DNA of 64,000 nucleotides from Candidatus Woesearchaeota archaeon (GTDB taxonomy: Archaea > Nanobdellota > Nanobdellia > Woesearchaeales > UBA10216), in contig JACPBS010000005.1 of NCBI GenBank assembly GCA_016180195.1, positions 44,262 to 108,261 on the forward strand, in the 5' to 3' direction. Of this stretch, positions 1-64,000 are shown piece by piece. Within the stretch, counting starts at the first letter, position 1. Each line of letters begins with the position of its first letter. The notes beneath the pieces are model-generated. The model saw only the letters and a program-made list of their open reading frames with translations. It was not told the DNA's origin and did not search any database. Made by a program: the position numbers and the translations under genes.

Positions 1-3000
1 TGGTCGTTGCTATCTTTGATGCCTGTGTTGTTGATGTGAAGGGTGATGTGCTTCTGTAGATGCTGTAGTTGCTGAAATCAGGTGCGTTGCTTTTGCCCCA
101 TTTTACATGCACCGATAGTGCTTTGTATGCTGTAGTGGCTGTTGTTGTTAATGGTCCTGGCGGGTTTACGTCGGCAACTGTTCCTGAAGCCAGCAGGACA
201 GAGGTATTTTCATTTCCGTATGCGTCAACCGCTGTCACAGAATAATAATATGTTGTTTCGCTGAGCAGCCCGGCATCTTCATGCTGTGTTAAACCTGTGG
301 ATGCCACTTTTTCAGCATTTGATATCGATGTGAATGGCGTTTGGCTTCTGTAGATGTTGAACCTGCTGAAATCCCTGGACTTGCCCGGCGTGATGTTCAG
401 GCGCAATGAGTTTTTTCCCTTTTCGCTGTTAACTATCGTGATGCTGTTTGAAGGGATTTCTGCGTCAATATCAAATGAGGCTGTTGCAGCTGCCTGGTTT
501 TGGCTTGTGTCGTTGCAGTAAAGTGTTATTGTATTTATTCCTTCGGGGCCTATTATTGTGGTGTTGCCGCTGATTTGAATTTTACTGTTCCCGTTCAAGG
601 TGTATCCGCACCAAATGAGCTGCTCGTTAGCCGAGTATTGCAGCGGGATTGTGGCATTTTTATGAATCTGATTCTTAGGAGAGAGAATAGTGATTGAAGG
701 CTGTATAGTGTCTGAAACTGTTCCTTGGGTTGAAATGACGCTGGTGTTTTCATTCCCGACCATGTCGGTTGCGGTCACGGCATAATGGTAAGTCTGCTGG
801 CTGATCACAGTAAAGTCTGTAAATTGAACTGTGTTTTGATCAAGTATGGTTGCTATTCTTGATGCGGATGTTGTTGACTGGAATGGAGTGTTGCTCCTGT
901 AGATGTTATAGCGCTCAAAGCCTGATTCCGGGCTTTTTGTCCATGTAATCAGGAGCTGGCTTTTCTTTGGAACCCCGGATACCGCGATGTTGATTGGCTG
1001 TGGCGGCGTTGAGTCTACGCTGAATGTTAGGGAGGAATTGCCCTGGTTTTGGCTTGTGTCGTTGCATAATAGTATAAGTGAATTGTTCCCTTCATCTGCA
1101 TTTATTGTTGTTGCTCCGTTTACAACAGAAATTGGCTTGTTGTTAAGCCTGTATCCGCACCAGGTTGTTTCCTCGTTAGTCGCAAAGTATAGTGGAACAG
1201 AGGTCGTGTTGTAGATTTTTTTCTCTGGCAATAGTATGGTTATATTTGGAGGGATTGTGTCTGCAGCTGTTGCCTGCTGGAATATGGGGTCTGCCTCATT
1301 TCCGGCTTCGTCAATCACTACTGTAGAATAGGAGTATGTTTTCCCGCTTTCGACATTCCCATCTACAAACTGGGTCTGGCTGATGTTTGTTATTATAGCG
1401 ATTGCCTGTGCAGGGCTGCTTGACCTGTATACGACATATTGCTTGAACTCGCTTTCCGAGCTTTGCATCCATCTTATTGAGATCTTGTTCTGTTTGGCAA
1501 GCGGCTCAACGGTCAGTGGAAGCGGCTGTGGCTTCGTGTTGTCAATCTTTATTGTTATCTGATCGGATATTCCCGTATTTCCGGCCTCATCTGTCGCCCT
1601 GAATGATATGGGGTGAAGCCCGTCCGGAACATTTGTGGTGTTCCATTTGTAGATACAGTTGCCCTGCATGCTGCCTGGACCGAAGTTGTGTTGCGCTTTC
1701 AGCCAGGAGCATGGATTTCCTGCGCAAACCTCGCAGTAGGAAAGGCTGTTTGTTGAGTCCGAAATGTTCGCGCTTAATTCAGTCACGTTCCTTGCATGGG
1801 CTATGAGATTCGCTCGCACTATGGGCGGCACTTTGTCCTCAACAAGGAAATTTGTTTCTGCCTGTCCTTTGAGGCCTATTATGTCAGTTACGGTGATGGT
1901 TAGCTTGTTCTGCCCTATTTTTGCGGTTACGTTTATTGCCTCACCCTCCTTTCCGGTGACTATTACAGGAGAATTGCTGTTGAGCACGAACTCTGACCTA
2001 ATAACCGGTTCGTTCACTGTGAAGTTTAGAGTCAGGAATGGTGATGGATATGTTGCTCCGTTTTGTGGGGTTGCTATTTGCGCTATTGGGTGGGTTTTGT
2101 CGACAATGACTGGCAGTGTGATGTTTATAGGCATGCTTCCTGGCTGGGCTAATATGGTTGCTTCCTGTACTGCATCAGGAGCGCTGATCCGTATTGAGCT
2201 TCCTTCCTTGGCATTGACATTTGCCTTATTGAAAAGGTAATATCCCAGCAGGTATCCACTTGCAATCGTTGTAGCAGATGTTGTTCTGTTTATTTTGTCT
2301 GTATCTGTCCAATAGGCTATTACGTTTATTCCTCCAAGCAGGGCTCCGCTTTTTTCCGTGACGGTTCCGTAAAATGTTGTGGGAAGTGCCGGCTTGTTTG
2401 CCTGTGTTTGTGTTGTGAGGTTTGTGGATGCAGTCCTCATGTTTCCTGCGGCATCTACTGCATATGCTTGAATGTCGTAGTAGGTTGCGGGCTGCAGGTT
2501 TTCCATGATGAGTGTGTGGGTGTAGTTAAGTTCTTGGGTTGTTGTGTTCAGGGCTGTTTTGGATTGGGTGTATGAAATCGTAGCATGGCTTGGCTCGTTT
2601 GTTTTGATCGTCACCATGCCTGTCTGTCTCTGTATTTCATCTGCTTCAAGTTGTATTACTGGCGCAGTGCCTTCAAGCCGGGCTGTGCTTGTTATTGACA
2701 GCTCGCCTGCTTGCTCGAGGATTGCCATCAATTCAATGCCTCCCGCTATCTTTCCTTTAAAGCCGGGGCTTAGCTTCCTTGATGTTGCAAGGATATTCCC
2801 GGATGTGTCGAGCATTTCATACATTGCGTCAGGGTCATTCCAGACAAGGATCACACTTCCGTTCTGCCCAAAGCTTATGCTGGGGTTGTCTCCGGATGGC
2901 GCAATGGCAACTGATTTAGACACGCTGCTGGTGTTGATGATGCTCAGGGTTATTCCCGAATCCGATGCAGAGGCTACATAGCTTTCAGCGGCAGCAACAA

Positions 3001-6000
3001 GGGCAACTCGTCTTGCGTCGCCTATCAAGATGCTGTTCTCAAGGTTTCCTGCAGAGATCATGCCGTGATACGCTTTGCCGCCACTTATCCACGCAATCCT
3101 AATTTCCATATCTAAAAGTGATGAAGTGACCGCATAATCAGTGACATCATCGACAATCCTTGCATCACCCGAAACCTTGTTGCCGTAGTTGTCCAATTGT
3201 GTGTGATAAATGCTGTTTATGCCTTCCCTGTTGTCAATCCAGAAGACATGAACAAAAGTGCCGTCGCTCGCAACCTTTGGATTGGTTGACTCGAAAAGGT
3301 TGAACGTGATCCTTCTGTTGCTGATAACCGCCTGGTCGTTTATAATCTGGCTATAGTAAATTTCGTTATTGCCGTCCCTGTCATCCTGCCATGCTATGTG
3401 TATTTTCTCCGTCTCTGAAAAAGCATGAGGCTTTTTTGAATTGTAAACCGTGCTTGTGAGCTTGTTCGAAAAGGCCAATATTTGAGCTGATGGGCTTATG
3501 CGGGAATAATAGATGTCAGGACTGCCATCGCTTGAATCCTCCCATACAACAGCGAAATTCCCTGTGGTTTGCTCCCGGGATATCTGCGGATCGGTTGCGT
3601 TTCTTTTTGGTGAAATTATTCTCACGGCAGCTGACCAGTTTACGGGTTGGCTTACGAATATGGTTGTTGAATTTATCGCAATATTGCCTGATATGTCTGT
3701 TGAGGTTATGGACAGGTTGTAGTTGCCTGCCCGGGCAGGTGTAGAAAGGATTCCCTGGTAAAGTCCTGAAATATTATTGATGTTCATCAGGACTGAAGCT
3801 CCTGCAAGGGATGACGTGACATTTGTTATCGCTGAGAGATCCGTGATTTTGGCTGCTATATTGATGATTGAATTGGTTTCTGGTCCGGAGCCTATGATGA
3901 TTGAGTCCATATTCGGCCCTTTCCTGTCAAGCGTGGTCTTCTTTGGGACGCCTTCCGCCCTGTTTGAACCTGTGTCTTCCACCCGAAGGTTGAGGGTGTA
4001 TTGGTTATCGGGAAGCTCTGAACCTTGGAAGGTGAATGTGCATGTTCCCTGGGTTTCGCCGCTGCCAAATGTCCTTAACGTAGTCCACTCAGTGTCGCAA
4101 ATCCCATCAATGCTTGCGCATGACTCGCATGTTTTCAGGCCGTTTTCATCGGAAACTGTGGCTGTGAATTGAAAGTCGCCTTTGATTTGTGAAGGGACTT
4201 GACTTACGGATATGGAAGGCTTTGTGGTGTCCTTCAGGCAAAAGGCTTTTTTTTCGAGCGAATAGCTGCCCTTACTGGTTACATGAATAGCGTAGCTGCC
4301 TTGGTTGAGTCCATCCCTTATCAGGCTAATGCGTTGTCCTTTTGATGCTGTTCTGTTTTCATCCCATGAGTTATCGCAGGCATTTGGAGTATATCTTGCG
4401 CTTAAGGTCTGGTTTCCGTAAATACTGTTTAGGGTGAGGTTTATTGTACATTCACTGTTTGTAAGCGTGTAATAGTAGTATTTTTCGGAGCTTGCAGGTG
4501 ATTGCCACGTTGCTAGATTGTAGTTCCCTGTGTGCATCGTGTCATGTTTCACCATGCTTCCTGCAACGGTTTCCGGTTTTCCTGAGGTGTCGTAAACATA
4601 AATGTTGTGCTTAAACTGGGTTGGGCCTATTATCAGCTCAAGCTCACCATCCCCGTCAACATCGCCGAGCGCTGGAGATGAACTTGTGCCAAGGGAAACA
4701 TCATCGATTTTCTTCGGAAAACCAAAAACAGGAATACCGTTGTGGTGCCACGCATATTTTCCAGCAATAATCTCCTTGTCACTGTCGCCATCAATATCCC
4801 CTACGATTGGGTTGACAAGGCTTGAGTAGTCAGTCATTGACTGAGGCCAGCCTGGTGAGGTGACCCCGTTATTTTCAAGTACGTAAATTTTCTTACCCGA
4901 CCTTATTATGATCTCGTTTGCACCGTCCCCATCTATATCACTTATTGCCGGGTCACTTAGGCCATAGCCTACTTCTATCCTTATCGGAAATGTGCTGACC
5001 GGTTTCCCATCATGAAGGAAGGCTGAAAGCGTGCCGTTGTTCCCTCCCATCAGAATTTCCAGTTTGCCGTCACTGTCAAGATCTGCCAGGACAGGACTGT
5101 TGTAGGAAGAGGATAGTCGTTCTCCTGTATCCCTTGGCCAGCCGCTTACTGGGTTTCCGTATCTGTCAAACATATAGATCTCTGAATATCCTGTTGTCAG
5201 TATCTCTGGGGATCCGTCGTTGTTTACGTCCCCTGCAGAAGGGCAACTACCCATGTTCAAAGTCCCAATGGGGATGTTCCTGTATGTTGTTCCGTCATTA
5301 TGGAGGATCACGATCTGTTTGCCTGCGTTATAGATTATTTCCTTTCCGGAGAATGCAGGGTCTATATCTGCCGCAACGATGCACGCGTTGCTTGGCATGT
5401 AAAATGTCCCTGTCACCTTTCCATCATAAGTATATATCTTTCCGGTGTTTCCGTCGTTGATTATCAGCTCGTTCGTTCCATCATCATTGACATCGGTGAC
5501 CACAAAGCCATTGTTAAGGTGGTCTGACGATTGTATGGGCCATCCAGGCGCGACGGTTCCGTCGGAGTTGAAAACATGCCTGTAACTTACCGGGTATCCT
5601 TCTGAGTTGTACCTTGCAATCCCTGTCAGTATCTCAAATTTCCCGTCGTTATTTATATCTGCCACTGTTGGGTTGAGGATAACAGTCGGGCACCATCCAG
5701 GTGCACACGGTTCAAGTTGTTTTGGCCATCCTTTGTGGAGGCTTGGATCAACATACGCTGTTGCTGTCTTAGATGTTGTCCGGCCGCCTGAATACTGCAC
5801 TGTCAGTCTCAGTGTGTATACGCCTTCTGTTTGTGCAGTGTTTGTGTTCCATGTTGCAAGCAATTCATTGCTTTTCTGGTTGAGTCCGTTATTTGCAAGT
5901 ATTATGCCGTTAGTGCTCCAGGATATAGGTGCGGTTCCTGATCCATATTCGATTTTGTAGTTTTCGAAGCTATTTCCGATCACTGTGCCTTTTATCTCTA

Positions 6001-9000
6001 GATCGTCTTGGCCGGATATTATGTCTTGTGCAGAGGGAGTTGTGATGAATACGTTATTTACCTCGACATTTCTTGTTTTGTTGTTTGCCTCTCCCAGGCT
6101 GTTTCTGACAGTTAATCTTAAGGTGTACGAGCCTTCCACAAGTCCAAGCGTGTTCCAGCTTCCGAGTTTTCCATTTATCACTGGCATTGAAGACTGGATT
6201 ATCGTTGCCCATGTTTGGGGATTGTTTCCTGGAGCGTATTCAAGTGTGTAGTCTGTGAAGTTGGAAGCGAATGCGGTGCCGTTTACGTCTATTATTCCTG
6301 TTACCTTTCCTGAAATATCGATGTAAGATGTTGGGAACGTATCGCTTTGTGTGATTGCGGCAAGCACATTTACAAGCCCTGCACCCTGAGAGTATTTGTC
6401 AATTCCCTGGTCAACAGCAGTCTTGATCATCGAGTCTTTTATCTGCTGGGGCCCCCACGAAGGGTGTGCCTGCTTGATTAAAGCTGCTGCTCCTGCAATG
6501 TGGGGTGTTGCCATCGAAGTTCCGGAAATTGACACGTGTATGTTGTCGATGCATCTTGAGCCTGACCATGCGCTATCCCATTCTGCTGCGCAAATGTTTA
6601 TCCCTGGGGCTGAGATGTCTGGCTTGTCAATGCTGCCTCCGCTCCACACAAAAGGCCCTCTGCTGCTGAATGAAGCGATTGGATTGCTGCAATAGCCATT
6701 GGTTCCGATGTTCTCAGGCCTGCACCAGGCAGCCACTGTCATTGCTTTCCTGGCGCAGCCAGGGCATGCTATGGTCTGGGGATTTGGCCCTGAGTTGCCG
6801 GCAGCTACCGAAACGAAAACCCCGTTATTGAATGCGTTGTCAACTGCCTGTGAGGCGGGGTCATCAGGAGTTCCCGAGCCTCCGAGGCTTATGCTTATCA
6901 CGTCTGCTCGGTCTGAAAGGTTGCCGTCTCCGTTTGGATCCAGTGCCTTGTTTATTGCTGCGATTATGTTGCTGTATGAGCATTGCCCTCCTGAGCTGCA
7001 TACCTTGTATGCGTATATGTCTGCATCTGGCGCCACCCCTTTCAGCGCCCCTTTGCCAGCTGCGGTTGCGGCAACATGGGTTCCGTGTCCATGGTCATCC
7101 ATTGGGTCGGGGTCGTTGTTTTGGAAATCGTAGCCTGCTTTTACCTTGCACTGTGGTCCGAAGCATCCTCCTAGGTCTGGGTGGGTGTAATCAATGCCTG
7201 TGTCCACGATTGCTATTGTCCTTCCGAGGCCGGTGATTTTGTTGCCGGAAGAGTCGTTTAGTTTCCATACAGAATCTGCCTCGATGTAAGCTGTTGATGT
7301 TAAGAGGTCTATTGTGATTATATTATTGGGGTATATTTTCTTTACACCGGGCTGACTTTTTATTGTTTCGATTTCGCCTTCGGATACGTTGAGCAGCGCC
7401 CCGTTGAATGCTGTGTCGTATTCCTCTTTGATTTTCTCTTCGCCATTGATGATTAGTCTTTTTATGTTTTGGCGGAAATTAGTGTGTTCGTTTTTTATCC
7501 TTGATTTGTGCTGCGTTATTGAAGTAGGCCTGTTGAGTTTTGTAGAGTTCAGGTCTGTTTCTAGTTCATTCAGCCTTTTGTTCAGGTTATATTTCCTTAT
7601 CGTTCCGGTTATTATCGCAAGGCCCTTCGTGTCAACCCCTTCGATTTCTTTCCTGAGCATTTTCGCCCTGGTTTCCTTTACTGAAATATCCGCATTTATT
7701 ACGCTTTCAACAGCCGATATTGGCTGTTCATCAAACTGCACTATATAGCCCTCAAATGCTGTGCTTATGTTTGATTCCGTAGAATAGAACATCTTGCTTG
7801 TTCCGAAATCCTCAGGAAGGGTTTCCATTATGTTTGTGGGTTGCGTTGTGTTTGCCTGGGTTGGGAATGGTGCAATGCCTGGGCATGAGCTTCCGTTGCT
7901 GCTGGTTTTGCAGTCAATGAAGCAGTTCGATATGGTTTCTCCTGAATCGCATTTTCCGTCGCCGCATTCGCCGTATTTAATGTTTAGGTTGGCAACGAAA
8001 AAAGTCGGATCCTCCATAACGTATAGAGTCGAGATGTTGTCATTGTAACCTGCTTTGCTTACCCTGACTGTTCTAGGGCCTGTCTTGGCGTACATCAGGT
8101 TGACAGGGGTTTCTCCTATGTATGCGTTATCCAGATAAACATCGGCTGCGCTGGGTTGTGATCCTACAAAGAGTGGCCCGATGCCAGCGGTTTGGTTGCC
8201 AACTGAAACTTGCACGCTTGTTTCTGCAGCGTTGTTTGCCTCATTCGACTCCGTTACTGAGGATTGGTCGTCAGCTATAACCTTGAGCGTGTGGGTTCCC
8301 GTTCCTCCTATTCTCGCATCCACCCCCATATCCCAGCTTTCACCTGGCGCTAGTGGGTATATATACGTCCCCCCTAATGCATCCCGAACGCCGTCAAAAT
8401 GTACCCATGCTGTGCTTTGCCCTGCGTTTGCTGTTCCGATGTTCATAACTACTTCATGGAATCTTAATGTTGTTGTGCCCCCTGGGTTCGGCACACTGTA
8501 GGTTTTTTGCTTTGGCTCGACTATCGCCACAATATCAGGAGCGTCGTTTGGTCCTGGCGTGTGCATCGTTAGTGGAATATCGATTACTGTTTTCCCTTGA
8601 GCGATTGTTATTGGTTTATTTATGAAATCGTATCCCTGTTTGGAAACCGTAAGTACATGGGTCCCTGGAGAAAAGCCATGGACGCTTAAGGGGGTCAACC
8701 CCCAATTGTAATAATCTATCTTGACCCTTGCCTCATCAACATTTGATCGGAATTCTATGAGGGTGTTCTCTAGGGGTTCCTGATTCTGGACAGTTAGAAG
8801 CCTTTTTTTGGTTGAAGTTCCGATACTGGCTACAAACATGTGTTGCCCTGTTCCTACCTTCACATTGAACGTGGATGACTGAGTTTCCCCTGGTGACATT
8901 GAGGGTATCTGGACACTCCATGAGTTTACTGTATAAGAGCCATCCCAGCCTCCATCCTTGAGTGTCAGGTTTGCAGGCGGTGAGGGTGATGTTCCGGTGT

Positions 9001-10138
9001 TCTTCGCCCTGACAATAACTGAGAGGATCCCGGCATTTTCAGTCGGTTCGATTGATAAGTTATCGACGACAATGTTATTGCAGTTCGGAGGGCAACCTTG
9101 CTGTTGCGAAGCAGTTGGCCTCATGACCAGCTGTACTGTTTTCTTTAAGTTATTGTTGTTCTCATCAGACTCTGATACCCTGGAGAGGGCGTCTGCAGAT
9201 GCAGATACTTCATAAGTTCCGTCTGAAACAACCGGAGTTACTATCATGTTATATGCCATTCCTGGAAGTAGGGCGTCTGTTGGCAGGCCGTTTTCTATTA
9301 AGCCTACTCCTATTCTTGTGTTGATTGTTGATACGTTTATGTCTGTTGAGACAGGCGAGTATGCAGTTGAATTCCCGCGGTTGAGCAGCATTACATGAAA
9401 CCCTGAAGATGCGCTGTAATCTGTATATGATATCGGAACCCCTGCGTTATATGGCATTGCTGCAATGTCTGTTATCGCCAGGTCCGGAAAGCCCGTCTGA
9501 AGCTGTGTCGGCAGATCCTTGGATATGCTTGTAGTTGAGCCGCTGTTTACGTATTCTGCTGTCATCGAGTCCTGCCGGCCAGGGCTTGACAGCCTTACCA
9601 GATGGTAACCGATGCTTAGGTCAGGTACATCAATGGGGGTTCGTCCGACCATTGCCTGATCGATGTAAACATCAGATTGTGCATCAGCTTCTATGTGCAT
9701 GTTACCTCTTTGCGATGCAGAACCTGCTTTTATGCGCACTAGCTGCACATTGTTTTCCTCGTTTGACTCTGCATTCTGCTTGAACGAATCTGCTTCGACA
9801 TTGAAGTAGTACCCGCCTTCATTTAGCCACGTATTTACGCTTACAGTTTGTGACTGCCCTGGCGACAACGAGTTTAATCCCATCCTCCATTTGTTCCAGT
9901 TGCCCTCGATGTCAACAGTGCTGCCACCTGCAGCGCCGCTACCGATATTGGTTATCGTGGCACTTATTGTTTCATAAGATGCTGCGCCCGGATTCGGGTT
10001 GCTGAAGGTGACAGAAGACACTATCAGGTCTGGTTGGCTGGTTTGGTTTTCAGAATGAGCATCAGGCAAGAGGATTATTGCTGCAGCAAAAGCGGCCAAT
10101 AGAGCTACAAATATTGTTGCACCCTTTTTTCCATTCAT
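1..10138 (-). CDS. Giant secreted subtilisin-family (S8) protease, 3' end outside window
   Basis: An uninterrupted minus-strand frame runs from the ATG at 10138 to the left edge (about 3,379 codons), so the C-terminus is missing. Residues 1-29 look like a signal peptide. Next come CARDB-like domains alternating with three PEGA-like modules (about 145-195, 450-510, 650-705), a Cys-rich CGDGKC motif (about 718-745), an I9-like propeptide (about 795-925) and the S8 domain (about 945-1255). The catalytic triad is intact: Asp979 in IVDTGID, His1018 in HGHGTHV, Ser1208 in SGTSMATPH, with the oxyanion Asn in AAGNSG. Downstream are two Ig-like domains, about seven FG-GAP/VCBS-type repeats (DxNxDGxxE, about 1480-1845), a D-x-DGxxEIYY propeller-like stretch (about 2165-2450) and repeated FN3/Ig modules. 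It is probably an exported, calcium-stabilised adhesive protease. Domain borders are estimates by eye. Confidence 0.93.
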   Translation of the reverse strand, partial: MNGKKGATIFVALLAAFAAAIILLPDAHSENQTSQPDLIVSSVTFSNPNPGAASYETISATITNIGSGAAGGSTVDIEGNWNKWRMGLNSLSPGQSQTVSVNTWLNEGGYYFNVEADSFKQNAESNEENNVQLVRIKAGSASQRGNMHIEADAQSDVYIDQAMVGRTPIDVPDLSIGYHLVRLSSPGRQDSMTAEYVNSGSTTSISKDLPTQLQTGFPDLAITDIAAMPYNAGVPISYTDYSASSGFHVMLLNRGNSTAYSPVSTDINVSTINTRIGVGLIENGLPTDALLPGMAYNMIVTPVVSDGTYEVSASADALSRVSESDENNNNLKKTVQLVMRPTASQQQGCPPNCNNIVVDNLSIEPTENAGILSVIVRAKNTGTSPSPPANLTLKDGGWDGSYTVNSWSVQIPSMSPGETQSSTFNVKVGTGQHMFVASIGTSTKKRLLTVQNQEPLENTLIEFRSNVDEARVKIDYYNWGLTPLSVHGFSPGTHVLTVSKQGYDFINKPITIAQGKTVIDIPLTMHTPGPNDAPDIVAIVEPKQKTYSVPNPGGTTTLRFHEVVMNIGTANAGQSTAWVHFDGVRDALGGTYIYPLAPGESWDMGVDARIGGTGTHTLKVIADDQSSVTESNEANNAAETSVQVSVGNQTAGIGPLFVGSQPSAADVYLDNAYIGETPVNLMYAKTGPRTVRVSKAGYNDNISTLYVMEDPTFFVANLNIKYGECGDGKCDSGETISNCFIDCKTSSNGSSCPGIAPFPTQANTTQPTNIMETLPEDFGTSKMFYSTESNISTAFEGYIVQFDEQPISAVESVINADISVKETRAKMLRKEIEGVDTKGLAIITGTIRKYNLNKRLNELETDLNSTKLNRPTSITQHKSRIKNEHTNFRQNIKRLIINGEEKIKEEYDTAFNGALLNVSEGEIETIKSQPGVKKIYPNNIITIDLLTSTAYIEADSVWKLNDSSGNKITGLGRTIAIVDTGIDYTHPDLGGCFGPQCKVKAGYDFQNNDPDPMDDHGHGTHVAATAAGKGALKGVAPDADIYAYKVCSSGGQCSYSNIIAAINKALDPNGDGNLSDRADVISISLGGSGTPDDPASQAVDNAFNNGVFVSVAAGNSGPNPQTIACPGCARKAMTVAAWCRPENIGTNGYCSNPIASFSSRGPFVWSGGSIDKPDISAPGINICAAEWDSAWSGSRCIDNIHVSISGTSMATPHIAGAAALIKQAHPSWGPQQIKDSMIKTAVDQGIDKYSQGAGLVNVLAAITQSDTFPTSYIDISGKVTGIIDVNGTAFASNFTDYTLEYAPGNNPQTWATIIQSSMPVINGKLGSWNTLGLVEGSYTLRLTVRNSLGEANNKTRNVEVNNVFITTPSAQDIISGQDDLEIKGTVIGNSFENYKIEYGSGTAPISWSTNGIILANNGLNQKSNELLATWNTNTAQTEGVYTLRLTVQYSGGRTTSKTATAYVDPSLHKGWPKQLEPCAPGWCPTVILNPTVADINNDGKFEILTGIARYNSEGYPVSYRHVFNSDGTVAPGWPIQSSDHLNNGFVVTDVNDDGTNELIINDGNTGKIYTYDGKVTGTFYMPSNACIVAADIDPAFSGKEIIYNAGKQIVILHNDGTTYRNIPIGTLNMGSCPSAGDVNNDGSPEILTTGYSEIYMFDRYGNPVSGWPRDTGERLSSSYNSPVLADLDSDGKLEILMGGNNGTLSAFLHDGKPVSTFPIRIEVGYGLSDPAISDIDGDGANEIIIRSGKKIYVLENNGVTSPGWPQSMTDYSSLVNPIVGDIDGDSDKEIIAGKYAWHHNGIPVFGFPKKIDDVSLGTSSSPALGDVDGDGELELIIGPTQFKHNIYVYDTSGKPETVAGSMVKHDTMHTGNYNLATWQSPASSEKYYYYTLTNSECTINLTLNSIYGNQTLSARYTPNACDNSWDENRTASKGQRISLIRDGLNQGSYAIHVTSKGSYSLEKKAFCLKDTTKPSISVSQVPSQIKGDFQFTATVSDENGLKTCESCASIDGICDTEWTTLRTFGSGETQGTCTFTFQGSELPDNQYTLNLRVEDTGSNRAEGVPKKTTLDRKGPNMDSIIIGSGPETNSIINIAAKITDLSAITNVTSSLAGASVLMNINNISGLYQGILSTPARAGNYNLSITSTDISGNIAINSTTIFVSQPVNWSAAVRIISPKRNATDPQISREQTTGNFAVVWEDSSDGSPDIYYSRISPSAQILAFSNKLTSTVYNSKKPHAFSETEKIHIAWQDDRDGNNEIYYSQIINDQAVISNRRITFNLFESTNPKVASDGTFVHVFWIDNREGINSIYHTQLDNYGNKVSGDARIVDDVTDYAVTSSLLDMEIRIAWISGGKAYHGMISAGNLENSILIGDARRVALVAAAESYVASASDSGITLSIINTSSVSKSVAIAPSGDNPSISFGQNGSVILVWNDPDAMYEMLDTSGNILATSRKLSPGFKGKIAGGIELMAILEQAGELSITSTARLEGTAPVIQLEADEIQRQTGMVTIKTNEPSHATISYTQSKTALNTTTQELNYTHTLIMENLQPATYYDIQAYAVDAAGNMRTASTNLTTQTQANKPALPTTFYGTVTEKSGALLGGINVIAYWTDTDKINRTTSATTIASGYLLGYYLFNKANVNAKEGSSIRISAPDAVQEATILAQPGSMPINITLPVIVDKTHPIAQIATPQNGATYPSPFLTLNFTVNEPVIRSEFVLNSNSPVIVTGKEGEAINVTAKIGQNKLTITVTDIIGLKGQAETNFLVEDKVPPIVRANLIAHARNVTELSANISDSTNSLSYCEVCAGNPCSWLKAQHNFGPGSMQGNCIYKWNTTNVPDGLHPISFRATDEAGNTGISDQITIKIDNTKPQPLPLTVEPLAKQNKISIRWMQSSESEFKQYVVYRSSSPAQAIAIITNISQTQFVDGNVESGKTYSYSTVVIDEAGNEADPIFQQATAADTIPPNITILLPEKKIYNTTSVPLYFATNEETTWCGYRLNNKPISVVNGATTINADEGNNSLILLCNDTSQNQGNSSLTFSVDSTPPQPINIAVSGVPKKSQLLITWTKSPESGFERYNIYRSNTPFQSTTSASRIATILDQNTVQFTDFTVISQQTYHYAVTATDMVGNENTSVISTQGTVSDTIQPSITILSPKNQIHKNATIPLQYSANEQLIWCGYTLNGNSKIQISGNTTIIGPEGINTITLYCNDTSQNQAAATASFDIDAEIPSNSITIVNSEKGKNSLRLNITPGKSRDFSRFNIYRSQTPFTSISNAEKVASTGLTQHEDAGLLSETTYYYSVTAVDAYGNENTSVLLASGTVADVNPPGPLTTTATTAYKALSVHVKWGKSNAPDFSNYSIYRSTSPFTSTTQASKIATT

Positions 10139-10165
10139 GGTCTGCAATGCTCTGGAATGTCTTGC

Positions 10166-10174
10166 TTTTAAATA
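10166..10174 (-). promoter_or_regulatory. TATA-like box of the subtilase gene
   Basis: The T/A-only run TTTTAAATA lies about 30 bp before the ATG at 10138, which fits an archaeal promoter with a very short leader. Confidence 0.5.
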
Positions 10175-10185
10175 TTGTTCTATGT

Positions 10186-10668
10186 CTATGTCTGCATGTA
10201 TCTGTTATCCCGAAACCCATGTCCTGTGAATATGCTTTTTATGATTTCAACCGCCTTCTCCTTTTTTTTCGGGAATGCGGCTATGTTTGCCTTTATGTGG
10301 AAGCAGTTTCCGCTGTCGGTAATCCAGAACTCATTGTTCAGGAGTTTTTCCTTGTCCAGCCTGATAAAGAAGTTTAGGTTGTTGTCCAGTCTTGATTCCT
10401 TTTGCCTCAGGAGAATTTCTTTTTGTTTTTCTCCTAGGTTTTCCTTTAGAAATCCGATGAATGCTTTTATATGCCTGTCCTTTTCAAGCACAATCTCCAT
10501 TATTCTTATCTTCTTTTCATTGAATCCTGTTGCGGTTTGCTTTTTCACGTTTATTTTCTCTTTTTCCAGGTCCAGGCTTGTTAGCTCTCTAAGCTTTTCC
10601 TCGATTGCTGCCTCATTTTCATCTTCCTTTGCAAATACGCTTATTTTTATGGAATTTGCAATCTTCAT
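10186..10668 (-). CDS. RNA-binding protein of the archaeal exosome-associated family (COG1325-like)
   Basis: The 160-residue product is charged and resembles the archaeal family predicted to bind RNA and to associate with the exosome gene set. It starts MKIANSIKISVFAKEDE; the N-terminal beta strand and the C-terminal stretch FHIKANIAAFPKKKEKAVEII match my memory of the family. Longer starts exist (ATG at 10725), but a TATA-like box at 10692-10700 lies about 25 bp before the ATG at 10668 and points to a leaderless start there. The gene is divergent from the presenilin-type gene, and both may use the same AT-box. The family assignment is from remembered motifs only. Confidence 0.72.
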   Translation of the reverse strand: MKIANSIKISVFAKEDENEAAIEEKLRELTSLDLEKEKINVKKQTATGFNEKKIRIMEIVLEKDRHIKAFIGFLKENLGEKQKEILLRQKESRLDNNLNFFIRLDKEKLLNNEFWITDSGNCFHIKANIAAFPKKKEKAVEIIKSIFTGHGFRDNRYMQT

Positions 10669-10691
10669 GCTGGCTTGGTTGTTTTCCAAAG

Positions 10692-10700
10692 TTTTAAATA
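10692..10700. promoter_or_regulatory. AT-box possibly shared by two divergent leaderless genes
   Basis: TTTTAAATA is nearly symmetric. It sits about 24-28 bp from the ATG at 10724 on the plus strand and from the ATG at 10668 on the minus strand, the spacing expected for leaderless starts in both directions. Confidence 0.4.
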
Positions 10701-10723
10701 GGTTTTGAATATTTTTCGGCTTC

Positions 10724-11587
10724 ATGAAGCATGGCTGGATCATAACTTCTGTCCTTATCGCACTTTTCCTTTTGTCCCAGCTTGTCGGGCTAAAGGTGAT
10801 TGACAATTATGTGGATAAGAAAGCCGGGCCAGGGGTTGTTTCTTATAAGGATCTTCCTTATAGCATCGAAAGGCCGGATATTGCCCCTGGCATGTCTGTA
10901 TGGTTTATTCTCTTGGCTGTTTTGATTGGAACGGTTTTTTTGTTGCTGCTCATAAGGTTCAGGAAGATTGGGCTGTGGAGGATATGGTTCCTGTTAAGTG
11001 TTTTGTTGACTTTGAGCATTGCATTTTCGTCATTTATTCCCTCCACTGTCGCATTTGGGCTTGCGCTTGCGCTGTCATTGTGGAAGGTATTCAGGCCCAA
11101 CGTGGTCGTGCATAACTTGACCGAGGTGTTCATCTATGGGGGGCTGGCCGCTATATTTGTCCCGATACTCAACTTGGCCGCGGTTATTATTCTGCTGCTG
11201 GTTATTTCTTCTTACGATATTTTTGCAGTTTGGCAGTCGCGGCACATGGTCAAGATGGCCAATTTCCAGACAGCATCCAATCTTTTTTCAGGCATTTATA
11301 TACCTGGGAAGGGAGGTGGCAGGTTGCCTCGAGCCAGAAGTGATTCTTCAAGGTCAACGGTTTCCAGCGCTGTTCTTGGAGGGGGTGATATGGGGTTCCC
11401 GCTTATTTTTTCAGGTGTCGCGATGAAATATGTCGGTTTTCCTGATGTCCTTTTTGTAACACTCTTTGCATCTGCCGCTTTGGTTGCGCTTCTTCTTTTC
11501 GCTCAGAAGAATAGGTTTTATCCTGCAATGCCGTTTCTTTCTGCAGGTTGTCTTATAGGTTATGCGTTTGCAGCGTATGTTTTTTGA
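10724..11587 (+). CDS. Presenilin/signal-peptide-peptidase family intramembrane aspartyl protease (A22)
   Basis: This 287-residue polytopic membrane protein has the hallmarks of archaeal presenilin homologues. There is a YD motif (Tyr164-Asp165), a GxGD-type motif GGGDMGFP with Asp222, and a PAL-like PAMPF at 267-271 near the C-terminus. About nine hydrophobic segments are visible, with a basic loop (about 195-212) between the catalytic segments, as in the family. Such enzymes cut transmembrane helices within the membrane; the substrate here is unknown. Its 3' end overlaps the convergent TraB gene by 35 bp. The start is supported by a TATA-like box about 25 bp upstream. Confidence 0.88.
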   Translation: MKHGWIITSVLIALFLLSQLVGLKVIDNYVDKKAGPGVVSYKDLPYSIERPDIAPGMSVWFILLAVLIGTVFLLLLIRFRKIGLWRIWFLLSVLLTLSIAFSSFIPSTVAFGLALALSLWKVFRPNVVVHNLTEVFIYGGLAAIFVPILNLAAVIILLLVISSYDIFAVWQSRHMVKMANFQTASNLFSGIYIPGKGGGRLPRARSDSSRSTVSSAVLGGGDMGFPLIFSGVAMKYVGFPDVLFVTLFASAALVALLLFAQKNRFYPAMPFLSAGCLIGYAFAAYVF

Positions 11588-12245
11588 ATTTTGCATCTAT
11601 TATCCGGATCACTTCTTCCTCGTGTCCTGCTCCCATTACGGCAAGTACCCTTGAATCAGGTTTTTCCTTCATTATATGGCAGAGGTTCGAGGCCATTACC
11701 TGATTCCTTTCATCAACCAGCGCTTTGTATATGCCGGGGTATTTTTTCCTTGTTTCTTTCATTAGTTTTCTTATCAGGGTTTTTTCAGGTACTTTTGTAA
11801 GGTCTATGCTTATCTGTTTTGCGAATGGTGAGGAAAGTATATCCTTTGCTAGGCTTAGCTTTTCTTTCCATGTGAATTCTTGCGAGAACCTTTTCAGCGT
11901 TATCTCGATGTCCTGGTCTATGAGCGCGATCTTTATTCCTTTTTTTCTTGCAAGCTCGATGGCGGTCTTCATTTCAGATCCGGGTGTTACCCCTGTGTAC
12001 TTGCCAAGCTGGCTCTGGAGCCATCCGCCTATGAGGAGGAAGAGAAATCCCTTTACGCCCACTTTTTTAATTTCAGAAAGTCCGGCTCTTCCTTTGATGT
12101 TATTCATTATTGAATAGAGCCTTCTTTTGTCAAGTTCAAGCGCCACTATTTCGGGATCGAAGCTGCTGAAGGCTTTTTCCACGTTATTGATGCTGTCTCT
12201 TGAGATGTGGGAGGTTCCAATAATCAGCAGGTTTTTGTATTGCAT
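11553..12245 (-). CDS. TraB-family protein (TraB/PrgY/Tiki superfamily), short form
   Basis: The 230-residue protein begins with LLIIGTSHISRDS, carries ALELDKRR near residue 35, and ends with VMGAGHEEEVIRII. These are the GTSH and GxGH signatures of the TraB domain, a fold linked to metal-dependent proteases such as Tiki. Many archaeal homologues are longer and have C-terminal membrane helices. Here the chain ends just after the GxGH motif, with only one hydrophobic stretch (GFLFLLIGGWL, about residue 67). A TTTTAACC box about 25 bp upstream of the start suggests a leaderless message. Function in archaea is unknown; the family call is firm. Confidence 0.82.
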   Translation of the reverse strand: MQYKNLLIIGTSHISRDSINNVEKAFSSFDPEIVALELDKRRLYSIMNNIKGRAGLSEIKKVGVKGFLFLLIGGWLQSQLGKYTGVTPGSEMKTAIELARKKGIKIALIDQDIEITLKRFSQEFTWKEKLSLAKDILSSPFAKQISIDLTKVPEKTLIRKLMKETRKKYPGIYKALVDERNQVMASNLCHIMKEKPDSRVLAVMGAGHEEEVIRIIDAKFKKHTLQTHNL

Positions 12246-12311
12246 TCGTTCTTGGGTTTCTTTGATAGGTTAAAATCATTGCGGTAGGGATGACTGATTT
12301 CCTTGCAAAAA

Positions 12312-12323
12312 CTTTATATATTT
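12312..12323 (+). promoter_or_regulatory. TATA box of the PRC-barrel/permease operon
   Basis: CTTTATATATTT is a strong archaeal TATA match 52-63 bp before the ATG at 12375. It leaves a leader that carries the GGAGGG ribosome binding site at 12362-12367. Confidence 0.55.
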
Positions 12324-12374
12324 GTTTCCCGGATATTTTTTTACGACTCATAAATAGTATTGGAGGGAATTGCC

Positions 12375-12650
12375 ATGCTTAAGATGAAGAAAATGACTGA
12401 AACTTATGATATGAAGGTTTTTACGGATTCTGGGGAGTATTTCGGGGATGTTGAGGAGGCCATCCTGACACCGACAAAGGTCGTTGGCTGGAGGGTCAAG
12501 GCGACCAAGAATTCATTCCTGACCAAGATTCTCGGCGGCGGGGCAAAGGGCGTAATCATACCTTACCAGCATGTGAAGTCTGTTGGGGACGTTATGATCA
12601 TCAGCAAGATGGCCGTTCCTGCCTATAGCAAGGAAAGCGATGAGGAGTAG
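12375..12650 (+). CDS. PRC-barrel domain protein
   Basis: The small 91-residue protein has the PRC-barrel pattern: MKVFTDSGEYFGDVEEAIL near the N-terminus, a central GWRVKA strand and VIIPYQHVKSVGDVMII near the end. PRC-barrel proteins are small beta-barrels tied in archaea to RNA processing and cell division, and often to unknown roles. GGAGGG at 12362-12367 lies eight bases before the ATG at 12375, so the upstream TTG start is rejected. The permease gene follows after two bases, so the two are probably co-transcribed and translationally coupled. Confidence 0.85.
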   Translation: MLKMKKMTETYDMKVFTDSGEYFGDVEEAILTPTKVVGWRVKATKNSFLTKILGGGAKGVIIPYQHVKSVGDVMIISKMAVPAYSKESDEE

Positions 12651-12652
12651 TT

Positions 12653-13324
12653 GTGATATCAGGAATTTATGTTGTCCTTGTTGGATTTATACTCGGAATT
12701 CAGCATGCTTTTGATCCTGATCACATAATCACTGTTTCCAACATCATCAGTGAGAACAGGAATGTTCTGAAGTCCTCTTTTTTAGGGATGTCTTGGGGGT
12801 TGGGGCATGCGCTTACCCTGTTTCTTGCGGGTTTTCTGCTTCTTGTTTTTAAGCTTTCAATCCCGCAACAGCTTGCCTTGTTTGCAGAGCTTGTTGTAGG
12901 CTTTATGCTGGTATTCCTTGGGATCAAGACAATCATAGATGCATCCGGCTTCAGGTATCATTTAGATTTGAAGCATTCCCATGGAGAAAAGTTCCATGAG
13001 CATCTGCATCACGATGACAGGCATTTTCACATGCAGAAACCATTTATTATAGGCATGATTCATGGATTTGCGGGGACCGGTGCTTTGATGCTTCTTGTAC
13101 TTGGAACCGTTCATTCTGTTTTTGAGGGAATTGTTTACATCTCCGTTTTTGGAATCGGGTCGGTCATTGGCATGCTTTTTGCGACAACATTGATTGGGCT
13201 GCCATTTGCATTGTCAGCTTCAAGGCTTTCTAGGATTAACCTCGCAGTGAAGGCAGCCTCAGGAATCCTTGGCATTTTGTTCGGTTTTTTTATTGTTGTA
13301 ACTGCCTTTTTTGCTTTGTATTGA
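12653..13324 (+). CDS. NiCoT/UreH-like metal permease
   Basis: The 223-residue membrane protein has about six hydrophobic segments. HAFDPDH (His18-His24) in the first segment is the signature of nickel/cobalt permeases of the NiCoT, RcnA and UreH superfamily. A His-rich loop (about 107-127, alternating His and acidic residues) may bind incoming metal. It starts with GTG two bases after the PRC-barrel stop, behind a GAGGAG sequence inside that gene. The metal cannot be read from sequence. Cobalt would fit the B12-dependent ribonucleotide reductase elsewhere in the window, but that link is inference. Confidence 0.8.
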   Translation: MISGIYVVLVGFILGIQHAFDPDHIITVSNIISENRNVLKSSFLGMSWGLGHALTLFLAGFLLLVFKLSIPQQLALFAELVVGFMLVFLGIKTIIDASGFRYHLDLKHSHGEKFHEHLHHDDRHFHMQKPFIIGMIHGFAGTGALMLLVLGTVHSVFEGIVYISVFGIGSVIGMLFATTLIGLPFALSASRLSRINLAVKAASGILGILFGFFIVVTAFFALY

Positions 13325-13341
13325 CTTAACAATGTGAATAT

Positions 13342-13411
13342 GCGGTAGCCGGGAATTGAACCCGGATTGCAAGCTTGGGAAGCTCGTGTCATGCCGTTAG
13401 ACCACTACCGC
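13342..13411 (-). tRNA. tRNA-Gly (anticodon CCC)
   Basis: The minus strand folds as a 70-nt tRNA: acceptor GCGGTAG/CTACCGC, D arm, anticodon stem CGAGC/GCTTG with loop TTCCCAA, a 4-nt variable loop, and T stem CCGGG/CCCGG around TTCAATT. The anticodon CCC reads GGG (glycine). CCA is not encoded and no intron is seen. Confidence 0.96.
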
Positions 13412-13450
13412 GTAATGCTTTTCTTGGATTTAGGTTTCCTATAAAAATAT

Positions 13451-15520
13451 TTACAGCCCGTTTACAATCCTCAATATATCTTCCCCATAGCGCATTATCT
13501 TGACAGGTCCAAGTCCGTTTATGTTTTCAAGCTGGTCTTTTGTCATCGGCATTCTTTGGGCAATCTCGATGATTGTCCTGTCATGGAGTATCATGTAGGG
13601 CGCAGTTCCGAATTTGAGGCTCTGTTCCCTTCTCCATTTTTTTAGCATTGAAAGAACGTCGCTTGATCCGGATTTTACTGGCTCAAGCCTTAGCTGTGTT
13701 TCCTTGAGCATCTTTTGCATGTCCTCGTTTATGAAGCTGGTTATCGAGTTCCCTGGATATGTGAGGTAAAGTGATTTCTTTGCCCTGCTCAGTGCAACAT
13801 AGAAAACCCGTCTTTCCTCCTCTTCTTTGTCGTATGCCTCTGTAGCCACCATGTCAACAATGGGGTGCTCGCTGCCTTTGCACGGGAAATTTGTGCTGGT
13901 GCATCCCATGACAAATACCATCTCTGCTTCCATTCCCTTGATTGCATGTATCGTTGCCAGTGTTACCTCGTCACCTTGTTTTGTCTGTTTCCCGGTCTCT
14001 TCAGTCCTTACTACGTGCTTGATGCCTCTCAGTTTCATTGCCGATGAGAGGTCATTCAGCTGTCTGTTGGTTCTGGATAGCACGAATATGTCTTTACCAT
14101 TGAGCCCAGAGGACAATATTCTCTGTATCACGAATTCGAATTCAGCCTGCTCGGTTTCGAAATTCAGGAGCCTTATGTCCTTCTCCCCGTGTCTTGATGC
14201 CTCTACATCGGGGAGCCTCATGTTCCTGATTGACTTGTTCATCAGGTCTATTATGTGCATTGTTGACCTGTAGTTTTTTGTGAGGCATATTATTTCGGGT
14301 TCAGGGTGTTTATCCTGGAAATTTATTATGTGCCTTATGTCAGACCCTCTCCATCCGAATATTGATTGCCTTGGGTCGCCTACGCAGAATATGTTTTTGG
14401 GCGACATTATGTCCAGCAGTTCGATCTGGATTGTGTTGACATCCTGGTATTCATCAACAAGGATGTGCTCGAATTTCGGGATGGTTTCAGGGTGGCTTCT
14501 GAACAGGTTCAGAGTATCAACTAGCTGGTCAGCATGGTCCCTGAGTCCTGATTTCTCCATGTTTTCCTCGATTGACTTGGTCAGGCTGTGCATCATTTCT
14601 GCAGCCTCGATGTGTTTTTTTTCGATGTTTTTGGTGAAATCGGTTATTTCCTGGTTTTTTAGCTTGAAGTAGTCCCTTATCATGAAGCAGTCGTTTACCA
14701 GCGTGTTTCCCAGCTGCTCGATGGTTTTGTCTTTTTTTTGGCTGTGGCTGAAATACTTTTCAATTGCCTTCTCGGTCGAAAGCTTCATTTCAGACAGGGC
14801 ATTCCTAAAAAGCATCACCTTGTCATGGTAGTTCAGCATCCTGACGCTTCTTGAATAAATAAGGTTATTGTGCCTTAGCAGTGTTTTTTCACAAAACGAG
14901 TTGAAGGTTTCGATCCTTGAGCTGTTGTAAGAATCAAGCCTATTGGCCATTTCCTGTCTTGCTTTTCTTGTGAATGTTATGGCCAGGATGGCTGATGGGT
15001 CGATTGATTTGTACGTTACAAGGAATTCAACCCTCTTTGCGATGACCCTTGTCTTTCCCGCCCCTGCCCCTGCAACGCACAGTATGTGTCTTTTGTCGCT
15101 TATCACTGCCTTTTTTTGCTCGTCATTCAGGTCTTCCAGGAACTTTCCGAATTCCGGGAAAATTTTCCTTTCTTCATCGCTTATCTTGGTGGATTCGAAG
15201 CTGAAGGAAAATTTTTTCCTGGTTGGATTCTTTATTTCATTGTTCCCTTTTTCAGTCAGCTCCAGCACTTTCCAGAACTTGTTTCCATTTACCGGAACAA
15301 ACGCAATCAGGCCGTTGTAAAGAAGCTTGTCTATTGTCTCAGCAAGCTCATCCTCGTTGTATGCAAGGCTCCCGAAGCCCTTGAGTTTGTGTAGCCTGTT
15401 TCTTTGTATGGATTCATTGTCCTTGTTGCCTGAAAGAAAATCTATAAGAAGCTTTTTCCCTACGCCGAACGGGATCTCTTTTATTCCATTGAGCACGTTG
15501 AGGTGGTCCAGGTCTCCCAT
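13451..15520 (-). CDS. UvrD/Rep-type SF1 helicase flanked by RQC-like and HRDC domains
   Basis: The 689-residue protein has a full set of superfamily 1A helicase motifs: Q motif LNDEQKKAV, Walker A GAGAGKT (151-157), Ia ITFTRKARQEM, DEYQD Walker B, VGDPRQSIFGWRG motif III, LTKNYRST motif IV, TIHAIKGMEAEMVFV motif V and VALSRAK motif VI. Residues 1-95 resemble the winged-helix RQC domain of RecQ (VLNGIKEIPFGVGKKLL). The last 80 residues (APYMILHDRTI ... LENINGLGPVKIMRYG) read as an HRDC domain. Domains usual for RecQ thus surround a UvrD-type motor. It is likely a 3'-5' DNA helicase for repair or fork restart. The single gene faces tRNA-Gly. Confidence 0.9.
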   Translation of the reverse strand: MGDLDHLNVLNGIKEIPFGVGKKLLIDFLSGNKDNESIQRNRLHKLKGFGSLAYNEDELAETIDKLLYNGLIAFVPVNGNKFWKVLELTEKGNNEIKNPTRKKFSFSFESTKISDEERKIFPEFGKFLEDLNDEQKKAVISDKRHILCVAGAGAGKTRVIAKRVEFLVTYKSIDPSAILAITFTRKARQEMANRLDSYNSSRIETFNSFCEKTLLRHNNLIYSRSVRMLNYHDKVMLFRNALSEMKLSTEKAIEKYFSHSQKKDKTIEQLGNTLVNDCFMIRDYFKLKNQEITDFTKNIEKKHIEAAEMMHSLTKSIEENMEKSGLRDHADQLVDTLNLFRSHPETIPKFEHILVDEYQDVNTIQIELLDIMSPKNIFCVGDPRQSIFGWRGSDIRHIINFQDKHPEPEIICLTKNYRSTMHIIDLMNKSIRNMRLPDVEASRHGEKDIRLLNFETEQAEFEFVIQRILSSGLNGKDIFVLSRTNRQLNDLSSAMKLRGIKHVVRTEETGKQTKQGDEVTLATIHAIKGMEAEMVFVMGCTSTNFPCKGSEHPIVDMVATEAYDKEEEERRVFYVALSRAKKSLYLTYPGNSITSFINEDMQKMLKETQLRLEPVKSGSSDVLSMLKKWRREQSLKFGTAPYMILHDRTIIEIAQRMPMTKDQLENINGLGPVKIMRYGEDILRIVNGL

Positions 15521-15614
15521 CTATTTCGTGCCGGGGAGCTATTATTAATTTTTTTCTGCCCTTTTTTTTATCAAGCGTACTTGATGCTTGCGGCTTTTTG
15601 GATGGTTAAGATGT

Positions 15615-16553
15615 TCAGAACTTCATTTTCCTGTTCCTGCTGTCTTTTTTCATGAGGAGCACTACTTTTCCCGATTCCTGCTCGTCTATTATTTTGTATC
15701 CGGAATGTTTTGCTATCGCTTCGGCAAATTTCCTTACCTCTTCCATGGTGAGTGCATTGTTTGGCTTCAGCCTTTTTTTGCTTTCCCCCCTCCAGCTGTA
15801 TGATTTGACCTCTACGAACTTGGGCAATGCTTTTTTTATCAGCGTGCCGTATTGCTCGGGATGAACGTTGGTTAGCCCTTTTATTATTGTCATTCTTATC
15901 GCGGTTCTTGTCTGCTTTCTCCTTTTTTTAAGGATGTCCAGGCTTTTCATCAGCCTGATCCATCCATCCTTTAGCATTGGTTTGTCAACCTTCATGAAAA
16001 GTTCCTTGTTGGGCGCGCTTAATGAGATATACATCTGGGTCGGCGCTGTTATCTTTTCAAGCACTGCCGGAATCTGCCCGTTGGTTACGAGAAAGCTGGT
16101 ATACCTGTTCTTCTTTATTTCCTTTATGAATTCATCCAGTTTCGGGTACGCTGTGTTTTCGCCGTTTAGGGAAAGTGTAAAGTGTTTTGGGTGTCTGGAT
16201 TGGAGCCATTTTTCCATGTCAGTTCCCTTGAACCCTCCGAATCCTGCCAGAAGCCTTTTTTGGGATTCCACTGCGTTGGTTACGAGTTCTTTTGGATCGT
16301 CTATTTTTCCGAATGGTGAATTGTTTCGTGTGCGCCAGCAGAACAGGCAGTTCATATTGCAGAAATTTAAAGCTACGGACATCTGTATGCATTGGTGGCT
16401 TCGTATCCCGTAGAATTTTTCCTTGTAGCAGGGCTCTCCTCCCCTTATGCTTTTCGCGGTGTAGTGGCACGTTTTGCATGCAGAATGCTCGCCTATGAAG
16501 TCATATCCCTGCTTTCTTAGGATTGCCTTGTATTTTTTGTCCATCTTTTTCAT
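15615..16553 (-). CDS. taw1: tRNA 4-demethylwyosine synthase (radical SAM, Taw1/TYW1)
   Basis: Taw1 forms the tricyclic 4-demethylwyosine base from m1G37 of tRNA-Phe, using pyruvate and S-adenosylmethionine. The 312-residue product has the radical-SAM triad CxxxCxxC at Cys65, Cys69 and Cys72 (CNMNCLFC). Cys29, Cys42 and Cys55 are spaced 13 and 13 apart, as in the second 4Fe-4S site of known Taw1 enzymes. The stretch HFTLSLNGENTAYP and SLSAP further on are also typical. A TATA-like AAAATTTATA lies about 20 bp before the ATG at 16553. The neighbouring SUF operon could supply its clusters; this is inference. Confidence 0.93.
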   Translation of the reverse strand: MKKMDKKYKAILRKQGYDFIGEHSACKTCHYTAKSIRGGEPCYKEKFYGIRSHQCIQMSVALNFCNMNCLFCWRTRNNSPFGKIDDPKELVTNAVESQKRLLAGFGGFKGTDMEKWLQSRHPKHFTLSLNGENTAYPKLDEFIKEIKKNRYTSFLVTNGQIPAVLEKITAPTQMYISLSAPNKELFMKVDKPMLKDGWIRLMKSLDILKKRRKQTRTAIRMTIIKGLTNVHPEQYGTLIKKALPKFVEVKSYSWRGESKKRLKPNNALTMEEVRKFAEAIAKHSGYKIIDEQESGKVVLLMKKDSRNRKMKF

Positions 16554-16594
16554 GGATTCGATGACAGCTATAAATTTTTAATTAAAAAGGGCTT

Positions 16595-16746
16595 ATTGAA
16601 AACCTGGTTGTTGCTGAAACCGATTCGGTTCACTGAAGTGAACTCCTTTTTTCTCTCCCCTTCGGAACCGAGGGGAGGAAAAAAGAACCTTGGTTAAACA
16701 AGGCGAATCGGATCGTTTACAACAGAACATGCAATAGGTTTTCAAT
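16595..16746. repeat. 152-bp palindromic element, copy A
   Basis: A near-identical inverted copy lies at 62516-62668. The ends are perfect 11-bp inverted repeats (ATTGAAAACCT/AGGTTTTCAAT). Inside, CCGATTCG pairs with CGAATCGG and encloses three hairpins: GTTCACT/AGTGAAC, a central CTCCCC-TTCGGAACCGA-GGGGAG stem, and CCTTG/CAAGG. The whole can fold as a cloverleaf. The 9-bp direct repeat ATTAAAAAG lies 5 bp outside each end (16581-16589 and 16752-16760), which may be a target duplication. No reading frame is present. A non-autonomous mobile element (MITE-like) or a structured RNA are both possible. Confidence 0.88.
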
Positions 16747-16763
16747 GCGCCATTAAAAAGAAA

Positions 16764-16800
16764 CTTTTTTATATCTTCTTTTTTTCTTAACGATTGTTAA
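16764..16800 (+). promoter_or_regulatory. SUF operon promoter with palindromic operator
   Basis: A TATA-like run CTTTTTTATATC (16764-16775) is followed by the perfect inverted repeat TTAAC-GATT-GTTAA at 16787-16800, directly before the ATG of the regulator at 16802. A regulator bound there would cover the transcription start, so autoregulation by the first gene is likely. The binding protein is inferred. Confidence 0.55.
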
Positions 16801-16801
16801 C

Positions 16802-17170
16802 ATGGTTTTGCCCCAGGAAATTGAGATTTGGTATGTCATCCCTGCATTGAGGAGGGAATTGGCTCTGGAGCTTGTGAGGGGGCATTCAATGCCTCAGAAA
16901 AGAATAGCTTCTGTTTTGGGTCTCACTGAGGCGGCTGTTTCCCAGTATGTTTGCCTGAAGAGGGGTGCAAAGGTGCATTTTCCCCGTTCTCTTAGAAGGG
17001 AAATCGCGCTTTCAGCAAAGAGGATTGCTAATGGTTCGGATGCAATGAGGGAGCTGATGGGCCTTTCAGGTAATCAGTTGGTAAGGAGCCTCGTTTGCAC
17101 GTTGCATAGGAAGGGGAACCCTTCGTTGAGGAATTGCAGGATCTGTTATGGTGGATATGAAAGGGCTTAG
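16802..17170 (+). CDS. Helix-turn-helix regulator (COG2522-like), probable SUF operon regulator
   Basis: The 122-residue protein starts LPQEIEIWYVIPALRRELALEL and continues with MPQKRIASVLGLTEAAVSQYVCLKRG, a helix-turn-helix of the archaeal predicted-regulator family often found with metal or Fe-S genes. The C-terminal part carries CRIC (CxxC) plus two more cysteines, which could hold an Fe-S cluster or metal. It is the first gene of the suf cluster, overlaps sufB by 23 bp, and is preceded by the palindrome at 16787-16800. A cluster-sensing repressor is a reasonable hypothesis, unproven. Confidence 0.8.
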   Translation: MVLPQEIEIWYVIPALRRELALELVRGHSMPQKRIASVLGLTEAAVSQYVCLKRGAKVHFPRSLRREIALSAKRIANGSDAMRELMGLSGNQLVRSLVCTLHRKGNPSLRNCRICYGGYERA

Positions 17171-18473
17171 CAGGAAGATTGTCAGGGAAATATCGGATTC
17201 AAAGAATGAGCCTCTTTGGATGAAAGACTTTAGGCTCAGGTCCCTGGACGTTTTCATGAAGACTGGTTTTCCCAGATGGGGGCCTGATCTGTCCGGGATT
17301 GATTTCAGCAGGCTTTCTTATTATTTGAGCCCTGGTTCAGGGAAGTCCTCTTCATGGGATGATGTTCCTGCTCATATAAGGAAAACTTTTGATAAGCTGG
17401 GTGTGCCTGAGGCTGAGAGGAGGTTTCTTGGCGGGCTTGGAGCCCAGTATGAGTCAGAGATGGTTTATCACAGCCTCAAGAAAGAGATTGAGGAGAAAGG
17501 AGTCATTTTCATTGATACGGATTCGGCATTGAGGGATCATTCGCGCTTGTTCAGAAGGTTTTTTTCCAAGATTGTGCCTCCTTCGGATAACAAGTTTGCT
17601 GCCCTTAATAGCGCTCTTTGGAGCGGCGGGAGTTTTGTTTATGTTCCTGAGGGTGTTAAGGTCAATGTACCTCTTCAGGCTTATTTCAGGATTAATGCGC
17701 AGGGCATCGGTCAGTTTGAGAGGACGCTCATAGTTGTTGGGGAAAATGCATCATTAAATTATATCGAGGGCTGCACAGCTCCAGTTTACTCATCCCCTTC
17801 CCTGCATGCGGGTGTTGTTGAGGTTATTGCATTGAAGGGGTCAACTGTCAGGTACACGACAATCCAGAATTGGTCCAGGAATGTTTACAATCTTGTTACC
17901 AAGAGGGCGCATGCTTATGCGGGCAGCGTTGTTGAATGGGTTGATGGTAATCTTGGCAGTAAGGTCACTATGAAGTACCCGAGTATTTACCTTAAAGGTA
18001 AGGGTTCGCGTGCAGACATCCTTTCTGTTTCGTTTTCCGGGAAAGGGCAGGTACAGGATTTGGGTGGGAAGGTTCTTCACTTGGCACCTGGTACGAGTTC
18101 GCGCATAATTTCAAAGTCTATTTGCCAGAAGGGGGGGTCTTCCTGCTATAGGGGTCTTGTTTATGTCAGGAAGGGGATGGCTGGCTCAAGGTCAAGCATG
18201 CGTTGTGATTCATTGCTGCTTGACAGCGTGTCAAAGGCTGATGCTTTTCCTTCTTTGAAGGTGGAGGAGAAGGATGTGGAATTGATGCATGAGGCAACAG
18301 TCGGAAGGGTAAGCGAGGATGCGCTCTTTTATCTCATGAGCAGGGGGCTTAGCCAGTCCGAAGCCGTATCCCTTGTTGTGCTTGGCTTCATAAGCCAGTT
18401 TACAAGGGAGCTTCCGATGGAATATGCAGTGGAGCTTAACAGGCTGATCAGGCTTAATATCGAGGGATTTTGA
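17148..18473 (+). CDS. sufB: Fe-S cluster assembly scaffold SufB
   Basis: The 441-residue protein is a SufB/SufD-family beta-helix scaffold: FVYVPEGVKVNVPLQAYFRIN, LIVVGENASLNYIEGCTAP and the C-terminal MHEATVGRVSEDALFYLMSRGLSQSEA are diagnostic and favour SufB over SufD. SufB builds [4Fe-4S] clusters with the ATPase SufC. No sufD is found in this operon, so a SufB2C2 complex, as proposed for minimal archaeal systems, is likely. The start overlaps the regulator gene; ATG at 17157 is an alternative. The stop overlaps the sufS ATG by one base. Confidence 0.93.
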   Translation: MVDMKGLSRKIVREISDSKNEPLWMKDFRLRSLDVFMKTGFPRWGPDLSGIDFSRLSYYLSPGSGKSSSWDDVPAHIRKTFDKLGVPEAERRFLGGLGAQYESEMVYHSLKKEIEEKGVIFIDTDSALRDHSRLFRRFFSKIVPPSDNKFAALNSALWSGGSFVYVPEGVKVNVPLQAYFRINAQGIGQFERTLIVVGENASLNYIEGCTAPVYSSPSLHAGVVEVIALKGSTVRYTTIQNWSRNVYNLVTKRAHAYAGSVVEWVDGNLGSKVTMKYPSIYLKGKGSRADILSVSFSGKGQVQDLGGKVLHLAPGTSSRIISKSICQKGGSSCYRGLVYVRKGMAGSRSSMRCDSLLLDSVSKADAFPSLKVEEKDVELMHEATVGRVSEDALFYLMSRGLSQSEAVSLVVLGFISQFTRELPMEYAVELNRLIRLNIEGF

Positions 18474-19672
18474 TGAGAAGGGAGGATTTTCCGATACTAG
18501 CGAGGAAGGTGAATGGGCATCCGCTTGCTTATTTGGATAATGCATCCACTTCACAAAAGCCAAAGCAGGTAATTAGTGCTGTATCTGATTTTTATGAGAA
18601 TCACAATTCCAACATACATAGGGGCATTCATTCTCTCAGCGAGGAGGCCACGGAGATGTATGAAGATTCGCATGTTAAGGTTGCCCGCTTCGTAAATGCG
18701 GATAACGGCGAGATAATATTTACTAGAAATACAACTGAGTCGATCAATCTGCTGGCGTATTCGCTTTGCCTGGGGCTTAAGGCAGGCGATGAGATTCTGC
18801 TTACAGAGATGGAGCACCATAGCAATCTTGTCCCGTGGCAGCAGATTGCTCTTAAGGGGGGCTTGAAGGTTAGGTTTGCCAGGGTTGATGATTCAGGGGC
18901 TATTGACATGGAGCACTTCTCTTCTTTGCTTGGGAAAAGGACCCGGATTGTATCTGTTGGCCATGTTTCGAATGTTTTGGGCACGATCAACCCTGTCAGG
19001 GAGATTTCAAAAGCTTCGAGGGATAACGGTTCTGTTAGCATAATTGATGCTGCCCAGAGTGTCCCGCATATGCCTGTCGACGTCAAGTCGTTGGGATGCG
19101 ACTTTCTCGCATTTTCCTCCCATAAGATGCTTGGCCCTACTGGTGTAGGAGTCCTGTATGGAAAGCGGCATATCCTCGAATCATTGCCTCCTTTTCTTTT
19201 CGGCGGTGACATGATAAGGCAGGTTGATTTCGGGAATTCAAGGTTTAATGATGTTCCTTGGAAGTTTGAGGCTGGAACGCCGGATATTGCGGGAGCCGTG
19301 GGGTTGGGTGCTGCTGTGGATTATTTGGGGCGAATAGGCATGGATGCCGTTCTGGATCACGGGCGCAAGCTTTCTGATTACGCAAGAAGCAGGCTTCTTT
19401 TGACTCCGGGAATTGAATTGTATGGTCCGTCAGGCAAGAGGGGCAGCCTTCTTTCTTTTAATCTCAAGGGCGTTCATTCCCATGATGTTGCCGAGATCCT
19501 TGATCGTGACGGCATTGCTGTCCGGGCAGGGCATCACTGTGCAATGCCCTTGATGAGGAAGCTTGGTATTACGGGCGCGGTGAGGGCGAGCTTTTATCTT
19601 TATAACTCGAAAGATGAGATTGACAGGCTCGAGTCTTCGATTTTAAGGGTTAGGAAGGTTTTTTCAAAATGA
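18473..19672 (+). CDS. sufS: Cysteine desulfurase SufS
   Basis: This is a PLP-dependent, group II cysteine desulfurase that supplies sulfur for Fe-S assembly. It has YLDNASTSQKP, TRNTTESINLLAYS, EMEHHSNLVPWQ, the PLP lysine Lys218 in FSSHKMLGPTG, and the catalytic Cys356 in RAGHHCAMP. At 399 residues it has the usual length. The ATG at 18473 overlaps the sufB stop (TGATG); the TTG one codon upstream is not needed. It overlaps sufU by four bases. Confidence 0.94.
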   Translation: MRREDFPILARKVNGHPLAYLDNASTSQKPKQVISAVSDFYENHNSNIHRGIHSLSEEATEMYEDSHVKVARFVNADNGEIIFTRNTTESINLLAYSLCLGLKAGDEILLTEMEHHSNLVPWQQIALKGGLKVRFARVDDSGAIDMEHFSSLLGKRTRIVSVGHVSNVLGTINPVREISKASRDNGSVSIIDAAQSVPHMPVDVKSLGCDFLAFSSHKMLGPTGVGVLYGKRHILESLPPFLFGGDMIRQVDFGNSRFNDVPWKFEAGTPDIAGAVGLGAAVDYLGRIGMDAVLDHGRKLSDYARSRLLLTPGIELYGPSGKRGSLLSFNLKGVHSHDVAEILDRDGIAVRAGHHCAMPLMRKLGITGAVRASFYLYNSKDEIDRLESSILRVRKVFSK

Positions 19673-20052
19673 CTGATCTCTACCAGGAACACATAATGGA
19701 GCATTTCTACAATCCAAGGAATAGGGGTTCAATGAGGGATCCGGATATTTACTTTAAGGATAGCAATCCTTTGTGCGGGGATGAGGTTGCGATTTATGCA
19801 AGGATAAGAAAGGGGCGTATTTTGAATATTTGTTTTTTGGCTGTTGGTTGCGCGATAAGCCAGGCTTCAGCTTCCATCCTCACTGAGCAGGTGAAGGATA
19901 AGCCATTGGCATACGTGAAGGGCATGACTTCCCAGGATTTGATCGGTTTGATGGCCATTCCCTTGAGTCATTCCAGGGTTAAATGCGCGGTGCTCCCGCT
20001 CAAGGTATTGCAGGCAGGCATCGTTGTTTATGAGGGGAAACATGGCGCTTGA
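19669..20052 (+). CDS. sufU: SufU/IscU-type sulfur acceptor or scaffold
   Basis: The 127-residue protein has YQEHIMEHFYNPRNRG and the three conserved cysteines of the U-type fold: Cys36 in NPLCGDE (with Asp38), Cys61 in GCAISQASASIL, and Cys106 in VKCAVLPL. In SufU-type proteins this site binds zinc and accepts sulfur from SufS; in IscU-type proteins it holds a cluster. Its place directly after sufS favours transfer of sulfur to the SufB-SufC scaffold. It begins in the sufS stop (ATGA) and overlaps sufC by 11 bp. Confidence 0.9.
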   Translation: MTDLYQEHIMEHFYNPRNRGSMRDPDIYFKDSNPLCGDEVAIYARIRKGRILNICFLAVGCAISQASASILTEQVKDKPLAYVKGMTSQDLIGLMAIPLSHSRVKCAVLPLKVLQAGIVVYEGKHGA

Positions 20053-20746
20053 AGTGAATAACCTGAAGGTTGAAGTTGATGGCAATATTGTTGTCAAGGG
20101 GGTTTCATTTGTAATTGGAGACAAGGATGTGGTTGCCTTGATGGGCCCTAATGGGTCTGGCAAGTCAAGCCTTGCATTGGCGTTGATGGGCCACCCAAGG
20201 TATAAGATCAAGTCTGGATCTGCTGTTCTGGATGGGGTGGACATTACAGGTATCAGCCCTGAGCAGAGGGCGAAGCTCGGCTTGTTTCTTTCTTTCCAGA
20301 ACCCTGTTGATGTTCCCGGCCTTGGTGTGGAAACCTTTTTAAGGCAGGCTTATAATTCGGTCAGGGGGAGGATGGGGGTTATGGACTTCCATCTTCTTCT
20401 TAAGGACAGGATGTCCTCTATCGGGGTTCCTGGCCAGTTCTCCTCGAGAGACCTGAGGGGTTTTTCCGGTGGTGAAAGAAAGAGGATGGAGCTGTTGCAG
20501 ATGTCTTTGCTAAACCCGAAGATTGCGATTCTTGATGAGATTGATTCAGGACTTGATTCAGGTGCTCTGAAGGATGTTGCTTCCGAGTTGAAAAAATTAA
20601 GTGCAGGATTGCTGCTCATCACGCATTATATCAGGATGCTTGAGTTTCTTAGGCCTGATGTGGTTCATGTTATGAAGGCTGGCCAGATCATGAGGTCAGG
20701 GGATTTTAGGCTTGCGTTGAGGATGGATAGGGAAGGTTTTGGGTAA
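20042..20746 (+). CDS. sufC: Fe-S assembly ATPase SufC
   Basis: SufC is the ABC-type ATPase partner of SufB. Visible motifs are Walker A GPNGSGKS (35-42), the Q-loop region FLSFQNPVDVPG, the signature FSGGERKRMELLQM, and Walker B with AILDEIDSGLD, the last being typical of SufC. There is no membrane domain, as expected. GAGGGG at 20032-20037 lies just before the ATG at 20042, so the longer TTG start at 20024 is rejected. Confidence 0.95.
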   Translation: MALEVNNLKVEVDGNIVVKGVSFVIGDKDVVALMGPNGSGKSSLALALMGHPRYKIKSGSAVLDGVDITGISPEQRAKLGLFLSFQNPVDVPGLGVETFLRQAYNSVRGRMGVMDFHLLLKDRMSSIGVPGQFSSRDLRGFSGGERKRMELLQMSLLNPKIAILDEIDSGLDSGALKDVASELKKLSAGLLLITHYIRMLEFLRPDVVHVMKAGQIMRSGDFRLALRMDREGFG

Positions 20747-20748
20747 AA

Positions 20749-21453
20749 ATGGTGGTTTCTTTCAGGTCGAGGATATTGAGCATCGCCGCTGCATCTGACA
20801 AGGTCAGGATCTTCAGGATGGAGAAGGATCCCTCTTTTCAGTTCAGGTCGGGCCAGTTTGCTGTTTTGTCTATTGATGGTTTTTTTTCACGGGAAGGTTC
20901 CCTGGCGAGGAGATCCTATTCCATTTCGTCTTCAAATCATGATGATTTCATCGAGTTTTGCATAACCAGGGCAGAAAATGGCTTTTTCTCGTTGCAGATG
21001 CACAACCTTAAGGTTGGTGACTTCGTCAATGTTCAGGGTCCTTTTGGTGTTTTTGCATTGGAGATGCAACTTCCGGAAAATACGGTGTTTGTTGCAGGCG
21101 GAAGCGGCATTTCTCCGTTGATGAGCATGATTAGGTGCTTGTACAGGGAAAACGCATTCCCTCCGGGTTTCAGGCTTTTCTATGGGTTCAGGACACCTTC
21201 TGATTGCGTGTACGGAAGCGAGCTCCAGTCCATTTCTGCTGAGAAGGGGTTTGCCATTATTATGAGCGTGGATAAAGCTGCGGAGGGATGGAAGGGTGAT
21301 GTGGGGTTTGTTTCTGATGTATTGCAGAGGCATTGTGATTTTCCAAGGTCAGATGTGTACCTTTGCGGCCCTCCTTTGATGGTGTCTGCCACGATAAGGG
21401 AGCTTTTGAGGCTGGGGTTTGATGAGAAAAGGATCCACAGGGAGCAGTGGTAA
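20749..21453 (+). CDS. FAD/NAD(P)-binding oxidoreductase (ferredoxin-NADP reductase family)
   Basis: The 234-residue flavoprotein has the FAD-binding RRSYSISS motif (about 49-56), VQGPFGVF, the nucleotide-binding VAGGSGISPLMSMIR, and YLCGPPLMVSATIREL near the C-terminus. These mark the ferredoxin reductase superfamily without a fused 2Fe-2S domain. It starts two bases after sufC and ends the operon, so it may supply electrons for cluster assembly; that role is inferred. It converges with the next gene with a 5-bp gap. Confidence 0.87.
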   Translation: MVVSFRSRILSIAAASDKVRIFRMEKDPSFQFRSGQFAVLSIDGFFSREGSLARRSYSISSSNHDDFIEFCITRAENGFFSLQMHNLKVGDFVNVQGPFGVFALEMQLPENTVFVAGGSGISPLMSMIRCLYRENAFPPGFRLFYGFRTPSDCVYGSELQSISAEKGFAIIMSVDKAAEGWKGDVGFVSDVLQRHCDFPRSDVYLCGPPLMVSATIRELLRLGFDEKRIHREQW

Positions 21454-21458
21454 GCAAA

Positions 21459-21878
21459 TCATAGCCTGCTTATTTGGTCTTCTGATACGGCCCCTGCTGT
21501 TTCATGCATTGTTTTAAGCCCTTGCCTTAGGGATGCCTTGTCGCATATCTTTTCATGAACATGGGGTACTATTATCCACTTTTCTTCGGGCTTTGAGAAC
21601 GGGTTTACCATGATGAGAGTGAGCTTTTTTTCTGCGAGATTTCCCCATTTTTCAGTGAGGCTCTTGAGGTTTTCTTTTGTGTTGAATGTTACTATTGTTG
21701 AATTGTCGGCTGCCCTGGCAAAGTCATTTACTGAGATCATCGGCACGTAGATGACCTTTTTGTCCTTGAGAAATGCTGTTGTTGTTCCTTGCACTGTTTC
21801 GATTTTACCTTTGTGCACTTCTGCCCTGAATCTTGCATAGTTCACGGTCCAGTTTTTAAGATATTCCTTGGAATCCAT
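21459..21878 (-). CDS. Conserved-looking hypothetical protein
   Basis: The 139-residue soluble protein matches no family I recognise. It has an alternating beta-alpha look: VIYVPMISVNDFARAADNSTIVTF, then KLTLIMVNPFSKPEEKWIIVPHVHEKICDKASL, which could be a small Rossmann-like or nuclease-like fold. It has its own promoter (ATTTAAAAT, about 21900-21910) close to the start, divergent from the Lrp gene. No function is assigned. Confidence 0.7.
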   Translation of the reverse strand: MDSKEYLKNWTVNYARFRAEVHKGKIETVQGTTTAFLKDKKVIYVPMISVNDFARAADNSTIVTFNTKENLKSLTEKWGNLAEKKLTLIMVNPFSKPEEKWIIVPHVHEKICDKASLRQGLKTMHETAGAVSEDQISRL

Positions 21879-21970
21879 GGGATTGTGCCGAGTTTTTTTA
21901 TTTTAAATATTTTTTTGGAAATAATTTTAAATACGCCCTTAACTGAATCATCTCATGGGGTGTTTTTTCC

Positions 21971-22426
21971 ATGGAGCTTGATGCTGTCAACTCAAGGATA
22001 CTTGAGGGCCTTATCTCTGACTCGAGGCTGTCCTTCAGGGAGATTGCAAGGAAATCAGGGGTGTCAGTTGCAACTGTGGTGAACCGGGTGAGGAGCCTGG
22101 AGAAGGATGGAATCATTAAGGGCTATACTGCACTGGTTGATTACGATAAGCTGGGTTATGACATAGATGTGATCATCAATATCAAGGTTTCAAAAGGCAA
22201 GCTCCTTCAGGTTGAGGCCAAGATTGCCGCTTCTGAAAACATTGTTGCCGTTTATGACGTGACTGGGGATTATGATGCAGTTGTAATTGGCAAGTTCAGT
22301 AACAGGAGATCTCTGGACGCTTTCCTGAAGAAGATTCAGACATATGAGTTTGTGGAGAGGACAAACACTGTTGTGATACTGAACACGATAAAGGAGAGGA
22401 GGTTCATTCCTTCTTTGGGTAAGTGA
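21971..22426 (+). CDS. Lrp/AsnC-family transcriptional regulator
   Basis: The 151-residue protein has an N-terminal winged helix-turn-helix (MELDAVNSRILEGLISDSRLSFREIARKSGVSVATVVNRVRSLEKDGII) and a C-terminal RAM/AsnC ligand domain with YDVTGDYDAVVIGKF. Proteins of this type form octamers and often sense amino acids. TTTTAAATA about 40 bp upstream gives a short leader. Its 3' end overlaps the convergent gene at 22404 by 23 bp. Confidence 0.92.
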   Translation: MELDAVNSRILEGLISDSRLSFREIARKSGVSVATVVNRVRSLEKDGIIKGYTALVDYDKLGYDIDVIINIKVSKGKLLQVEAKIAASENIVAVYDVTGDYDAVVIGKFSNRRSLDAFLKKIQTYEFVERTNTVVILNTIKERRFIPSLGK

Positions 22427-22859
22427 TGCTCTCCACGTAGTCCACGTATTCGTTTGTTTTCTGGTAGAATTCCTTGATCAAGTCCATGTTTATGTCCAGT
22501 ATGCCCTTGTCAATCGTCGCGATCATTGTAACATGCCTTCTGTACTCGTTGGTCTTCTTGTATTCTGCCTTGCTTATCTTTCTCAGCAGCAGGTAGAATT
22601 CGACCATTTCTGTTATTTTCGGGTCGTTGTAGACTTTCTTTACTATTTCGCATTTAAGGCCTGTTTGGGGGGGTATTTCCTTTATTTTTTTCTTGTCCTT
22701 TGCGTTTTTTAGCAGGAGTTCTATCGAATACCCGATGCTGCTTATAAGCCTCATTACTATGCTTCTTATGACATCAACTGTTCTGGTGTATTTGAGGCTT
22801 ACGTAAAGAAGGTGGTCCGCCCTTTTCAGGTCTTCCCTTGACTCCTGCAAAAAATCCAT
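22404..22859 (-). CDS. Helical hypothetical protein downstream of NAC
   Basis: The 151-residue, almost entirely helical and charged protein (DLKRADHLLYVSLKYTRTVDVI ... IGYSIELLLKNAKDKKKIKEIP) has a HEPN-like look, but no catalytic RxxxxH motif is seen. It is the last gene of a Sec61-beta, NAC, hypothetical cluster, which hints at a role near the ribosome exit or membrane targeting. That is context only. Confidence 0.72.
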   Translation of the reverse strand: MDFLQESREDLKRADHLLYVSLKYTRTVDVIRSIVMRLISSIGYSIELLLKNAKDKKKIKEIPPQTGLKCEIVKKVYNDPKITEMVEFYLLLRKISKAEYKKTNEYRRHVTMIATIDKGILDINMDLIKEFYQKTNEYVDYVESITYPKKE

Positions 22860-22888
22860 TTTACCCTTAGAAAGCCGCTATTTTTCTA

Positions 22889-23215
22889 TTATTTGCCCTC
22901 TGTGAGTTTTATTATTGCCGAGGCCAGGTCTCCGCCGGTTTCTTTAAGCGCCTTTGCAGCTTCCTTTTCGCTTTTGCCTGTTTGTTCCATCACTGTCATT
23001 ATGTCCTCTGTGCTTGTCTCTGCTTCCCTTTCGATTGCATTCCCCATTATCTGGAATGTATCCTGCCCCATCATGTTGACCTTTGTGACTTGAGGGTTTT
23101 GTATCACGATTTCCTTGTTACCTGTCTTTATGATGACTTCCTTGCAGGGAATGTCCTGGCTTTGTATTCCCATCTTCTTCATCGCTGCCTTAAGTGCCCT
23201 GTCATCAAGTCTCAT
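22889..23215 (-). CDS. nac: Nascent polypeptide-associated complex protein (archaeal NAC)
   Basis: Archaeal NAC is a homodimeric ribosome-associated chaperone. The 108-residue protein has the NAC domain (EVIIKTGNKEIVIQNPQVTKVNMMGQDTFQI) and a C-terminal UBA domain (TEDIMTVMEQTGKSEKEAAKALKETGGDLASAIIKL). The length matches the family. Its ATG overlaps the Sec61-beta stop (ATGA), so the two genes are translationally coupled, linking nascent-chain handling with the translocon. Confidence 0.95.
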   Translation of the reverse strand: MRLDDRALKAAMKKMGIQSQDIPCKEVIIKTGNKEIVIQNPQVTKVNMMGQDTFQIMGNAIEREAETSTEDIMTVMEQTGKSEKEAAKALKETGGDLASAIIKLTEGK

Positions 23216-23373
23216 TTTGCCAGAACGTGCAGAAGAATCTCCATAACCATGACAAGCACGACCAGGATCACCACATGCCCTGGTTTTAGCTCTATCTTGC
23301 TTTTGTATTCATCAAAATACCTTACTATGCCGCCCATGGAGCTGGGCATTTGAATCTTGTTATCCCTTGACAT
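23212..23373 (-). CDS. secG: Preprotein translocase subunit Sec61-beta
   Basis: This short gene encodes 53 residues with the archaeal Sec61-beta signature: MPSSMGGIVRYFDEYKSKI, then a basic and proline-containing turn (ELKPGHVV), then one membrane helix (VILVVLVMVMEILLHVLA). It is the small non-essential subunit of the SecYEG-type channel. TTTTTATATG at about 23395-23404 lies 22-31 bp upstream of the ATG, so it heads a leaderless operon with NAC. Confidence 0.93.
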   Translation of the reverse strand: MSRDNKIQMPSSMGGIVRYFDEYKSKIELKPGHVVILVVLVMVMEILLHVLAK

Positions 23374-23417
23374 TATATGCTATATATTCATGCACATATA
23401 AAAAGGTTTTTGCGTTG

Positions 23418-23504
23418 CTATTCAGAATGCTCATAATCTATTAGTGCTTTCATGAGTTTCAATGCGGCATCGTATGCCTTAGTTCTGGTTGTTGTAGTGG
23501 ACAT
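23418..23504 (-). CDS. Possible 28-residue ORF after the ATP synthase operon
   Basis: An ORF of 28 codons (starts MSTTTTRTKAYDAALKLMKALI) sits between atpD and secG. It is in the same frame as atpD, six codons past the atpD stop, with no clear ribosome binding site. The composition is protein-like (amphipathic helix), but nothing else supports it. Confidence 0.25.
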   Translation of the reverse strand: MSTTTTRTKAYDAALKLMKALIDYEHSE

Positions 23505-23522
23505 TGGTTTTCGGCAGTCCGA

Positions 23523-24146
23523 TTATCCGATTACCTGCTTTATGTGCTTCAGCCTTGAGAAATTCTCCCTTTCCATCTCCTCGAGCCTGAGCCTGATGTA
23601 GTTGGCGTCTTCTTCAAGCCTCGGTATGGTTATCTTTTCAAGTGCATTTACCTTCCTTTTTGTCTTCTCTATCTCCTGCAGCAGCCTTTTGAGGGCTGTC
23701 TCGTACTCTGCTGCGGTGAGGACCTTTTCAACCAGTTTTTCATACGCAAGCGCTGCCTCGTCTGTTGTAACTGATGCTGAGACAAATCCATAGCCTCTTG
23801 ACATGGGGCTTTTCTGGATTGAGCCCTTTTTTATCTTTGGGACAAGCACTCCCATCACGTTTTTTGTTTCCAGCTCTATGATCGGCTTGTCTTTCAGGGC
23901 AAGCGCTATTGCTTTGAGCTTAAGGTCGGATTCTATTGCCCTTGCTATGTTCATTTTTTCAAGCGCTTTCCTGTATTCCTCGATAAGTTCCTGCCTTACG
24001 TTTTTTGCGTTTTCAAGCGCCTTGAAGAATTCCATTATCAGGCCGTCCCTTTTTTTCTTGAGCATGCTGTGGCCTGATTTTGCTAGTTTTATTTTCTTCT
24101 TGAGTGTTAGAAGTTCGCTTCTTGTCGGTTTTACGTTGGATGCCAT
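23523..24146 (-). CDS. atpD: A-type ATP synthase subunit D
   Basis: Subunit D is the coiled-coil central rotor shaft of the A1 sector. The 207-residue protein starts NVKPTRSELLTLKKKIKLAKSGHSMLKKKRDGL, the conserved D-subunit N-terminus. It is helical throughout, with a second long helix at the C-terminus (LLQEIEKTKRKVNALEKITIPRLEEDANYIRLRLEEMERE). It is the last clear gene of the H-I-K-E-C-F-A-B-D operon. Confidence 0.95.
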   Translation of the reverse strand: MASNVKPTRSELLTLKKKIKLAKSGHSMLKKKRDGLIMEFFKALENAKNVRQELIEEYRKALEKMNIARAIESDLKLKAIALALKDKPIIELETKNVMGVLVPKIKKGSIQKSPMSRGYGFVSASVTTDEAALAYEKLVEKVLTAAEYETALKRLLQEIEKTKRKVNALEKITIPRLEEDANYIRLRLEEMERENFSRLKHIKQVIG

Positions 24147-24164
24147 TCTTAAGAAAATTTGCGA

Positions 24165-25544
24165 TTATGGCAAATTTTTTCCGTGGTATTTCTTCTTTGT
24201 GTCAGGGCTTATCCTTATCAGTTCGTTTTCAGGAAGCGTGCTCAGAAGTTTCCATGAGGTGTTCAGGGTTCCTTCCTTTATTTCCCTGTTCTCATTCTTC
24301 CCCTGCCTCACGAATTGGTCTTCGAATTCTGCCGCGAACCTCAGCAGTTTTTTGTCCCTTTCAGCAAGCGATTCCTCGCCTACGATTGCAGCAAGCCCCC
24401 TGAGGTCTCTTCCCTCTGCGTAGTTGGCGTAAAGCTGGTCTGATACCTGCTTGTGGTCTTCCCTTGTTTTTTCAGGCCCGATGCCCAGGTTCATGAGCCT
24501 TGACAGTGATGGCAGGACATCTATTGGCGGGTATATCCCCTTCCTGTGCAGTTCCCTGCTTAGGACTATCTGTCCTTCTGTTATGTATCCTGTTAGGTCG
24601 GGAATGGGGTGTGTTATGTCGTCCCCGATCATTGTAAGTATCGGTATCTGGGTAACGCTGCCTTTCTTTCCGTGGATTATCCCTGCTCTTTCATATATTG
24701 ATGCGAGGTCAGTGTACATGTATCCGGGGTATCCTCGTCTTCCAGGTATCTCTTCCCTTGCAGCCCCTATTTCTCTCAGGCTTTCTGCATAGTTTGTCAT
24801 GTCTGTAAGAATTACAAGCACGTGCATGTCTTTTTTGAATGCAAAGTATTCTGCGGCTGTGAGAGCCATTCTGGGGGTTATGAGCCTTTCCACTGCAGGA
24901 TCATCAGCCAGGTTGAGGAAGACCACTGACCTCTTTAGGGCGCCGGTTTGCTCGAAATCGTTAATGAATTTCTGGGCTTCCTCATTCGTGATGCCCATGG
25001 CTGCGAAGACTACAACGAAGCTTGTTTCTTTTCCCACTACCTTTGCCTGCCTTGCGATCTGTAGCGCAATTTCATTGTGGGGCAGCCCTGATCCTGAGAA
25101 TATGGGCAGCTTTTGCCCTCGCACTAACGTATTCATGAGGTCTATTGTTGATATGCCTGTTTGTATGAAGTCTGAGGGGCTTGCCCTGGCAACGGGGTTT
25201 ATTGCAGCTCCTGTTATGTCTATTTTTTCGTCAGGTATTATCTCGGGGCCTCCGTCTATTGGCTTTCCTGCCCCGTTGAGTATCCTTCCGAGAAGCTCCT
25301 CTGACACAGGCAGCTTTATGTTCTCTCCGAGGAATTTCACCCTTGTCTGTACGTCGAGCCCTGATGTGCCTTCAAATACCTGCACAACAACGACATCATC
25401 GCTTGTGTCGAGCACCTGGCCTGTTTTTATTTCTCCTGACGGGGTTTGGATCTTTACCATGTCAGCGTATCCTATAGGCTCCGTTTTCTTCACGAATATT
25501 AGCGGTCCTGCGATCTTTGTGATGGTCTTGTATTCCTTTTCCAT
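24165..25544 (-). CDS. atpB: A-type ATP synthase subunit B (regulatory)
   Basis: Subunit B forms the non-catalytic half of the A3B3 head. The 459-residue protein has the [13 protein letters not shown] barrel strand, [39 protein letters not shown] where the P-loop lysine motif is degenerate as expected, and the [21 protein letters not shown] stretch typical of B subunits. Length is normal. It is four bases downstream of atpA. Confidence 0.97.
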
Positions 25545-25548
25545 TTTC

Positions 25549-27264
25549 TCATCCCTTGATTTCCTTTTCCATTTCTGATTCTATGCTTTTCAGGAAGCTT
25601 TCATAGTTCTTTTCGAACTTGACTTCGACTATGCGGTCTTTTGATTTCATGTCAAGTATTTTTTGGGCCCTGGTTCCTGACTCTAGGGCTGAATTGGCGA
25701 GGTCCGCGTATTTCAGTATTGTCCTCATCATCATGTATGCCTTTTTTGGCGGGCAGTACGTGTCTATAGGATGGAATGCGTTTTGTTGCAGCAGCGTTTC
25801 CCTTATCAGCCTTGCCACTCTGAGCGTTATTCTTTCTTTTTCAGGCAGCGCATCAGACCCTATAAGCTGCACGATTTCTAGCAGCCTGTCCTCTTCCTGG
25901 AGTATCCCCATTATCCTGTTTACGCAGGCTCTCCAGTCCTTTGCAGCGTTCTCCTCGAACCATTTTTCCAGTATGTCCGGGTATAGTGAGTATGATGTGA
26001 GCCAGTTGATTGATGGGAAGTGCCTTCGTTGTGCCAGTTTTGCGTCGAGTGCCCAGAATACCTTGACAACCCTTAGTGTGCTTTGGGTTACTGGTTCTGA
26101 GAAATCTCCTCCTGGCGGGGATACTGCGCCTATTACTGAAACTGAGCCTTCCCTTCCTGAGAGGGTTTTTGCCCTTCCCGCCCTTTCATAGAATTCAGCT
26201 AGCTTCGTTGATAAGTAAGATGGGTAGCCCTCCTCGCCGGGCATCTCTTGCAGCCTTGATGATATTTCTCTCATCGCCTCAGCCCATCTTGATGTCGAGT
26301 CTGCCATTAATGCAACGCTGTATCCCATGTCCCTGTAATATTCAGCTATTGTGATTCCTGTGTAAATTGAGGCTTCCCTTGCAGCTACCGGCATGTTTGA
26401 TGTGTTGGCTATGAGTATTGTCCTGTTCATCAGGGGCTGGTCTGTTCTTGGGTCTATCAGCCTTGGGAACTCCTCAAGCACCTCTGTCATCTCATTTCCC
26501 CTTTCCCCGCACCCGACGTAAACAATCACTTCTGCGTCAGCCCATTTTGCAAGCTGCTGTTGGGAAACGGTCTTGCCCGATCCAAAAGGGCCGGGTATTG
26601 CTGCAACCCCGCCTTTTGCAAGAGGGAACATCACGTCAAAGATCCTTTGGCCTGTTATGAGTGGGATGTTTGGAAGAAGCTTCTTTTCGATTGTCCTTCC
26701 TTTTCTGACAGGCCATTTCTGCATGAGTCTTATTGATTCCCCGTTGTCGAGCCTGCATACTGTTTCCTCTACTGTGAATGATCCTTCTTTTATCTCGTTT
26801 ACCTTTCCACTCCTTGTCTTTGGCCCTGCCAGTATCCTGTGCTCGGTGTTGAACTCCTTCACGGTTCCTATTGCCGTTCCTGCCTTGACTATGTCGCCTT
26901 TTTTCACAATTGGCTTGAATTCCCATTTCTTCTTTCGGTCAAGTGCGGGCGCGGTCAGCCCCCTGGATATGAAATCCCCCGCTCCCTTCTTTAGCTCTGG
27001 GAGGGGCCTTTGTATTCCGTCGTAGATTGAGTTCAGCAGGCCTGGCCCGAGTTCAACTGAAAGCGGTTCCCCGGTTGTTTCAACAGGCTCTCCGGGCTTT
27101 AGGCCTGATGTGTCCTCGTAAACCTGGATTATTGTTTTGTCGTCGCTGATTTGGATTACTTCTCCCATCAGCTTTTCATGCCCAACCTTGACTACGTCGT
27201 ACATCTTTGCCTGCAGCCCTTTTGCGGTCACTACCGGCCCGGTTATCCTGTATATTGTTCCCAT
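25549..27264 (-). CDS. atpA: A-type ATP synthase subunit A (catalytic)
   Basis: Subunit A is the catalytic nucleotide-binding subunit. The 571-residue protein has the N-terminal barrel ([16 protein letters not shown]), the non-homologous region (about 110-180) that separates A from beta subunits of F-ATPases, Walker A GPFGSGKT (225-232), and [16 protein letters not shown] and [16 protein letters not shown]. All catalytic motifs look intact. It is separated from atpF by one base. Confidence 0.97.
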
Positions 27265-27265
27265 T

Positions 27266-27553
27266 TTACAGATCGATTCCTATTGACCTCTTTATGAGTT
27301 TGTTTATGTTCTCTTCTGAATTTTCTGTTGAAAGGACGATGAACAGGGGCTTTATTGAATCCTCGAGTTCCTTCCTTTCGTAGTCCTCGAGCTTTCCCAT
27401 GGTCTTGTCATCTATTATTATGACTCCGAATTCGTTTTTTGTCAGTCTTTTTATCTCTTGCGCTTTTTCGATGTTGAACGTTTTTATTCCAACCAGTTCG
27501 AATCCTAAAGTAAATTCCCCGGGTCCTATTGCGGCTATTTCCATTTTAGGCAA
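27266..27553 (-). CDS. atpF: A-type ATP synthase subunit F
   Basis: Subunit F is a small Rossmann-like stalk subunit that contacts D. The 95-residue protein has [22 protein letters not shown] and [35 protein letters not shown], matching the family pattern of GPGEFTLGF-type starts. It overlaps atpC by eight bases. Confidence 0.93.
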
Positions 27554-28574
27554 CTATCTGGCCCTCCACGAATTCCTGCTGAAGGCCCAGCTGTTTTGAT
27601 TTTATGAGCATCTTGAGGTTTCTTGCTTCTATTTCCTTTGCGAAAAGGTATCCGAAAATGGCATCGGCCTTTAGAGGCCTCTGGTGCAGCATCTTTAGCC
27701 CGCTTTCAAGAAGATGCTTGAAGAGGCTTGTCTCGAGGTATATCAGTGTTCCCTTCTTTTTATATTCATCCAGTCCGTGCTTGGCGTGTTTTCCATATTT
27801 GCTGTTTTCTATGATTCCTGGCAGATCCTCGAGTGATGCTCCTGCCAGCCTTTTAACTGTCTTGCTTGGCGAGCTTATGAGGTATTTTTGTATTTCCCCC
27901 CGGTCCATTCCTTCCCTTTTGAACCTGAATATGTTGATTATGTTCCTTATCTCTATTTCATTCTCAAGGAATTGCCGGAATAGCGATTTTCCGGTGATTT
28001 CAATGACCTTGCTGTAATATTCCTTGTCCAGCATGTTTTCTATTTCAACGAGGTTTTGGGATTTATCGCGGATTTTTTTTAGGGTTGGCCTGTCAAGCAC
28101 TTCAGCCAGCATCTCTTCCATCGTTGCCTTCTTCATCAGGTCTTTCAGGAATTGGATTGGTAGCGCGTATGGCTCCATTAGGTGTTCAATTTCAGTTTCA
28201 CCGGTGTATTTGGCCCTTAATGACGTCTTGACATTGTACAGGTCATGTCTCATCAGGTAGATGTCAAGGAATTGCCTCAGCTTCATTGGTGTTATGCGCC
28301 TTAGCTTTTTATGGGTGTTGGAAAGGTTTTTGTTGATTGCTATTTCTGCAAGCTGCATGCCCTTGTGGATGAGCGCGACCTCGTCTATCTCCTTCTTGTA
28401 CTCTGTTGATTCAAGGAATCCTGTTACCTCATTGAGGCTCATTTTCACGAGCTTGGTGTAGTCGCTTTTCTTGAGGAGTGCTGATTTCATGACTGACACT
28501 CGTGCATAAGTGTAAGGGTAGCTTTGGTTTAGTGCGCCCGGGCTAGTCTGTCCTGAATAGTATTTTTGCAACAT
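27546..28574 (-). CDS. atpC: A-type ATP synthase subunit C
   Basis: Subunit C (homologous to eukaryotic subunit d) couples the rotor to the membrane ring. The 342-residue, helical protein starts with YPYTYARVSVMKSALLKKSDYTKLVKMSLNEVTGFLESTEYKKEI, the expected pattern, and has IRNIINIFRFKREGMDRGEI further on, where homologues carry an RN(I/L)xxxLR-type motif. It overlaps atpE by 29 bases. Confidence 0.93.
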   Translation of the reverse strand: MLQKYYSGQTSPGALNQSYPYTYARVSVMKSALLKKSDYTKLVKMSLNEVTGFLESTEYKKEIDEVALIHKGMQLAEIAINKNLSNTHKKLRRITPMKLRQFLDIYLMRHDLYNVKTSLRAKYTGETEIEHLMEPYALPIQFLKDLMKKATMEEMLAEVLDRPTLKKIRDKSQNLVEIENMLDKEYYSKVIEITGKSLFRQFLENEIEIRNIINIFRFKREGMDRGEIQKYLISSPSKTVKRLAGASLEDLPGIIENSKYGKHAKHGLDEYKKKGTLIYLETSLFKHLLESGLKMLHQRPLKADAIFGYLFAKEIEARNLKMLIKSKQLGLQQEFVEGQIVA

Positions 28575-29094
28575 CTTTCAGCGATTTCTCCCTGACTTGG
28601 TCTAGGATTGATTCATAACTGTAGTCTATTCTGATTGTCCCGTCCTTGTTTTCAGCTATTATGCCCCCGATGATTGGCGCTGCCTGTGTTTTGAGGCCTT
28701 CGATATGTTTTATGTCTGCTTCGCTGCACAGCACCCTTCCGGGCTCCATTTGATTTTTCGCTTTAGAAATAAGCGACTTGATGTGCTCCTTTCTAGTCGA
28801 TTGGGGCATTTTCGAAATCTCCTGCCTTGCGCTCTCGAAGGCTTCCTCAATTATCCTTTTCCTTGTCTCCAGCAGCATCTTGTTTACTTCAAGCTCTGCC
28901 GAAGACATTTCCCTTATCTTGAGCTCTTCAAGCTCTCTCGCTGTTTCTTCCTCTGCTTTTTTTTTCTTTTCTCTTGATTTCTCTTCGGCTGATTCTATTA
29001 TGGCTTTGGCTTCCTTTTCAGCTTCCGAGATGATTGCTGCATGCTGTTTTTTTGATTTTGCAATCACCTCATCCCTGACCTTTTCTATGCCCAT
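28543..29094 (-). CDS. atpE: A-type ATP synthase subunit E
   Basis: Subunit E pairs with H to form the peripheral stalk. The 183-residue protein starts MGIEKVRDEVIAKSKKQHAAII, followed by a long charged coiled coil (about 10-100) and a globular C-terminal domain (GGIIAENKDGTIRIDYSYESILDQVREKSLKDVAKILF), as in the family. The ATG at 29094 directly follows the atpK stop (TGA-AAAG-ATG) and is preferred over the in-frame ATG at 29115 inside atpK. Confidence 0.94.
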   Translation of the reverse strand: MGIEKVRDEVIAKSKKQHAAIISEAEKEAKAIIESAEEKSREKKKKAEEETARELEELKIREMSSAELEVNKMLLETRKRIIEEAFESARQEISKMPQSTRKEHIKSLISKAKNQMEPGRVLCSEADIKHIEGLKTQAAPIIGGIIAENKDGTIRIDYSYESILDQVREKSLKDVAKILFRTD

Positions 29095-29098
29095 CTTT

Positions 29099-29326
29099 TC
29101 AGCCGCCTTTCGCAAGCCCGAGTATCATGATTGCTATGACAAGGCCGAATATGACGAGGGTTTCAGGTATTACTGTCATTAGAAGTCCCTTCCCGAAGAA
29201 TTCATCCTTTTCAGCCATTGCACCTATCGCGGCACTTCCTATTTCTTTCTCGGCAAGTGCTGCCCCTATGGCGCTGATGCCTATTGCAAGGCCTGCGCCT
29301 ATAGCTATCAATCCTGTTTCTGCCAT
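29099..29326 (-). CDS. atpK: A-type ATP synthase rotor-ring subunit K (c subunit)
   Basis: The 75-residue protein is a single two-helix hairpin: GLIAIGAGLAIGISAIGAALAEKEIGSAAIGAMAEK, then VIPETLVIFGLVIAIMILGLA. The Glu in PET in helix 2 is the ion-binding carboxylate. One hairpin per subunit gives a ring with one carboxylate per 75-residue unit. The coupling ion cannot be decided with certainty by eye. Confidence 0.95.
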   Translation of the reverse strand: MAETGLIAIGAGLAIGISAIGAALAEKEIGSAAIGAMAEKDEFFGKGLLMTVIPETLVIFGLVIAIMILGLAKGG

Positions 29327-29330
29327 TATT

Positions 29331-31205
29331 TCACCTCGTAGTGTTTTCTCCGAATGGTTTGTAGGGCTTTGCGCCTCCTATAAAAAATTTTGTGAAAAAT
29401 TCAACGTATTCGAGCCTTAGGGAATGCAGGAATGAGCCGAGCAGCCCGAGGACTATGTTCAGTACGTGTCCCAGCAATAGTATGATGATCCCTATTACCA
29501 CTGAAAAGCCGCCCTGATGGAATGATTCCTTGGCGAATTCGTTGATTATGATTGCTAGCTGTACCGATGCCAGGCCTACTGCCATGAGCCTTGCGTATGA
29601 AAGGATGTTGCTGAAGATTGTTATTGATTCAACAATGGCCTTGAATGCCCCTATTGTTCCTGTCCTCATTTCGCCTATTGCAAGCATGACCACTCCGGCA
29701 ATTAGCAGTGAAAGGGAAATTGTGAGATAGGGTTGCATTATTTTTATTATCCCTAAGGATGCCAGGATGAAAGGGCCTCCAGCTTCGATTAGGAACCAGC
29801 TGAATTTTTCAAGGATGGCTTGCTTGAGCCCATGGTGCTTCAGCTCGTTATAGAAGCCTGCCAGCAGCCCTATGTTGATGTGAACTGCGCCTAGGATCAG
29901 AGAGGCGACAAGCAGCTGTTGTATGCCTTCCTCGTGCGCTCTGCTCATAAGTCTTGGTAGCTCCATTCCCAGAAGATTTTCCTCCCCGAAGAATTCGCCG
30001 AATACAAATCCGAATAAGATGGAGGATGCTGATGCCAGTGCAAGTATTGTTGCGAGGTTCTTTGCCTTTTCCATTTTAGCCCTGATTAATAGGGAAAGGG
30101 CAAGGGTTACCATTCCATATCCTATGTCGCCAAGCATGAATCCGAAAAAGATCGGGAAGGTCAGGAATAGTATTATTGTCGGGTCTATTTCGTTGTAGAC
30201 TGGCAGGCCTCTTAAGTGCATGAGAAATTCAAATGGCCTTGCCGGTTTTATGTTATGCAGCTTTACCGGTGCCTCTTCCTCGTCAAATTCCTCCTCCCTT
30301 ATGTATATTTTTCCGGAAGCTGCCTTTTCCAGCCTTTTTTTCAGGCTGATCATTGAAGAAGTGGGTACCCAGCCTGTTATTACCGCGATGTTCCTGGTTG
30401 ATCCGAATTTTAGGGGGGCTTGCGCAATTTCAAGTTCTTGTGATATTGATTTCTCGAATGATGCCAGGCTTTGCTGCCAGTTATGTTTTAGCTTCTTTAG
30501 CTCCTGTTTGGTTTTTTCCCGCTCGCCTTCAGCCAGTCTTATCTCCTTGACTATCCGTTGGGCATGGATTTCTGGGCTTCCTTTCATTCCCGAGAATGAC
30601 TCGGTTGGTATCTCGGTGAATCCGTTGTTTGAAAGGATTTCAAATGCCTTCTGCCTATTTTCCTTGTTGATGAAAAGTGCGAAGGCTGACTTGTCTTCGG
30701 GTTCGAATATCCTGAATTTGTCAGTCTCCCTGTGAAGCTCCCTTTTGGCCTTGTCCATGCTTTTGCATGTTCCTGTGATGCATGACAGGTTCTGGTAGCC
30801 GCTGTATGACTCGAGTGGCAGGCCGATCTTGGCAATGCATTGAAGGTCTGCCTGCAACTGGGTCATCCGTTTTAGGTCTTCTTCCAATTTTTTGAGCTTT
30901 TCATTTTTGTCAGTGACTTCGTTGTGGAGTTTCCTTATGCTCTTTTCCACGTATGTAATGTCAGGCTGGCCATGCCCTGTCTTGAGGTTGTGTTCTGTGC
31001 GGAGGTGGGACTGAAGCGACCTTATCAATACAAGGAGTTCGGATAGTTTTTCGGCATTTTCGAATGGCTCTCCGATGTCCAGTTCAGCTTTTTCATGCTC
31101 GTGGATGTGAAGGACTCTGGAAGAATGAAGCTCTTTTACCGCCCTTTCCAGCTGGGTTTTTGGAACGATGATCCTTGCCTTGGTCATCCGCTGGGGCATG
31201 ATCAT
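29331..31205 (-). CDS. atpI: A-type ATP synthase subunit I (a subunit)
   Basis: Subunit I forms the stator ion half-channels. The 624-residue protein has a soluble N-terminal half with coiled coils (about 80-290) and a C-terminal half with about seven membrane segments, including FPIFFGFMLGDIGYGMVTLALSL and FSNILSYARLMAVGLASVQLA. The Arg in SYARLMAVG is the essential stator arginine. Length is typical. It overlaps the subunit H stop by four bases (ATGA). Confidence 0.96.
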   Translation of the reverse strand: MIMPQRMTKARIIVPKTQLERAVKELHSSRVLHIHEHEKAELDIGEPFENAEKLSELLVLIRSLQSHLRTEHNLKTGHGQPDITYVEKSIRKLHNEVTDKNEKLKKLEEDLKRMTQLQADLQCIAKIGLPLESYSGYQNLSCITGTCKSMDKAKRELHRETDKFRIFEPEDKSAFALFINKENRQKAFEILSNNGFTEIPTESFSGMKGSPEIHAQRIVKEIRLAEGEREKTKQELKKLKHNWQQSLASFEKSISQELEIAQAPLKFGSTRNIAVITGWVPTSSMISLKKRLEKAASGKIYIREEEFDEEEAPVKLHNIKPARPFEFLMHLRGLPVYNEIDPTIILFLTFPIFFGFMLGDIGYGMVTLALSLLIRAKMEKAKNLATILALASASSILFGFVFGEFFGEENLLGMELPRLMSRAHEEGIQQLLVASLILGAVHINIGLLAGFYNELKHHGLKQAILEKFSWFLIEAGGPFILASLGIIKIMQPYLTISLSLLIAGVVMLAIGEMRTGTIGAFKAIVESITIFSNILSYARLMAVGLASVQLAIIINEFAKESFHQGGFSVVIGIIILLLGHVLNIVLGLLGSFLHSLRLEYVEFFTKFFIGGAKPYKPFGENTTR

Positions 31206-31522
31206 TTTATTGCTTCCTCAAAATAGGATATGATGGTTTCGATTGCCTTTTCCTTTCTTCTTGAGGCCTTCTTCTCAATTTCCTTTATTTCTGATTTCCC
31301 GGCTTCCTTTATCTTTTCCTTGGCCAGCCTTATCTTTTCCATGCCCTCAGACATCACCTTTTCGTGGTAATCCTGTATCTCCTTGTCCCTCATATTAATT
31401 ATCTTGTGGCAGGTTATCTTCGCGTCTTCCACTATCTCAGTCTTCCTTTTCTCTGCAGTGCGGAGCATGTCCTCAGCTTCCTTTTCTGCCTTTTTTATTT
31501 CATCTAAAATGTCCTGTGCCAT
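31202..31522 (-). CDS. ahaH: A-type ATP synthase peripheral-stalk subunit H
   Basis: The 106-residue product starting MAQDILDEIKKAEKEAEDMLRTAEKRKTEI is an almost pure coiled coil, as expected for subunit H, which pairs with E. An in-frame start at 31552 would run into the RNase P RNA and is rejected. The ATG at 31522 lies only 12 bases after the RNase P RNA 3' end, so H and the rest of the operon may be transcribed from the RNase P promoter. Confidence 0.88.
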   Translation of the reverse strand: MAQDILDEIKKAEKEAEDMLRTAEKRKTEIVEDAKITCHKIINMRDKEIQDYHEKVMSEGMEKIRLAKEKIKEAGKSEIKEIEKKASRRKEKAIETIISYFEEAIK

Positions 31523-31534
31523 GTTTAATAGCAT

Positions 31535-31931
31535 AGGGCAAGAATAAGCCACCTTCTGTCATACCCGCTGTGCAGCAATTTGCCGCGGACGGTATGTCTT
31601 AACATTCGACTAAGCGTCAAAGACTTGCACCAGCCAGGGCTCGCCGTTTCACCGCATCCTTCAGGATTCAAGCCAGGTTGTGGCCTGGCTATTTGTCTGC
31701 AGGTTAACTCTCCCCCTTCACAGGAGCCATTAAATGGCCCTTTCGCTTTCGCGATCGGGGATTCGCCGCTTCATCCCGGCCTGAAGGCCGTTTCGTTTCT
31801 GAGCGGTTGCCTTCCCTTTCAGGAACTCCCTTTCAGGAGTGGCTTTTTTCAGCGCCATTGCACTTGCAATGACGCGTCCGGTGGATGGACTTTCCTCAGC
31901 AATTTGCATGCCGTAGTTAAGTTCTTACCCC
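31535..31931 (-). ncRNA. rnpB: RNase P RNA (archaeal type)
   Basis: On the minus strand the 5' part contains GAGGAAAGTCC (31887-31897), the universal CR-I core, and the 3' part contains ACAGAAGGTGGCTTAT (31544-31559), the CR-V core. The termini pair as a 10-bp P1 helix (GGGGTAAGAA with TTCTTGCCCT), which sets the ends to 31535 and 31931. Hairpins between them fit the specificity domain. RNase P RNA removes 5' leaders from pre-tRNA. Its TATA box is at 31953-31964. Confidence 0.95.
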
Positions 31932-31952
31932 GCTGAAAAATGAACATTCAGC

Positions 31953-31964
31953 ATATTTAAAAAG
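31953..31964 (-). promoter_or_regulatory. TATA box of the RNase P RNA gene
   Basis: On the minus strand this reads CTTTTTAAATAT and is centred about 27 bp before the mapped 5' end of the RNA at 31931. Between box and RNA lies a short inverted repeat GCTGAA/TTCAGC (31932-31952). The same promoter may also drive the ATP synthase operon. Confidence 0.6.
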
Positions 31965-32015
31965 GTTTCTAGTTGTTCCCGAATACTTTAAAAAAGCCCG
32001 GTTGTTTATTGTTTC

Positions 32016-32702
32016 ATGGAAGAGAAGATCGATTCGGGCTCCCCAGTCCTAAACAGGCTTCTTGAAGGAGGGTTTGAAAAGGATGTTATTACAACTATTT
32101 TTGGCCCTGCTGGTGCCGGCAAGAGCACTGCCTGCCTTATGGCTTCCGTGTATGCGGCCTCGCTTGGGAAGAAGGTCATATACATTGATACTGAGGGAGG
32201 TTTTTCTGCCACACGGCTTGGGCAGCTTGCGGGTGACGCTGACAGGGTGATTAAAAGCATCCTTTTCCTTAGGCCGACGGATTTTGCCGGGCAGAGGAAA
32301 TGCATCGGCCAGCTCAGGCATGTTGTTAACCATAAGATAGGCCTGATAATCGTTGATACCATCACGAATCTTTACAGGTGTGAGCGGACCGATGACAATT
32401 CGGCGTTGAACAGGGATTTGGGAAAGCAGGTTTCTTATCTTCTGGAGATATCGAGGACAAGGTCGATTCCGGTTATACTCACTAATCAGGTTTACTCTGA
32501 TTTCAATGGAGGCGGCGTGAGGATGGTTGGTGGTGACATAATAATGTACAGCAGCAAGTGCCTTATAGAGCTTAAGTCGCTTAAGTCTAATAAGAGGCTC
32601 GCGATTCTTCAGAAGCACAGGCACATTCCTTCCCGGGAGATTTTGTTTGAGATAACATCATCCGGGTTTTCCGAGCTGAAGGATAAGTTCAGGATTTTTT
32701 AG
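32016..32702 (+). CDS. radB: RadB, RadA/RecA-family recombination mediator
   Basis: RadB is the archaeal RecA-like paralogue that assists RadA. The 228-residue protein lacks the N-terminal helix-hairpin-helix domain and keeps the ATPase core: Walker A GPAGAGKS (30-37), YIDTEGGFSATRL, and LIIVDTITNLYRCE (Walker B). VILTNQVYSDF is also typical. A TTTAAAAAA box about 25 bp upstream fits a leaderless start at 32016. The stop overlaps the convergent PhoU-like gene by four bases. Confidence 0.94.
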   Translation: MEEKIDSGSPVLNRLLEGGFEKDVITTIFGPAGAGKSTACLMASVYAASLGKKVIYIDTEGGFSATRLGQLAGDADRVIKSILFLRPTDFAGQRKCIGQLRHVVNHKIGLIIVDTITNLYRCERTDDNSALNRDLGKQVSYLLEISRTRSIPVILTNQVYSDFNGGGVRMVGGDIIMYSSKCLIELKSLKSNKRLAILQKHRHIPSREILFEITSSGFSELKDKFRIF

Positions 32703-33616
32703 TCATGCTCCATTACGTTCCTCAGGATGTACATGATTGCTTTTGCCATCTGCTTGTAGTTGTCGATTATGCTTGCTGTTGTCGTGTCTTTCCTCTTGTT
32801 CAGCTTGTCAAGCGTCTGTATGTATTTTTTCGTTTCGGCCTCAACCTTGTATGATGACTGCTTGTCTTTCTTGTAGTATATCTTCATGGCATCCCTGTAT
32901 CTGCCTGAGAGGTGCATGAATGCCTTTTTCAGGTCATCGTTGCTTTTCATCGTCAAGAGCTTGGATATCCTTTTGATGTTATCCCCCACGTGCTCAAGCT
33001 GCACTGTTACCTGCCTTGAGATGAATAGGTCCCAGTATGTGGTGTTGAACATCTTGAGCGCTCCGGGATTGTCGGTGGCTGCCCTGAATATCCTTAACGC
33101 GAGAAGTGCAAGCCGGTTCACTTCCCTGTCGCGTTCGTAAATACTTTCGATGTTCTCTTCCTTTGTGGAATCATCGAGCATTGATTTGATGAGCATGTCC
33201 ATGCGCCTCAATGTATTGTCTATTGAAACCTCGCTTATATCCATAAGGTCCTTCACTATGATGCTTGAAGAGGTCTCTTCAATGACTTCCATCCCCACAA
33301 GGCTGTGGAATATGGGCTTGAGGCTTGATGACAGGTTTTTTATGTTGCTTCCTGTGAGCCTGATGACGCTGTAATTTCTGATATAAGATGCCATGATCTC
33401 GGTCTTAAGCTCGTTCAGGCTCTTGTTCTCGCAGTTTATTATTGCCTCGCTGGGGGCCTTCTTTGATTCGTCCTTAATGCCTATTATTAGTTCAAAGGGC
33501 CTTTCCTCGATCCGCACAATGTCCCCCTTCTTTAGCCCATTGCTTTGGACCCAGCTTTTTGGCAGCGTTACGACGAATGATGAGTTCCCGAAACTGACTA
33601 TTTTTCTCACTTCCAA
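32699..33616 (-). CDS. AbrB-like plus PhoU-like regulator (phosphate uptake regulator family), paralogue 1
   Basis: An N-terminal SpoVT/AbrB-type DNA-binding domain (VRKIVSFGNSSFVVTLPKSWVQSNGLKKGDIVRIEE) is followed by two PhoU-like helical repeats (about 105-305). Archaeal proteins of this layout are annotated as phosphate uptake regulators, but no pst transporter is near. GGGGTGAT upstream is best spaced for a TTG start at 33616 giving MEVRKIVS, rather than the GTG at 33625. A second protein of this layout is at 51026-51919. Confidence 0.87.
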   Translation of the reverse strand: MEVRKIVSFGNSSFVVTLPKSWVQSNGLKKGDIVRIEERPFELIIGIKDESKKAPSEAIINCENKSLNELKTEIMASYIRNYSVIRLTGSNIKNLSSSLKPIFHSLVGMEVIEETSSSIIVKDLMDISEVSIDNTLRRMDMLIKSMLDDSTKEENIESIYERDREVNRLALLALRIFRAATDNPGALKMFNTTYWDLFISRQVTVQLEHVGDNIKRISKLLTMKSNDDLKKAFMHLSGRYRDAMKIYYKKDKQSSYKVEAETKKYIQTLDKLNKRKDTTTASIIDNYKQMAKAIMYILRNVMEHD

Positions 33617-33751
33617 AGCAATCACCCCGCTTTCTGCTCATTATGCGAAGCCCCAGGCATTATGCTGGGCGGCTGTAACTATATGTTTATATATAGTATA
33701 GGGAATAAGTATATATAATTTTTTGCTTTTTATGTTTTTGAGGTGATGCAT

Positions 33752-33874
33752 ATGGAAGACTTTGAAGATGACATATACGATGCTGTTGGCGCGGAGCAGC
33801 TCCTTGACGATGATGAGCTCAGCCCGGAAGAGGAAGGATTCATGATAGGTTATGATTCTGATCTCGAGGAATAG
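33752..33874 (+). CDS. 40-residue acidic small protein
   Basis: A short ORF with a very strong ribosome binding site (GAGGTGAT at 33740-33747) encodes 40 residues, about a third of them Asp or Glu. The sequence ends ELSPEEEGFMIGYDSDLEE. The SPEEEGFMxGY pattern resembles small acidic archaeal proteins I have seen without a function. It is divergent from the PhoU-like regulator and convergent with rpsB. Confidence 0.78.
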   Translation: MEDFEDDIYDAVGAEQLLDDDELSPEEEGFMIGYDSDLEE

Positions 33875-33883
33875 TTTTCTTGT

Positions 33884-34495
33884 TTATTCGTCTGTAAAAT
33901 CCTCTACGCTGGCCTTGAATTCTGATTCTTTGCCTTTCCTTTTCTGGTACTCCTTTGCGATTATCCAGAAGAGCAGGCCCAGGCTTTTTTTGCCTTTGTT
34001 ATTGCCGGGTATTACCAGGTCTATGTTGTTTGCCTGGTTATTTGTGTCGCATAGGGCAATTACTGGCAGGCCTATCTTTATTGCGTCGTTTATTACATTC
34101 CTGTCAGGCCATGCATCAGTAACGAGAACAATCTTGACTTCGGTGTATTTTTCGAGCTTGGGGTTTGTCAGCGTGCCTGGAAGGTATCTTCCGGCGATGA
34201 CCCTGATCCCGGTGGTCTTGTTCAGCATCCTTACCGCTTTCCACCCGTTTTCTCTCCTGCTGGCGCAGAGTATATCCTCGGGCGAATAATTTGATAGCAG
34301 GTTTAAAAGTAGCCTTATCCTTTCGTCTATTTTCTGCAGGTTCAGTACGCTAAGGCCGTCCGGCCTTGTTTTGTAGATGAACTGTTCCATGTAGCGGGTC
34401 CTGAATTTTGTCCCTATATGTATCCCTGATTTAAGGTAAGTATCCTGTGGCACAAGGAACTGTGCGGTTGCTGGAATATTTTGCTCTTCATTCAT
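33884..34495 (-). CDS. rpsB: 30S ribosomal protein S2
   Basis: Ribosomal protein S2 of the small subunit. The 203-residue protein has YLKSGIHIGTKFRTRYMEQFIYKTRPDGLSVLNLQKIDERI, AGRYLPGTLTNP, ILVTDAWPDRNVINDA-type strands and GLPVIALCDTNN, all conserved in archaeal S2. GGTGA lies nine bases before the ATG. The leader (34496 to about 34580) is long enough to hold a short upstream ORF. Confidence 0.96.
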   Translation of the reverse strand: MNEEQNIPATAQFLVPQDTYLKSGIHIGTKFRTRYMEQFIYKTRPDGLSVLNLQKIDERIRLLLNLLSNYSPEDILCASRRENGWKAVRMLNKTTGIRVIAGRYLPGTLTNPKLEKYTEVKIVLVTDAWPDRNVINDAIKIGLPVIALCDTNNQANNIDLVIPGNNKGKKSLGLLFWIIAKEYQKRKGKESEFKASVEDFTDE

Positions 34496-34662
34496 TTTTC
34501 TTTCACCTTTTGGTTAAAGCAGCCAGAATTGTAGCAGCTTTTATGGCCCACTGCAATCGCCTTCATAAGAAGACTAGGCAATGGAATGCGGTATTGGCGG
34601 GGAATTTATAAAGGTTTGCAAACTCGGTGATGACCTGGCTTTTTTGTTAAAACTTGGGTGTT

Positions 34663-35196
34663 TCAATGGTTCAGTCTGAAAATTTCCAAGTCCTCGTATG
34701 AGGGCCCTTCCTTGCCGCGAAGTGTGCTTTTCTTCAGCTTGAACGAGTCAATTGTAAAGCTGATTTTTTCAAGCTTTGTTTTTTTCAGCTGCTGCAGGAA
34801 CGCGTTTTTGTCTTCGATATGTTTTATCCTTGCCAGTGTTATGTGGGGGCTGAATTTGTGGTCATCAGGGAATTCCTTCCCTATTGCTGAATTGATTTTC
34901 TTTTGCAGCTTTATTGTTTCGTCTTCAGGTTTTAGCCCTGCCCATATTACTCGTATGTATTTCTCGCTTGGAAAGACTCCTATGCCATCAATGCATGCCT
35001 TAAAAGCACTGGCCTCGATTTCCCTGAGCTTTTTCTGCAGTCTCCCGGCGTCATCGGGAGTGACTTCTCCAAGGAATTTCAGCGTCATGTGGAAGTCTTT
35101 TTTGATGGTTGCCTTTGCATGGCTTAAATGTTGCTGGGCTTTTCTGAGTTCAGCCTTGGCTTCCTCGGGGAAATCTATTGCAATGAATAGCCTCAT
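34663..35196 (-). CDS. thpR: RNA 2',3'-cyclic phosphodiesterase (ThpR/LigT, 2H family)
   Basis: The 177-residue protein of the 2H phosphoesterase superfamily carries the two catalytic HxT motifs: His36-Met-Thr38 (HMTLKFLG) and His118-Ile-Thr120 (HITLARI). The N-terminus RLFIAIDFPEE is typical. Members hydrolyse 2',3'-cyclic phosphate RNA ends and can ligate tRNA halves in vitro. It stands alone, divergent from the next gene. Confidence 0.93.
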   Translation of the reverse strand: MRLFIAIDFPEEAKAELRKAQQHLSHAKATIKKDFHMTLKFLGEVTPDDAGRLQKKLREIEASAFKACIDGIGVFPSEKYIRVIWAGLKPEDETIKLQKKINSAIGKEFPDDHKFSPHITLARIKHIEDKNAFLQQLKKTKLEKISFTIDSFKLKKSTLRGKEGPSYEDLEIFRLNH

Positions 35197-35270
35197 TAAT
35201 CCTGGTTGGGTGAAATGTTGTTATTATTTGTTGCGATACAATTTTAAAATGGGAGATAATGGCTTCTGGT

Positions 35271-36047
35271 ATGAATTCGAAAAACCTTGATCTTGCCATA
35301 AATACTGCAACGAAGGCAGGTGATTTTATAAAAAAGTCATTTGGGTCGTCATTTTCAGTTGGCATGAAGCAGCAGAATCCAAATGATGTCGTTACTGAAG
35401 TTGATAGGAAATCAGAAGCAATCATCATTGAAGCGCTTTCAGATGCTTCGGATTTTTCCATTCTGAGTGAGGAATCAGGCATGAAGGTTTCAGATTCAAG
35501 CCATAGATGGGTGGTTGATCCGTTGGATGGGACTAAGAACTTTTCCAGGCAGGTTCCTCTTTTCTGCGTGTCTATTGCGCTGATGAGAGGCAATGACCCG
35601 CTTTTGGGGGTTGTTTATAATCCCATGTCAGGGGAATGTTTTTGTTCTGAGGCAGGAAAAGGCGCTTTCCTTAATGGTCGTTTGATCAGGGTTTCTGAAA
35701 GAAGCATTGTGGAGGGGTCCTTGATTTTCCTTAACAGGGGCCTGAAAGCTGAGCATGGGAATAACTTCATCGAGGCAGCGTCAAGGTTCCGGGACTTGTG
35801 CTCGATCAGGTATTTCGGGACTACTGCTTATGAGCTTTGTACAGTGGCCCGGGGAAATGGAGACTGCTTCCTGAGTTCAGGGGATAAGCTTTGGGATTAT
35901 GCGGCAGGAATTCTGCTTGTAACTGAAGCTGGTGGAATTGTAACTGATTGGAACGGTCGTGCTTGGGATAACAGCACCAGCTACATTCTCGCTTCCAACG
36001 GGAAGCTTCATGAAGATATCAAAAAAATAGTGAATGGAATCCAGTAG
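35271..36047 (+). CDS. Inositol monophosphatase/fructose-1,6-bisphosphatase-family enzyme
   Basis: The 258-residue protein has the metal-binding set of the Mg-dependent IMPase family: Glu67-Glu68 in ILSEESG, Asp83 and Asp86 in DPLDGTKNF, and a C-terminal KLWDYAAGILLVTEAGG. Archaeal members act on inositol phosphate or fructose bisphosphate; which one cannot be decided here. TTTTAAAA at 35242-35249 lies 25 bp before the ATG at 35271, so this leaderless start is preferred to the ATG at 35259. Confidence 0.9.
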   Translation: MNSKNLDLAINTATKAGDFIKKSFGSSFSVGMKQQNPNDVVTEVDRKSEAIIIEALSDASDFSILSEESGMKVSDSSHRWVVDPLDGTKNFSRQVPLFCVSIALMRGNDPLLGVVYNPMSGECFCSEAGKGAFLNGRLIRVSERSIVEGSLIFLNRGLKAEHGNNFIEAASRFRDLCSIRYFGTTAYELCTVARGNGDCFLSSGDKLWDYAAGILLVTEAGGIVTDWNGRAWDNSTSYILASNGKLHEDIKKIVNGIQ

Positions 36048-36048
36048 C

Positions 36049-36372
36049 TTATTCTTCTCCGAAATCTTCTGTGTCTTCTATTTCTTCGTCGGATCCCTCT
36101 TCTTCCTCGGATTCTTCTCCGGACTCCTGTTCTTCGTTAGATTCCTCTTTCTTTCCAAGCACTTCTGCGAATCCAACGCTTCCTAGGACTTTTGTTATTT
36201 TGATCCGTACATTGTCTCCTTTCCTTGTGTTAGGGACGAAAAGAACAAATCCTTCCCTCTTGGCGATCCCATCTCCTTTTTTCCCTACTGCCTCAATCTC
36301 TACTTCCATCTCATCGCCAACCCTCACTGGGGCTGCTTTTCCTCTGAAACCTCCTCCTCTGTCACCCTGCAT
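36049..36372 (-). CDS. TRAM-domain protein with acidic tail
   Basis: Residues about 15-75 form a TRAM beta-barrel (VRVGDEMEVEIEAVGKKGDGIAKREGFVLFVPNTRKGDNVRIKITKVLGSVGFAEVLG), an RNA-binding fold common as small stand-alone proteins in archaea, some acting as cold-shock-type RNA chaperones. A Gly/Arg-containing N-terminus and a 30-residue, nearly all Glu/Ser/Asp C-terminal tail flank it. GGAGGAG at 36379-36385 fixes the start at 36372 and excludes the longer ORF. Confidence 0.9.
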   Translation of the reverse strand: MQGDRGGGFRGKAAPVRVGDEMEVEIEAVGKKGDGIAKREGFVLFVPNTRKGDNVRIKITKVLGSVGFAEVLGKKEESNEEQESGEESEEEEGSDEEIEDTEDFGEE

Positions 36373-36496
36373 AAGATTCTCCTCCAAATTTTTTTTTTTA
36401 TTGCTCAAAGGGGCTTAATGCCCAAGAGTTTGCTCCGATTGGAATTTTTCATTTTTAAATCATTTTCGTTTATATATAAATTTTTCCATTCACTAC

Positions 36497-36510
36497 TTGT
36501 TAATTAACAA
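36497..36510. promoter_or_regulatory. Perfect 14-bp palindrome between divergent genes
   Basis: TTGTTAATTAACAA sits between the TRAM gene and the gene at 36555. It lies upstream of a TTTTATAAT box (about 36525), so it could be an activator site or operator. No regulator is assigned. Confidence 0.35.
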
Positions 36511-36554
36511 TCCTTGTGAAAATAATTTTATAATCATAATGCAGAACTGTTTGC

Positions 36555-37049
36555 ATGTCTGATTTTGACCTCGGTTACTTTTATTACCTTCATGATAAGA
36601 ATGAAGAATCTAGGGAACTGGAGGAAAGCGGTCAGGTTTTTTTCAGGACAGCAATTACCCTTTCAGTCATCTCAATACTGCTTTGGCTGCTTTTCAGGAA
36701 ATCAGAATTGCTTATTTTGCTTTCAGTTGCTATTGGTTTGTTCATTCTTGCCAAGAGCAGGCAGGCTAAAATGGAAAATATAGGCAGCCGTAGCATTCCT
36801 GATAGGCCTCTTCTGGTCGAGCTTCACAAGGGGGATCTGCACAACAGGTTTTCAGGGGAAATAAGTTCCAACCATTCTGAGAAAGATAAAATTGCAAGGA
36901 TAATCTTGGCCAATTCAGGCTCGGATATAAATCAGGTTTACCTGATCTACACGAAGTCGGGAGGGACTTTTGAGGCCGAGCATTTCGTGAGGGTGGTCCA
37001 TGGGCTGAAGAAGCACGGCCTCAGGGTCACTAAGACTGTTTCCCTGTAA
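36555..37049 (+). CDS. Hypothetical protein with two membrane helices
   Basis: The 164-residue protein has a short acidic N-terminus, two closely spaced hydrophobic helices (about 30-46 and 50-66) and a soluble C-terminal domain of about 90 residues with DKIARIILANSGSDINQVYLIYTKSGGTFEAEHFVRVVHGLKKHGLRV. I do not recognise the domain. A TATA-like box about 28 bp upstream suggests a leaderless start. It converges with radA with a 4-bp gap. Confidence 0.72.
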   Translation: MSDFDLGYFYYLHDKNEESRELEESGQVFFRTAITLSVISILLWLLFRKSELLILLSVAIGLFILAKSRQAKMENIGSRSIPDRPLLVELHKGDLHNRFSGEISSNHSEKDKIARIILANSGSDINQVYLIYTKSGGTFEAEHFVRVVHGLKKHGLRVTKTVSL

Positions 37050-37053
37050 TAAA

Positions 37054-38040
37054 TTATAAGTCTCTGACACCAGTCTCATCAACCATGAATGCGCATTCCG
37101 CTTCCGGAAGATTCGGGCTATCCACAAGCTTTGCAACCCTGCTTCCCTTTTTCCCTCTTCTCAGGTAAACCCTGTAGGTGCTATTGTGGCTGACAATATG
37201 CCCGCCTATCGCTTCTGTCGGGTCACCAAAGAACACGTCAGGCTTTGCCATAACCTGGTTAGTTACGTAAACGCATAAATTGTAGGTTGTCGCAAGCTTC
37301 ATTAACGAGTGCATGTGCTTGTTCAGCTTCTGTTGCCTGTCTGCAAGCGTCCCCCTTCCAACAAATTCTGCCCTGAAATGGGCTGTTAGCGAATCAACGA
37401 TAACCAGCTTTACATTCATCCCTTTTTTTATCAGGTCTTCGACCTTCTCGGTAAGAAGCATCTGATGGTCTGAGTTGAATGCCCTGGCAGTCTTAATGTT
37501 CTTCAGCACCTGTTCCTGATGCAGCATTTCCTTTGAAATCTGGTTTATCCTTTCAGGCCTGAAGGTGGATTCAGTGTCTATGAATACTGCAACATATTCG
37601 GGGTTAAGCTTCTGCAAATTTACGCATAGGGTGTGTGCTAGCTGGCTTTTTCCTGCACCGTAGGCACCAAAGCATTCTGTTATCGCTCCTGTTTCGAAGC
37701 CGCCTCCAAGAAGGTTGTCAAGTGCAGCGCTCCCGGTTTTTATACGGGTTATGTTTTCCCTTCTCTTCAGGACTTCGTCTGCGCTTTCAAATCCCATCTC
37801 CATATTTTCCCTTGCAGCGTTTATGACCTTTCTTGCAGCCAGTTCGGTTAGGCCCGAAGCCTCAATTATCTCTCCTGGGGTGGCAACAGCTATGCTCAGC
37901 ATCGTGTCATAACCTGTCATTGCAAGCTTTTCAGCGGTTGCAGCTCCTACTCCGGGCAGCTTTAAAAGTTCTGATGATCTTATTGGCGCGTTTTCAGGAA
38001 TATAATCATCCTGTTCTTCAATCACCTGTCTTTTTTTCAT
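37054..38040 (-). CDS. radA: DNA repair and recombination protein RadA
   Basis: RadA is the archaeal strand-exchange recombinase. The 328-residue protein has the N-terminal helix-hairpin-helix domain ([21 protein letters not shown]), polymerisation-motif region, Walker A GAYGAGKS (125-132), [42 protein letters not shown] and L2-region [23 protein letters not shown]. Walker A has Tyr-Gly-Ala where GEFGSGKT is usual, which keeps the key Lys-Ser. It is followed upstream (minus strand) by a small conserved gene in the same direction. Confidence 0.97.
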
Positions 38041-38052
38041 TCTTTATCACCC

Positions 38053-38340
38053 TCACATGATTTCTTCGATTGCAATTGAATCCTCTTTTTCCTGGAAGTT
38101 CTCATTTGTCAGCAAGTATTCATACGCCTTGTTTAGCACTAGTGCTGCTTTTGGAAGGTCGTTTAGCCTGAGAGAACCAGTTGATTTCCAGGTTTCACCA
38201 TCTTTATATCTTCGTTCGAGCTGCACGCTTGCGTAGGAGCCCTTTGATGTTTCATTTCTCCATATAGTGGCAATTACTGCGCCAGCCTTGAATTTTTTCT
38301 CTGGCAATTGCTTGCCTGTATTGCCTGTTTTGTTTTCCAT
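38053..38340 (-). CDS. Small conserved protein next to radA, possible nucleic-acid binding
   Basis: The 95-residue protein has a strand-rich core (FKAGAVIATIWRNETSKGSYASVQLERRYKDGETWKSTGSLRLNDLPKAALVLNKAYEYLL). The pattern of a short basic beta-sheet followed by one helix resembles small proteins I have seen near recombination or phage genes, and could bind single-stranded DNA; this is unproven. GGAGG and AGGAGG precede the ATG. It is 12 bp upstream of radA and likely co-transcribed, from TATATAAAAC near 38450. Confidence 0.75.
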   Translation of the reverse strand: MENKTGNTGKQLPEKKFKAGAVIATIWRNETSKGSYASVQLERRYKDGETWKSTGSLRLNDLPKAALVLNKAYEYLLTNENFQEKEDSIAIEEIM

Positions 38341-38617
38341 TTTTGCCTCCTTCCTCCAGCCATTGCGGTCGGCCCATTATTCGGGTTCGGGTTTTGTTTC
38401 AACTTTCTCGGCATCTGCCTAAAAGCGGAGTAAGTTTTATGGTCAGGGAATTGTTTTATATACTTTGCGCGGCCATGTCCAGTGTCCAGTGCAATTTGTC
38501 TGGCATTACCTGGGTTTCCGTCATTTCCATGTTCATATGCGTTTTCAAGGTTACCAGTCCAAATTGTGTAGTAGTAAATAACGAAAAATTTATAAATTGC
38601 GGATTTTTTTTTGCGCC

Positions 38618-39787
38618 ATGCACAAATCAGGCATTATTCTGTTTGGGCCTGGAAAGATCGGCCTCGAATTCTTGAATAAGGTCATGCATGATCCTAATCT
38701 GGGTTTGGTGGCTTTGGTTGATGGTTCAGGCTATTTTTCAAATAATGGTTATCTTAACGGTGCTGAACTTGCAGGTGCAATTACGCACAAACTTAATGGC
38801 GGCAAATTCAATGGCGTGCCATTGGCAGGGATACAGACAATTCAGCACAATCCAGCTTATGGACCTTATTTGGCGGCTCAAATTACCTTGGATAAGATTG
38901 TGTCAGGAAAGGAAAATATAATTGTTGTTGACGCAGCTGATAGCGACCATACCGCTTTGGCTCTTGCATCTGCTTTGATTAAAGGCATTAAGGTTGTCTC
39001 TGCAAATAAAGCTCCTTTTGCAGTCCCAAACATCGGGAATATCTTCATGTCTTCTTCGGTTAATAGGCTATATTTTGGTGTTTTGGAGGGAACTGTCATT
39101 AACAGGGCAACTGTTGGTGCAAATTTGGGTGTTCCGGAAGCTTTGCTTGAAATTTTATCCCAGCATCCGGATTCCCTTTCAATAAGAATGGCTCCAAGCG
39201 GCACTTTGAACTTCGCTGCCAGTTATTTTGGAGGGATTTCTGAAGGATTTGATGCAGCAATCCATAATGGATATGCAGAGCCATATCCTTATATTGATGC
39301 TTCAGGTATTGATGTTCTAAGGAAGGCTACTATTCTTGCCCGCACTATAGCCACGTACTTATGTATCCCGTTCTATCAGATATCTGTTTCCCATGAGTCG
39401 TTTTTGGAAAAGGCCATTACCCTGCATCAATCAAGGGTTCAGACATGCGATTGTGATTTTGAGGGCTTGAAATCATCCAGGGGAGATGAATTTGTGGAGT
39501 GTATTAGATCATTGGATATGGACTTTGAACTTTTGGGATCAGGCGGAAATTTAAGGTACGTTGCGGACGTAGTTCTTGACAGAGGCTCTATATCTATCAG
39601 AACCGGTCTTCTTTCTTTTAGTCCTGACACATACTTGGGATCTTTGAAGGGGCCTGATAACCTGTTTCAGTTTTATGTCAACAATGTAGGGACACCGGCG
39701 AGGGTGATAGGTCCGGGGCCTGGAGCTGGAATAGGTCATACTGCACAGGCTTTATACGAAGGGGTTCTGAAGCACAATTTGAAATGA
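38618..39787 (+). CDS. hom: Homoserine dehydrogenase
   Basis: Reduces aspartate semialdehyde to homoserine for threonine and methionine synthesis. The protein (about 389 residues) has a nucleotide-binding start (IILFGPGKIGLEFL), VVDAADSDHTALALASALIKGIKVVSANKAPFA, the catalytic-domain stretch SGTLNFAASYF and GYAEPYPYIDASGIDVLRKATILAR, the family signature. The C-terminal GPGPGAGIGHTAQALYEGVL also fits. AATTTATAAAT about 25 bp upstream indicates a leaderless ATG at 38618. It overlaps the aspartate kinase gene by four bases. Confidence 0.87.
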   Translation: MHKSGIILFGPGKIGLEFLNKVMHDPNLGLVALVDGSGYFSNNGYLNGAELAGAITHKLNGGKFNGVPLAGIQTIQHNPAYGPYLAAQITLDKIVSGKENIIVVDAADSDHTALALASALIKGIKVVSANKAPFAVPNIGNIFMSSSVNRLYFGVLEGTVINRATVGANLGVPEALLEILSQHPDSLSIRMAPSGTLNFAASYFGGISEGFDAAIHNGYAEPYPYIDASGIDVLRKATILARTIATYLCIPFYQISVSHESFLEKAITLHQSRVQTCDCDFEGLKSSRGDEFVECIRSLDMDFELLGSGGNLRYVADVVLDRGSISIRTGLLSFSPDTYLGSLKGPDNLFQFYVNNVGTPARVIGPGPGAGIGHTAQALYEGVLKHNLK

Positions 39788-41358
39788 ATTACGCCATTCT
39801 TAAATTTGGGGGTAGCTGTTTCTCTACTTTGGAAAGGACTTTGCAGACTCTGGGTATAATAAAATATCATCATGATCGCGGCGATAACCCCGTTGTTGTG
39901 GTTTCTGCAGTTGGTGTTCCTAAAGGATCGGATAAGCCAAAGACCACTGATAAGCTTCTTAGGGTTGTCTCGCTTTTGTATGATTTGCATCAATATGACA
40001 GGGCCCTGGATTTGGTCCGGGAAGTGAAATCCCCTTATCTGGAACAAGGAATAAGTTTTGGCTGCACTGATGATGATTTTATTGCTCTCGGGAGGCTTGA
40101 GCATGTTTGCAGCACGCGAGGATCTGCTGATTTTTCATCGGGCTTGAAGTCGAATTTTTTTGAATCGAACATTCCGGAAGGGATGCTTCGTTCTGCATTG
40201 TTGGATGAGTTTGTGAAAGGAGGGGAGATCGGAACATCAATGTTGATAACGAGGGGTTTGGAAAGCATGGGGATTCCTTCGGTTGCAGTTTATTCCCCGG
40301 ATGCAGGCTTTATCTCGGATTCGCAGTTCACGAACGCAAGTCTTCTGAAGTCCAGCCTTGATTCCGAAATTGCACGTGAATTCATAAGGCTGTCAGGAAG
40401 GAATAAGGGAAGCGTTCTGGTTTACCAGGGGTTTATAGCCAAGGATATGCACGGTAACAGCACAACTCTTGGAAGGGATGGTTCAACTGCAACTGCATTG
40501 GCTATTGGATCTGCGATAAATGCCAGGTCCATAATCATATATTCTGATGACCAGGTGCTTCCCATTGATCCCAAAATAATTCCCAACAATACCCCAATAG
40601 ACCAGTTATGCTATTCTGAGATGGCCGCACTTGCTTATAATGGATTGAAAGTGTTTCCTCTTAGCATGCTTTCAGTCCTTGTTCAGAAGCAAAGGCTTCC
40701 GCCAATTTACATGAGAAGCGTTGAAAGGCCGGACGATGTTGGTACGCTGATAAAGAACAATGCCAAATATTCAGGGGTTGCACGCGCAATGGCTGTGAGG
40801 AGGAATATTGGCTACAGGGAGTTTTTTATTGATAATGAAGGGCAGAAAGAAAGGCTAATCTCCACTATAAATGAATATGATGGCGTTTCAATCCTGAAAC
40901 ATGTTGATGAGGTTGATCCAAGAGGCAGGAAGCTCTATTTTGTTTATCAGTTTGATCCAAGATTCATTGATGTGCTTAGGGAGGATCCTGAGCGGATGCA
41001 AAATATTTCTGATAAGGTAAGCACATCCGACCCCGAATTTCCTTCTGATCTAGGCAGATATTTCAAGGAGACTCTGTTCCTTCATCTTAAGCAGGCATAT
41101 GGAAGTTCCTTCAGGGATGGGGTTATTCAGCTTCATAATGCAAGCATACTTACGATTGTTGGCAGTGATCTTGGAAAATCATATGATGCGATTTCCAGGG
41201 TGATGGCAATCATAGGAAGGGTTCAGCCTCATCAGAAGCTCCAGCATACTGTTCACAGGTTTCCTATAGTTAGGGAGGCTGATTATATCCAGCTTGTTAT
41301 TCCAAGGGGGCTTGAGAATGTGGCTGCAGAAATATACAATGAGCTTTACAGGGCCTGA
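39784..41358 (+). CDS. lysC: Aspartate kinase
   Basis: Phosphorylates aspartate, the first step to homoserine. The 524-residue protein has KFGGSCFS, VVVVSAVGV, GGEIGTSMLITRGLESMG, LGRDGSTATALAIGSAI and VFPLSMLSVLVQKQRLPPIYMRS. The C-terminal part (about 340-524) is ACT-domain-like, with ILTIVGSDLGKS. It starts inside the homoserine dehydrogenase stop codon, so the pair acts like a split ThrA. Other genes of the pathway are not in the window. Confidence 0.9.
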   Translation: MNYAILKFGGSCFSTLERTLQTLGIIKYHHDRGDNPVVVVSAVGVPKGSDKPKTTDKLLRVVSLLYDLHQYDRALDLVREVKSPYLEQGISFGCTDDDFIALGRLEHVCSTRGSADFSSGLKSNFFESNIPEGMLRSALLDEFVKGGEIGTSMLITRGLESMGIPSVAVYSPDAGFISDSQFTNASLLKSSLDSEIAREFIRLSGRNKGSVLVYQGFIAKDMHGNSTTLGRDGSTATALAIGSAINARSIIIYSDDQVLPIDPKIIPNNTPIDQLCYSEMAALAYNGLKVFPLSMLSVLVQKQRLPPIYMRSVERPDDVGTLIKNNAKYSGVARAMAVRRNIGYREFFIDNEGQKERLISTINEYDGVSILKHVDEVDPRGRKLYFVYQFDPRFIDVLREDPERMQNISDKVSTSDPEFPSDLGRYFKETLFLHLKQAYGSSFRDGVIQLHNASILTIVGSDLGKSYDAISRVMAIIGRVQPHQKLQHTVHRFPIVREADYIQLVIPRGLENVAAEIYNELYRA

Positions 41359-42365
41359 TTGTCGTTCCTTAGCTGCTCTATTTCCCTTTCAAGCCTTTCT
41401 ATTTCCGGTTGCGGGTCAGGGTTTACAATAACATGGTTTGCTATTATCTCCACCCTGTTGAACATCTCGTTTTTCGATGCCCTTCCCCGTATCTTCACGT
41501 TTGATCCGAGCACCTCGTTCCTTATGTTCTCAAAGAGCTCTGGTGCATCCTTGTACTGGAGAAGTTCTTCATGGCTCTTTCCAAGCAGGTTTTGTGCTTG
41601 GTCCCTGAAGAACACTGCTCTTATGCTGTCAGTTCCGTCGTCAATGAATCCGTTAAGAACGTAAGAGTATTCTGGCTTTGTGATGCCGTGCTGCTCGCAG
41701 ACAGGCCCTTTTTCTGATTGCCTTAGTTTTTTCCCGCATCCGCATACCTCGAAATATCTTGGCTCAAATACCTGGATTAGGGTTGCGATTACTTCTACCG
41801 AATTTTCTGTGCCTTCAAGCTGTGATAGCTGTTTTCTTGCAGATGCCTGCGGCTTTATTTCCACGTTAACTGTTTCCCCTTCCGGGTTTATTATTAGCTT
41901 TCCCCGTTCATTGAGGTGTATCTCGTTTGATGAGTTCCTGTCCTTTACATAGCCGCCCTTTATCTTTATTATGTCACCTGGCTTGATCTTCGACGAGTTG
42001 TCAGCCTGGCCTCCCCAAAGGACTATTCGTATCTGCCCGGTCTCGTCTGCAGCCATCAGTGATGAAAGCTTTCCTTCCCTTCCGTTGCTGTTGAATGTCC
42101 TTGTTTCGTATATTGCAGTTGCCTTTGCAATTATTTCCACATCCCTCATGCCTGAGAGTATGTTCTTTATTTCAAGCTTTCCTGATTGCTGCTCAAAGAG
42201 CCTTATGCCGAGCTCATTTGCAAGTATGTGGGCTGCCCCCTCCCTGCTGACAAGCCCTGAAAGCTGCTTTACCTTGCTCTCGACCTTGTTCCTTATTTCT
42301 TCCTCATCAAGCCCTGATTTTTCCTTGATCTTTGCTACAAGCTCGTCAAATGAGAATTTAAGCAT
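41346..42365 (-). CDS. rpa: Replication protein A (single-chain, OB folds with zinc finger)
   Basis: Single-stranded DNA-binding protein for replication and repair. The 339-residue protein has an N-terminal helical region, an OB fold (about 70-165: VEIIAKATAIYETRTFNSNGREGKLSSLMAADETGQIRIVLWG), and a second OB fold interrupted by a zinc finger (CGCGKKLRQSEKGPVCEQHG). The last 25 residues are a coiled coil (PEIERLEREIEQLRND). A TATA-like box (42382-42396) supports the ATG at 42365. The 3' end overlaps the aspartate kinase by 13 bp. Confidence 0.92.
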   Translation of the reverse strand: MLKFSFDELVAKIKEKSGLDEEEIRNKVESKVKQLSGLVSREGAAHILANELGIRLFEQQSGKLEIKNILSGMRDVEIIAKATAIYETRTFNSNGREGKLSSLMAADETGQIRIVLWGGQADNSSKIKPGDIIKIKGGYVKDRNSSNEIHLNERGKLIINPEGETVNVEIKPQASARKQLSQLEGTENSVEVIATLIQVFEPRYFEVCGCGKKLRQSEKGPVCEQHGITKPEYSYVLNGFIDDGTDSIRAVFFRDQAQNLLGKSHEELLQYKDAPELFENIRNEVLGSNVKIRGRASKNEMFNRVEIIANHVIVNPDPQPEIERLEREIEQLRNDNQAL

Positions 42366-42406
42366 GAAGTGAAAAGGCAAGATAAATATAAATAAGTTGT
42401 GGTAAT

Positions 42407-43699
42407 CTAGTTGAGATATTCGCTCACATCAGCTTTTCTTGCCTTCTCAACGTAGTTGTTGTCTGTGCATTTGCATCCGTTATAATACCTGAATGCGTAA
42501 TCCCACTTCTTGTATTTCCCTTTGCAGGAATAGCATTCCTCGTTGTCAATTCTTCCTTGCTTTTCCTTCTGCTCATATTCGAGATAGCCTGCCTTAAGAT
42601 ACATTATCCCTGCCTCTATGTTGCATTCCATGTCATCTATCGTTTTTCCCGAGCATGATTCGGTCCCTGTGCATATCTGGCTGCTTGACGGGTCGTATTT
42701 TATTGTCCCGATGCACTGCTTGTGTGCGCATGTGTTTATCTGCATTATTCCTGTTGAGCAGCCATTGTCGCCTTTTTTCACGTTTCCTTTTGAATCTGTA
42801 TGCTGGAATGTGAATCCGCTTTCGATTGCTGCTATTTTAAGTGCAGCTTCTTTAGGCACTCCTTGCTTTTCTGAAATTTGCTTTATTACCTCAATCTCAC
42901 TTATTGCGATTGGAATGGGCTCTTTTGAAATGGCGAACCTTATTTCTTCGTTCCCTTTTTTTGCGCAGATTTTGACTGGTTTCGAACTTTCAGGGTGTTG
43001 GCCGCAGCCGACTTCAAGTATTGCATTGCCTGCTTTTTGGTTGTTGGATTCCATCATGCATTCTTCGAAGTCGTCATTTCTGAGGCATTCCTCGGTCAGG
43101 CTTTTTGCCTTTGCAGCTATGTCGTCATATGGCGAGAAATCGTTTTGAATGGCGATCCTGAAAGAGGGTATTATGGAATAGTATATGGAGTCTTTCTTTC
43201 CATTGCCTTGGAGCGCCATGGGCTTGCTTGAGGATATGTAAATATCGCTGTCGGCGAATGAGTATCTGTATTCAGAGGGCATCTCTGCTTCCATGTAGTT
43301 CAGGTAGTAATGTTTAAGCTTTCTTGAGATGGCTGTTTCAAGCCCTTTTTTTGCATCTTTTGAGGAAGGGAAGCATTCCTTTTCCCCGTTTTTCCACATG
43401 TTGAATCCTTCAAAGCTGCCGCATGGTGATTTGCCGCTATACCCGCCATTTCTTTCGATTTCGGCCAACGCCATCCCTGCAGACAGCCTTGCAGCCTCTT
43501 CTGCATAATACATTGCCTTTTCCCCTTCTGCATACATTGCAAATAATTCAAACTGCCTTTCGCCTACCGTTTTGCCTTTGGATACCTTGTCGAATTTCAC
43601 CTCCTTGTCAATCAGGAGGTAAGAGATCATTGTCAGGCTTAGCATGAACACCAGCGTGACTATTATTGCTGTTTGTTCTCCTTTTTTTCCTATTATCAT
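42407..43699 (-). CDS. Membrane-anchored protein with lytic-transglycosylase-like (SLT) domain
   Basis: The 430-residue protein has a class III-like N-terminus (GKKGEQTAIIVTLVFMLSLTMISYLLI), an extracellular helical region, and a C-terminal domain (about 280-420) of the lysozyme/SLT type: ISEKQGVPKEAALKIAAIESGF with Glu293 at the catalytic position, then CSTGIMQINT (about 314-323). The domain has many Cys, suggesting disulfides. It is the last gene of the pilin-like operon. An archaeon without murein has no obvious substrate, so it may act on bacterial walls or have another glycan or structural role. Confidence 0.85.
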   Translation of the reverse strand: MIIGKKGEQTAIIVTLVFMLSLTMISYLLIDKEVKFDKVSKGKTVGERQFELFAMYAEGEKAMYYAEEAARLSAGMALAEIERNGGYSGKSPCGSFEGFNMWKNGEKECFPSSKDAKKGLETAISRKLKHYYLNYMEAEMPSEYRYSFADSDIYISSSKPMALQGNGKKDSIYYSIIPSFRIAIQNDFSPYDDIAAKAKSLTEECLRNDDFEECMMESNNQKAGNAILEVGCGQHPESSKPVKICAKKGNEEIRFAISKEPIPIAISEIEVIKQISEKQGVPKEAALKIAAIESGFTFQHTDSKGNVKKGDNGCSTGIMQINTCAHKQCIGTIKYDPSSSQICTGTESCSGKTIDDMECNIEAGIMYLKAGYLEYEQKEKQGRIDNEECYSCKGKYKKWDYAFRYYNGCKCTDNNYVEKARKADVSEYLN

Positions 43700-43700
43700 T

Positions 43701-44249
43701 TTAGTAGTTGGTCTTTTTCACTGTTCTCTGTATCATCTTTATGCTGTTGGACGGTTTCGTGGTGGGTATTTGGATTTCTGATCTTGGTGCTGTTGCGAGT
43801 TCGCCTGGGCCTGCCATCTTACATTCTAGTGATTGTTTTGTCCATTCTGTGTTAAGCCAAATCTTCTTGCCTTTGTTGTCTTCAATCTCAAGAATCACGC
43901 ATTTGTTTTCGTATGTTTTAAGGTAATCTGCTGCTGCTTCATCAATTTCGGCACTTAGCTCGTTGAATCTTGATTCGTCGTTTGCAGTCCATGAGTCATG
44001 TAGCTCTTGTATTAGCGCAGTCGTGGTTTCATGCCTTACAGTAGTGCTTTTCAGGAAGTTAAGCTGGTTTATGATAGTGATGTACTCATCAGATCTCTTT
44101 ACGTCGCTCCCTATTATGAATCCTTTTTTGGTTATCTGGTTCAGCATTCCGGGCCTGGATAGCGATGATAGTAGGAGTATTATCACTGCTGCTGTGAACG
44201 CGATTGTGGCCAGGATTATTATTGCAGGGCTTATTCCTTTCTTTTTCAT
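43701..44249 (-). CDS. Pilin-like secreted protein (class III signal), operon gene 10
   Basis: The 182-residue protein starts MKKKGISPAIIILATIAFTAAVIILLL, the short basic stretch plus 20-residue hydrophobic helix of archaeal type IV pilin-like proteins. The rest is a soluble ectodomain with few cysteines. I recognise no fold. It is one base from the SLT gene and overlaps the upstream gene by four bases, so it is clearly in the operon. Confidence 0.78.
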   Translation of the reverse strand: MKKKGISPAIIILATIAFTAAVIILLLSSLSRPGMLNQITKKGFIIGSDVKRSDEYITIINQLNFLKSTTVRHETTTALIQELHDSWTANDESRFNELSAEIDEAAADYLKTYENKCVILEIEDNKGKKIWLNTEWTKQSLECKMAGPGELATAPRSEIQIPTTKPSNSIKMIQRTVKKTNY

Positions 44250-44683
44250 TCTATTGCCTCAATCTTCCCGGGTTTTCCCCTGCCTTCCTCAATCAGGTAA
44301 GTTTCCTTTTCATTTTTGTGCGCATCAAAACCCACCCGTGGCCTCATTCTTACGAACCATTTCTGGTTGTAGTACATCTCGTGTTCCCCGTATCTTATTG
44401 ATGCGCTTATTACTGTACGGTTGCCGAAATCAATTTCCCTGTCAACATCCTTTGAAACCTCTATGTTCCCCACTTGAAGCCTCCCGGTATCCTTTTCAAC
44501 CTTGGAGATCTCATTAATCAGCCTGTTTGAGATGATTTGTAGTTCAGCGTCCTCTATCTGTATTTTTTTTTCAGTGTAGATGAAGAATATTGCGGTTGTT
44601 ATGACAACTACGTATATGAGGTACGCGATTGTCATGATGTGGACAAGGTTCTCGTCTATCTGGCCATGTTTTCTGCTTCGCAT
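44246..44683 (-). CDS. Membrane-anchored hypothetical protein, operon gene 9
   Basis: The start MRSRKHGQIDENLVHIMTIAYLIYVVVITTAIFFIY gives a basic N-terminus and one helix, followed by a 100-residue ectodomain. The ATG at 44683 is preferred to the one at 44728, because it leaves a short basic head like that of the neighbours. It overlaps gene 8 by 28 bp. No known domain is seen. Confidence 0.72.
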   Translation of the reverse strand: MRSRKHGQIDENLVHIMTIAYLIYVVVITTAIFFIYTEKKIQIEDAELQIISNRLINEISKVEKDTGRLQVGNIEVSKDVDREIDFGNRTVISASIRYGEHEMYYNQKWFVRMRPRVGFDAHKNEKETYLIEEGRGKPGKIEAIE

Positions 44684-45462
44684 TTCGGTAGCTCTTTTAT
44701 CTCTATGGTGGGCGTTGCCCATTGCCATGTTCTGGTTTTTTCATTGTTAATTATCACTGCTTCATCTTTCAGCATTATCCAGTTCCAGCTAGACATGGAT
44801 TCGTCTGGCGTGATTATGTATGTTTCCATTCCGTTTGTTTCGATGTAGTTTAGCTGAGGCAGCGTTTCTGTGGAGATCTCTGTTGTCCCGTCTTCGGAGC
44901 TGTAGTATAGTGCAGAATTCCCGTTTCCTGAAATGATTATGTAATATCCTTTTTCAAGCACTATTGGATAGGATTCTATGCATTTGAAATTATAGCTTCT
45001 TTTTGTGCTCCCTTTTACGAACTCGGTTAGCTCCCTGAATTTCCTAATCGCAGATCTTTCATTGTCGTTGTATATTCCTTTAATCGCTATTTCATTTCTT
45101 TTTTTTGTTATCTTTATCGCCCTCGGAGCTCCGTCAGATGAAAATTTTAACTCATTGAATTCATGGCTTGAGGCATAATAATGGGTTGATTTCGCCCTTT
45201 TTTCGGCGTCCTTTACAGTAACCAGGTGATTCCCTATTGATATCTGGAAATGCTCGGGAAGGCTGTATGTGTATTCGAGGTCTCCTGGGCTTGCATAAAT
45301 TGTATCGAGAAGCAGTGCAAGGTCCTTTGAAACATACTCCCTCTCCAGTGTTGTGTCTGAACCCAGTCGGGTTACAAGAGAGGTTAATGCGATGACAGTA
45401 AGGGCTGCAATCGTGAGGCCTATCAGCGAGTATACTACTATGTATTGCCCTCTTTTCCCCAT
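44656..45462 (-). CDS. Pilin-like secreted protein (class III signal), operon gene 8
   Basis: The 268-residue protein starts MGKRGQYIVVYSLIGLTIAALTVIALTSLV, a compact class III-like signal with KRGQ before the hydrophobic helix. The ectodomain is beta-rich (IVLEKGYYIIISGNGNSALYYSSEDGTTEIST) and ends in a short Cys-containing tail. No family is recognised. It is 22 bp downstream of gene 7. Confidence 0.75.
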   Translation of the reverse strand: MGKRGQYIVVYSLIGLTIAALTVIALTSLVTRLGSDTTLEREYVSKDLALLLDTIYASPGDLEYTYSLPEHFQISIGNHLVTVKDAEKRAKSTHYYASSHEFNELKFSSDGAPRAIKITKKRNEIAIKGIYNDNERSAIRKFRELTEFVKGSTKRSYNFKCIESYPIVLEKGYYIIISGNGNSALYYSSEDGTTEISTETLPQLNYIETNGMETYIITPDESMSSWNWIMLKDEAVIINNEKTRTWQWATPTIEIKELPKCEAENMAR

Positions 45463-45484
45463 GCTTTCACTTTGGGAAATCTGT

Positions 45485-46000
45485 TTAAATAGTTTTTCTA
45501 GATGGATCTGCTGTGCATGACATCAGTGCAAGGTCATTTTTTTCCCTTTGGGCCATGATGCAAATCGTTTTTTTCTTGTTCCCATCGAATGCCACGTTTT
45601 GGGCCTTTCCAATGTTTTCTTCCAGCCCGTAGGCTAGGAAGTTTTCAACCCCTTCTACGCCTTTGCAGTAAGTTTCCTCCCTTGCCTTGCATTCTGGGTC
45701 TTTGCACAGGCATAGGCATGATCCTGAGTTGCATTGGGGGTTCTCGGGTTTTTTTATGGTCTTGCCGTTTGAGAGGCTAAGTGTTGCCGAGTTGAAGCCG
45801 TATAAGTAATCCTTGATGTATATGTTCTTCATAAATGGCTCGTTCTGCTTTGCATTGTCAGCTAATTGTATGAAGTCGTTGAGGGATTCAACTTGATTGG
45901 GCTCCCCGATCGTTATGATTTTCGCGAAGAATAGCATTACTAGGATTATGAACGGGACTATAATGACCGCTCTTATTATCGTGTCTTTCGATTCATCCAT
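45485..46000 (-). CDS. Cys-rich membrane-anchored protein, operon gene 7
   Basis: The 171-residue protein has one N-terminal helix (IIRAVIIVPFIILVMLFFAKIITI) and an ectodomain with eight cysteines, including CNSGSCLCLCKDPECKAREETYC, which suggests disulfides or metal binding outside the cell. Its ATG overlaps gene 6 by eight bases. Function unknown. Confidence 0.75.
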   Translation of the reverse strand: MDESKDTIIRAVIIVPFIILVMLFFAKIITIGEPNQVESLNDFIQLADNAKQNEPFMKNIYIKDYLYGFNSATLSLSNGKTIKKPENPQCNSGSCLCLCKDPECKAREETYCKGVEGVENFLAYGLEENIGKAQNVAFDGNKKKTICIMAQREKNDLALMSCTADPSRKTI

Positions 46001-46226
46001 CAGAGCAGCACCATTTTGTTTCCTTTGGGCAGCCTGACTTGATACATATTTGCCCTTCTATCCGGTCTCGTTCACAGCTGCCTTGGCATTGGTTGAGGCC
46101 TGTTATGCTGTCAACTATTTTTCCGATGTTGCCTGTAAAGATCAGTATTACCACTATGAGGACTGTGAGCGCTATTGCCGCAACTGTTATTGTTTCGAAT
46201 GACAGGCTGACTGCATTTTTTTTCAT
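45993..46226 (-). CDS. Short pilin-like protein with Cys-rich tail, operon gene 6
   Basis: The 77-residue product starts MKKNAVSLSFETITVAAIALTVLIVVILI; the SLSFETI stretch is a strong class III/pilin-like pattern. The short ectodomain has six cysteines (CQGSCERDRIEGQICIKSGC...CC). AAAGGTGG directly upstream fixes the ATG at 46226 and rejects the longer frame from 46280. Confidence 0.8.
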   Translation of the reverse strand: MKKNAVSLSFETITVAAIALTVLIVVILIFTGNIGKIVDSITGLNQCQGSCERDRIEGQICIKSGCPKETKWCCSDG

Positions 46227-46741
46227 GTTACCACCTTTCTTTGGCATTTTCCGCTTGACCCCAGGAAGCCTCCCTTGCATTCAATGTATTCTGGCGCGCA
46301 GCATTCGCCTGCATTCCCTCCGATTATCGGATACCCTCCTCCGCAGTTTTCACCCTCATTTTGGCAGCTCTTGCACTCGTTGCCCTTCCTTCCTGTTCCT
46401 GCAGGGCAGTAGTCTATGATGCAGTTTTCCCTGCAAATGTCATACTCTCCTTTCCTGAAGTTGACTGGCTTGTAGTGCCTTGGGTCGCAGTTTTCGTCTT
46501 TTATCCCGCTTTTTCCCCACCTGATGCACTCTGGCACCCATTTTCCGTCCTCCATCCTTGCCTTTTGGCACTTGAAATACCCTTCTTCGCATTTTTCGCC
46601 GAAATCAAACATCTCGCTTACTGTTTCAACAATTCCTTTCAGGGTTGGTTCTGTAAGGCCTCTTGCTATTACTAGCAGTATTATGCCTGCAAAAATGTAA
46701 AGAGCAGGTTTTATTAGGTTCTCGATCGCTATGCTTGTCAT
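46223..46741 (-). CDS. Very Cys-rich membrane-anchored protein, operon gene 5
   Basis: The 172-residue protein has one N-terminal hydrophobic segment (IKPALYIFAGIILLVIARGL) and an ectodomain with 15 or more cysteines in short-spaced pairs (CRENCIIDYC, CKSCQNEGENCGGG, GECCAPEYIECKGG). The layout is like knottin or EGF-like domains. It overlaps gene 6 by four bases (ATGA). No homologue is known to me. Confidence 0.8.
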   Translation of the reverse strand: MTSIAIENLIKPALYIFAGIILLVIARGLTEPTLKGIVETVSEMFDFGEKCEEGYFKCQKARMEDGKWVPECIRWGKSGIKDENCDPRHYKPVNFRKGEYDICRENCIIDYCPAGTGRKGNECKSCQNEGENCGGGYPIIGGNAGECCAPEYIECKGGFLGSSGKCQRKVVT

Positions 46742-46742
46742 T

Positions 46743-46892
46743 TTACCCGAATCTGAGTATTTCCATTATCTTGGAGAAAAGGTTTTCTGCGCCCCCTCTT
46801 AATATTATTACCCCTCCTATTGATACTAGCAGCAATCCCAAACCTATCAGGAACATTATCAGGATGTGCCATTGTAATCCCTTCTTTTTCAT
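46743..46892 (-). CDS. 49-residue pilin-like membrane protein, operon gene 4
   Basis: This short frame encodes MKKKGLQWHILIMFLIGLGLLLVSI, followed by a short tail ending in KIMEILRFG. The basic head KKKG and single hydrophobic helix match its neighbours. The stop is one base before the ATG of gene 5. Confidence 0.72.
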   Translation of the reverse strand: MKKKGLQWHILIMFLIGLGLLLVSIGGVIILRGGAENLFSKIMEILRFG

Positions 46893-46916
46893 GTCCTTTT
46901 CTTGGCTGCCTTGTTT

Positions 46917-47900
46917 TTATATTTGTTGCTTGACTGGTAATTCCTCACATCCCAGGTCTTTCAGGAGGTTTTCATCGTATTTCCCGAAGATCGTGAATGC
47001 AGTCCAGTCCCTTATGATGTTCTTTTTTGAATAGGCTTCAATAGAGGCATCCATTGCAGTTTCTAGCGTGATTCCCCTTATTATTGCAGCTCCCCCGGCC
47101 ACTACGAGTGCTGCTCCTGCTGGCAGCCCAACTCCAGTTACCCCGACAGCGAATCCTCCTGCAAGCATCACTGCCCCCCCTATTACCGAAATCTTCCCGC
47201 TGTTGCTTTCCCAGTATTTTCCTATGAATTCCATCATGTTTTCTAGCATGGGCTCGCTTTTTGCGTAGACGAAAACAACCGCATAGGCACTGTCAGGATC
47301 AAAAGTTGTCTGTTTCAGTTCCTCCCTGTTCTTTGTGTCTATTTCAGGCTTTATTCCCCCTTTTTTGCCTCGCATGTAGTCCAGGTACGTTATCCCTTCC
47401 TTTGCCAGTTCCTTGTTTGGAACAGTATTCTTGCGCAGGTAGTCTAAGAATTGGTACCCGTTTATTTCCATATCTTCCTTGAAGGTTATTATTGAGCATA
47501 CGCTGCAGTACTTTTTGGGCCCTCCGAAAAGGTCAAGCTTCCCTTCGCCAAACTGGTTCCAGCAGTTGTATATCTCGTCTGCAATGGGCTTTTCCGCATG
47601 ATCGCCTAGCTTGATGCTTCTGGTCTTTCCCCTGTATTCAATGCTGTATTTTGTCTTTTCAAATTCCAGGTATGTTGGTGGGCAGTTTATTATTTCGTCA
47701 GGTGGGTTGTAGGATTTTATGTGCAGGTTGGAGTGCCTTATCACGCTTTGCTTGCATGGCTCCCTGGAAAACCCGCTTTCTATCCCTGATGTTATCAGGC
47801 CTGTATATGATAGAAGGGCGAATATGGTTATTGCTAGCAGGATCAGGCTCATTATTGCTGATACAGTTACCCCTTTCCTCACCCATAGAGTTTTTCGCAT
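46917..47900 (-). CDS. Membrane protein of a tandem paralogue pair (copy 2), operon gene 3
   Basis: The 327-residue protein has an N-terminal helix (VTVSAIMSLILLAITIFALLSY), an ectodomain with ADEIYNCWNQFGEGKLDLFG...CSVCSIITF, and a Gly/Ala-rich hydrophobic stretch (about 235-275). The ectodomain matches gene 2 at the DE(I/L)Y-x-CW-x3-GEG-x-(I/L)D-x-FG...C-x-VCS pattern. A GTG at 47882 overlapping the gene 2 stop (GTGA) is an alternative start giving a tidier class III signal. Function unknown. Confidence 0.8.
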   Translation of the reverse strand: MRKTLWVRKGVTVSAIMSLILLAITIFALLSYTGLITSGIESGFSREPCKQSVIRHSNLHIKSYNPPDEIINCPPTYLEFEKTKYSIEYRGKTRSIKLGDHAEKPIADEIYNCWNQFGEGKLDLFGGPKKYCSVCSIITFKEDMEINGYQFLDYLRKNTVPNKELAKEGITYLDYMRGKKGGIKPEIDTKNREELKQTTFDPDSAYAVVFVYAKSEPMLENMMEFIGKYWESNSGKISVIGGAVMLAGGFAVGVTGVGLPAGAALVVAGGAAIIRGITLETAMDASIEAYSKKNIIRDWTAFTIFGKYDENLLKDLGCEELPVKQQI

Positions 47901-48880
47901 TTTTTCCCCACTTCTGATGTTGGCATCATCTCTACAAGAAGCACTCGCGGGACTTGATCTCCGTTTGCTGTTTCAAATGTCTTGTATGATCCGAACATCA
48001 GGAGTCCTCTTTGCATGCCTTTCTTTATCAGAGGGCTTTCCTTGCATGCGAGCGCGAACGTTGCCCCGCCTGCTTTCGATATCTTGCTCCCCACCATCAG
48101 GATCTTTGAAGGAAGCTTGGCTGATCCCGGGATTTTTCCGGCAAGGCTTACAAACCATCCTAGTGCGGGAAGCGCTGTTGAGCACGCAGTGCCCCCCAGT
48201 CCTGTGAGGCCCCCTACGAGCAGGAGGTCTTTTAGCTTGTCGGGCTTGACTGATATGAATACTATTGATTGTGGCTGGGTTTCCAGATCGATCTGGTATA
48301 CTTGCCCATCTTCATTTCTTGCGCCTCCGCTCAGAAAGTCCCAGTATGTGGTTTGTGCTCCTCTGGAGTCTTTGACATAATTGTTCTTCAGGAAGATGTT
48401 GAACTCCTCGAATTTTTCCTTTTTGTATGTTACCTGGCTGTCGAACTCTATCTGGCTGCATACCACGCATTTTGATGAGTCGTCGTAGTTCCCGAACGGG
48501 TCTATTTCCCCCTCTCCCAGGTATTTCCAGCACCGGTATAGCTCATCGGCAACTGCCTTCTGCATGTAGTGATTTGGGTTGTCATTGAATCTTCTGTAGT
48601 TGACGTTATCTTTTTGGTACGTTTTCCCGTTGTATGCGTAGATCCCGTCCTCTTTTATCTTCACGTAGTGTGTTTCGCATTTGAGGTCGTTTATTATCGG
48701 TGATTCCAATCCGAAGAATTTGGTTCCTGCCATTGTTGTTGCGGACATGCTGCACATTAGGTTCTGGCCTTGCCCGGATAAGATGGGGATTATTGTGTAT
48801 ACCAGGCCAAGAAGCGTGAAGAATATGATGGCAAATAATATTGTAGAGAATAGCGGGTTTCCATCTTGTGCTTTTTTCAT
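47879..48880 (-). CDS. Membrane protein of a tandem paralogue pair (copy 1), operon gene 2
   Basis: The 333-residue protein has an N-terminal helix (LFSTILFAIIFFTLLGLVYTIIPIL) and an ectodomain with VADELYRCWKYLGEGEIDPFG...CVVCSQIEF, shared with gene 3, then a Gly-rich hydrophobic part (about 220-245). Two CxxC-like sites may bind metal or form disulfides. It overlaps gene 1 and gene 3, so it is within a tightly coupled operon. Confidence 0.8.
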   Translation of the reverse strand: MKKAQDGNPLFSTILFAIIFFTLLGLVYTIIPILSGQGQNLMCSMSATTMAGTKFFGLESPIINDLKCETHYVKIKEDGIYAYNGKTYQKDNVNYRRFNDNPNHYMQKAVADELYRCWKYLGEGEIDPFGNYDDSSKCVVCSQIEFDSQVTYKKEKFEEFNIFLKNNYVKDSRGAQTTYWDFLSGGARNEDGQVYQIDLETQPQSIVFISVKPDKLKDLLLVGGLTGLGGTACSTALPALGWFVSLAGKIPGSAKLPSKILMVGSKISKAGGATFALACKESPLIKKGMQRGLLMFGSYKTFETANGDQVPRVLLVEMMPTSEVGKKCEKLYG

Positions 48881-48996
48881 TTGGGCAATAATGCAGATAG
48901 AAGGTCTTTGTATATCGTAATTAGGGCGATGAAGGCTGCCACGGCTATTATCAGTATCACCAGCATCTGGAAGTTGATTTCACCTCTTTTTTGCAT
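48877..48996 (-). CDS. 39-residue pilin-like protein, first gene of the operon
   Basis: This short frame encodes MQKRGEINFQMLVILIIAVAAFIALITIY plus a ten-residue tail. KRGE before the hydrophobic helix is a good class III cleavage context. The stop overlaps the ATG of gene 2 (ATGA). It is the gene closest to the inverted-repeat region at 49038-49124 and so probably the first in the transcript. Confidence 0.75.
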   Translation of the reverse strand: MQKRGEINFQMLVILIIAVAAFIALITIYKDLLSALLPK

Positions 48997-49037
48997 TGGT
49001 CGGTTCTCGGTTCAGCTTTATTTAATATTTTCGGAAA

Positions 49038-49124
49038 ATTAGTAAGTGACAAAAGAGCTTATAATAATCGCTTACTAATATTTGTCAGACATGAGTAATC
49101 CATAAAATTGTCATGTCTGACAAA
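49038..49124. promoter_or_regulatory. Two perfect inverted repeats between the pilin-like operon and the kinase-like gene
   Basis: IR1 is ATTAGTAAG (49038-49046) with CTTACTAAT (49071-49079). IR2 is the 14-bp TTTGTCAGACATGA (49081-49094) with TCATGTCTGACAAA (49111-49124). The start codon of the gene at 49113 lies inside the right arm of IR2. A further TGACAAAA is at 49047-49054. Bound protein or RNA hairpins here could control both divergent units. TATA candidates lie in the AT-rich stretches. Confidence 0.7.
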
Positions 49125-51029
49125 AAGTTTTTATTAATCCTTGCGTATGGGCCCAATATGGGCCTTGAGGAAATGCTTGCCCGTTCGAGGGTTTATGCCG
49201 AGCCGTTGCTTGGCAGGGCTGTTAAATGCATAGACTCTGTTGTGGATTGGTGTTGCAATAACGATGTCTACGCTGCAATGGGGGCTGCATCGGTTGTTGG
49301 AGCTGTCCTATATGCGTTGTTTTCCAGGGTTAGGGTTCCTGATCCTGATATCATGTCTTTGACAGGCTTATTGTTTGCAGGTTTGATTTCTTATTTTTAT
49401 TTTCATGATGAGTATACTTTAAGGAAGCTGGGCGTGAAAAGGGGCTGCCTTGATTTTTCCAGGTTTTCCAAGAACGATCATGGCAAGAATTGTCTCCTTC
49501 AGCTTTGGGACTCGCCATATGAAAACCAGGGTGCGTGGTCCATAATACCTGCTGCATATGCGCTTTCGAGTTCGGTTGTGGTAACTGAAGGAGCACTTCT
49601 TAACGCAGGAGTGGCTTACGTCTCGTCGTATGTAATTTTGAGTGCTTTAAGGTGTGTGTTGCATTCTGATTTGATCATCCCTGCTGTTTGGGAGTCGTAT
49701 GCTTCATTGAGATGGAAGAAGGGCTCTGCAAATTACATATCTGAATTGGAGAAGCTGGTTGAAAGATATCCTTATCCTAATTTTAAATTGATGATTGCAG
49801 ATTCCTATCATGAGGCTGGAATGCCTGATAAAGCGTTTAATGTCGCAAGATCCATCATGGGGAAAATGGTATTGCCGAGGTTCAGTATGTGGTTTATTAA
49901 TGATCACTTGGTTAACACGCTAACCAGCCACCACAGGAATATTGAAGGTTACAGCCCCCGCATGGAATCCTTTTTTTATCTGACAATGGTTTTGGATGAG
50001 CTGGGTGTTGATGGATCTTCACATATAGAGGCCATGTCGGGAAGGTTTGGCTCGGTCGAGTCAGGTCTTCTTGGTTTCTGGTATTATCATGAAAAAGGAA
50101 ACAAGGAAGGGATGCAGAGGCATCTGGAGAGGGTTCTTGGCATTGCTTATGATGATTCGGAGCATTTTGCAAGGGAGCATTTTCCAGGAGGAAGGGTTTT
50201 CAGGTTTTCTCCATCGCATATGAGGGATGATTTCGTGGTGAGGGTTGGTGATGAGCCTGAGCTGAGGTTCGAGTTTTCAATGTCAGGTAAGGCCTATGAA
50301 TTGCTTAAAGGCTCTGATCGTTATGCAGCAACCGAGCCTCTTTTTATGGGCAGGATTTCCGAAGATTCGGTTCTTGTAAGGTCGCAGTTAAGGGGGGAGA
50401 CGCTTTATGATTGCCTGAAAAGCGGAACTGCTGGCTTTGATGACGTGGTTTCGTCATGGGAGCTGACAAGGGCTATCCACAGGCATTTTGTGGGTATTCC
50501 CGGGCTGGCTTATCTTAGGCCTTCTGAGAAGCTGAGGCAGGTTTTGTCTTCAGCCTCATTTGCAGGTAATGCAGGGGAGTTCCTTTTTGCATTTTCAGAG
50601 GTTGCTGAATCCTGTGTCCAAGGGGAGATTGTTTTTAACACTGACGGGCATCCGGGAAACCGTATAATGTCAGGTAAAAAGATAGGGATAATTGATCTAC
50701 AAAACAAGGGTCTTGTCCCTGCTGAGTACGAGGCCGCGAATTATAGATATGTCATATCTCCTGAATTAAGGAAGGAGGAGGATGGGTTTCTGATTCTCAA
50801 TGGCATTGATCCTGTTGCTTACTATGTTCAGGCTGTCATCAAGGATCTTTCATTGTGCGTTTGGTTTTCCAAAGATGGCAGGGAGAGGGCTGTCGAGAGG
50901 GTTCATGATGCGGTTTATGCGATAAAGCAGGTTAAGGATTTTTCGCCATTGTTTTATTCCAGGCATAGCAGGAGCTTTGAAAGAACCTTGTCAGGATTGA
51001 GTATGCTTGAGGAAGACCTGGCTGCCTAG
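49113..51029 (+). CDS. Membrane protein with kinase-like (APH-fold) C-terminal domain
   Basis: The 638-residue protein has hydrophobic segments at about 55-70, 82-97 and 146-180, then a helical region with a TPR-like unit (about 207-250). The C-terminal part looks like an aminoglycoside-phosphotransferase-type kinase: FNTDGHPGNRIM (Asp511, Asn516) is a catalytic-loop match and IGIIDLQNKG (Asp528) is the metal-binding match. The N-lobe lysine is not certain. It is divergent from the pilin-like operon and its start lies in IR2. The substrate is unknown; an RNA, lipid, sugar or protein kinase role are all open. Confidence 0.7.
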   Translation: MSDKKFLLILAYGPNMGLEEMLARSRVYAEPLLGRAVKCIDSVVDWCCNNDVYAAMGAASVVGAVLYALFSRVRVPDPDIMSLTGLLFAGLISYFYFHDEYTLRKLGVKRGCLDFSRFSKNDHGKNCLLQLWDSPYENQGAWSIIPAAYALSSSVVVTEGALLNAGVAYVSSYVILSALRCVLHSDLIIPAVWESYASLRWKKGSANYISELEKLVERYPYPNFKLMIADSYHEAGMPDKAFNVARSIMGKMVLPRFSMWFINDHLVNTLTSHHRNIEGYSPRMESFFYLTMVLDELGVDGSSHIEAMSGRFGSVESGLLGFWYYHEKGNKEGMQRHLERVLGIAYDDSEHFAREHFPGGRVFRFSPSHMRDDFVVRVGDEPELRFEFSMSGKAYELLKGSDRYAATEPLFMGRISEDSVLVRSQLRGETLYDCLKSGTAGFDDVVSSWELTRAIHRHFVGIPGLAYLRPSEKLRQVLSSASFAGNAGEFLFAFSEVAESCVQGEIVFNTDGHPGNRIMSGKKIGIIDLQNKGLVPAEYEAANYRYVISPELRKEEDGFLILNGIDPVAYYVQAVIKDLSLCVWFSKDGRERAVERVHDAVYAIKQVKDFSPLFYSRHSRSFERTLSGLSMLEEDLAA

Positions 51030-51919
51030 GCGTTTATGGCTATCAGGGTTGCTGAAAGATTGGAAATCTCATCAATTTGCCTCAGGATAAGGCAGGCAAT
51101 CATGCTTCCTTCCCTTACCCGTCTTTTTGCCTTTTCATCCTGTTTCATCCCCATTGCTTCTTGAAGTTTTTTGTAGTCGAATTTATAGTATAGCTCATAA
51201 TATGTTCTCAGGAGCCTGTTGTTTGCTGCTATCAGGTCTTTCTCGATCGAATCCACTTCTTTGCTTTGTGATATCTCATGGATTATTTCCTTGTAGGTAT
51301 CGCATATTTTTTCCAGGTTCCATACTATAACGTATGCAAAGGTGGTTTTCCTGTAGTCCTTGAATCCTTTCTTGTTGAGCATCCTTTCGCAGAAGTTGCA
51401 GAGCTGGTTATTGGTCTGTTCGAGCGCAAGGAGTTCTTTAAGTTCTTCCTTTTTCTTCAGGCCCAGGTAGTCTGTTATTCCTTCGCCAAGGGCCATTGTG
51501 ACCAGGAAGGCGCGTCTCAATATTGTGTCGAATTCGCTCTCGAGTTCCTGTGCTATGCTCCGTATCACTGTCCTATTTCCGGACTGCTCGGTTATGGCAA
51601 AGCCTACAAACACCTCTTTCACTAGGTCTTGTATTATTTTTGCTGTTGCTTGCGTTTCGTAGAGTATTTCTATTTCATCATATCCGCTTTTCTGTATTGC
51701 TGAAATGGCCCATCTTTGCACTTCTTTTCCGATGTCTTGCTTTATCATTATGCTCGTTTTTTCTATGTCAATGCTTTTTCTTGCTGTTGCCACAAGCTTG
51801 TCGAATTTTTCCTCTATCTCCAGTTCATCCCCCTTCTTTATGCCCAGTTTTTTTGCCCATTTGCTTGGCAGGGAAACAACGAGTGTTTTGCCTGCTAGCT
51901 GTATGACTTTTCTTTTCAT
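51026..51919 (-). CDS. AbrB-like plus PhoU-like regulator, paralogue 2
   Basis: The 297-residue protein has an N-terminal AbrB-type DNA-binding domain (KVIQLAGKTLVVSLPSKWAKKLGIKKGDELEIEE) and PhoU-like helices (about 105-290). It shares layout with the protein at 32699-33616 but is clearly diverged. The 3' end overlaps the kinase-like gene by four bases. No phosphate transporter is near, so the signal is unknown. Confidence 0.87.
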   Translation of the reverse strand: MKRKVIQLAGKTLVVSLPSKWAKKLGIKKGDELEIEEKFDKLVATARKSIDIEKTSIMIKQDIGKEVQRWAISAIQKSGYDEIEILYETQATAKIIQDLVKEVFVGFAITEQSGNRTVIRSIAQELESEFDTILRRAFLVTMALGEGITDYLGLKKKEELKELLALEQTNNQLCNFCERMLNKKGFKDYRKTTFAYVIVWNLEKICDTYKEIIHEISQSKEVDSIEKDLIAANNRLLRTYYELYYKFDYKKLQEAMGMKQDEKAKRRVREGSMIACLILRQIDEISNLSATLIAINA

Positions 51920-52075
51920 CTGTTGATTTATTCGGGTTATAGTATATAAATCTTCCTAAAATATATAATTATATTCCCATATATAACAATTATCCCAAAG
52001 ATATATATCTTTTTTGAATGATTTACGGTTTGAGGTGATAATCATGAAAAGGAAAGATCTTGTTATCTTAATCAT

Positions 52076-52468
52076 ATGAGCAGGAAAACCAGGATTCCTG
52101 TCTCTACTATTTATGACAGGTTGAAGTCTTTTGAAGGTGTCCTGATCCGGAAGAATTCATCCCTTCTCAATTTTTCAAAGCTGGGCTTTGTTGTTCGTGC
52201 CCTTGTGATTTTTTCTGTCGAGAAGTCTCAAAGGGACGAGTTTTCATCATGCCTGCTGAAGAATAATAACGTCAATTCCCTTTATAGGATAAATAACGGC
52301 TATGATTTCGTTGCTGAAATACTCCACAAGGATATTAATGACCTGGAGCATTTCATGGATTCGCTGGTGGAGAGGTTTAAGGTCAGGGAGAGGAAAACCT
52401 TTTTTGTCATCGATGAGCTGAAAAAGGAGGGCTTTCTTACTGATGAGAACTTCCTCGACATCATTTAA
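52076..52468 (+). CDS. Lrp/AsnC-like regulator with broken N-terminal helix-turn-helix
   Basis: The 130-residue frame starts at MSRKTRIPVSTIYDRLKS, the recognition-helix part of a winged helix-turn-helix, and ends with a degenerate AsnC-like domain. The expected first helix is encoded just upstream by a separate 11-codon ORF (52044-52079, MKRKDLVIL...), which has a strong GAGGTGAT ribosome binding site and ends in a TGA that overlaps this ATG (ATGA). Compared with normal Lrp proteins about ten residues and the frame are lost, so it is either a recent deletion or a coupled two-part gene. Confidence 0.72.
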   Translation: MSRKTRIPVSTIYDRLKSFEGVLIRKNSSLLNFSKLGFVVRALVIFSVEKSQRDEFSSCLLKNNNVNSLYRINNGYDFVAEILHKDINDLEHFMDSLVERFKVRERKTFFVIDELKKEGFLTDENFLDII

Positions 52469-54020
52469 TTAGCTCGTTGAGATCCTGCGGGTCAGGCTTT
52501 TGTTCGGGCTTTTTTTCCTTCCCCTTCAGCTTAGCAGCCGCTATTGCCAGTATTATTATTGCGACTGCCGAAACCCCAAAAATTATCGATATTGTCTTGG
52601 CTTGGTTTATCTCCTTCTTGATGTCAAGGTCCATTGAATTCTCTTTTTCCGGGGCTTCCTCCTTTTTTCTTTCCTGCTTTGTACTTGGTTCTTGCAGGCC
52701 TGAAGTATTGTTGATGGTTATTGAGAATGTTCTTGTGTCAATGAATTTCTGGTAATATTCGCTTTTGTACCTTAAGATTGTGCTTACATTATATGCTCCA
52801 GGTTCCCTTTCGAATTCATAAGCATATTCTTTGTGGCTTAATCCTTCTATTTTTACCTCGCTCTGGTTTCCTGAAATCATCCCTCTCGCATTGAAGGAAA
52901 GGTCGTAGAATGTATGGTTCGAAGGATTTACAATGAATACTGACAGTTTCCCTTTTCCGCTTTCAAAGGAAGTTCTCCCGATCCTGGCATAAAGCTCCTT
53001 GAATGTGATGTTTATGGGAATGTTTGTCTCTATAGAGTCTGTCAGCCCGTCGTATGAAAACCTGGCCGATGCCTTTATCGTGTAATTCCCCGAGAATTGG
53101 GCCAGGACCCTGTTATTGATGGCTATGCTCTCGTTATCCCCCATTTGCCCCTTTAGAATGAGGGTGTTGTCTGTTCTGGTTAGGCTGTTGTCGCTTTTCA
53201 TTATTTTGAGCTCTTTTGGTATGTTTATGGTGAAGTATTCAATGCTTATGTTCTTTTTTGAGCGAAGGTTGAGGTCAATGGGGATCTCTGAACCGAGTTC
53301 TGTTACGGATGATACGTTATGTTCTATCTCAAGGGGGTATGGGTTTACTGTTATTGTTGTTATGGCCTCTTCCCTCGAGTTCCTTTGTCCGTTATGGTAG
53401 TCTATAGTTGCCCTGGAGATGAATGTAAGGTTTTTCAGTGGCCTGACTGTATAGGTGCACTGTACTTTCTCGTTCGGCTCCAGCCTGCCCTTCCATGTTA
53501 TGTTATTGAGCAGGATGTTGCAGTCGGATGTAGTGTACGCGTCGAATTCGCTCGGGAACTGGTCGTAGAATGTCACGCCTTCTGCTTCCTTGTCAGCAAC
53601 ATTCTGGAACACAGTTCTGATCTTGTACTCATGCCCCGTGATCATTGTATCGGAGATGTTCCTCGAGATGTTGATCTTGGCAAGGTTTATTTCAATCAAG
53701 ATAAGCGCCTTGTTTACGACAACATTGTTGAGCGAGTAGTTGTAATGGCTGAAGGAATATCCTTTGAAGCATATGTTATAACCAAGGTCTATCTTGCAGG
53801 TGTTATTCTGGACTATTATTCTTCCTTCATTCGTGTTTGCTATTAGCTTGTCCTCATTAGCAAATTCCACTGTGAAGTTTTTTCCGTCTGGAAAGAGGTA
53901 TTTTGGGCCTTCAAGGACAAATCCATCAAATACCTTTTCAGTATAGGGCACTGCTTCTGCCAGGCCTGTGAAAATGAGTGCTGCTATAGCCATGGACAAA
54001 AAAACGCTTTTTATACCCAT
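52461..54020 (-). CDS. Surface protein with DUF11/CARDB-like domains and C-terminal anchor
   Basis: The 519-residue protein has a signal peptide (about 1-23), a large beta-rich ectodomain with many N-x-S/T sites and repeats such as YKIRTVFQNVADKEAEGVTFYDQFP (DUF11-like), a charged Glu/Lys linker (about 440-470), one membrane helix (TISIIFGVSAVAIIILAIAAAKL) and a basic tail. This is the layout of a glycosylated, membrane-anchored archaeal surface protein. It has its own TATA box at 54038-54051. Confidence 0.85.
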   Translation of the reverse strand: MGIKSVFLSMAIAALIFTGLAEAVPYTEKVFDGFVLEGPKYLFPDGKNFTVEFANEDKLIANTNEGRIIVQNNTCKIDLGYNICFKGYSFSHYNYSLNNVVVNKALILIEINLAKINISRNISDTMITGHEYKIRTVFQNVADKEAEGVTFYDQFPSEFDAYTTSDCNILLNNITWKGRLEPNEKVQCTYTVRPLKNLTFISRATIDYHNGQRNSREEAITTITVNPYPLEIEHNVSSVTELGSEIPIDLNLRSKKNISIEYFTINIPKELKIMKSDNSLTRTDNTLILKGQMGDNESIAINNRVLAQFSGNYTIKASARFSYDGLTDSIETNIPINITFKELYARIGRTSFESGKGKLSVFIVNPSNHTFYDLSFNARGMISGNQSEVKIEGLSHKEYAYEFEREPGAYNVSTILRYKSEYYQKFIDTRTFSITINNTSGLQEPSTKQERKKEEAPEKENSMDLDIKKEINQAKTISIIFGVSAVAIIILAIAAAKLKGKEKKPEQKPDPQDLNELIK

Positions 54021-54037
54021 AATTACGAAAGCCCGGG

Positions 54038-54051
54038 TTTTATATATAAAA
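54038..54051 (-). promoter_or_regulatory. Palindromic TATA box of the surface-protein gene
   Basis: TTTTATATATAAAA is a perfect palindrome centred 25 bp before the ATG at 54020, so the message should be leaderless. It lies in the 41-bp gap after dut. Confidence 0.6.
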
Positions 54052-54061
54052 TTTACTCGGT

Positions 54062-54487
54062 TTATCCGGTGCTTCCGAAGCCGCCTCTTGATTTCCCCAT
54101 GGTTTCCTTTTCTTCCCAGTCGAACTTTCCTATCTTTACGAATACGCCCTGGGCTATCCTGTCCCCTTTTCTTATTATTGCATCCCTGTCTGTATGGTTG
54201 TAAACCTGCACCTTTATCTCGTCATTGTCCCCGCAGTAGTCATTGTCTATTATCCCGATTCCGTGTGGCTTTATGAGGCCGTGTTTTCTGGGGGTTGAGC
54301 TTCTTAGGGCGATCAGGAGCATGTAGCCTTCAGGAGCTTCAACTATTATGTTTCCGGGTATAAGGGCTATCTCCTTTGGCTTTATCACGGTTTCCTCCCT
54401 GCAGAATATGTCAAAGCCAACGCTTCCTTTTGTTTGATAGATTGGCAATGGAAGCGACTTGTCTATTCTCTTTATGCGTGCTTTCAT
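54062..54487 (-). CDS. dut: dUTP diphosphatase (trimeric dUTPase)
   Basis: Hydrolyses dUTP to dUMP. The 141-residue protein has the five motifs of trimeric dUTPases: GSVGFDIFC (motif 1), RSSTPRKHG (2), GIIDNDYCGDNDE (3), RKGDRIAQGVFV (4) and RGGFGSTG (5). The active-site Tyr of motif 3 is in place. It ends the nucleotide cluster and directly abuts the SpeD-like gene. Confidence 0.95.
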   Translation of the reverse strand: MKARIKRIDKSLPLPIYQTKGSVGFDIFCREETVIKPKEIALIPGNIIVEAPEGYMLLIALRSSTPRKHGLIKPHGIGIIDNDYCGDNDEIKVQVYNHTDRDAIIRKGDRIAQGVFVKIGKFDWEEKETMGKSRGGFGSTG

Positions 54488-54847
54488 TTAAAACTCCATG
54501 AATTCCGATTTTGTTGCATTAAAGAATTTTTTTGTTGTTTCCACTGCTTTTTTGCTGTCAAAATCCTTGCAAGTATAGATTATCAATGAAACAAATCTTG
54601 AGCTTGTCCAGACATAGACAGAAATCCCTGAATCGATCAGAGGAACAAAAGCGTCATAGCCTTTGTTTTCTTCTTTTCCCTTCCCGCCTGGAGAGAAAAT
54701 TATTGGCTTTCCATATGCCTTCAGTTTAAGGTCTGCCGTTATCTTGCTAAAATAATCCTGAATGGTATTTTTGTCAACAGCTATCGAATAAATCAGTTCA
54801 ATCATCAATCTCTTCCTTGTAACATTGGGCGCCAGGTTTTTCATCAT
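54488..54847 (-). CDS. SpeD-like protein (S-adenosylmethionine decarboxylase fold), altered active site
   Basis: The 119-residue protein matches the small pyruvoyl SpeD fold: RLMIELIYSI, KLKAYGKPIIF, then IDSGISVYVW and SLIIYTCKDFDSKKAVETTKKFF. In known SpeD the segment ESHxxxH carries the Ser that becomes pyruvoyl and a His acid. Here Ser73 remains in an Asp-Ser-Gly context and Tyr78 stands at the His position; Cys93 is kept. It may be a non-classical decarboxylase or inactive. The ATG at 54847 is favoured over the TTG at 54877. It sits between nrdR and dut. Confidence 0.65.
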   Translation of the reverse strand: MMKNLAPNVTRKRLMIELIYSIAVDKNTIQDYFSKITADLKLKAYGKPIIFSPGGKGKEENKGYDAFVPLIDSGISVYVWTSSRFVSLIIYTCKDFDSKKAVETTKKFFNATKSEFMEF

Positions 54848-54889
54848 CAATTTAATCAGCTTAAAGTGGTTGGCCAAGCAAGATTTTTA

Positions 54890-55342
54890 TTACTTCTTGA
54901 TCAGCTTTTCAAGCTCCTTCTGGAAGCTTTCCAGGTCTGCGAATTCGCGGTAGACTGATGCGAACCTTATGTATGCGACCTTGTCCAGGTTTTTGAGTTT
55001 TTTCATCACCAATTCCCCGATTTCCTTGCTGCTTACTTCCTTGCCTTCGCTTTTCCTGATTTCCGATTCTATCTCATCGGCAGCTTTTTCGATGCTTTCG
55101 ATACTTACCGGCCTTTTCTCGCAGGCTTTGTGTATGCCTGCGAATAGCTTTTTCCTTTCGAACTGCTCCCTTCTTCCATCCTTCTTGACAACTGCGATGT
55201 CGATGTTTTCAACGCGCTCGAAGCTTGTGAACCTTTTCTCGCATTTCAGGCATTCCCTTCGCCTCCGGGTTATTCCGACAGCGTCATCATCCCTCTTGTC
55301 AGTTACCTTTGTTTCCGAATAGCCGCAGTATGGGCACCTCAT
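54890..55342 (-). CDS. nrdR: Ribonucleotide reductase regulator NrdR
   Basis: NrdR represses ribonucleotide reductase genes according to ATP/dATP. The 150-residue protein has the N-terminal zinc ribbon (MRCPYCGYSETKVTDKR ... CLKCEKRFTSFERVE) and an ATP-cone (VVKKDGRREQFERKKLFAGIHKACEKRPV). Both parts look intact. It lies in the operon of its expected target, nrdJ, overlapping the adenosyltransferase gene by four bases. Its target may be the inverted repeat at 58784-58815. Confidence 0.95.
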   Translation of the reverse strand: MRCPYCGYSETKVTDKRDDDAVGITRRRRECLKCEKRFTSFERVENIDIAVVKKDGRREQFERKKLFAGIHKACEKRPVSIESIEKAADEIESEIRKSEGKEVSSKEIGELVMKKLKNLDKVAYIRFASVYREFADLESFQKELEKLIKK

Positions 55343-55896
55343 TCCATTTCACCTGTTTCCTGGTGCCTATACACAGGCTCCTTTTCATGTATGCTTGATA
55401 TTCTGTTTTGCAGCACTGCCATTGAATAAAGCAATGATGAGAGCCTGTTGGCATAAGCCAGCAGTTCTTTTCTGAGTTTTAATTTTTTTGATGCGGTTAC
55501 AAGCCTTCTTTCAGCCCTCCTTGATACAGCCCTTGCCAGGTGGATGATTGCAGATCCCTTTGTTCCTCCAGGTATTATGAATCTTTGCTGCTTTCCGGTT
55601 ATTGACTCAATCAGTCTTATGCCTTCTTCTATTGATGATACATGCTTTTTGTTTATGTGGGGATAGACGGGTTGGCTTAGGCCGGATATTTCTGCGCATA
55701 CGGTGTGCAGGTCGTTTTGTATTCGTTCAAGTGTTCTTCTTGTTGGGTTGTCAATGCAGAATTCCGCTGCCAGGCCAAGGATGCAGTTCAGCTCATCATA
55801 TTCCCCTAACACCTCAATGATCGAATCGTCTTTGGATAGTGTTTCCTTGCCTTTTATGCGGGTTTCCCCGAGGTCGCCTGTTTTGTTTGTTTTCAT
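55339..55896 (-). CDS. Cob(I)alamin adenosyltransferase (PduO type)
   Basis: Makes adenosylcobalamin from cob(I)alamin and ATP. The 185-residue protein has the N-terminal TGDLGETRIKGKETLSKDD nucleotide site, EVLGEYDELNCILGLA, IIPGGTKGSAIIHLARAVSRRAERRL and YANRLSSLLYSMAV, all typical of PduO-type enzymes. Placed between the B12-dependent reductase and its regulator, it probably supplies the cofactor for NrdJ from scavenged cobalamin. Confidence 0.94.
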   Translation of the reverse strand: MKTNKTGDLGETRIKGKETLSKDDSIIEVLGEYDELNCILGLAAEFCIDNPTRRTLERIQNDLHTVCAEISGLSQPVYPHINKKHVSSIEEGIRLIESITGKQQRFIIPGGTKGSAIIHLARAVSRRAERRLVTASKKLKLRKELLAYANRLSSLLYSMAVLQNRISSIHEKEPVYRHQETGEME

Positions 55897-56246
55897 CTTA
55901 TAGAGTAGTAGTCAGGGCTTGCTTTTTTTTGTTCCCTTACAATCCTGATCAGCGAATATGTATCGATGCTGATCCTTATCAGGGTTAGTGCGGATTTTTG
56001 CCCCAGGTATATCAGGAACGCGGTGTTAAGCGCCAATATGTTGAGCCCTGCAGCAGCAAGCAGCATGTGAATCCCTGCTGCAACATCAATTCCGCTCGCA
56101 AGGTCTTTTGAGATGAGAATGAATGTTAGCCCTTTTAATGCAAGATAAATCCCTGCGTAAGCAAGTATGCTTTTTGGGATCACGGCTGCAAGCAGCAGTG
56201 ACAAAAACGCGAGCATGTCGAGTATTCCAAGGGTCTTGAACAGCAT
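55893..56246 (-). CDS. Small polytopic membrane protein in the nrdJ operon
   Basis: The 117-residue protein is hydrophobic, with about four predicted helices (LDMLAFLSLLLAAVIP, SILAYAGIYLALKGLTFILI, IHMLLAAAGLNILALNTAFLIYL, then a charged tail). No family is recognised. It overlaps the adenosyltransferase gene by four bases and lies 15 bp downstream of nrdJ. A link to cobalamin or nucleoside uptake is only a guess. Confidence 0.72.
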   Translation of the reverse strand: MLFKTLGILDMLAFLSLLLAAVIPKSILAYAGIYLALKGLTFILISKDLASGIDVAAGIHMLLAAAGLNILALNTAFLIYLGQKSALTLIRISIDTYSLIRIVREQKKASPDYYSIR

Positions 56247-56261
56247 ATCAGCTCACCTTTT

Positions 56262-58745
56262 TTATGTGCATGCTCCCCAACCGCATTCTCGGCAGGATAC
56301 GCAGCCTTCCTTCTTGTCAACATGCTTGCTCTTGCATTCCGGGCATTCCTTGATTTCAGACTTGATTGATGGGGCGCATGAAGGGGCATGGATTGTTTCC
56401 TCTCTTGCCTCTTTTTTCGGCGCAACAAGAACCTGGTCTTTTATTGATGTGTCCCTGAAAACAGTGACGTCCTTGCATCCAAGCTTGTATGCAAGTATGT
56501 AGCTTTTTCTCATGTCGTCTATGGTCGCATCGGCCGGGAAATTATTTGTCTTTGATATGCTGGAGTCAGTCCATTTCTGGAAGGCTGCTAGCGCCCTTAT
56601 GTGGTCTTCAGGGGATATGTCGAGGGCGGTGACAAAGACCTCTTTTATGTTATTAGGTATGCTTTGAATGTCCTGGATCCTTCCGGAATGCCCAACCACA
56701 TCATTCATCATTTCGTCGCTGTAAAGCCCTTCCTTGCGCATTATCTTTTCAAAGATGTGGTCTGCATAGAAAAATCTGCCAACAGCTACGTTTTTTTCAA
56801 ATACGAGGCTGTATATTGGCTCTATCCCTGAACTGCACCCTGCTATCATTGATATGCTTCCTGTTGGCGCTATTACCGTTGTGAAGCCGTTCCTTACACC
56901 TTGCTTTTTCGCTTTTTCAGACACTTCATTCCAGTTGAAGTGCCATTCCTCTTTCCTTTCAAATCCCGCGAATGGCAGAATTCCGTCACTGTAGAAGCTT
57001 TTTTTGTAGTATGGCAGCGGACCCCGTTCCGTGGATTTTTCTATGCTTTTCATTTTGGAATGGTAGTTTACTGTTTCCATAAGGCGTTCCATGAATCTTC
57101 TTCCTTCCTGCGTTTTGTATGATAGTCCAAGCTCGCACATGGCATTTGCAACGCCCATTACGCCCAGCCCGATTTTCCGTGTGTTAAGGCTCATTGATTC
57201 TATCTGCGGGAGTGGATATTTGTTCACATCTATCACGTTGTCAAGGAACTGCGTTGAATCAAGAACGGTCTGTGATAGCCCGTCCCAGTCGAAGTATGCC
57301 TTGCCTTCCTCATCCTCAAGCACGAATGCCGATGCATTGATGCTTCCGAGGTTGCATGGCTCATCCGGGTAAAGCAGGACTTCGCCGCATGGATTTGTCG
57401 TGACAATTGGCCCGAGTGATTCGAGGAACGGGTTGTACTTGTTTACGTGGTCATAGAATATAACCCCTGGTTCTGCGCTTTCCCATGCATGGTATAGTAT
57501 CATGTCGAAGAGCATTCTCGGGTTTACAGTCCTGACTATGTCGCCATTTCTCGGGTTTCTAAGCGGGTAAGGCTCGTTTTTTTCATAATGTTCCCAGAAG
57601 TCAGGCATTATCAGCACTGATATGTTGAAGTTCCTGAGCCCCTTGTTGCCTTCCTTCGAGGTTATGAATTTTTCGATGTCAGGGTGGTTTATGTTGAGGA
57701 TCCCCATGTTCGCCCCTCGCCTGATTCCGCCCTGCTTGACAACCTCTGTCATTGTATCGAACATTCGCATGAAGCTTAATGGCCCGGACGCAACCCCTGA
57801 TGTGGAAGACACGAAATCACCCTCAGGCCTGAGCTTTGAAAAATTGAATCCAGTTCCCCCTCCGGCCTTGTGGATTATTGCTGTGTGCTTCAGCGTGTCC
57901 ATTATGCTTTCCATGCTGTCTTCTATTCCAAGAACAAAGCAGGCGGATCCCATTCCGAGGGGGTTGCCGAAATTTGCAAGTGCAGGGGTATTTGGCATGA
58001 ATTTTTTTGATACCATCAGATTGTAGAATTTTTCAATTGCTTTTTCATGGATGTTGAAGCTGCCCTTTTCAGCCATTTTCAGGATTTCTGTCCATTTTGC
58101 CTTCATCTGGTGTTGGCTGTTCATGCGGTCGTACATCCTTTTGAGGCCTTCCAGATGGTATCTGTTGAGCGGGTATTTTCCGATGCTTATCTTTCCTTCA
58201 AGCGAGGATGGCTCGAATTTCTCATCAGGGTGTTGCGCCTGCCTTGCTTCCTTGTCAAATACCTGCGGTTCGAATATGAGCTCAGGCATTGCAGTGTGCA
58301 CTGCAACCCGTATGAAGAGCTCTTTTGGTGATTCGATCAGCCTTCCTTTCTCATCCTTTCTTAGGTATCTTGCTTTCAGGACCTTGAGTGCATTAAGGTC
58401 AAACGCCTTGTCTACCTCGTCTATTTCTTGTTTTTCAAGAAGCAGCTCCTTTTCTTTTCTTATTTCCGACCTCTTTTGCCTGTAAAGTATGTAAGCCTTC
58501 GCTGTTTTTGCATGTCCCGCTTCTATCAGCACCTTTTCTACAATGTCCTGCACTTCCTCTACTGTCGGGATTGTATTTCCATTCCTTTGCTCCAGTTCGG
58601 CATTTACCTGGTCTGCAAGCTCTGAAGCTGTTTTCCTGTCTTTTCCCCCTACTGCCTGAACTGCCTTGAATATTGCATTTGCAACCTTGTACTTTTCGAA
58701 CTTTACTATTTTCCCGTCCCTTTTTCTTATTTGTCCAAGTGCCAT
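56262..58745 (-). CDS. nrdJ: Adenosylcobalamin-dependent ribonucleotide reductase (class II)
   Basis: Reduces ribonucleotides to deoxyribonucleotides without oxygen. The 827-residue protein has an N-terminal ATP-cone (about 1-95: IRKRDGKIVKFEKYKVANAIFKAVQAVGG), the catalytic barrel with SACFVLGIEDSMESIMDTLKHTAIIHKAGGGTGFNFSKLRP and TTNPCGEVLLYPDEPCNLGSIN, APTGSISMIAGCSSGIEP, and a C-terminal Cys tail (CPECKSKHVDKKEGCVSCRECGWGACT). There is no class I or III partner gene. It heads the operon with the adenosyltransferase, nrdR, SpeD-like and dut genes. Confidence 0.97.
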   Translation of the reverse strand: MALGQIRKRDGKIVKFEKYKVANAIFKAVQAVGGKDRKTASELADQVNAELEQRNGNTIPTVEEVQDIVEKVLIEAGHAKTAKAYILYRQKRSEIRKEKELLLEKQEIDEVDKAFDLNALKVLKARYLRKDEKGRLIESPKELFIRVAVHTAMPELIFEPQVFDKEARQAQHPDEKFEPSSLEGKISIGKYPLNRYHLEGLKRMYDRMNSQHQMKAKWTEILKMAEKGSFNIHEKAIEKFYNLMVSKKFMPNTPALANFGNPLGMGSACFVLGIEDSMESIMDTLKHTAIIHKAGGGTGFNFSKLRPEGDFVSSTSGVASGPLSFMRMFDTMTEVVKQGGIRRGANMGILNINHPDIEKFITSKEGNKGLRNFNISVLIMPDFWEHYEKNEPYPLRNPRNGDIVRTVNPRMLFDMILYHAWESAEPGVIFYDHVNKYNPFLESLGPIVTTNPCGEVLLYPDEPCNLGSINASAFVLEDEEGKAYFDWDGLSQTVLDSTQFLDNVIDVNKYPLPQIESMSLNTRKIGLGVMGVANAMCELGLSYKTQEGRRFMERLMETVNYHSKMKSIEKSTERGPLPYYKKSFYSDGILPFAGFERKEEWHFNWNEVSEKAKKQGVRNGFTTVIAPTGSISMIAGCSSGIEPIYSLVFEKNVAVGRFFYADHIFEKIMRKEGLYSDEMMNDVVGHSGRIQDIQSIPNNIKEVFVTALDISPEDHIRALAAFQKWTDSSISKTNNFPADATIDDMRKSYILAYKLGCKDVTVFRDTSIKDQVLVAPKKEAREETIHAPSCAPSIKSEIKECPECKSKHVDKKEGCVSCRECGWGACT

Positions 58746-58783
58746 TCCATCACCAAATTCATTCCTTTACAATAACTACAACC

Positions 58784-58815
58784 TGTTGGGGTTATGTGTC
58801 CTCTTTAACCCAACA
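58784..58815. promoter_or_regulatory. Inverted repeat in the nrdJ promoter, possible NrdR or other operator
   Basis: TGTTGGG (58784-58790) and CCCAACA (58809-58815) form an inverted repeat with partly matching inner bases. On the minus strand a TATA-like AAATATAAATATG (about 58830-58842) lies just upstream, so the repeat covers the likely transcription start. It does not match the bacterial NrdR box closely. Confidence 0.5.
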
Positions 58816-58854
58816 TCTTGTATTTGCTCATATTTATATTTTATTGTACAAGAA

Positions 58855-60555
58855 TTAATGCGATTTTTGCCTGCTTTTTATCTCGTCAAGATAATGCTGT
58901 CCCCAGGATTTTATTTCGCTGGGCTTGAGATGCTCAATGTAGTTTATTACCTTTTCCCCTCCAAGTATCTGGGGGATTATTACGAAATCAGCCCCTTCAT
59001 CATAAAGCCTTATTGCCTCTTCTTCGCTGTTGCTTGCAACCATTAGGATTGCTTTGTGCTTTTCCTGCTTGACTTTTTTTATAAGGGTCAGGTTTGATGC
59101 GGTGTTGTGCACAACGGAAATTATGATTTTTGCTTGAGAGCTGTTGATCTGGTCATAAATTTCGAGGTTGGTCATGTCGCTGCATATGCAGTTTATACCC
59201 CTGTCGGCGAGCACGTTTATCTTTTCAGGGTTATGGTCTACAACTATGAATTTTTTCCTTTTTTTTGAAAGTCCTGAAATTATCTTTTCGCTCATTCTGT
59301 GCAAGCCGAAAATTATTATGTGATTTTTCATCCTTTCTTTTATGTTGAAGCGTTCCTTCCTGGATTCCTTTCCGAGCCTGTTAAGAAGTCCTGAAAAATA
59401 CTTGTTGTAGAGCGTGTCGTCATATTTTATTATGTAGCTTGTCAATATCATCGTTGTGATTGTCGCGACTATGATCATGGAAAAGGTTGAAGGATCTTTT
59501 ATGTGATTCATGGCTATGCCTTGAGCTGCAAGGACTAGCGAAAATTCACCAACCTGGGCAAGTTGCACGCCTGTGAAGAATGATGTTCTGTTGCTGTATC
59601 CGAATTTTTTGACTATGATGAATATGAGTATCGGCTTTATTATGAGGACTGTTAGCAGGATTATGGCCAATGGAAAAATCGCCTTTTGGAATTGGTCGAG
59701 TACCATGCTCATGCCTAGTGTGACAAAGAGCAGCACTATGAAGAAATCTTTGAGTGGCTTCACGCGGCCAGTTATTTCGTGGCTGAATTTTGTTGTGCTC
59801 AATGCTACGCCTGCGATGAATGCGCCGATCGAATATGAGTACCCTAAAAAGGAGGCGATTGCGGAAAAGAGGAACATTGTGGTAAGTGATGAGATGAATA
59901 TGAGCTCTGCTGAATGGACAGCCTCCTTAAGGAAGAATGGCAGTATCTTGTAGAGGATGTATGAACTTGCGATGAGGATAAAACCCTTCAGCACGAGTAT
60001 CCCGATTGCCGCAATTTGTATGCTGCCTGACATGTTGCTCCCCATGGTTATCATTGAAAGGGCTATGATCGCGATTATGTCCTGTATTATGAGCACTACA
60101 AGAACAAGGCTCCCATGGACAGATTCAAGCTCCATTTGTTCGCCTAATAGCTTTGCGACCACCATTGTGCTTGAGAACGAGACAATCAATGCAATGTATA
60201 CTGACAAGATAAAGTCGAATTTGAGTATGAACACTGAAATGATCAAGCCGATAAGGAATGTTGTTGCCACCTGGAATATTCCTATTATCGAGGATTTTAT
60301 CCCCAGCTGCCTGATGCTGTTGAAGTCCAGCTCCAACCCTATTATGAAGAGCAGGAATGCTATTCCAAGGTCTGAGAATATCTTTACGGTGTTTGGATCC
60401 TTAACCAGATTCAGGGGCAGTATAAGCATCCCGGCAATGACATAACCCAGAATAAGCGGCTGCTTGAGCTTTCCTGCGATTAACGCAAATAGCGTTGCTG
60501 CAATTATCAGCAGGCTTACATCTTTCAGAAAAAATAACCCTTCCAGACTTTTCAC
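58855..60555 (-). CDS. Kef-type monovalent cation/proton antiporter with RCK domain
   Basis: The 566-residue protein has about 12 helices of the CPA2 family (FSDLGIAFLLFIIGLELDF, FSSTMVVAKLLGE, GYSYSIGAFIAGVALS, LAQVGEFSLVLAAQG) and a C-terminal TrkA-N/RCK domain (about 405-540: NHIIIFGLHRMSEKIISGL, FIVVDHNPEKINVLADRGINCICSDMTN). The glycine-rich nucleotide loop is altered to GLHRM. It likely exports K+ or Na+ in exchange for protons under nucleotide control. It is a single gene. Confidence 0.92.
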   Translation of the reverse strand: MKSLEGLFFLKDVSLLIIAATLFALIAGKLKQPLILGYVIAGMLILPLNLVKDPNTVKIFSDLGIAFLLFIIGLELDFNSIRQLGIKSSIIGIFQVATTFLIGLIISVFILKFDFILSVYIALIVSFSSTMVVAKLLGEQMELESVHGSLVLVVLIIQDIIAIIALSMITMGSNMSGSIQIAAIGILVLKGFILIASSYILYKILPFFLKEAVHSAELIFISSLTTMFLFSAIASFLGYSYSIGAFIAGVALSTTKFSHEITGRVKPLKDFFIVLLFVTLGMSMVLDQFQKAIFPLAIILLTVLIIKPILIFIIVKKFGYSNRTSFFTGVQLAQVGEFSLVLAAQGIAMNHIKDPSTFSMIIVATITTMILTSYIIKYDDTLYNKYFSGLLNRLGKESRKERFNIKERMKNHIIIFGLHRMSEKIISGLSKKRKKFIVVDHNPEKINVLADRGINCICSDMTNLEIYDQINSSQAKIIISVVHNTASNLTLIKKVKQEKHKAILMVASNSEEEAIRLYDEGADFVIIPQILGGEKVINYIEHLKPSEIKSWGQHYLDEIKSRQKSH

Positions 60556-60678
60556 CTCTTTTTCGATCTTCCGATTTGCTTATTATTAAATCTTTAGTTA
60601 TGGCAAAGTGCGTTAATAATGGAACTTTCGATATGCAATTTACTAAACATTTTATATTTGTCTGTTGTTATTCCTTAT

Positions 60679-61236
60679 ATGGGTATTGGGGAATTGGTAG
60701 AAGGATTCCAGAGGCTAAAGGACAAGTATAGGCGGCATGCTTTGGTTGCCCTGGCGTTTCTGCTTGTAGTTTTGCTGTTCGGCGCAAGCATAAAGCCTGT
60801 CCTTGTTGTTGTTCTGTTCATAATCCTGGGCTCTTTCTCTACCTTTTACCACAACTATTTCAGGTCCCCGGTTAATTTTGAGCTTGTAAAGCTTTTCACC
60901 ATTGTAGGAAGCGTTGCTTACGGCTCATCAGCAGGGATAATCATAGGCGTGCCTTCGGTTATTATAGGAAGGGCCCTTTCCGGGAGGCTTGATCAGGATA
61001 CATTGACATCCATTGCAGCTATGGTGCTCATAGCTGTCCTTGCCTCAATGTTCAGGACAGCGGATATTACTGTTATCGGAATTATGCTCGTTGTGGTTTA
61101 TTATGTTGTCATCTCTCCATTCATAGTGCTGTTCGGGGAGAACAGGGGCTATGAAGCGGTCTACATCCTGACCAATATTATTTTCAACATGATCCTGTTT
61201 ATAAAGATCGCGCCGTTATTGCTCAACTGGATTTAA
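60679..61236 (+). CDS. Hypothetical polytopic membrane protein
   Basis: The 185-residue protein has about five helices (ALVALAFLLVVLLFGASI, VLVVVLFIILGSF, LFTIVGSVAYGSSAGIIIGVPSVII, LTSIAAMVLIAVLASMF, ITVIGIMLVVVYYVVISPFIVLF). I do not recognise the family. TTTTATATTT at 60650-60659 lies about 25 bp before the ATG at 60679, so this leaderless start is chosen over the ATG at 60619. Confidence 0.7.
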   Translation: MGIGELVEGFQRLKDKYRRHALVALAFLLVVLLFGASIKPVLVVVLFIILGSFSTFYHNYFRSPVNFELVKLFTIVGSVAYGSSAGIIIGVPSVIIGRALSGRLDQDTLTSIAAMVLIAVLASMFRTADITVIGIMLVVVYYVVISPFIVLFGENRGYEAVYILTNIIFNMILFIKIAPLLLNWI

Positions 61237-61262
61237 TATTCTTTCACAAATGCGCCTAAGTC

Positions 61263-61637
61263 ATGCCTGAAGCTAAGGATGTTAAGATTGGTGAATGGAT
61301 AATCTTCAACAGGGAGCCTTATAAGCTCAAAAGAAAGGAGATTGTAACTGCGGGAACGCACATGCATTCAAAGCTGAAGTTCATAATGCAGGGTCTTTTT
61401 TCTACTGGGGAGAAATCAGCCGTGTATGGGCATCATGACAAGGTTGATATTGCTGAGCTTGAAATGAAATCAGGTCCGGTTATTTCAATTGCTGGAAATA
61501 AGTGCCAGATTATGGACTCCAGGAGCTATGAGGTTGTGGATGTTGAGATGGGACCTGACCTTGCTGTTGAAGAGGGAAAGGTTGTGATGTTTGTCCTTTA
61601 TAACGGCAGGCACTTGATTATTGGCGAAGCGCGATAA
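61263..61637 (+). CDS. Translation initiation factor 5A homologue lacking the hypusine lysine
   Basis: The 124-residue protein has the two-domain eIF5A/aIF5A layout: VKIGEWIIFNREPYKLKRKEIVTA, the hypusine-loop region, and a C-terminal OB fold (VISIAGNKCQIMDSRSYEVVDVEM). In the family the loop reads GKHG with the Lys made into hypusine. Here it is GTHMHSK: codons GGA-ACG-CAC give Gly31-Thr32-His33, so the lysine is Thr. The next Lys is five residues on. The factor may act without hypusine or be functionally changed. It starts 26 bp after the membrane protein. Confidence 0.88.
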   Translation: MPEAKDVKIGEWIIFNREPYKLKRKEIVTAGTHMHSKLKFIMQGLFSTGEKSAVYGHHDKVDIAELEMKSGPVISIAGNKCQIMDSRSYEVVDVEMGPDLAVEEGKVVMFVLYNGRHLIIGEAR

Positions 61638-61638
61638 G

Positions 61639-62502
61639 ATGATCGAGCTTATTTTTCTGGGTCTGGCCATAATGCTTGCGTGGGGTTTTGGTGATTTCAT
61701 CATGGCCTACATTTCTAAAAAGGGTAACAGCCCTTTTTTGCTCAATTTTTGGGGAAGCGTTGTTTCCCTGGCGGTCGTTTCAGTTGTTTATTTTGCTTTT
61801 TTCTTCCCAAAAACAGTTAGCGGCATCTATTGGCTTATTGTCTTTGCTTCTTCTATAGTTGTAGTCCTCTCGTTTATATGTTTTTATAAGGCGGTTGCTG
61901 TAGGAAAGGTTTCGTTGATCAGCCCTATAACTAGCAGCTATGGCATTCTTTCCATGTTCCTGGGCCTTTTTTTCCTTAAGGAGTCGTTGAGCAGGACTCA
62001 GTATATCGGTATTTTCATTTCAACTATTGGCCTGCTATTGGCAGTTCTTAATATTTCAGAGCTGAGGAGGCTTAAGATCAGCAGCCAGGTTGAAGGATTG
62101 AAATATGCAGTTTTTACCTTTGTCTTATGGGGGATTAATTTCACTTTATCTGCCGTGCTGGTTAAGGGTGCTGATTGGGTGACGCCGTTTTTCTTTTCAA
62201 GCATTTTTTCTGTCCCGTTGTCTTATGCAATTCTCAGGAGAGCTGAAGGGAAAATGTCTTTGGGATTGAAAAGAGAGACTTTTCTTTTGTTTTTTGTAGC
62301 CGGAATACTCCTTCAGGCTGGCGCTCTTGTGTTTACGTTCTCCCTTAACAGTTTCCCATCCGCTCTTCTCGCTCCTATTTCTGCGGGCTACCCTGCAGTT
62401 ATCATAATCCTGGCGCATTTTTTCTTCAGGGAGAGGATAGCGGGGATTCAGTATGCGGGCGTTGTATTGATACTTGCGGGATTGGCTGTTGCTGCTGTTT
62501 AG
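61639..62502 (+). CDS. EamA/DMT-family transporter
   Basis: The 287-residue protein has ten hydrophobic helices as two EamA repeats: MLAWGFGDFIMAYISKKG...FICFYKAVAVGKVSLISPITSSYGILSMFLGLFFLKE and VFTLVLWGINFTLSAVLVKG-type with SFPSALLAPISAGYPAVIIILAHFFFRERI. The substrate is unknown. The ATG at 61639 follows the aIF5A stop by one base, so the two are co-translated; the TTG at 61621 inside aIF5A is rejected. Confidence 0.88.
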   Translation: MIELIFLGLAIMLAWGFGDFIMAYISKKGNSPFLLNFWGSVVSLAVVSVVYFAFFFPKTVSGIYWLIVFASSIVVVLSFICFYKAVAVGKVSLISPITSSYGILSMFLGLFFLKESLSRTQYIGIFISTIGLLLAVLNISELRRLKISSQVEGLKYAVFTFVLWGINFTLSAVLVKGADWVTPFFFSSIFSVPLSYAILRRAEGKMSLGLKRETFLLFFVAGILLQAGALVFTFSLNSFPSALLAPISAGYPAVIIILAHFFFRERIAGIQYAGVVLILAGLAVAAV

Positions 62503-62515
62503 ACTAAAGGATCAT

Positions 62516-62668
62516 ATTGAAAACCTATTGCATATTCTGTTTGTAATGATCCGATTCGCCTTTGTTTAACCAAGGTTCTTTTTTCCTCCCCTTCGGAACC
62601 GAGGGGAGAGAAAAAAGAAGTTTACTTCAGTGAACCGAATCGGTTTCAGCAACAACCAGGTTTTCAAT
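62516..62668. repeat. 153-bp palindromic element, copy B (inverted relative to copy A)
   Basis: The reverse complement matches copy A (16595-16746) over its whole length with about ten differences outside the apex, and the same 11-bp ends. The central hairpin tip is flipped relative to the arms: the plus strand of both copies reads CCCCTTCGGAACCGAGGGG although the arms are in opposite orientation. It lies between the EamA gene and the cupin gene. AAAGG occurs on both sides, but a target duplication is not convincing. Confidence 0.88.
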
Positions 62669-62718
62669 AAGGCCGACCAAAGGCTAAATTTTTAAATGAT
62701 AATAACACCTGTATTTTT

Positions 62719-63030
62719 GTGAAAGGCTTTTCAAGAGACCTTAACGAGCTGATGCAGTTCCCAAATGAGGGCATTTTCAGCACTGTTCTGGTCAAGTCTG
62801 AGAATTATAATCATACCCTGATGTGCCTTGCAAAAGGCTCTGGTATTGATACGCATACTTCTACAAAGGCAGGTGCTGTTCTTGTGTTGAAGGGAAAGGG
62901 AGAATTTCTGCTTGCGGATGAAAAAATCAGCCTTAAGCCCGGGACATTCATATTCATGCCCCCTAACACGTCTCATTCACTGGCTGCCTTTGAGGACCTT
63001 GCCATCTTGCTGCTGCTCGTAAAGGAATGA
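62719..63030 (+). CDS. Cupin-domain protein
   Basis: The 103-residue protein is a single small cupin barrel: MCLAKGSGIDTHTSTKAGAVLVLKGKGEFLLADEKISLKPGTFIFMPPNTSHSL has the GxxxxxHxH-type metal motif in weakened form (one His) and the PGTFIFMPPNTSH motif 2. It starts with GTG at 62719, about 25 bp after TTTTTAAAT (62690-62697), so it is likely leaderless. Its role is unknown. Confidence 0.83.
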   Translation: MKGFSRDLNELMQFPNEGIFSTVLVKSENYNHTLMCLAKGSGIDTHTSTKAGAVLVLKGKGEFLLADEKISLKPGTFIFMPPNTSHSLAAFEDLAILLLLVKE

Positions 63031-63065
63031 ACAATATTTTTATACGCCCGATCTTGCCATTGTTC

Positions 63066-63824
63066 ATGAAAAAATTCAATGTAGCCCTTAAGTCAATGCC
63101 TGTTTTGGCTGTTGTTCTTTCAGTTAAATTCATTCTTGACTACTTTAACATTTCTTTCATAGCAATAAATCCGCTTCTGACTGCGCTGCTTGGAGGAGTC
63201 TTCTTTACGGTTAGCATCCTTTTTGCGGGGGCGGTTGCTGATTACAAGGAATCTGAAAAGATCCCGGGAGAGCTTGCTGTTTCCTTGAAGACCTTTTATA
63301 ATGATGCCCGCATTCTAAGGGGGGTTGTTAAGTCCAAAAAAGTTTTGGAAAAGCTTCAGAATGACATAAAGGAGCTTCTTTACACCATGAACTCGAATTT
63401 CAGGAGGAATGTGTGGAAGCTTAAGGAGCTTGATGCTGTTACCGAAAGGATTAACGAGGACATTACTTCTTTGGCTAAGCAGGGCGTCCCCCCTGCATTT
63501 CTTACAAAGCTAAGGTCAGAATTGACTGCCATTGATAAGCTTTCACACAGGATAGACATTATCGTTGAGACAACATTTATTCCGGCTGCTTACCTGATTG
63601 CTGAGATTTCGATAGGCTTTTTGGTGTTGCTTTTGCTTCTGGTAAAGGGCGACTATGCCTTCTATGCCATGTTTGCCGCGGTTACAACGATCCTTGTGAG
63701 CCTCATGTTTCTAATAAAAGACATGGACAACCCTTTCGAGGTCGGCAAGGATTCATGCGCTGACGTGGACTTGAGCCTGCTGTTTAATCTCGAGGATTAC
63801 TGGAGACGCAATCAACAAAAATAG
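63066..63824 (+). CDS. Four-helix membrane protein (bestrophin/DUF4239-like)
   Basis: The protein has two N-terminal helices (MPVLAVVLSVKFILDYF and INPLLTALLGGVFFTVSILFAGAVADY), a soluble helical middle, two C-terminal helices (TFIPAAYLIAEISIGFLVLLLLLV and YAFYAMFAAVTTILVSLMFLI), and then DMDNPFEVG, a motif common in bestrophin-like/DUF4239 proteins. TTTTTATAC (63035-63043) lies about 27 bp before the ATG at 63066, the preferred start; the ATG at 63027, overlapping the cupin stop (ATGA), is an alternative. A channel role is only suggested by similarity. Confidence 0.78.
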   Translation: MKKFNVALKSMPVLAVVLSVKFILDYFNISFIAINPLLTALLGGVFFTVSILFAGAVADYKESEKIPGELAVSLKTFYNDARILRGVVKSKKVLEKLQNDIKELLYTMNSNFRRNVWKLKELDAVTERINEDITSLAKQGVPPAFLTKLRSELTAIDKLSHRIDIIVETTFIPAAYLIAEISIGFLVLLLLLVKGDYAFYAMFAAVTTILVSLMFLIKDMDNPFEVGKDSCADVDLSLLFNLEDYWRRNQQK

Positions 63825-63831
63825 TAACAAA

Positions 63832-63955
63832 AATCCGCCGCTCGGAGCTATCCTCGGCCTAAAGGCACGAGGCTTTACGCTCCTCACTTCAATGGCGGAT
63901 TCCAATTTGAACAGAGTTCAAATGGGCCCAATCACAAAGTGATTTGGGTTTTGGA
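63832..63955. other. Unidentified structured noncoding region
   Basis: Two multi-hairpin units follow the last gene. Unit 1 is closed by AATCCGCC/GGCGGATT (63832-63839, 63894-63901) and contains CCTCG/CGAGG (63852-63872) with an inner GCCT/AGGC pairing. Unit 2 is closed by TCCAA/TTGGA and holds the hairpins ATTTGAAC-AGA-GTTCAAAT (63905-63923) and CCCAATCAC-AAA-GTGATTTGGG (63927-63948). No ORF spans it. It could be an RNA gene, a leader of a gene outside the window, or a terminal repeat. Confidence 0.5.
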
Positions 63956-64000
63956 ATGTCAGAAATTGCTGTCGACGTAATCTGTGGCACTTTTAGTGCG

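Follow-up and report, generated by a model that had tools for sequence, protein, structure and literature searches.

The eleven minus-strand genes at positions 42407-48996 of the window (the whole stretch of 64,000 nucleotides that was analysed) appear to form the pilin cassette of a dispersed surface machine that resembles type IV filaments (T4F), occurs across its phylum of small, mostly symbiotic DPANN archaea and most likely serves contact with a partner cell. We give this reading a probability of roughly two in three. The gene system is real and phylum-wide, and we class it as a T4F variant, not as a kind of its own.

The sequence-only reading had described eleven tightly coupled genes of 39, 333, 327, 49, 172, 77, 171, 268, 145, 182 and 430 residues, nearly all encoding a basic head and one hydrophobic helix, several with Cys-rich ectodomains, and the last with a lysozyme-like domain; these observations stand. 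All eleven ORFs are present on the minus strand at the positions given below, and the 327-residue product may have 321 residues if it starts at GTG 47882. Their homologues occur in fixed order in dozens of genomes, which identifies the ORFs as true genes, and the intergenic spacing of -28 to +24 bp makes it likely that they form one transcript. The features of the operon and of the gene directly downstream, in the direction of transcription, are:

48877-48996, minus strand: 39-aa pilin-like peptide (QKRG, then EINFQMLVILIIAVAAF); short TM genes occupy the same position in many relatives
47879-48880, minus strand: CW-1, 333 aa, class III-like head (MKKA) and long N-helix; ectodomain with invariant C43, C68, C138 and C328 in the alignment
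46917-47900, minus strand: CW-2, 327 aa (321 from GTG 47882), a paralogue of CW-1; tandem pairs are frequent in relatives
46743-46892, minus strand: 49-aa pilin-like peptide (KKKG, then LQWHILIMFLIGLGLLL)
46223-46741, minus strand: 172-aa N-anchored Cys-rich protein with 14 Cys; family confined to close relatives, with a homologue in genome G142
45993-46226, minus strand: F77, 77-aa small pilin-like protein with six Cys; 91 members at 35 loci, tandem copies frequent
45485-46000, minus strand: E171, 171-aa N-anchored Cys-rich protein with a CLCL-type motif
44656-45462, minus strand: D268, 268-aa pilin-like protein (GKRG, then QYIVVYSLIGL); C145 immediately next in 43/49 cases
44246-44683, minus strand: C145, 145-aa pilin-like protein starting at ATG 44683, with an R..YPGIID-type motif; present at 33 loci
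43701-44249, minus strand: 182-aa pilin-like protein (KKKG, then ISPAIIILATIAF); homologue in G142
42407-43699, minus strand: terminal protein, 430 aa, pilin-like head (aa 1-260; KKG, then EQTAIIVTLVF) and C-terminal SLT domain (aa 271-417)
41346-42380, minus strand: RPA/ssb-like OB-fold protein (Pfam tRNA_anti-codon, Rep_fac-A_C), directly downstream of the operon

An N-terminal TM helix is predicted for all eleven operon proteins compared to 9 of the 53 other window genes (Fisher p=2e-7), and a strict [KR][GAS] processing site precedes the helix in 7/11 compared to 3/53 (p=5e-5). The other four fail the strict test with starts as called; the 145-aa protein read from ATG 44683 has a basic head too (MRSRKHG, then QIDE). 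Cysteines are concentrated in six proteins, with 16 in the 430-aa, 14 in the 172-aa, 8 each in the 333-aa and 171-aa, and 6 each in the 327-aa and 77-aa products, and the remaining five have 0-2. Apart from the SLT domain of the terminal protein, no operon protein gave a convincing match in Pfam, NCBIfam or PHROGs, and none matched archaellum families in Pfam or NCBIfam. No named archaellum or pilus operon corresponds to these pilins. A phage origin was considered and dropped, as it had a single weak PHROG match and nothing more in its favour.

Since several heads have no strict site and the ectodomains match no known pilin fold, the products could be membrane-anchored surface or S-layer-associated proteins that share a simple N-anchor, are inserted by Sec and make no filament, with no pilin processing. 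We regard this as very improbable. Strict class III sites are found in most members of five families of the relatives, namely CW (86/113), F77 (114/146), MEI (43/58), QIF (23/30) and the terminal family (32/47); with starts as called they are in the minority in C145 (9/48), GES (13/40) and D268 (21/53). The linkage to a secretion-type ATPase and platform, given below, also argues against plain anchored proteins. Structure models neither prove nor exclude a pilin fold. The CW model (pLDDT 77, pTM 0.77) predicts a 45-residue N-helix (residues 9-53) followed by a mixed alpha/beta head, and had no PDB fold match at E<=0.001; a CW sequence search of the PDB also found no match. The model of the terminal protein is dependable over the head only (about pLDDT 80-90, with the SLT part at about 25-35) and likewise had no PDB match at E<=0.001.

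The cassette is widely conserved. Of 145 genomes of the same order, 73 have a homologue of the 333-aa CW protein by single-sequence search, and a CW profile built from 51 sequences recovered the family in 309 of the 371 phylum genomes. Gene order was analysed in 40 neighbourhoods with called genes and with iterative profiles; the loci were picked for carrying CW, so that the order counts describe CW carriers and not all genomes. The named relatives are Candidatus Woesearchaeota and Nanoarchaeota MAGs. In the Woesearchaeota relatives a first block has the fixed order giant Cys-rich anchored protein, QIF, FNW, GES and MEI. This is followed by two CW genes, short TM peptides, F77 (in several copies at many loci) and E171, and then by D268, C145, a 182-like gene, the terminal gene and ssb. 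Direct adjacency was counted for QIF and FNW (21/24), FNW and GES (30/32) and GES and MEI (31/31). The profile searches called for by the earlier reading have thus confirmed a conserved order. The genome G142, which belongs to the same family, has an inversion of the second cassette half.

Two loci from other genomes of this family have much larger Cys-rich proteins in place of the 172-aa gene, with 1139 aa in L037 (3866-7285) and 1874 aa in L039 (2765-8389). Neither of these matched a Pfam domain, and the large in-operon proteins of relatives had no Pfam hydrolase domains. We also considered that the two blocks are paralogous through FNW and D268. A first hhalign probability of 98.7% came from an alignment that contained FNW members; clean alignments match in the N-terminal helix region only (69.8%), and the proposal was rejected.

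The window operon represents only the CW-to-terminal half of this set, because the block with the giant, QIF, FNW, GES and MEI lies on another contig. The FNW profile has a single match in this genome (G000:C21:125444-126403), surrounded by a 333-aa pilin-like protein, a 1566-aa giant protein, QIF, GES, MEI and a further F77 gene. The giant has 80 Cys, PEGA domains and a C-terminal TM helix. While the set is split here over two contigs, many relatives of the order have the two blocks in a single run. The operon had been called self-contained, and this no longer holds: besides the block on C21, the ATPase, platform and M4 genes are located on C10 and a prepilin peptidase on C11.

Three main T2SSE loci were found in this genome. 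The C5 locus combines an ATPase with TadB/TadC-like proteins, and no pilins were seen there; the T2SSE ATPase of the C11 locus has its own classical pilin-like gene. The third locus, on contig C10, encodes a 756-aa ATPase, a 725-aa nine-TM protein and three 4-5-TM proteins (M4). The ATPase matches T2SSE, and the best solved relative of its profile is A. fulgidus GspE (2OAP, E=1e-32). We assign the 725-aa protein as platform-like from its topology and position, since its similarity to T2SSF is marginal (hhalign probability 63-64% in the C-terminal half; one Pfam match with E=0.009). An internal duplication of this protein was rejected, as its two halves do not match. The platform profile is found in 364/371 genomes of the phylum, and ATPase and platform genes are directly adjacent in 16/18 cases. 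A prepilin peptidase (PF01478) was detected above cut-off at G000:C11:16722-17069 (E=1.8e-15).

Among the positions listed, the motor genes of this order mostly lie apart from the cassette, and the assignment of the C10 motor therefore depends on other orders and on L116, a Woesearchaeota record in which the ATPase lies ahead of the giant-FNW block. In other orders of the class the cassette comes directly after the ATPase and platform genes, which adjoin it in seven loci (L093-L097, L099 and L101). Of the 38 other-order genomes with listed positions for both genes, 30 have CW less than 7 kb from the platform gene. A single locus, L136, has the order M4-M4-M4-ATPase-platform-CW-F77-E171-D268-terminal head-ssb, with two divergent small genes as the sole interruption. 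The earlier statement that no secretion ATPase is linked is therefore correct for this genome and incorrect for its relatives. From these gene neighbourhoods the C10-type ATPase and platform are likely to be the relevant motor of the cassette, but the two further T2SSE loci in this genome weaken our preferred reading.

The three M4 genes are conserved upstream of the ATPase/platform pair (L092, which is G000:C10 4987-6692; L136, 15305-16988), and the region also encodes two small soluble proteins on the opposite strand. The two proteins examined gave no match in Pfam, and it is possible that M4 proteins are unrecognised motor components. In two small complete genomes, G207 (L127) and G192 (L128), a second platform paralogue occurs with no ATPase of its own, and genes for Cys-rich anchored proteins (12-24 Cys) come next. 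G192 carries the ATPase-platform pair (L130) and is not one of those listed as matching CW.

The lysozyme-like domain of the terminal protein matches PF01464 above cut-off (E=3.2e-5, aa 271-417) and retains the motifs AAIESGF at 290, GIMQI at 317 and YYNG. By its sequence the protein thus has the features of a GH23/SLT lytic transglycosylase, an SLT domain with a predicted catalytic Glu and GLMQ/YNG-type motifs; a phmmer search of this domain against the PDB found no match. The terminal family (17 aligned members) shares the pilin-like head, with M23 in 6/17 and SLT in 5/17 members. The insertion sites differ, as seen for SLT at 175-307 in L046 and M23 at 194-304 in L047 and 709-809 in L057, and the L055 protein has both M23 (214-308) and SLT (407-515). 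In five members from other orders the protein is a head of 237-269 aa with no Pfam domain, and the G142 homologue from the same family is also without a hydrolase domain. This variation in position and presence suggests that hydrolases were repeatedly gained or lost on a structural subunit. Since they are missing from many relatives, the core function of the machine is something other than wall cutting.

The joining of a hydrolase to one subunit, an ATPase nearest to archaeal GspE and the presence of many different minor-pilin-like subunits with no one obvious abundant major pilin would fit a secretion pseudopilus, a T2SS-like piston for the export of enzymes, the terminal hydrolase among them, that forms no exposed filament. 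However, an outer membrane is not expected in these cells, no secretin-like component was seen, and the giant anchored adhesin-like proteins encoded in the same operon favour a surface structure, so that we consider a pseudopilus unlikely.

The gene downstream of the operon could suggest a different function. A terminal-family gene lies immediately upstream of ssb at 19/24 loci across orders, and small ssb-like and RadA-like genes often come after the ssb position. Together with the nucleic-acid scavenging attributed to DPANN archaea (PMC9723730), this would agree with a competence-like filament that takes up DNA or other nucleic acids and feeds the neighbouring ssb and RadA-type recombination genes. 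We consider this improbable, since ComEC (PF03772) was found in 0/145 genomes of the order and in 10/14 control genomes, no DNA-binding domain was found in the pilins, and the linkage to ssb may merely be an old chromosomal position. The RPA/ssb-like gene is probably a neighbour of the machine and not one of its components.

For the surface machine that we prefer, known T4F biology suggests the following course. The prepilin peptidase would trim the basic heads, and the 756-aa ATPase together with the 725-aa polytopic protein would drive the helices out of the membrane. Several different subunits, held together by disulphides, would make up a short filament or tip complex. The adhesin or docking scaffold could be the giant Cys-rich membrane-anchored protein, and the terminal protein may cap or accompany the tip; in this and similar lineages its lysozyme-like or M23 domain could breach a (bacterial) partner's wall. 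The product would most likely be a disulphide-stabilised, adhesin-bearing filament or tip for partner contact. Surface components such as a pilus tip, an attachment organ or a cell-contact apparatus, as proposed earlier, remain the best fit to the conserved order, the ATPase/platform linkage and the exchangeable wall-hydrolase domains.

Archaeal type IV pili systems of clades 1-4 were described by Makarova, Koonin and Albers (2016; PMC4858521). They share with the machine described here a secretion ATPase, a polytopic platform, class III pilin-like proteins, a large S-layer/adhesin-like protein and, in some groups, Cys-rich minor pilins. Unlike those systems, this machine has pilin families that match no library family, one very long platform-like protein and a hydrolase-bearing terminal protein. 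For some nanoarchaeal T4P ATPases the pilins were never identified (PMC4858521), and two T4P systems and a variable FlaJ/TadC homologue were reported for Nanoarchaeota (PMC6142677).

The earlier claim that no such system has been described holds for the full content, as we found no paper that unites these parts as one system in the mostly open-access literature searched. It does not hold for two of the parts, which were published separately. The diverse-pilin islands of DPANN 'dark matter' combine T4P ATPase/TadC components with many uncharacterised signal-peptide proteins for which a pilin identity is predicted (PMC6393860, Fig. 2A). They are given there as an example only and we liken them by their description, which, unlike the cassette here, mentions no hydrolase in the portion available to us. 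Murein transglycosylases of Pacearchaeota and Woesearchaeota (fam00969, PMC8204110; PMC9723730) are surface proteins with lytic transglycosylase domains in the same lineages. A word search found no pili or pilins in the main texts of these two papers, whereas here the domain is part of the subunit that ends a pilin cassette, and M23 takes its place in some relatives. Archaea are known to have peptidoglycan hydrolases that kill bacteria, and these are prominent in Nanoarchaeota (PMC12352652).

Further features of the window are a 3379-aa surface protein (2-10138, minus strand) with a class III-like head (GKKG, then ATIFVALLAAF), a subtilase S8 domain, an I9 propeptide and PEGA, CARDB, FG-GAP and Ig-like repeats, and a gene run at 24165-31522 (minus strand) that resembles an A-type ATP synthase operon, as judged by eye. 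The latter is notable because cultured Nanopusillus reportedly has no A-type ATP synthase (PMC4935971). A 638-aa protein with no NCBIfam match is encoded at 49113-51029 (plus strand), divergent from the operon, and a 658-aa counterpart adjoins the operon of G142.

A link of the machine to host contact is plausible from its gene content. The attachment organelle of Nanobdellota is a contact organelle with a filament or tube in the same phylum, and the proteins that compose it are not known (PMC11420986, PMC11104419). The machine shares with it only the phylum and the expected kind of structure, with no sequence-level link. That it makes the intercellular filament of this organelle (and its anchoring), as a pilin-derived host-contact device of the whole phylum with a terminal subunit repeatedly armed with wall hydrolases in Woesearchaeota, is a tentative and rather doubtful proposal; if true, many Woesearchaeota would penetrate walled bacterial partners. 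With the gene set, its order, the likely motor that almost every sampled genome of the phylum has, and the attachment of wall hydrolases now named, the set is a concrete candidate for how DPANN cells grip their partners.
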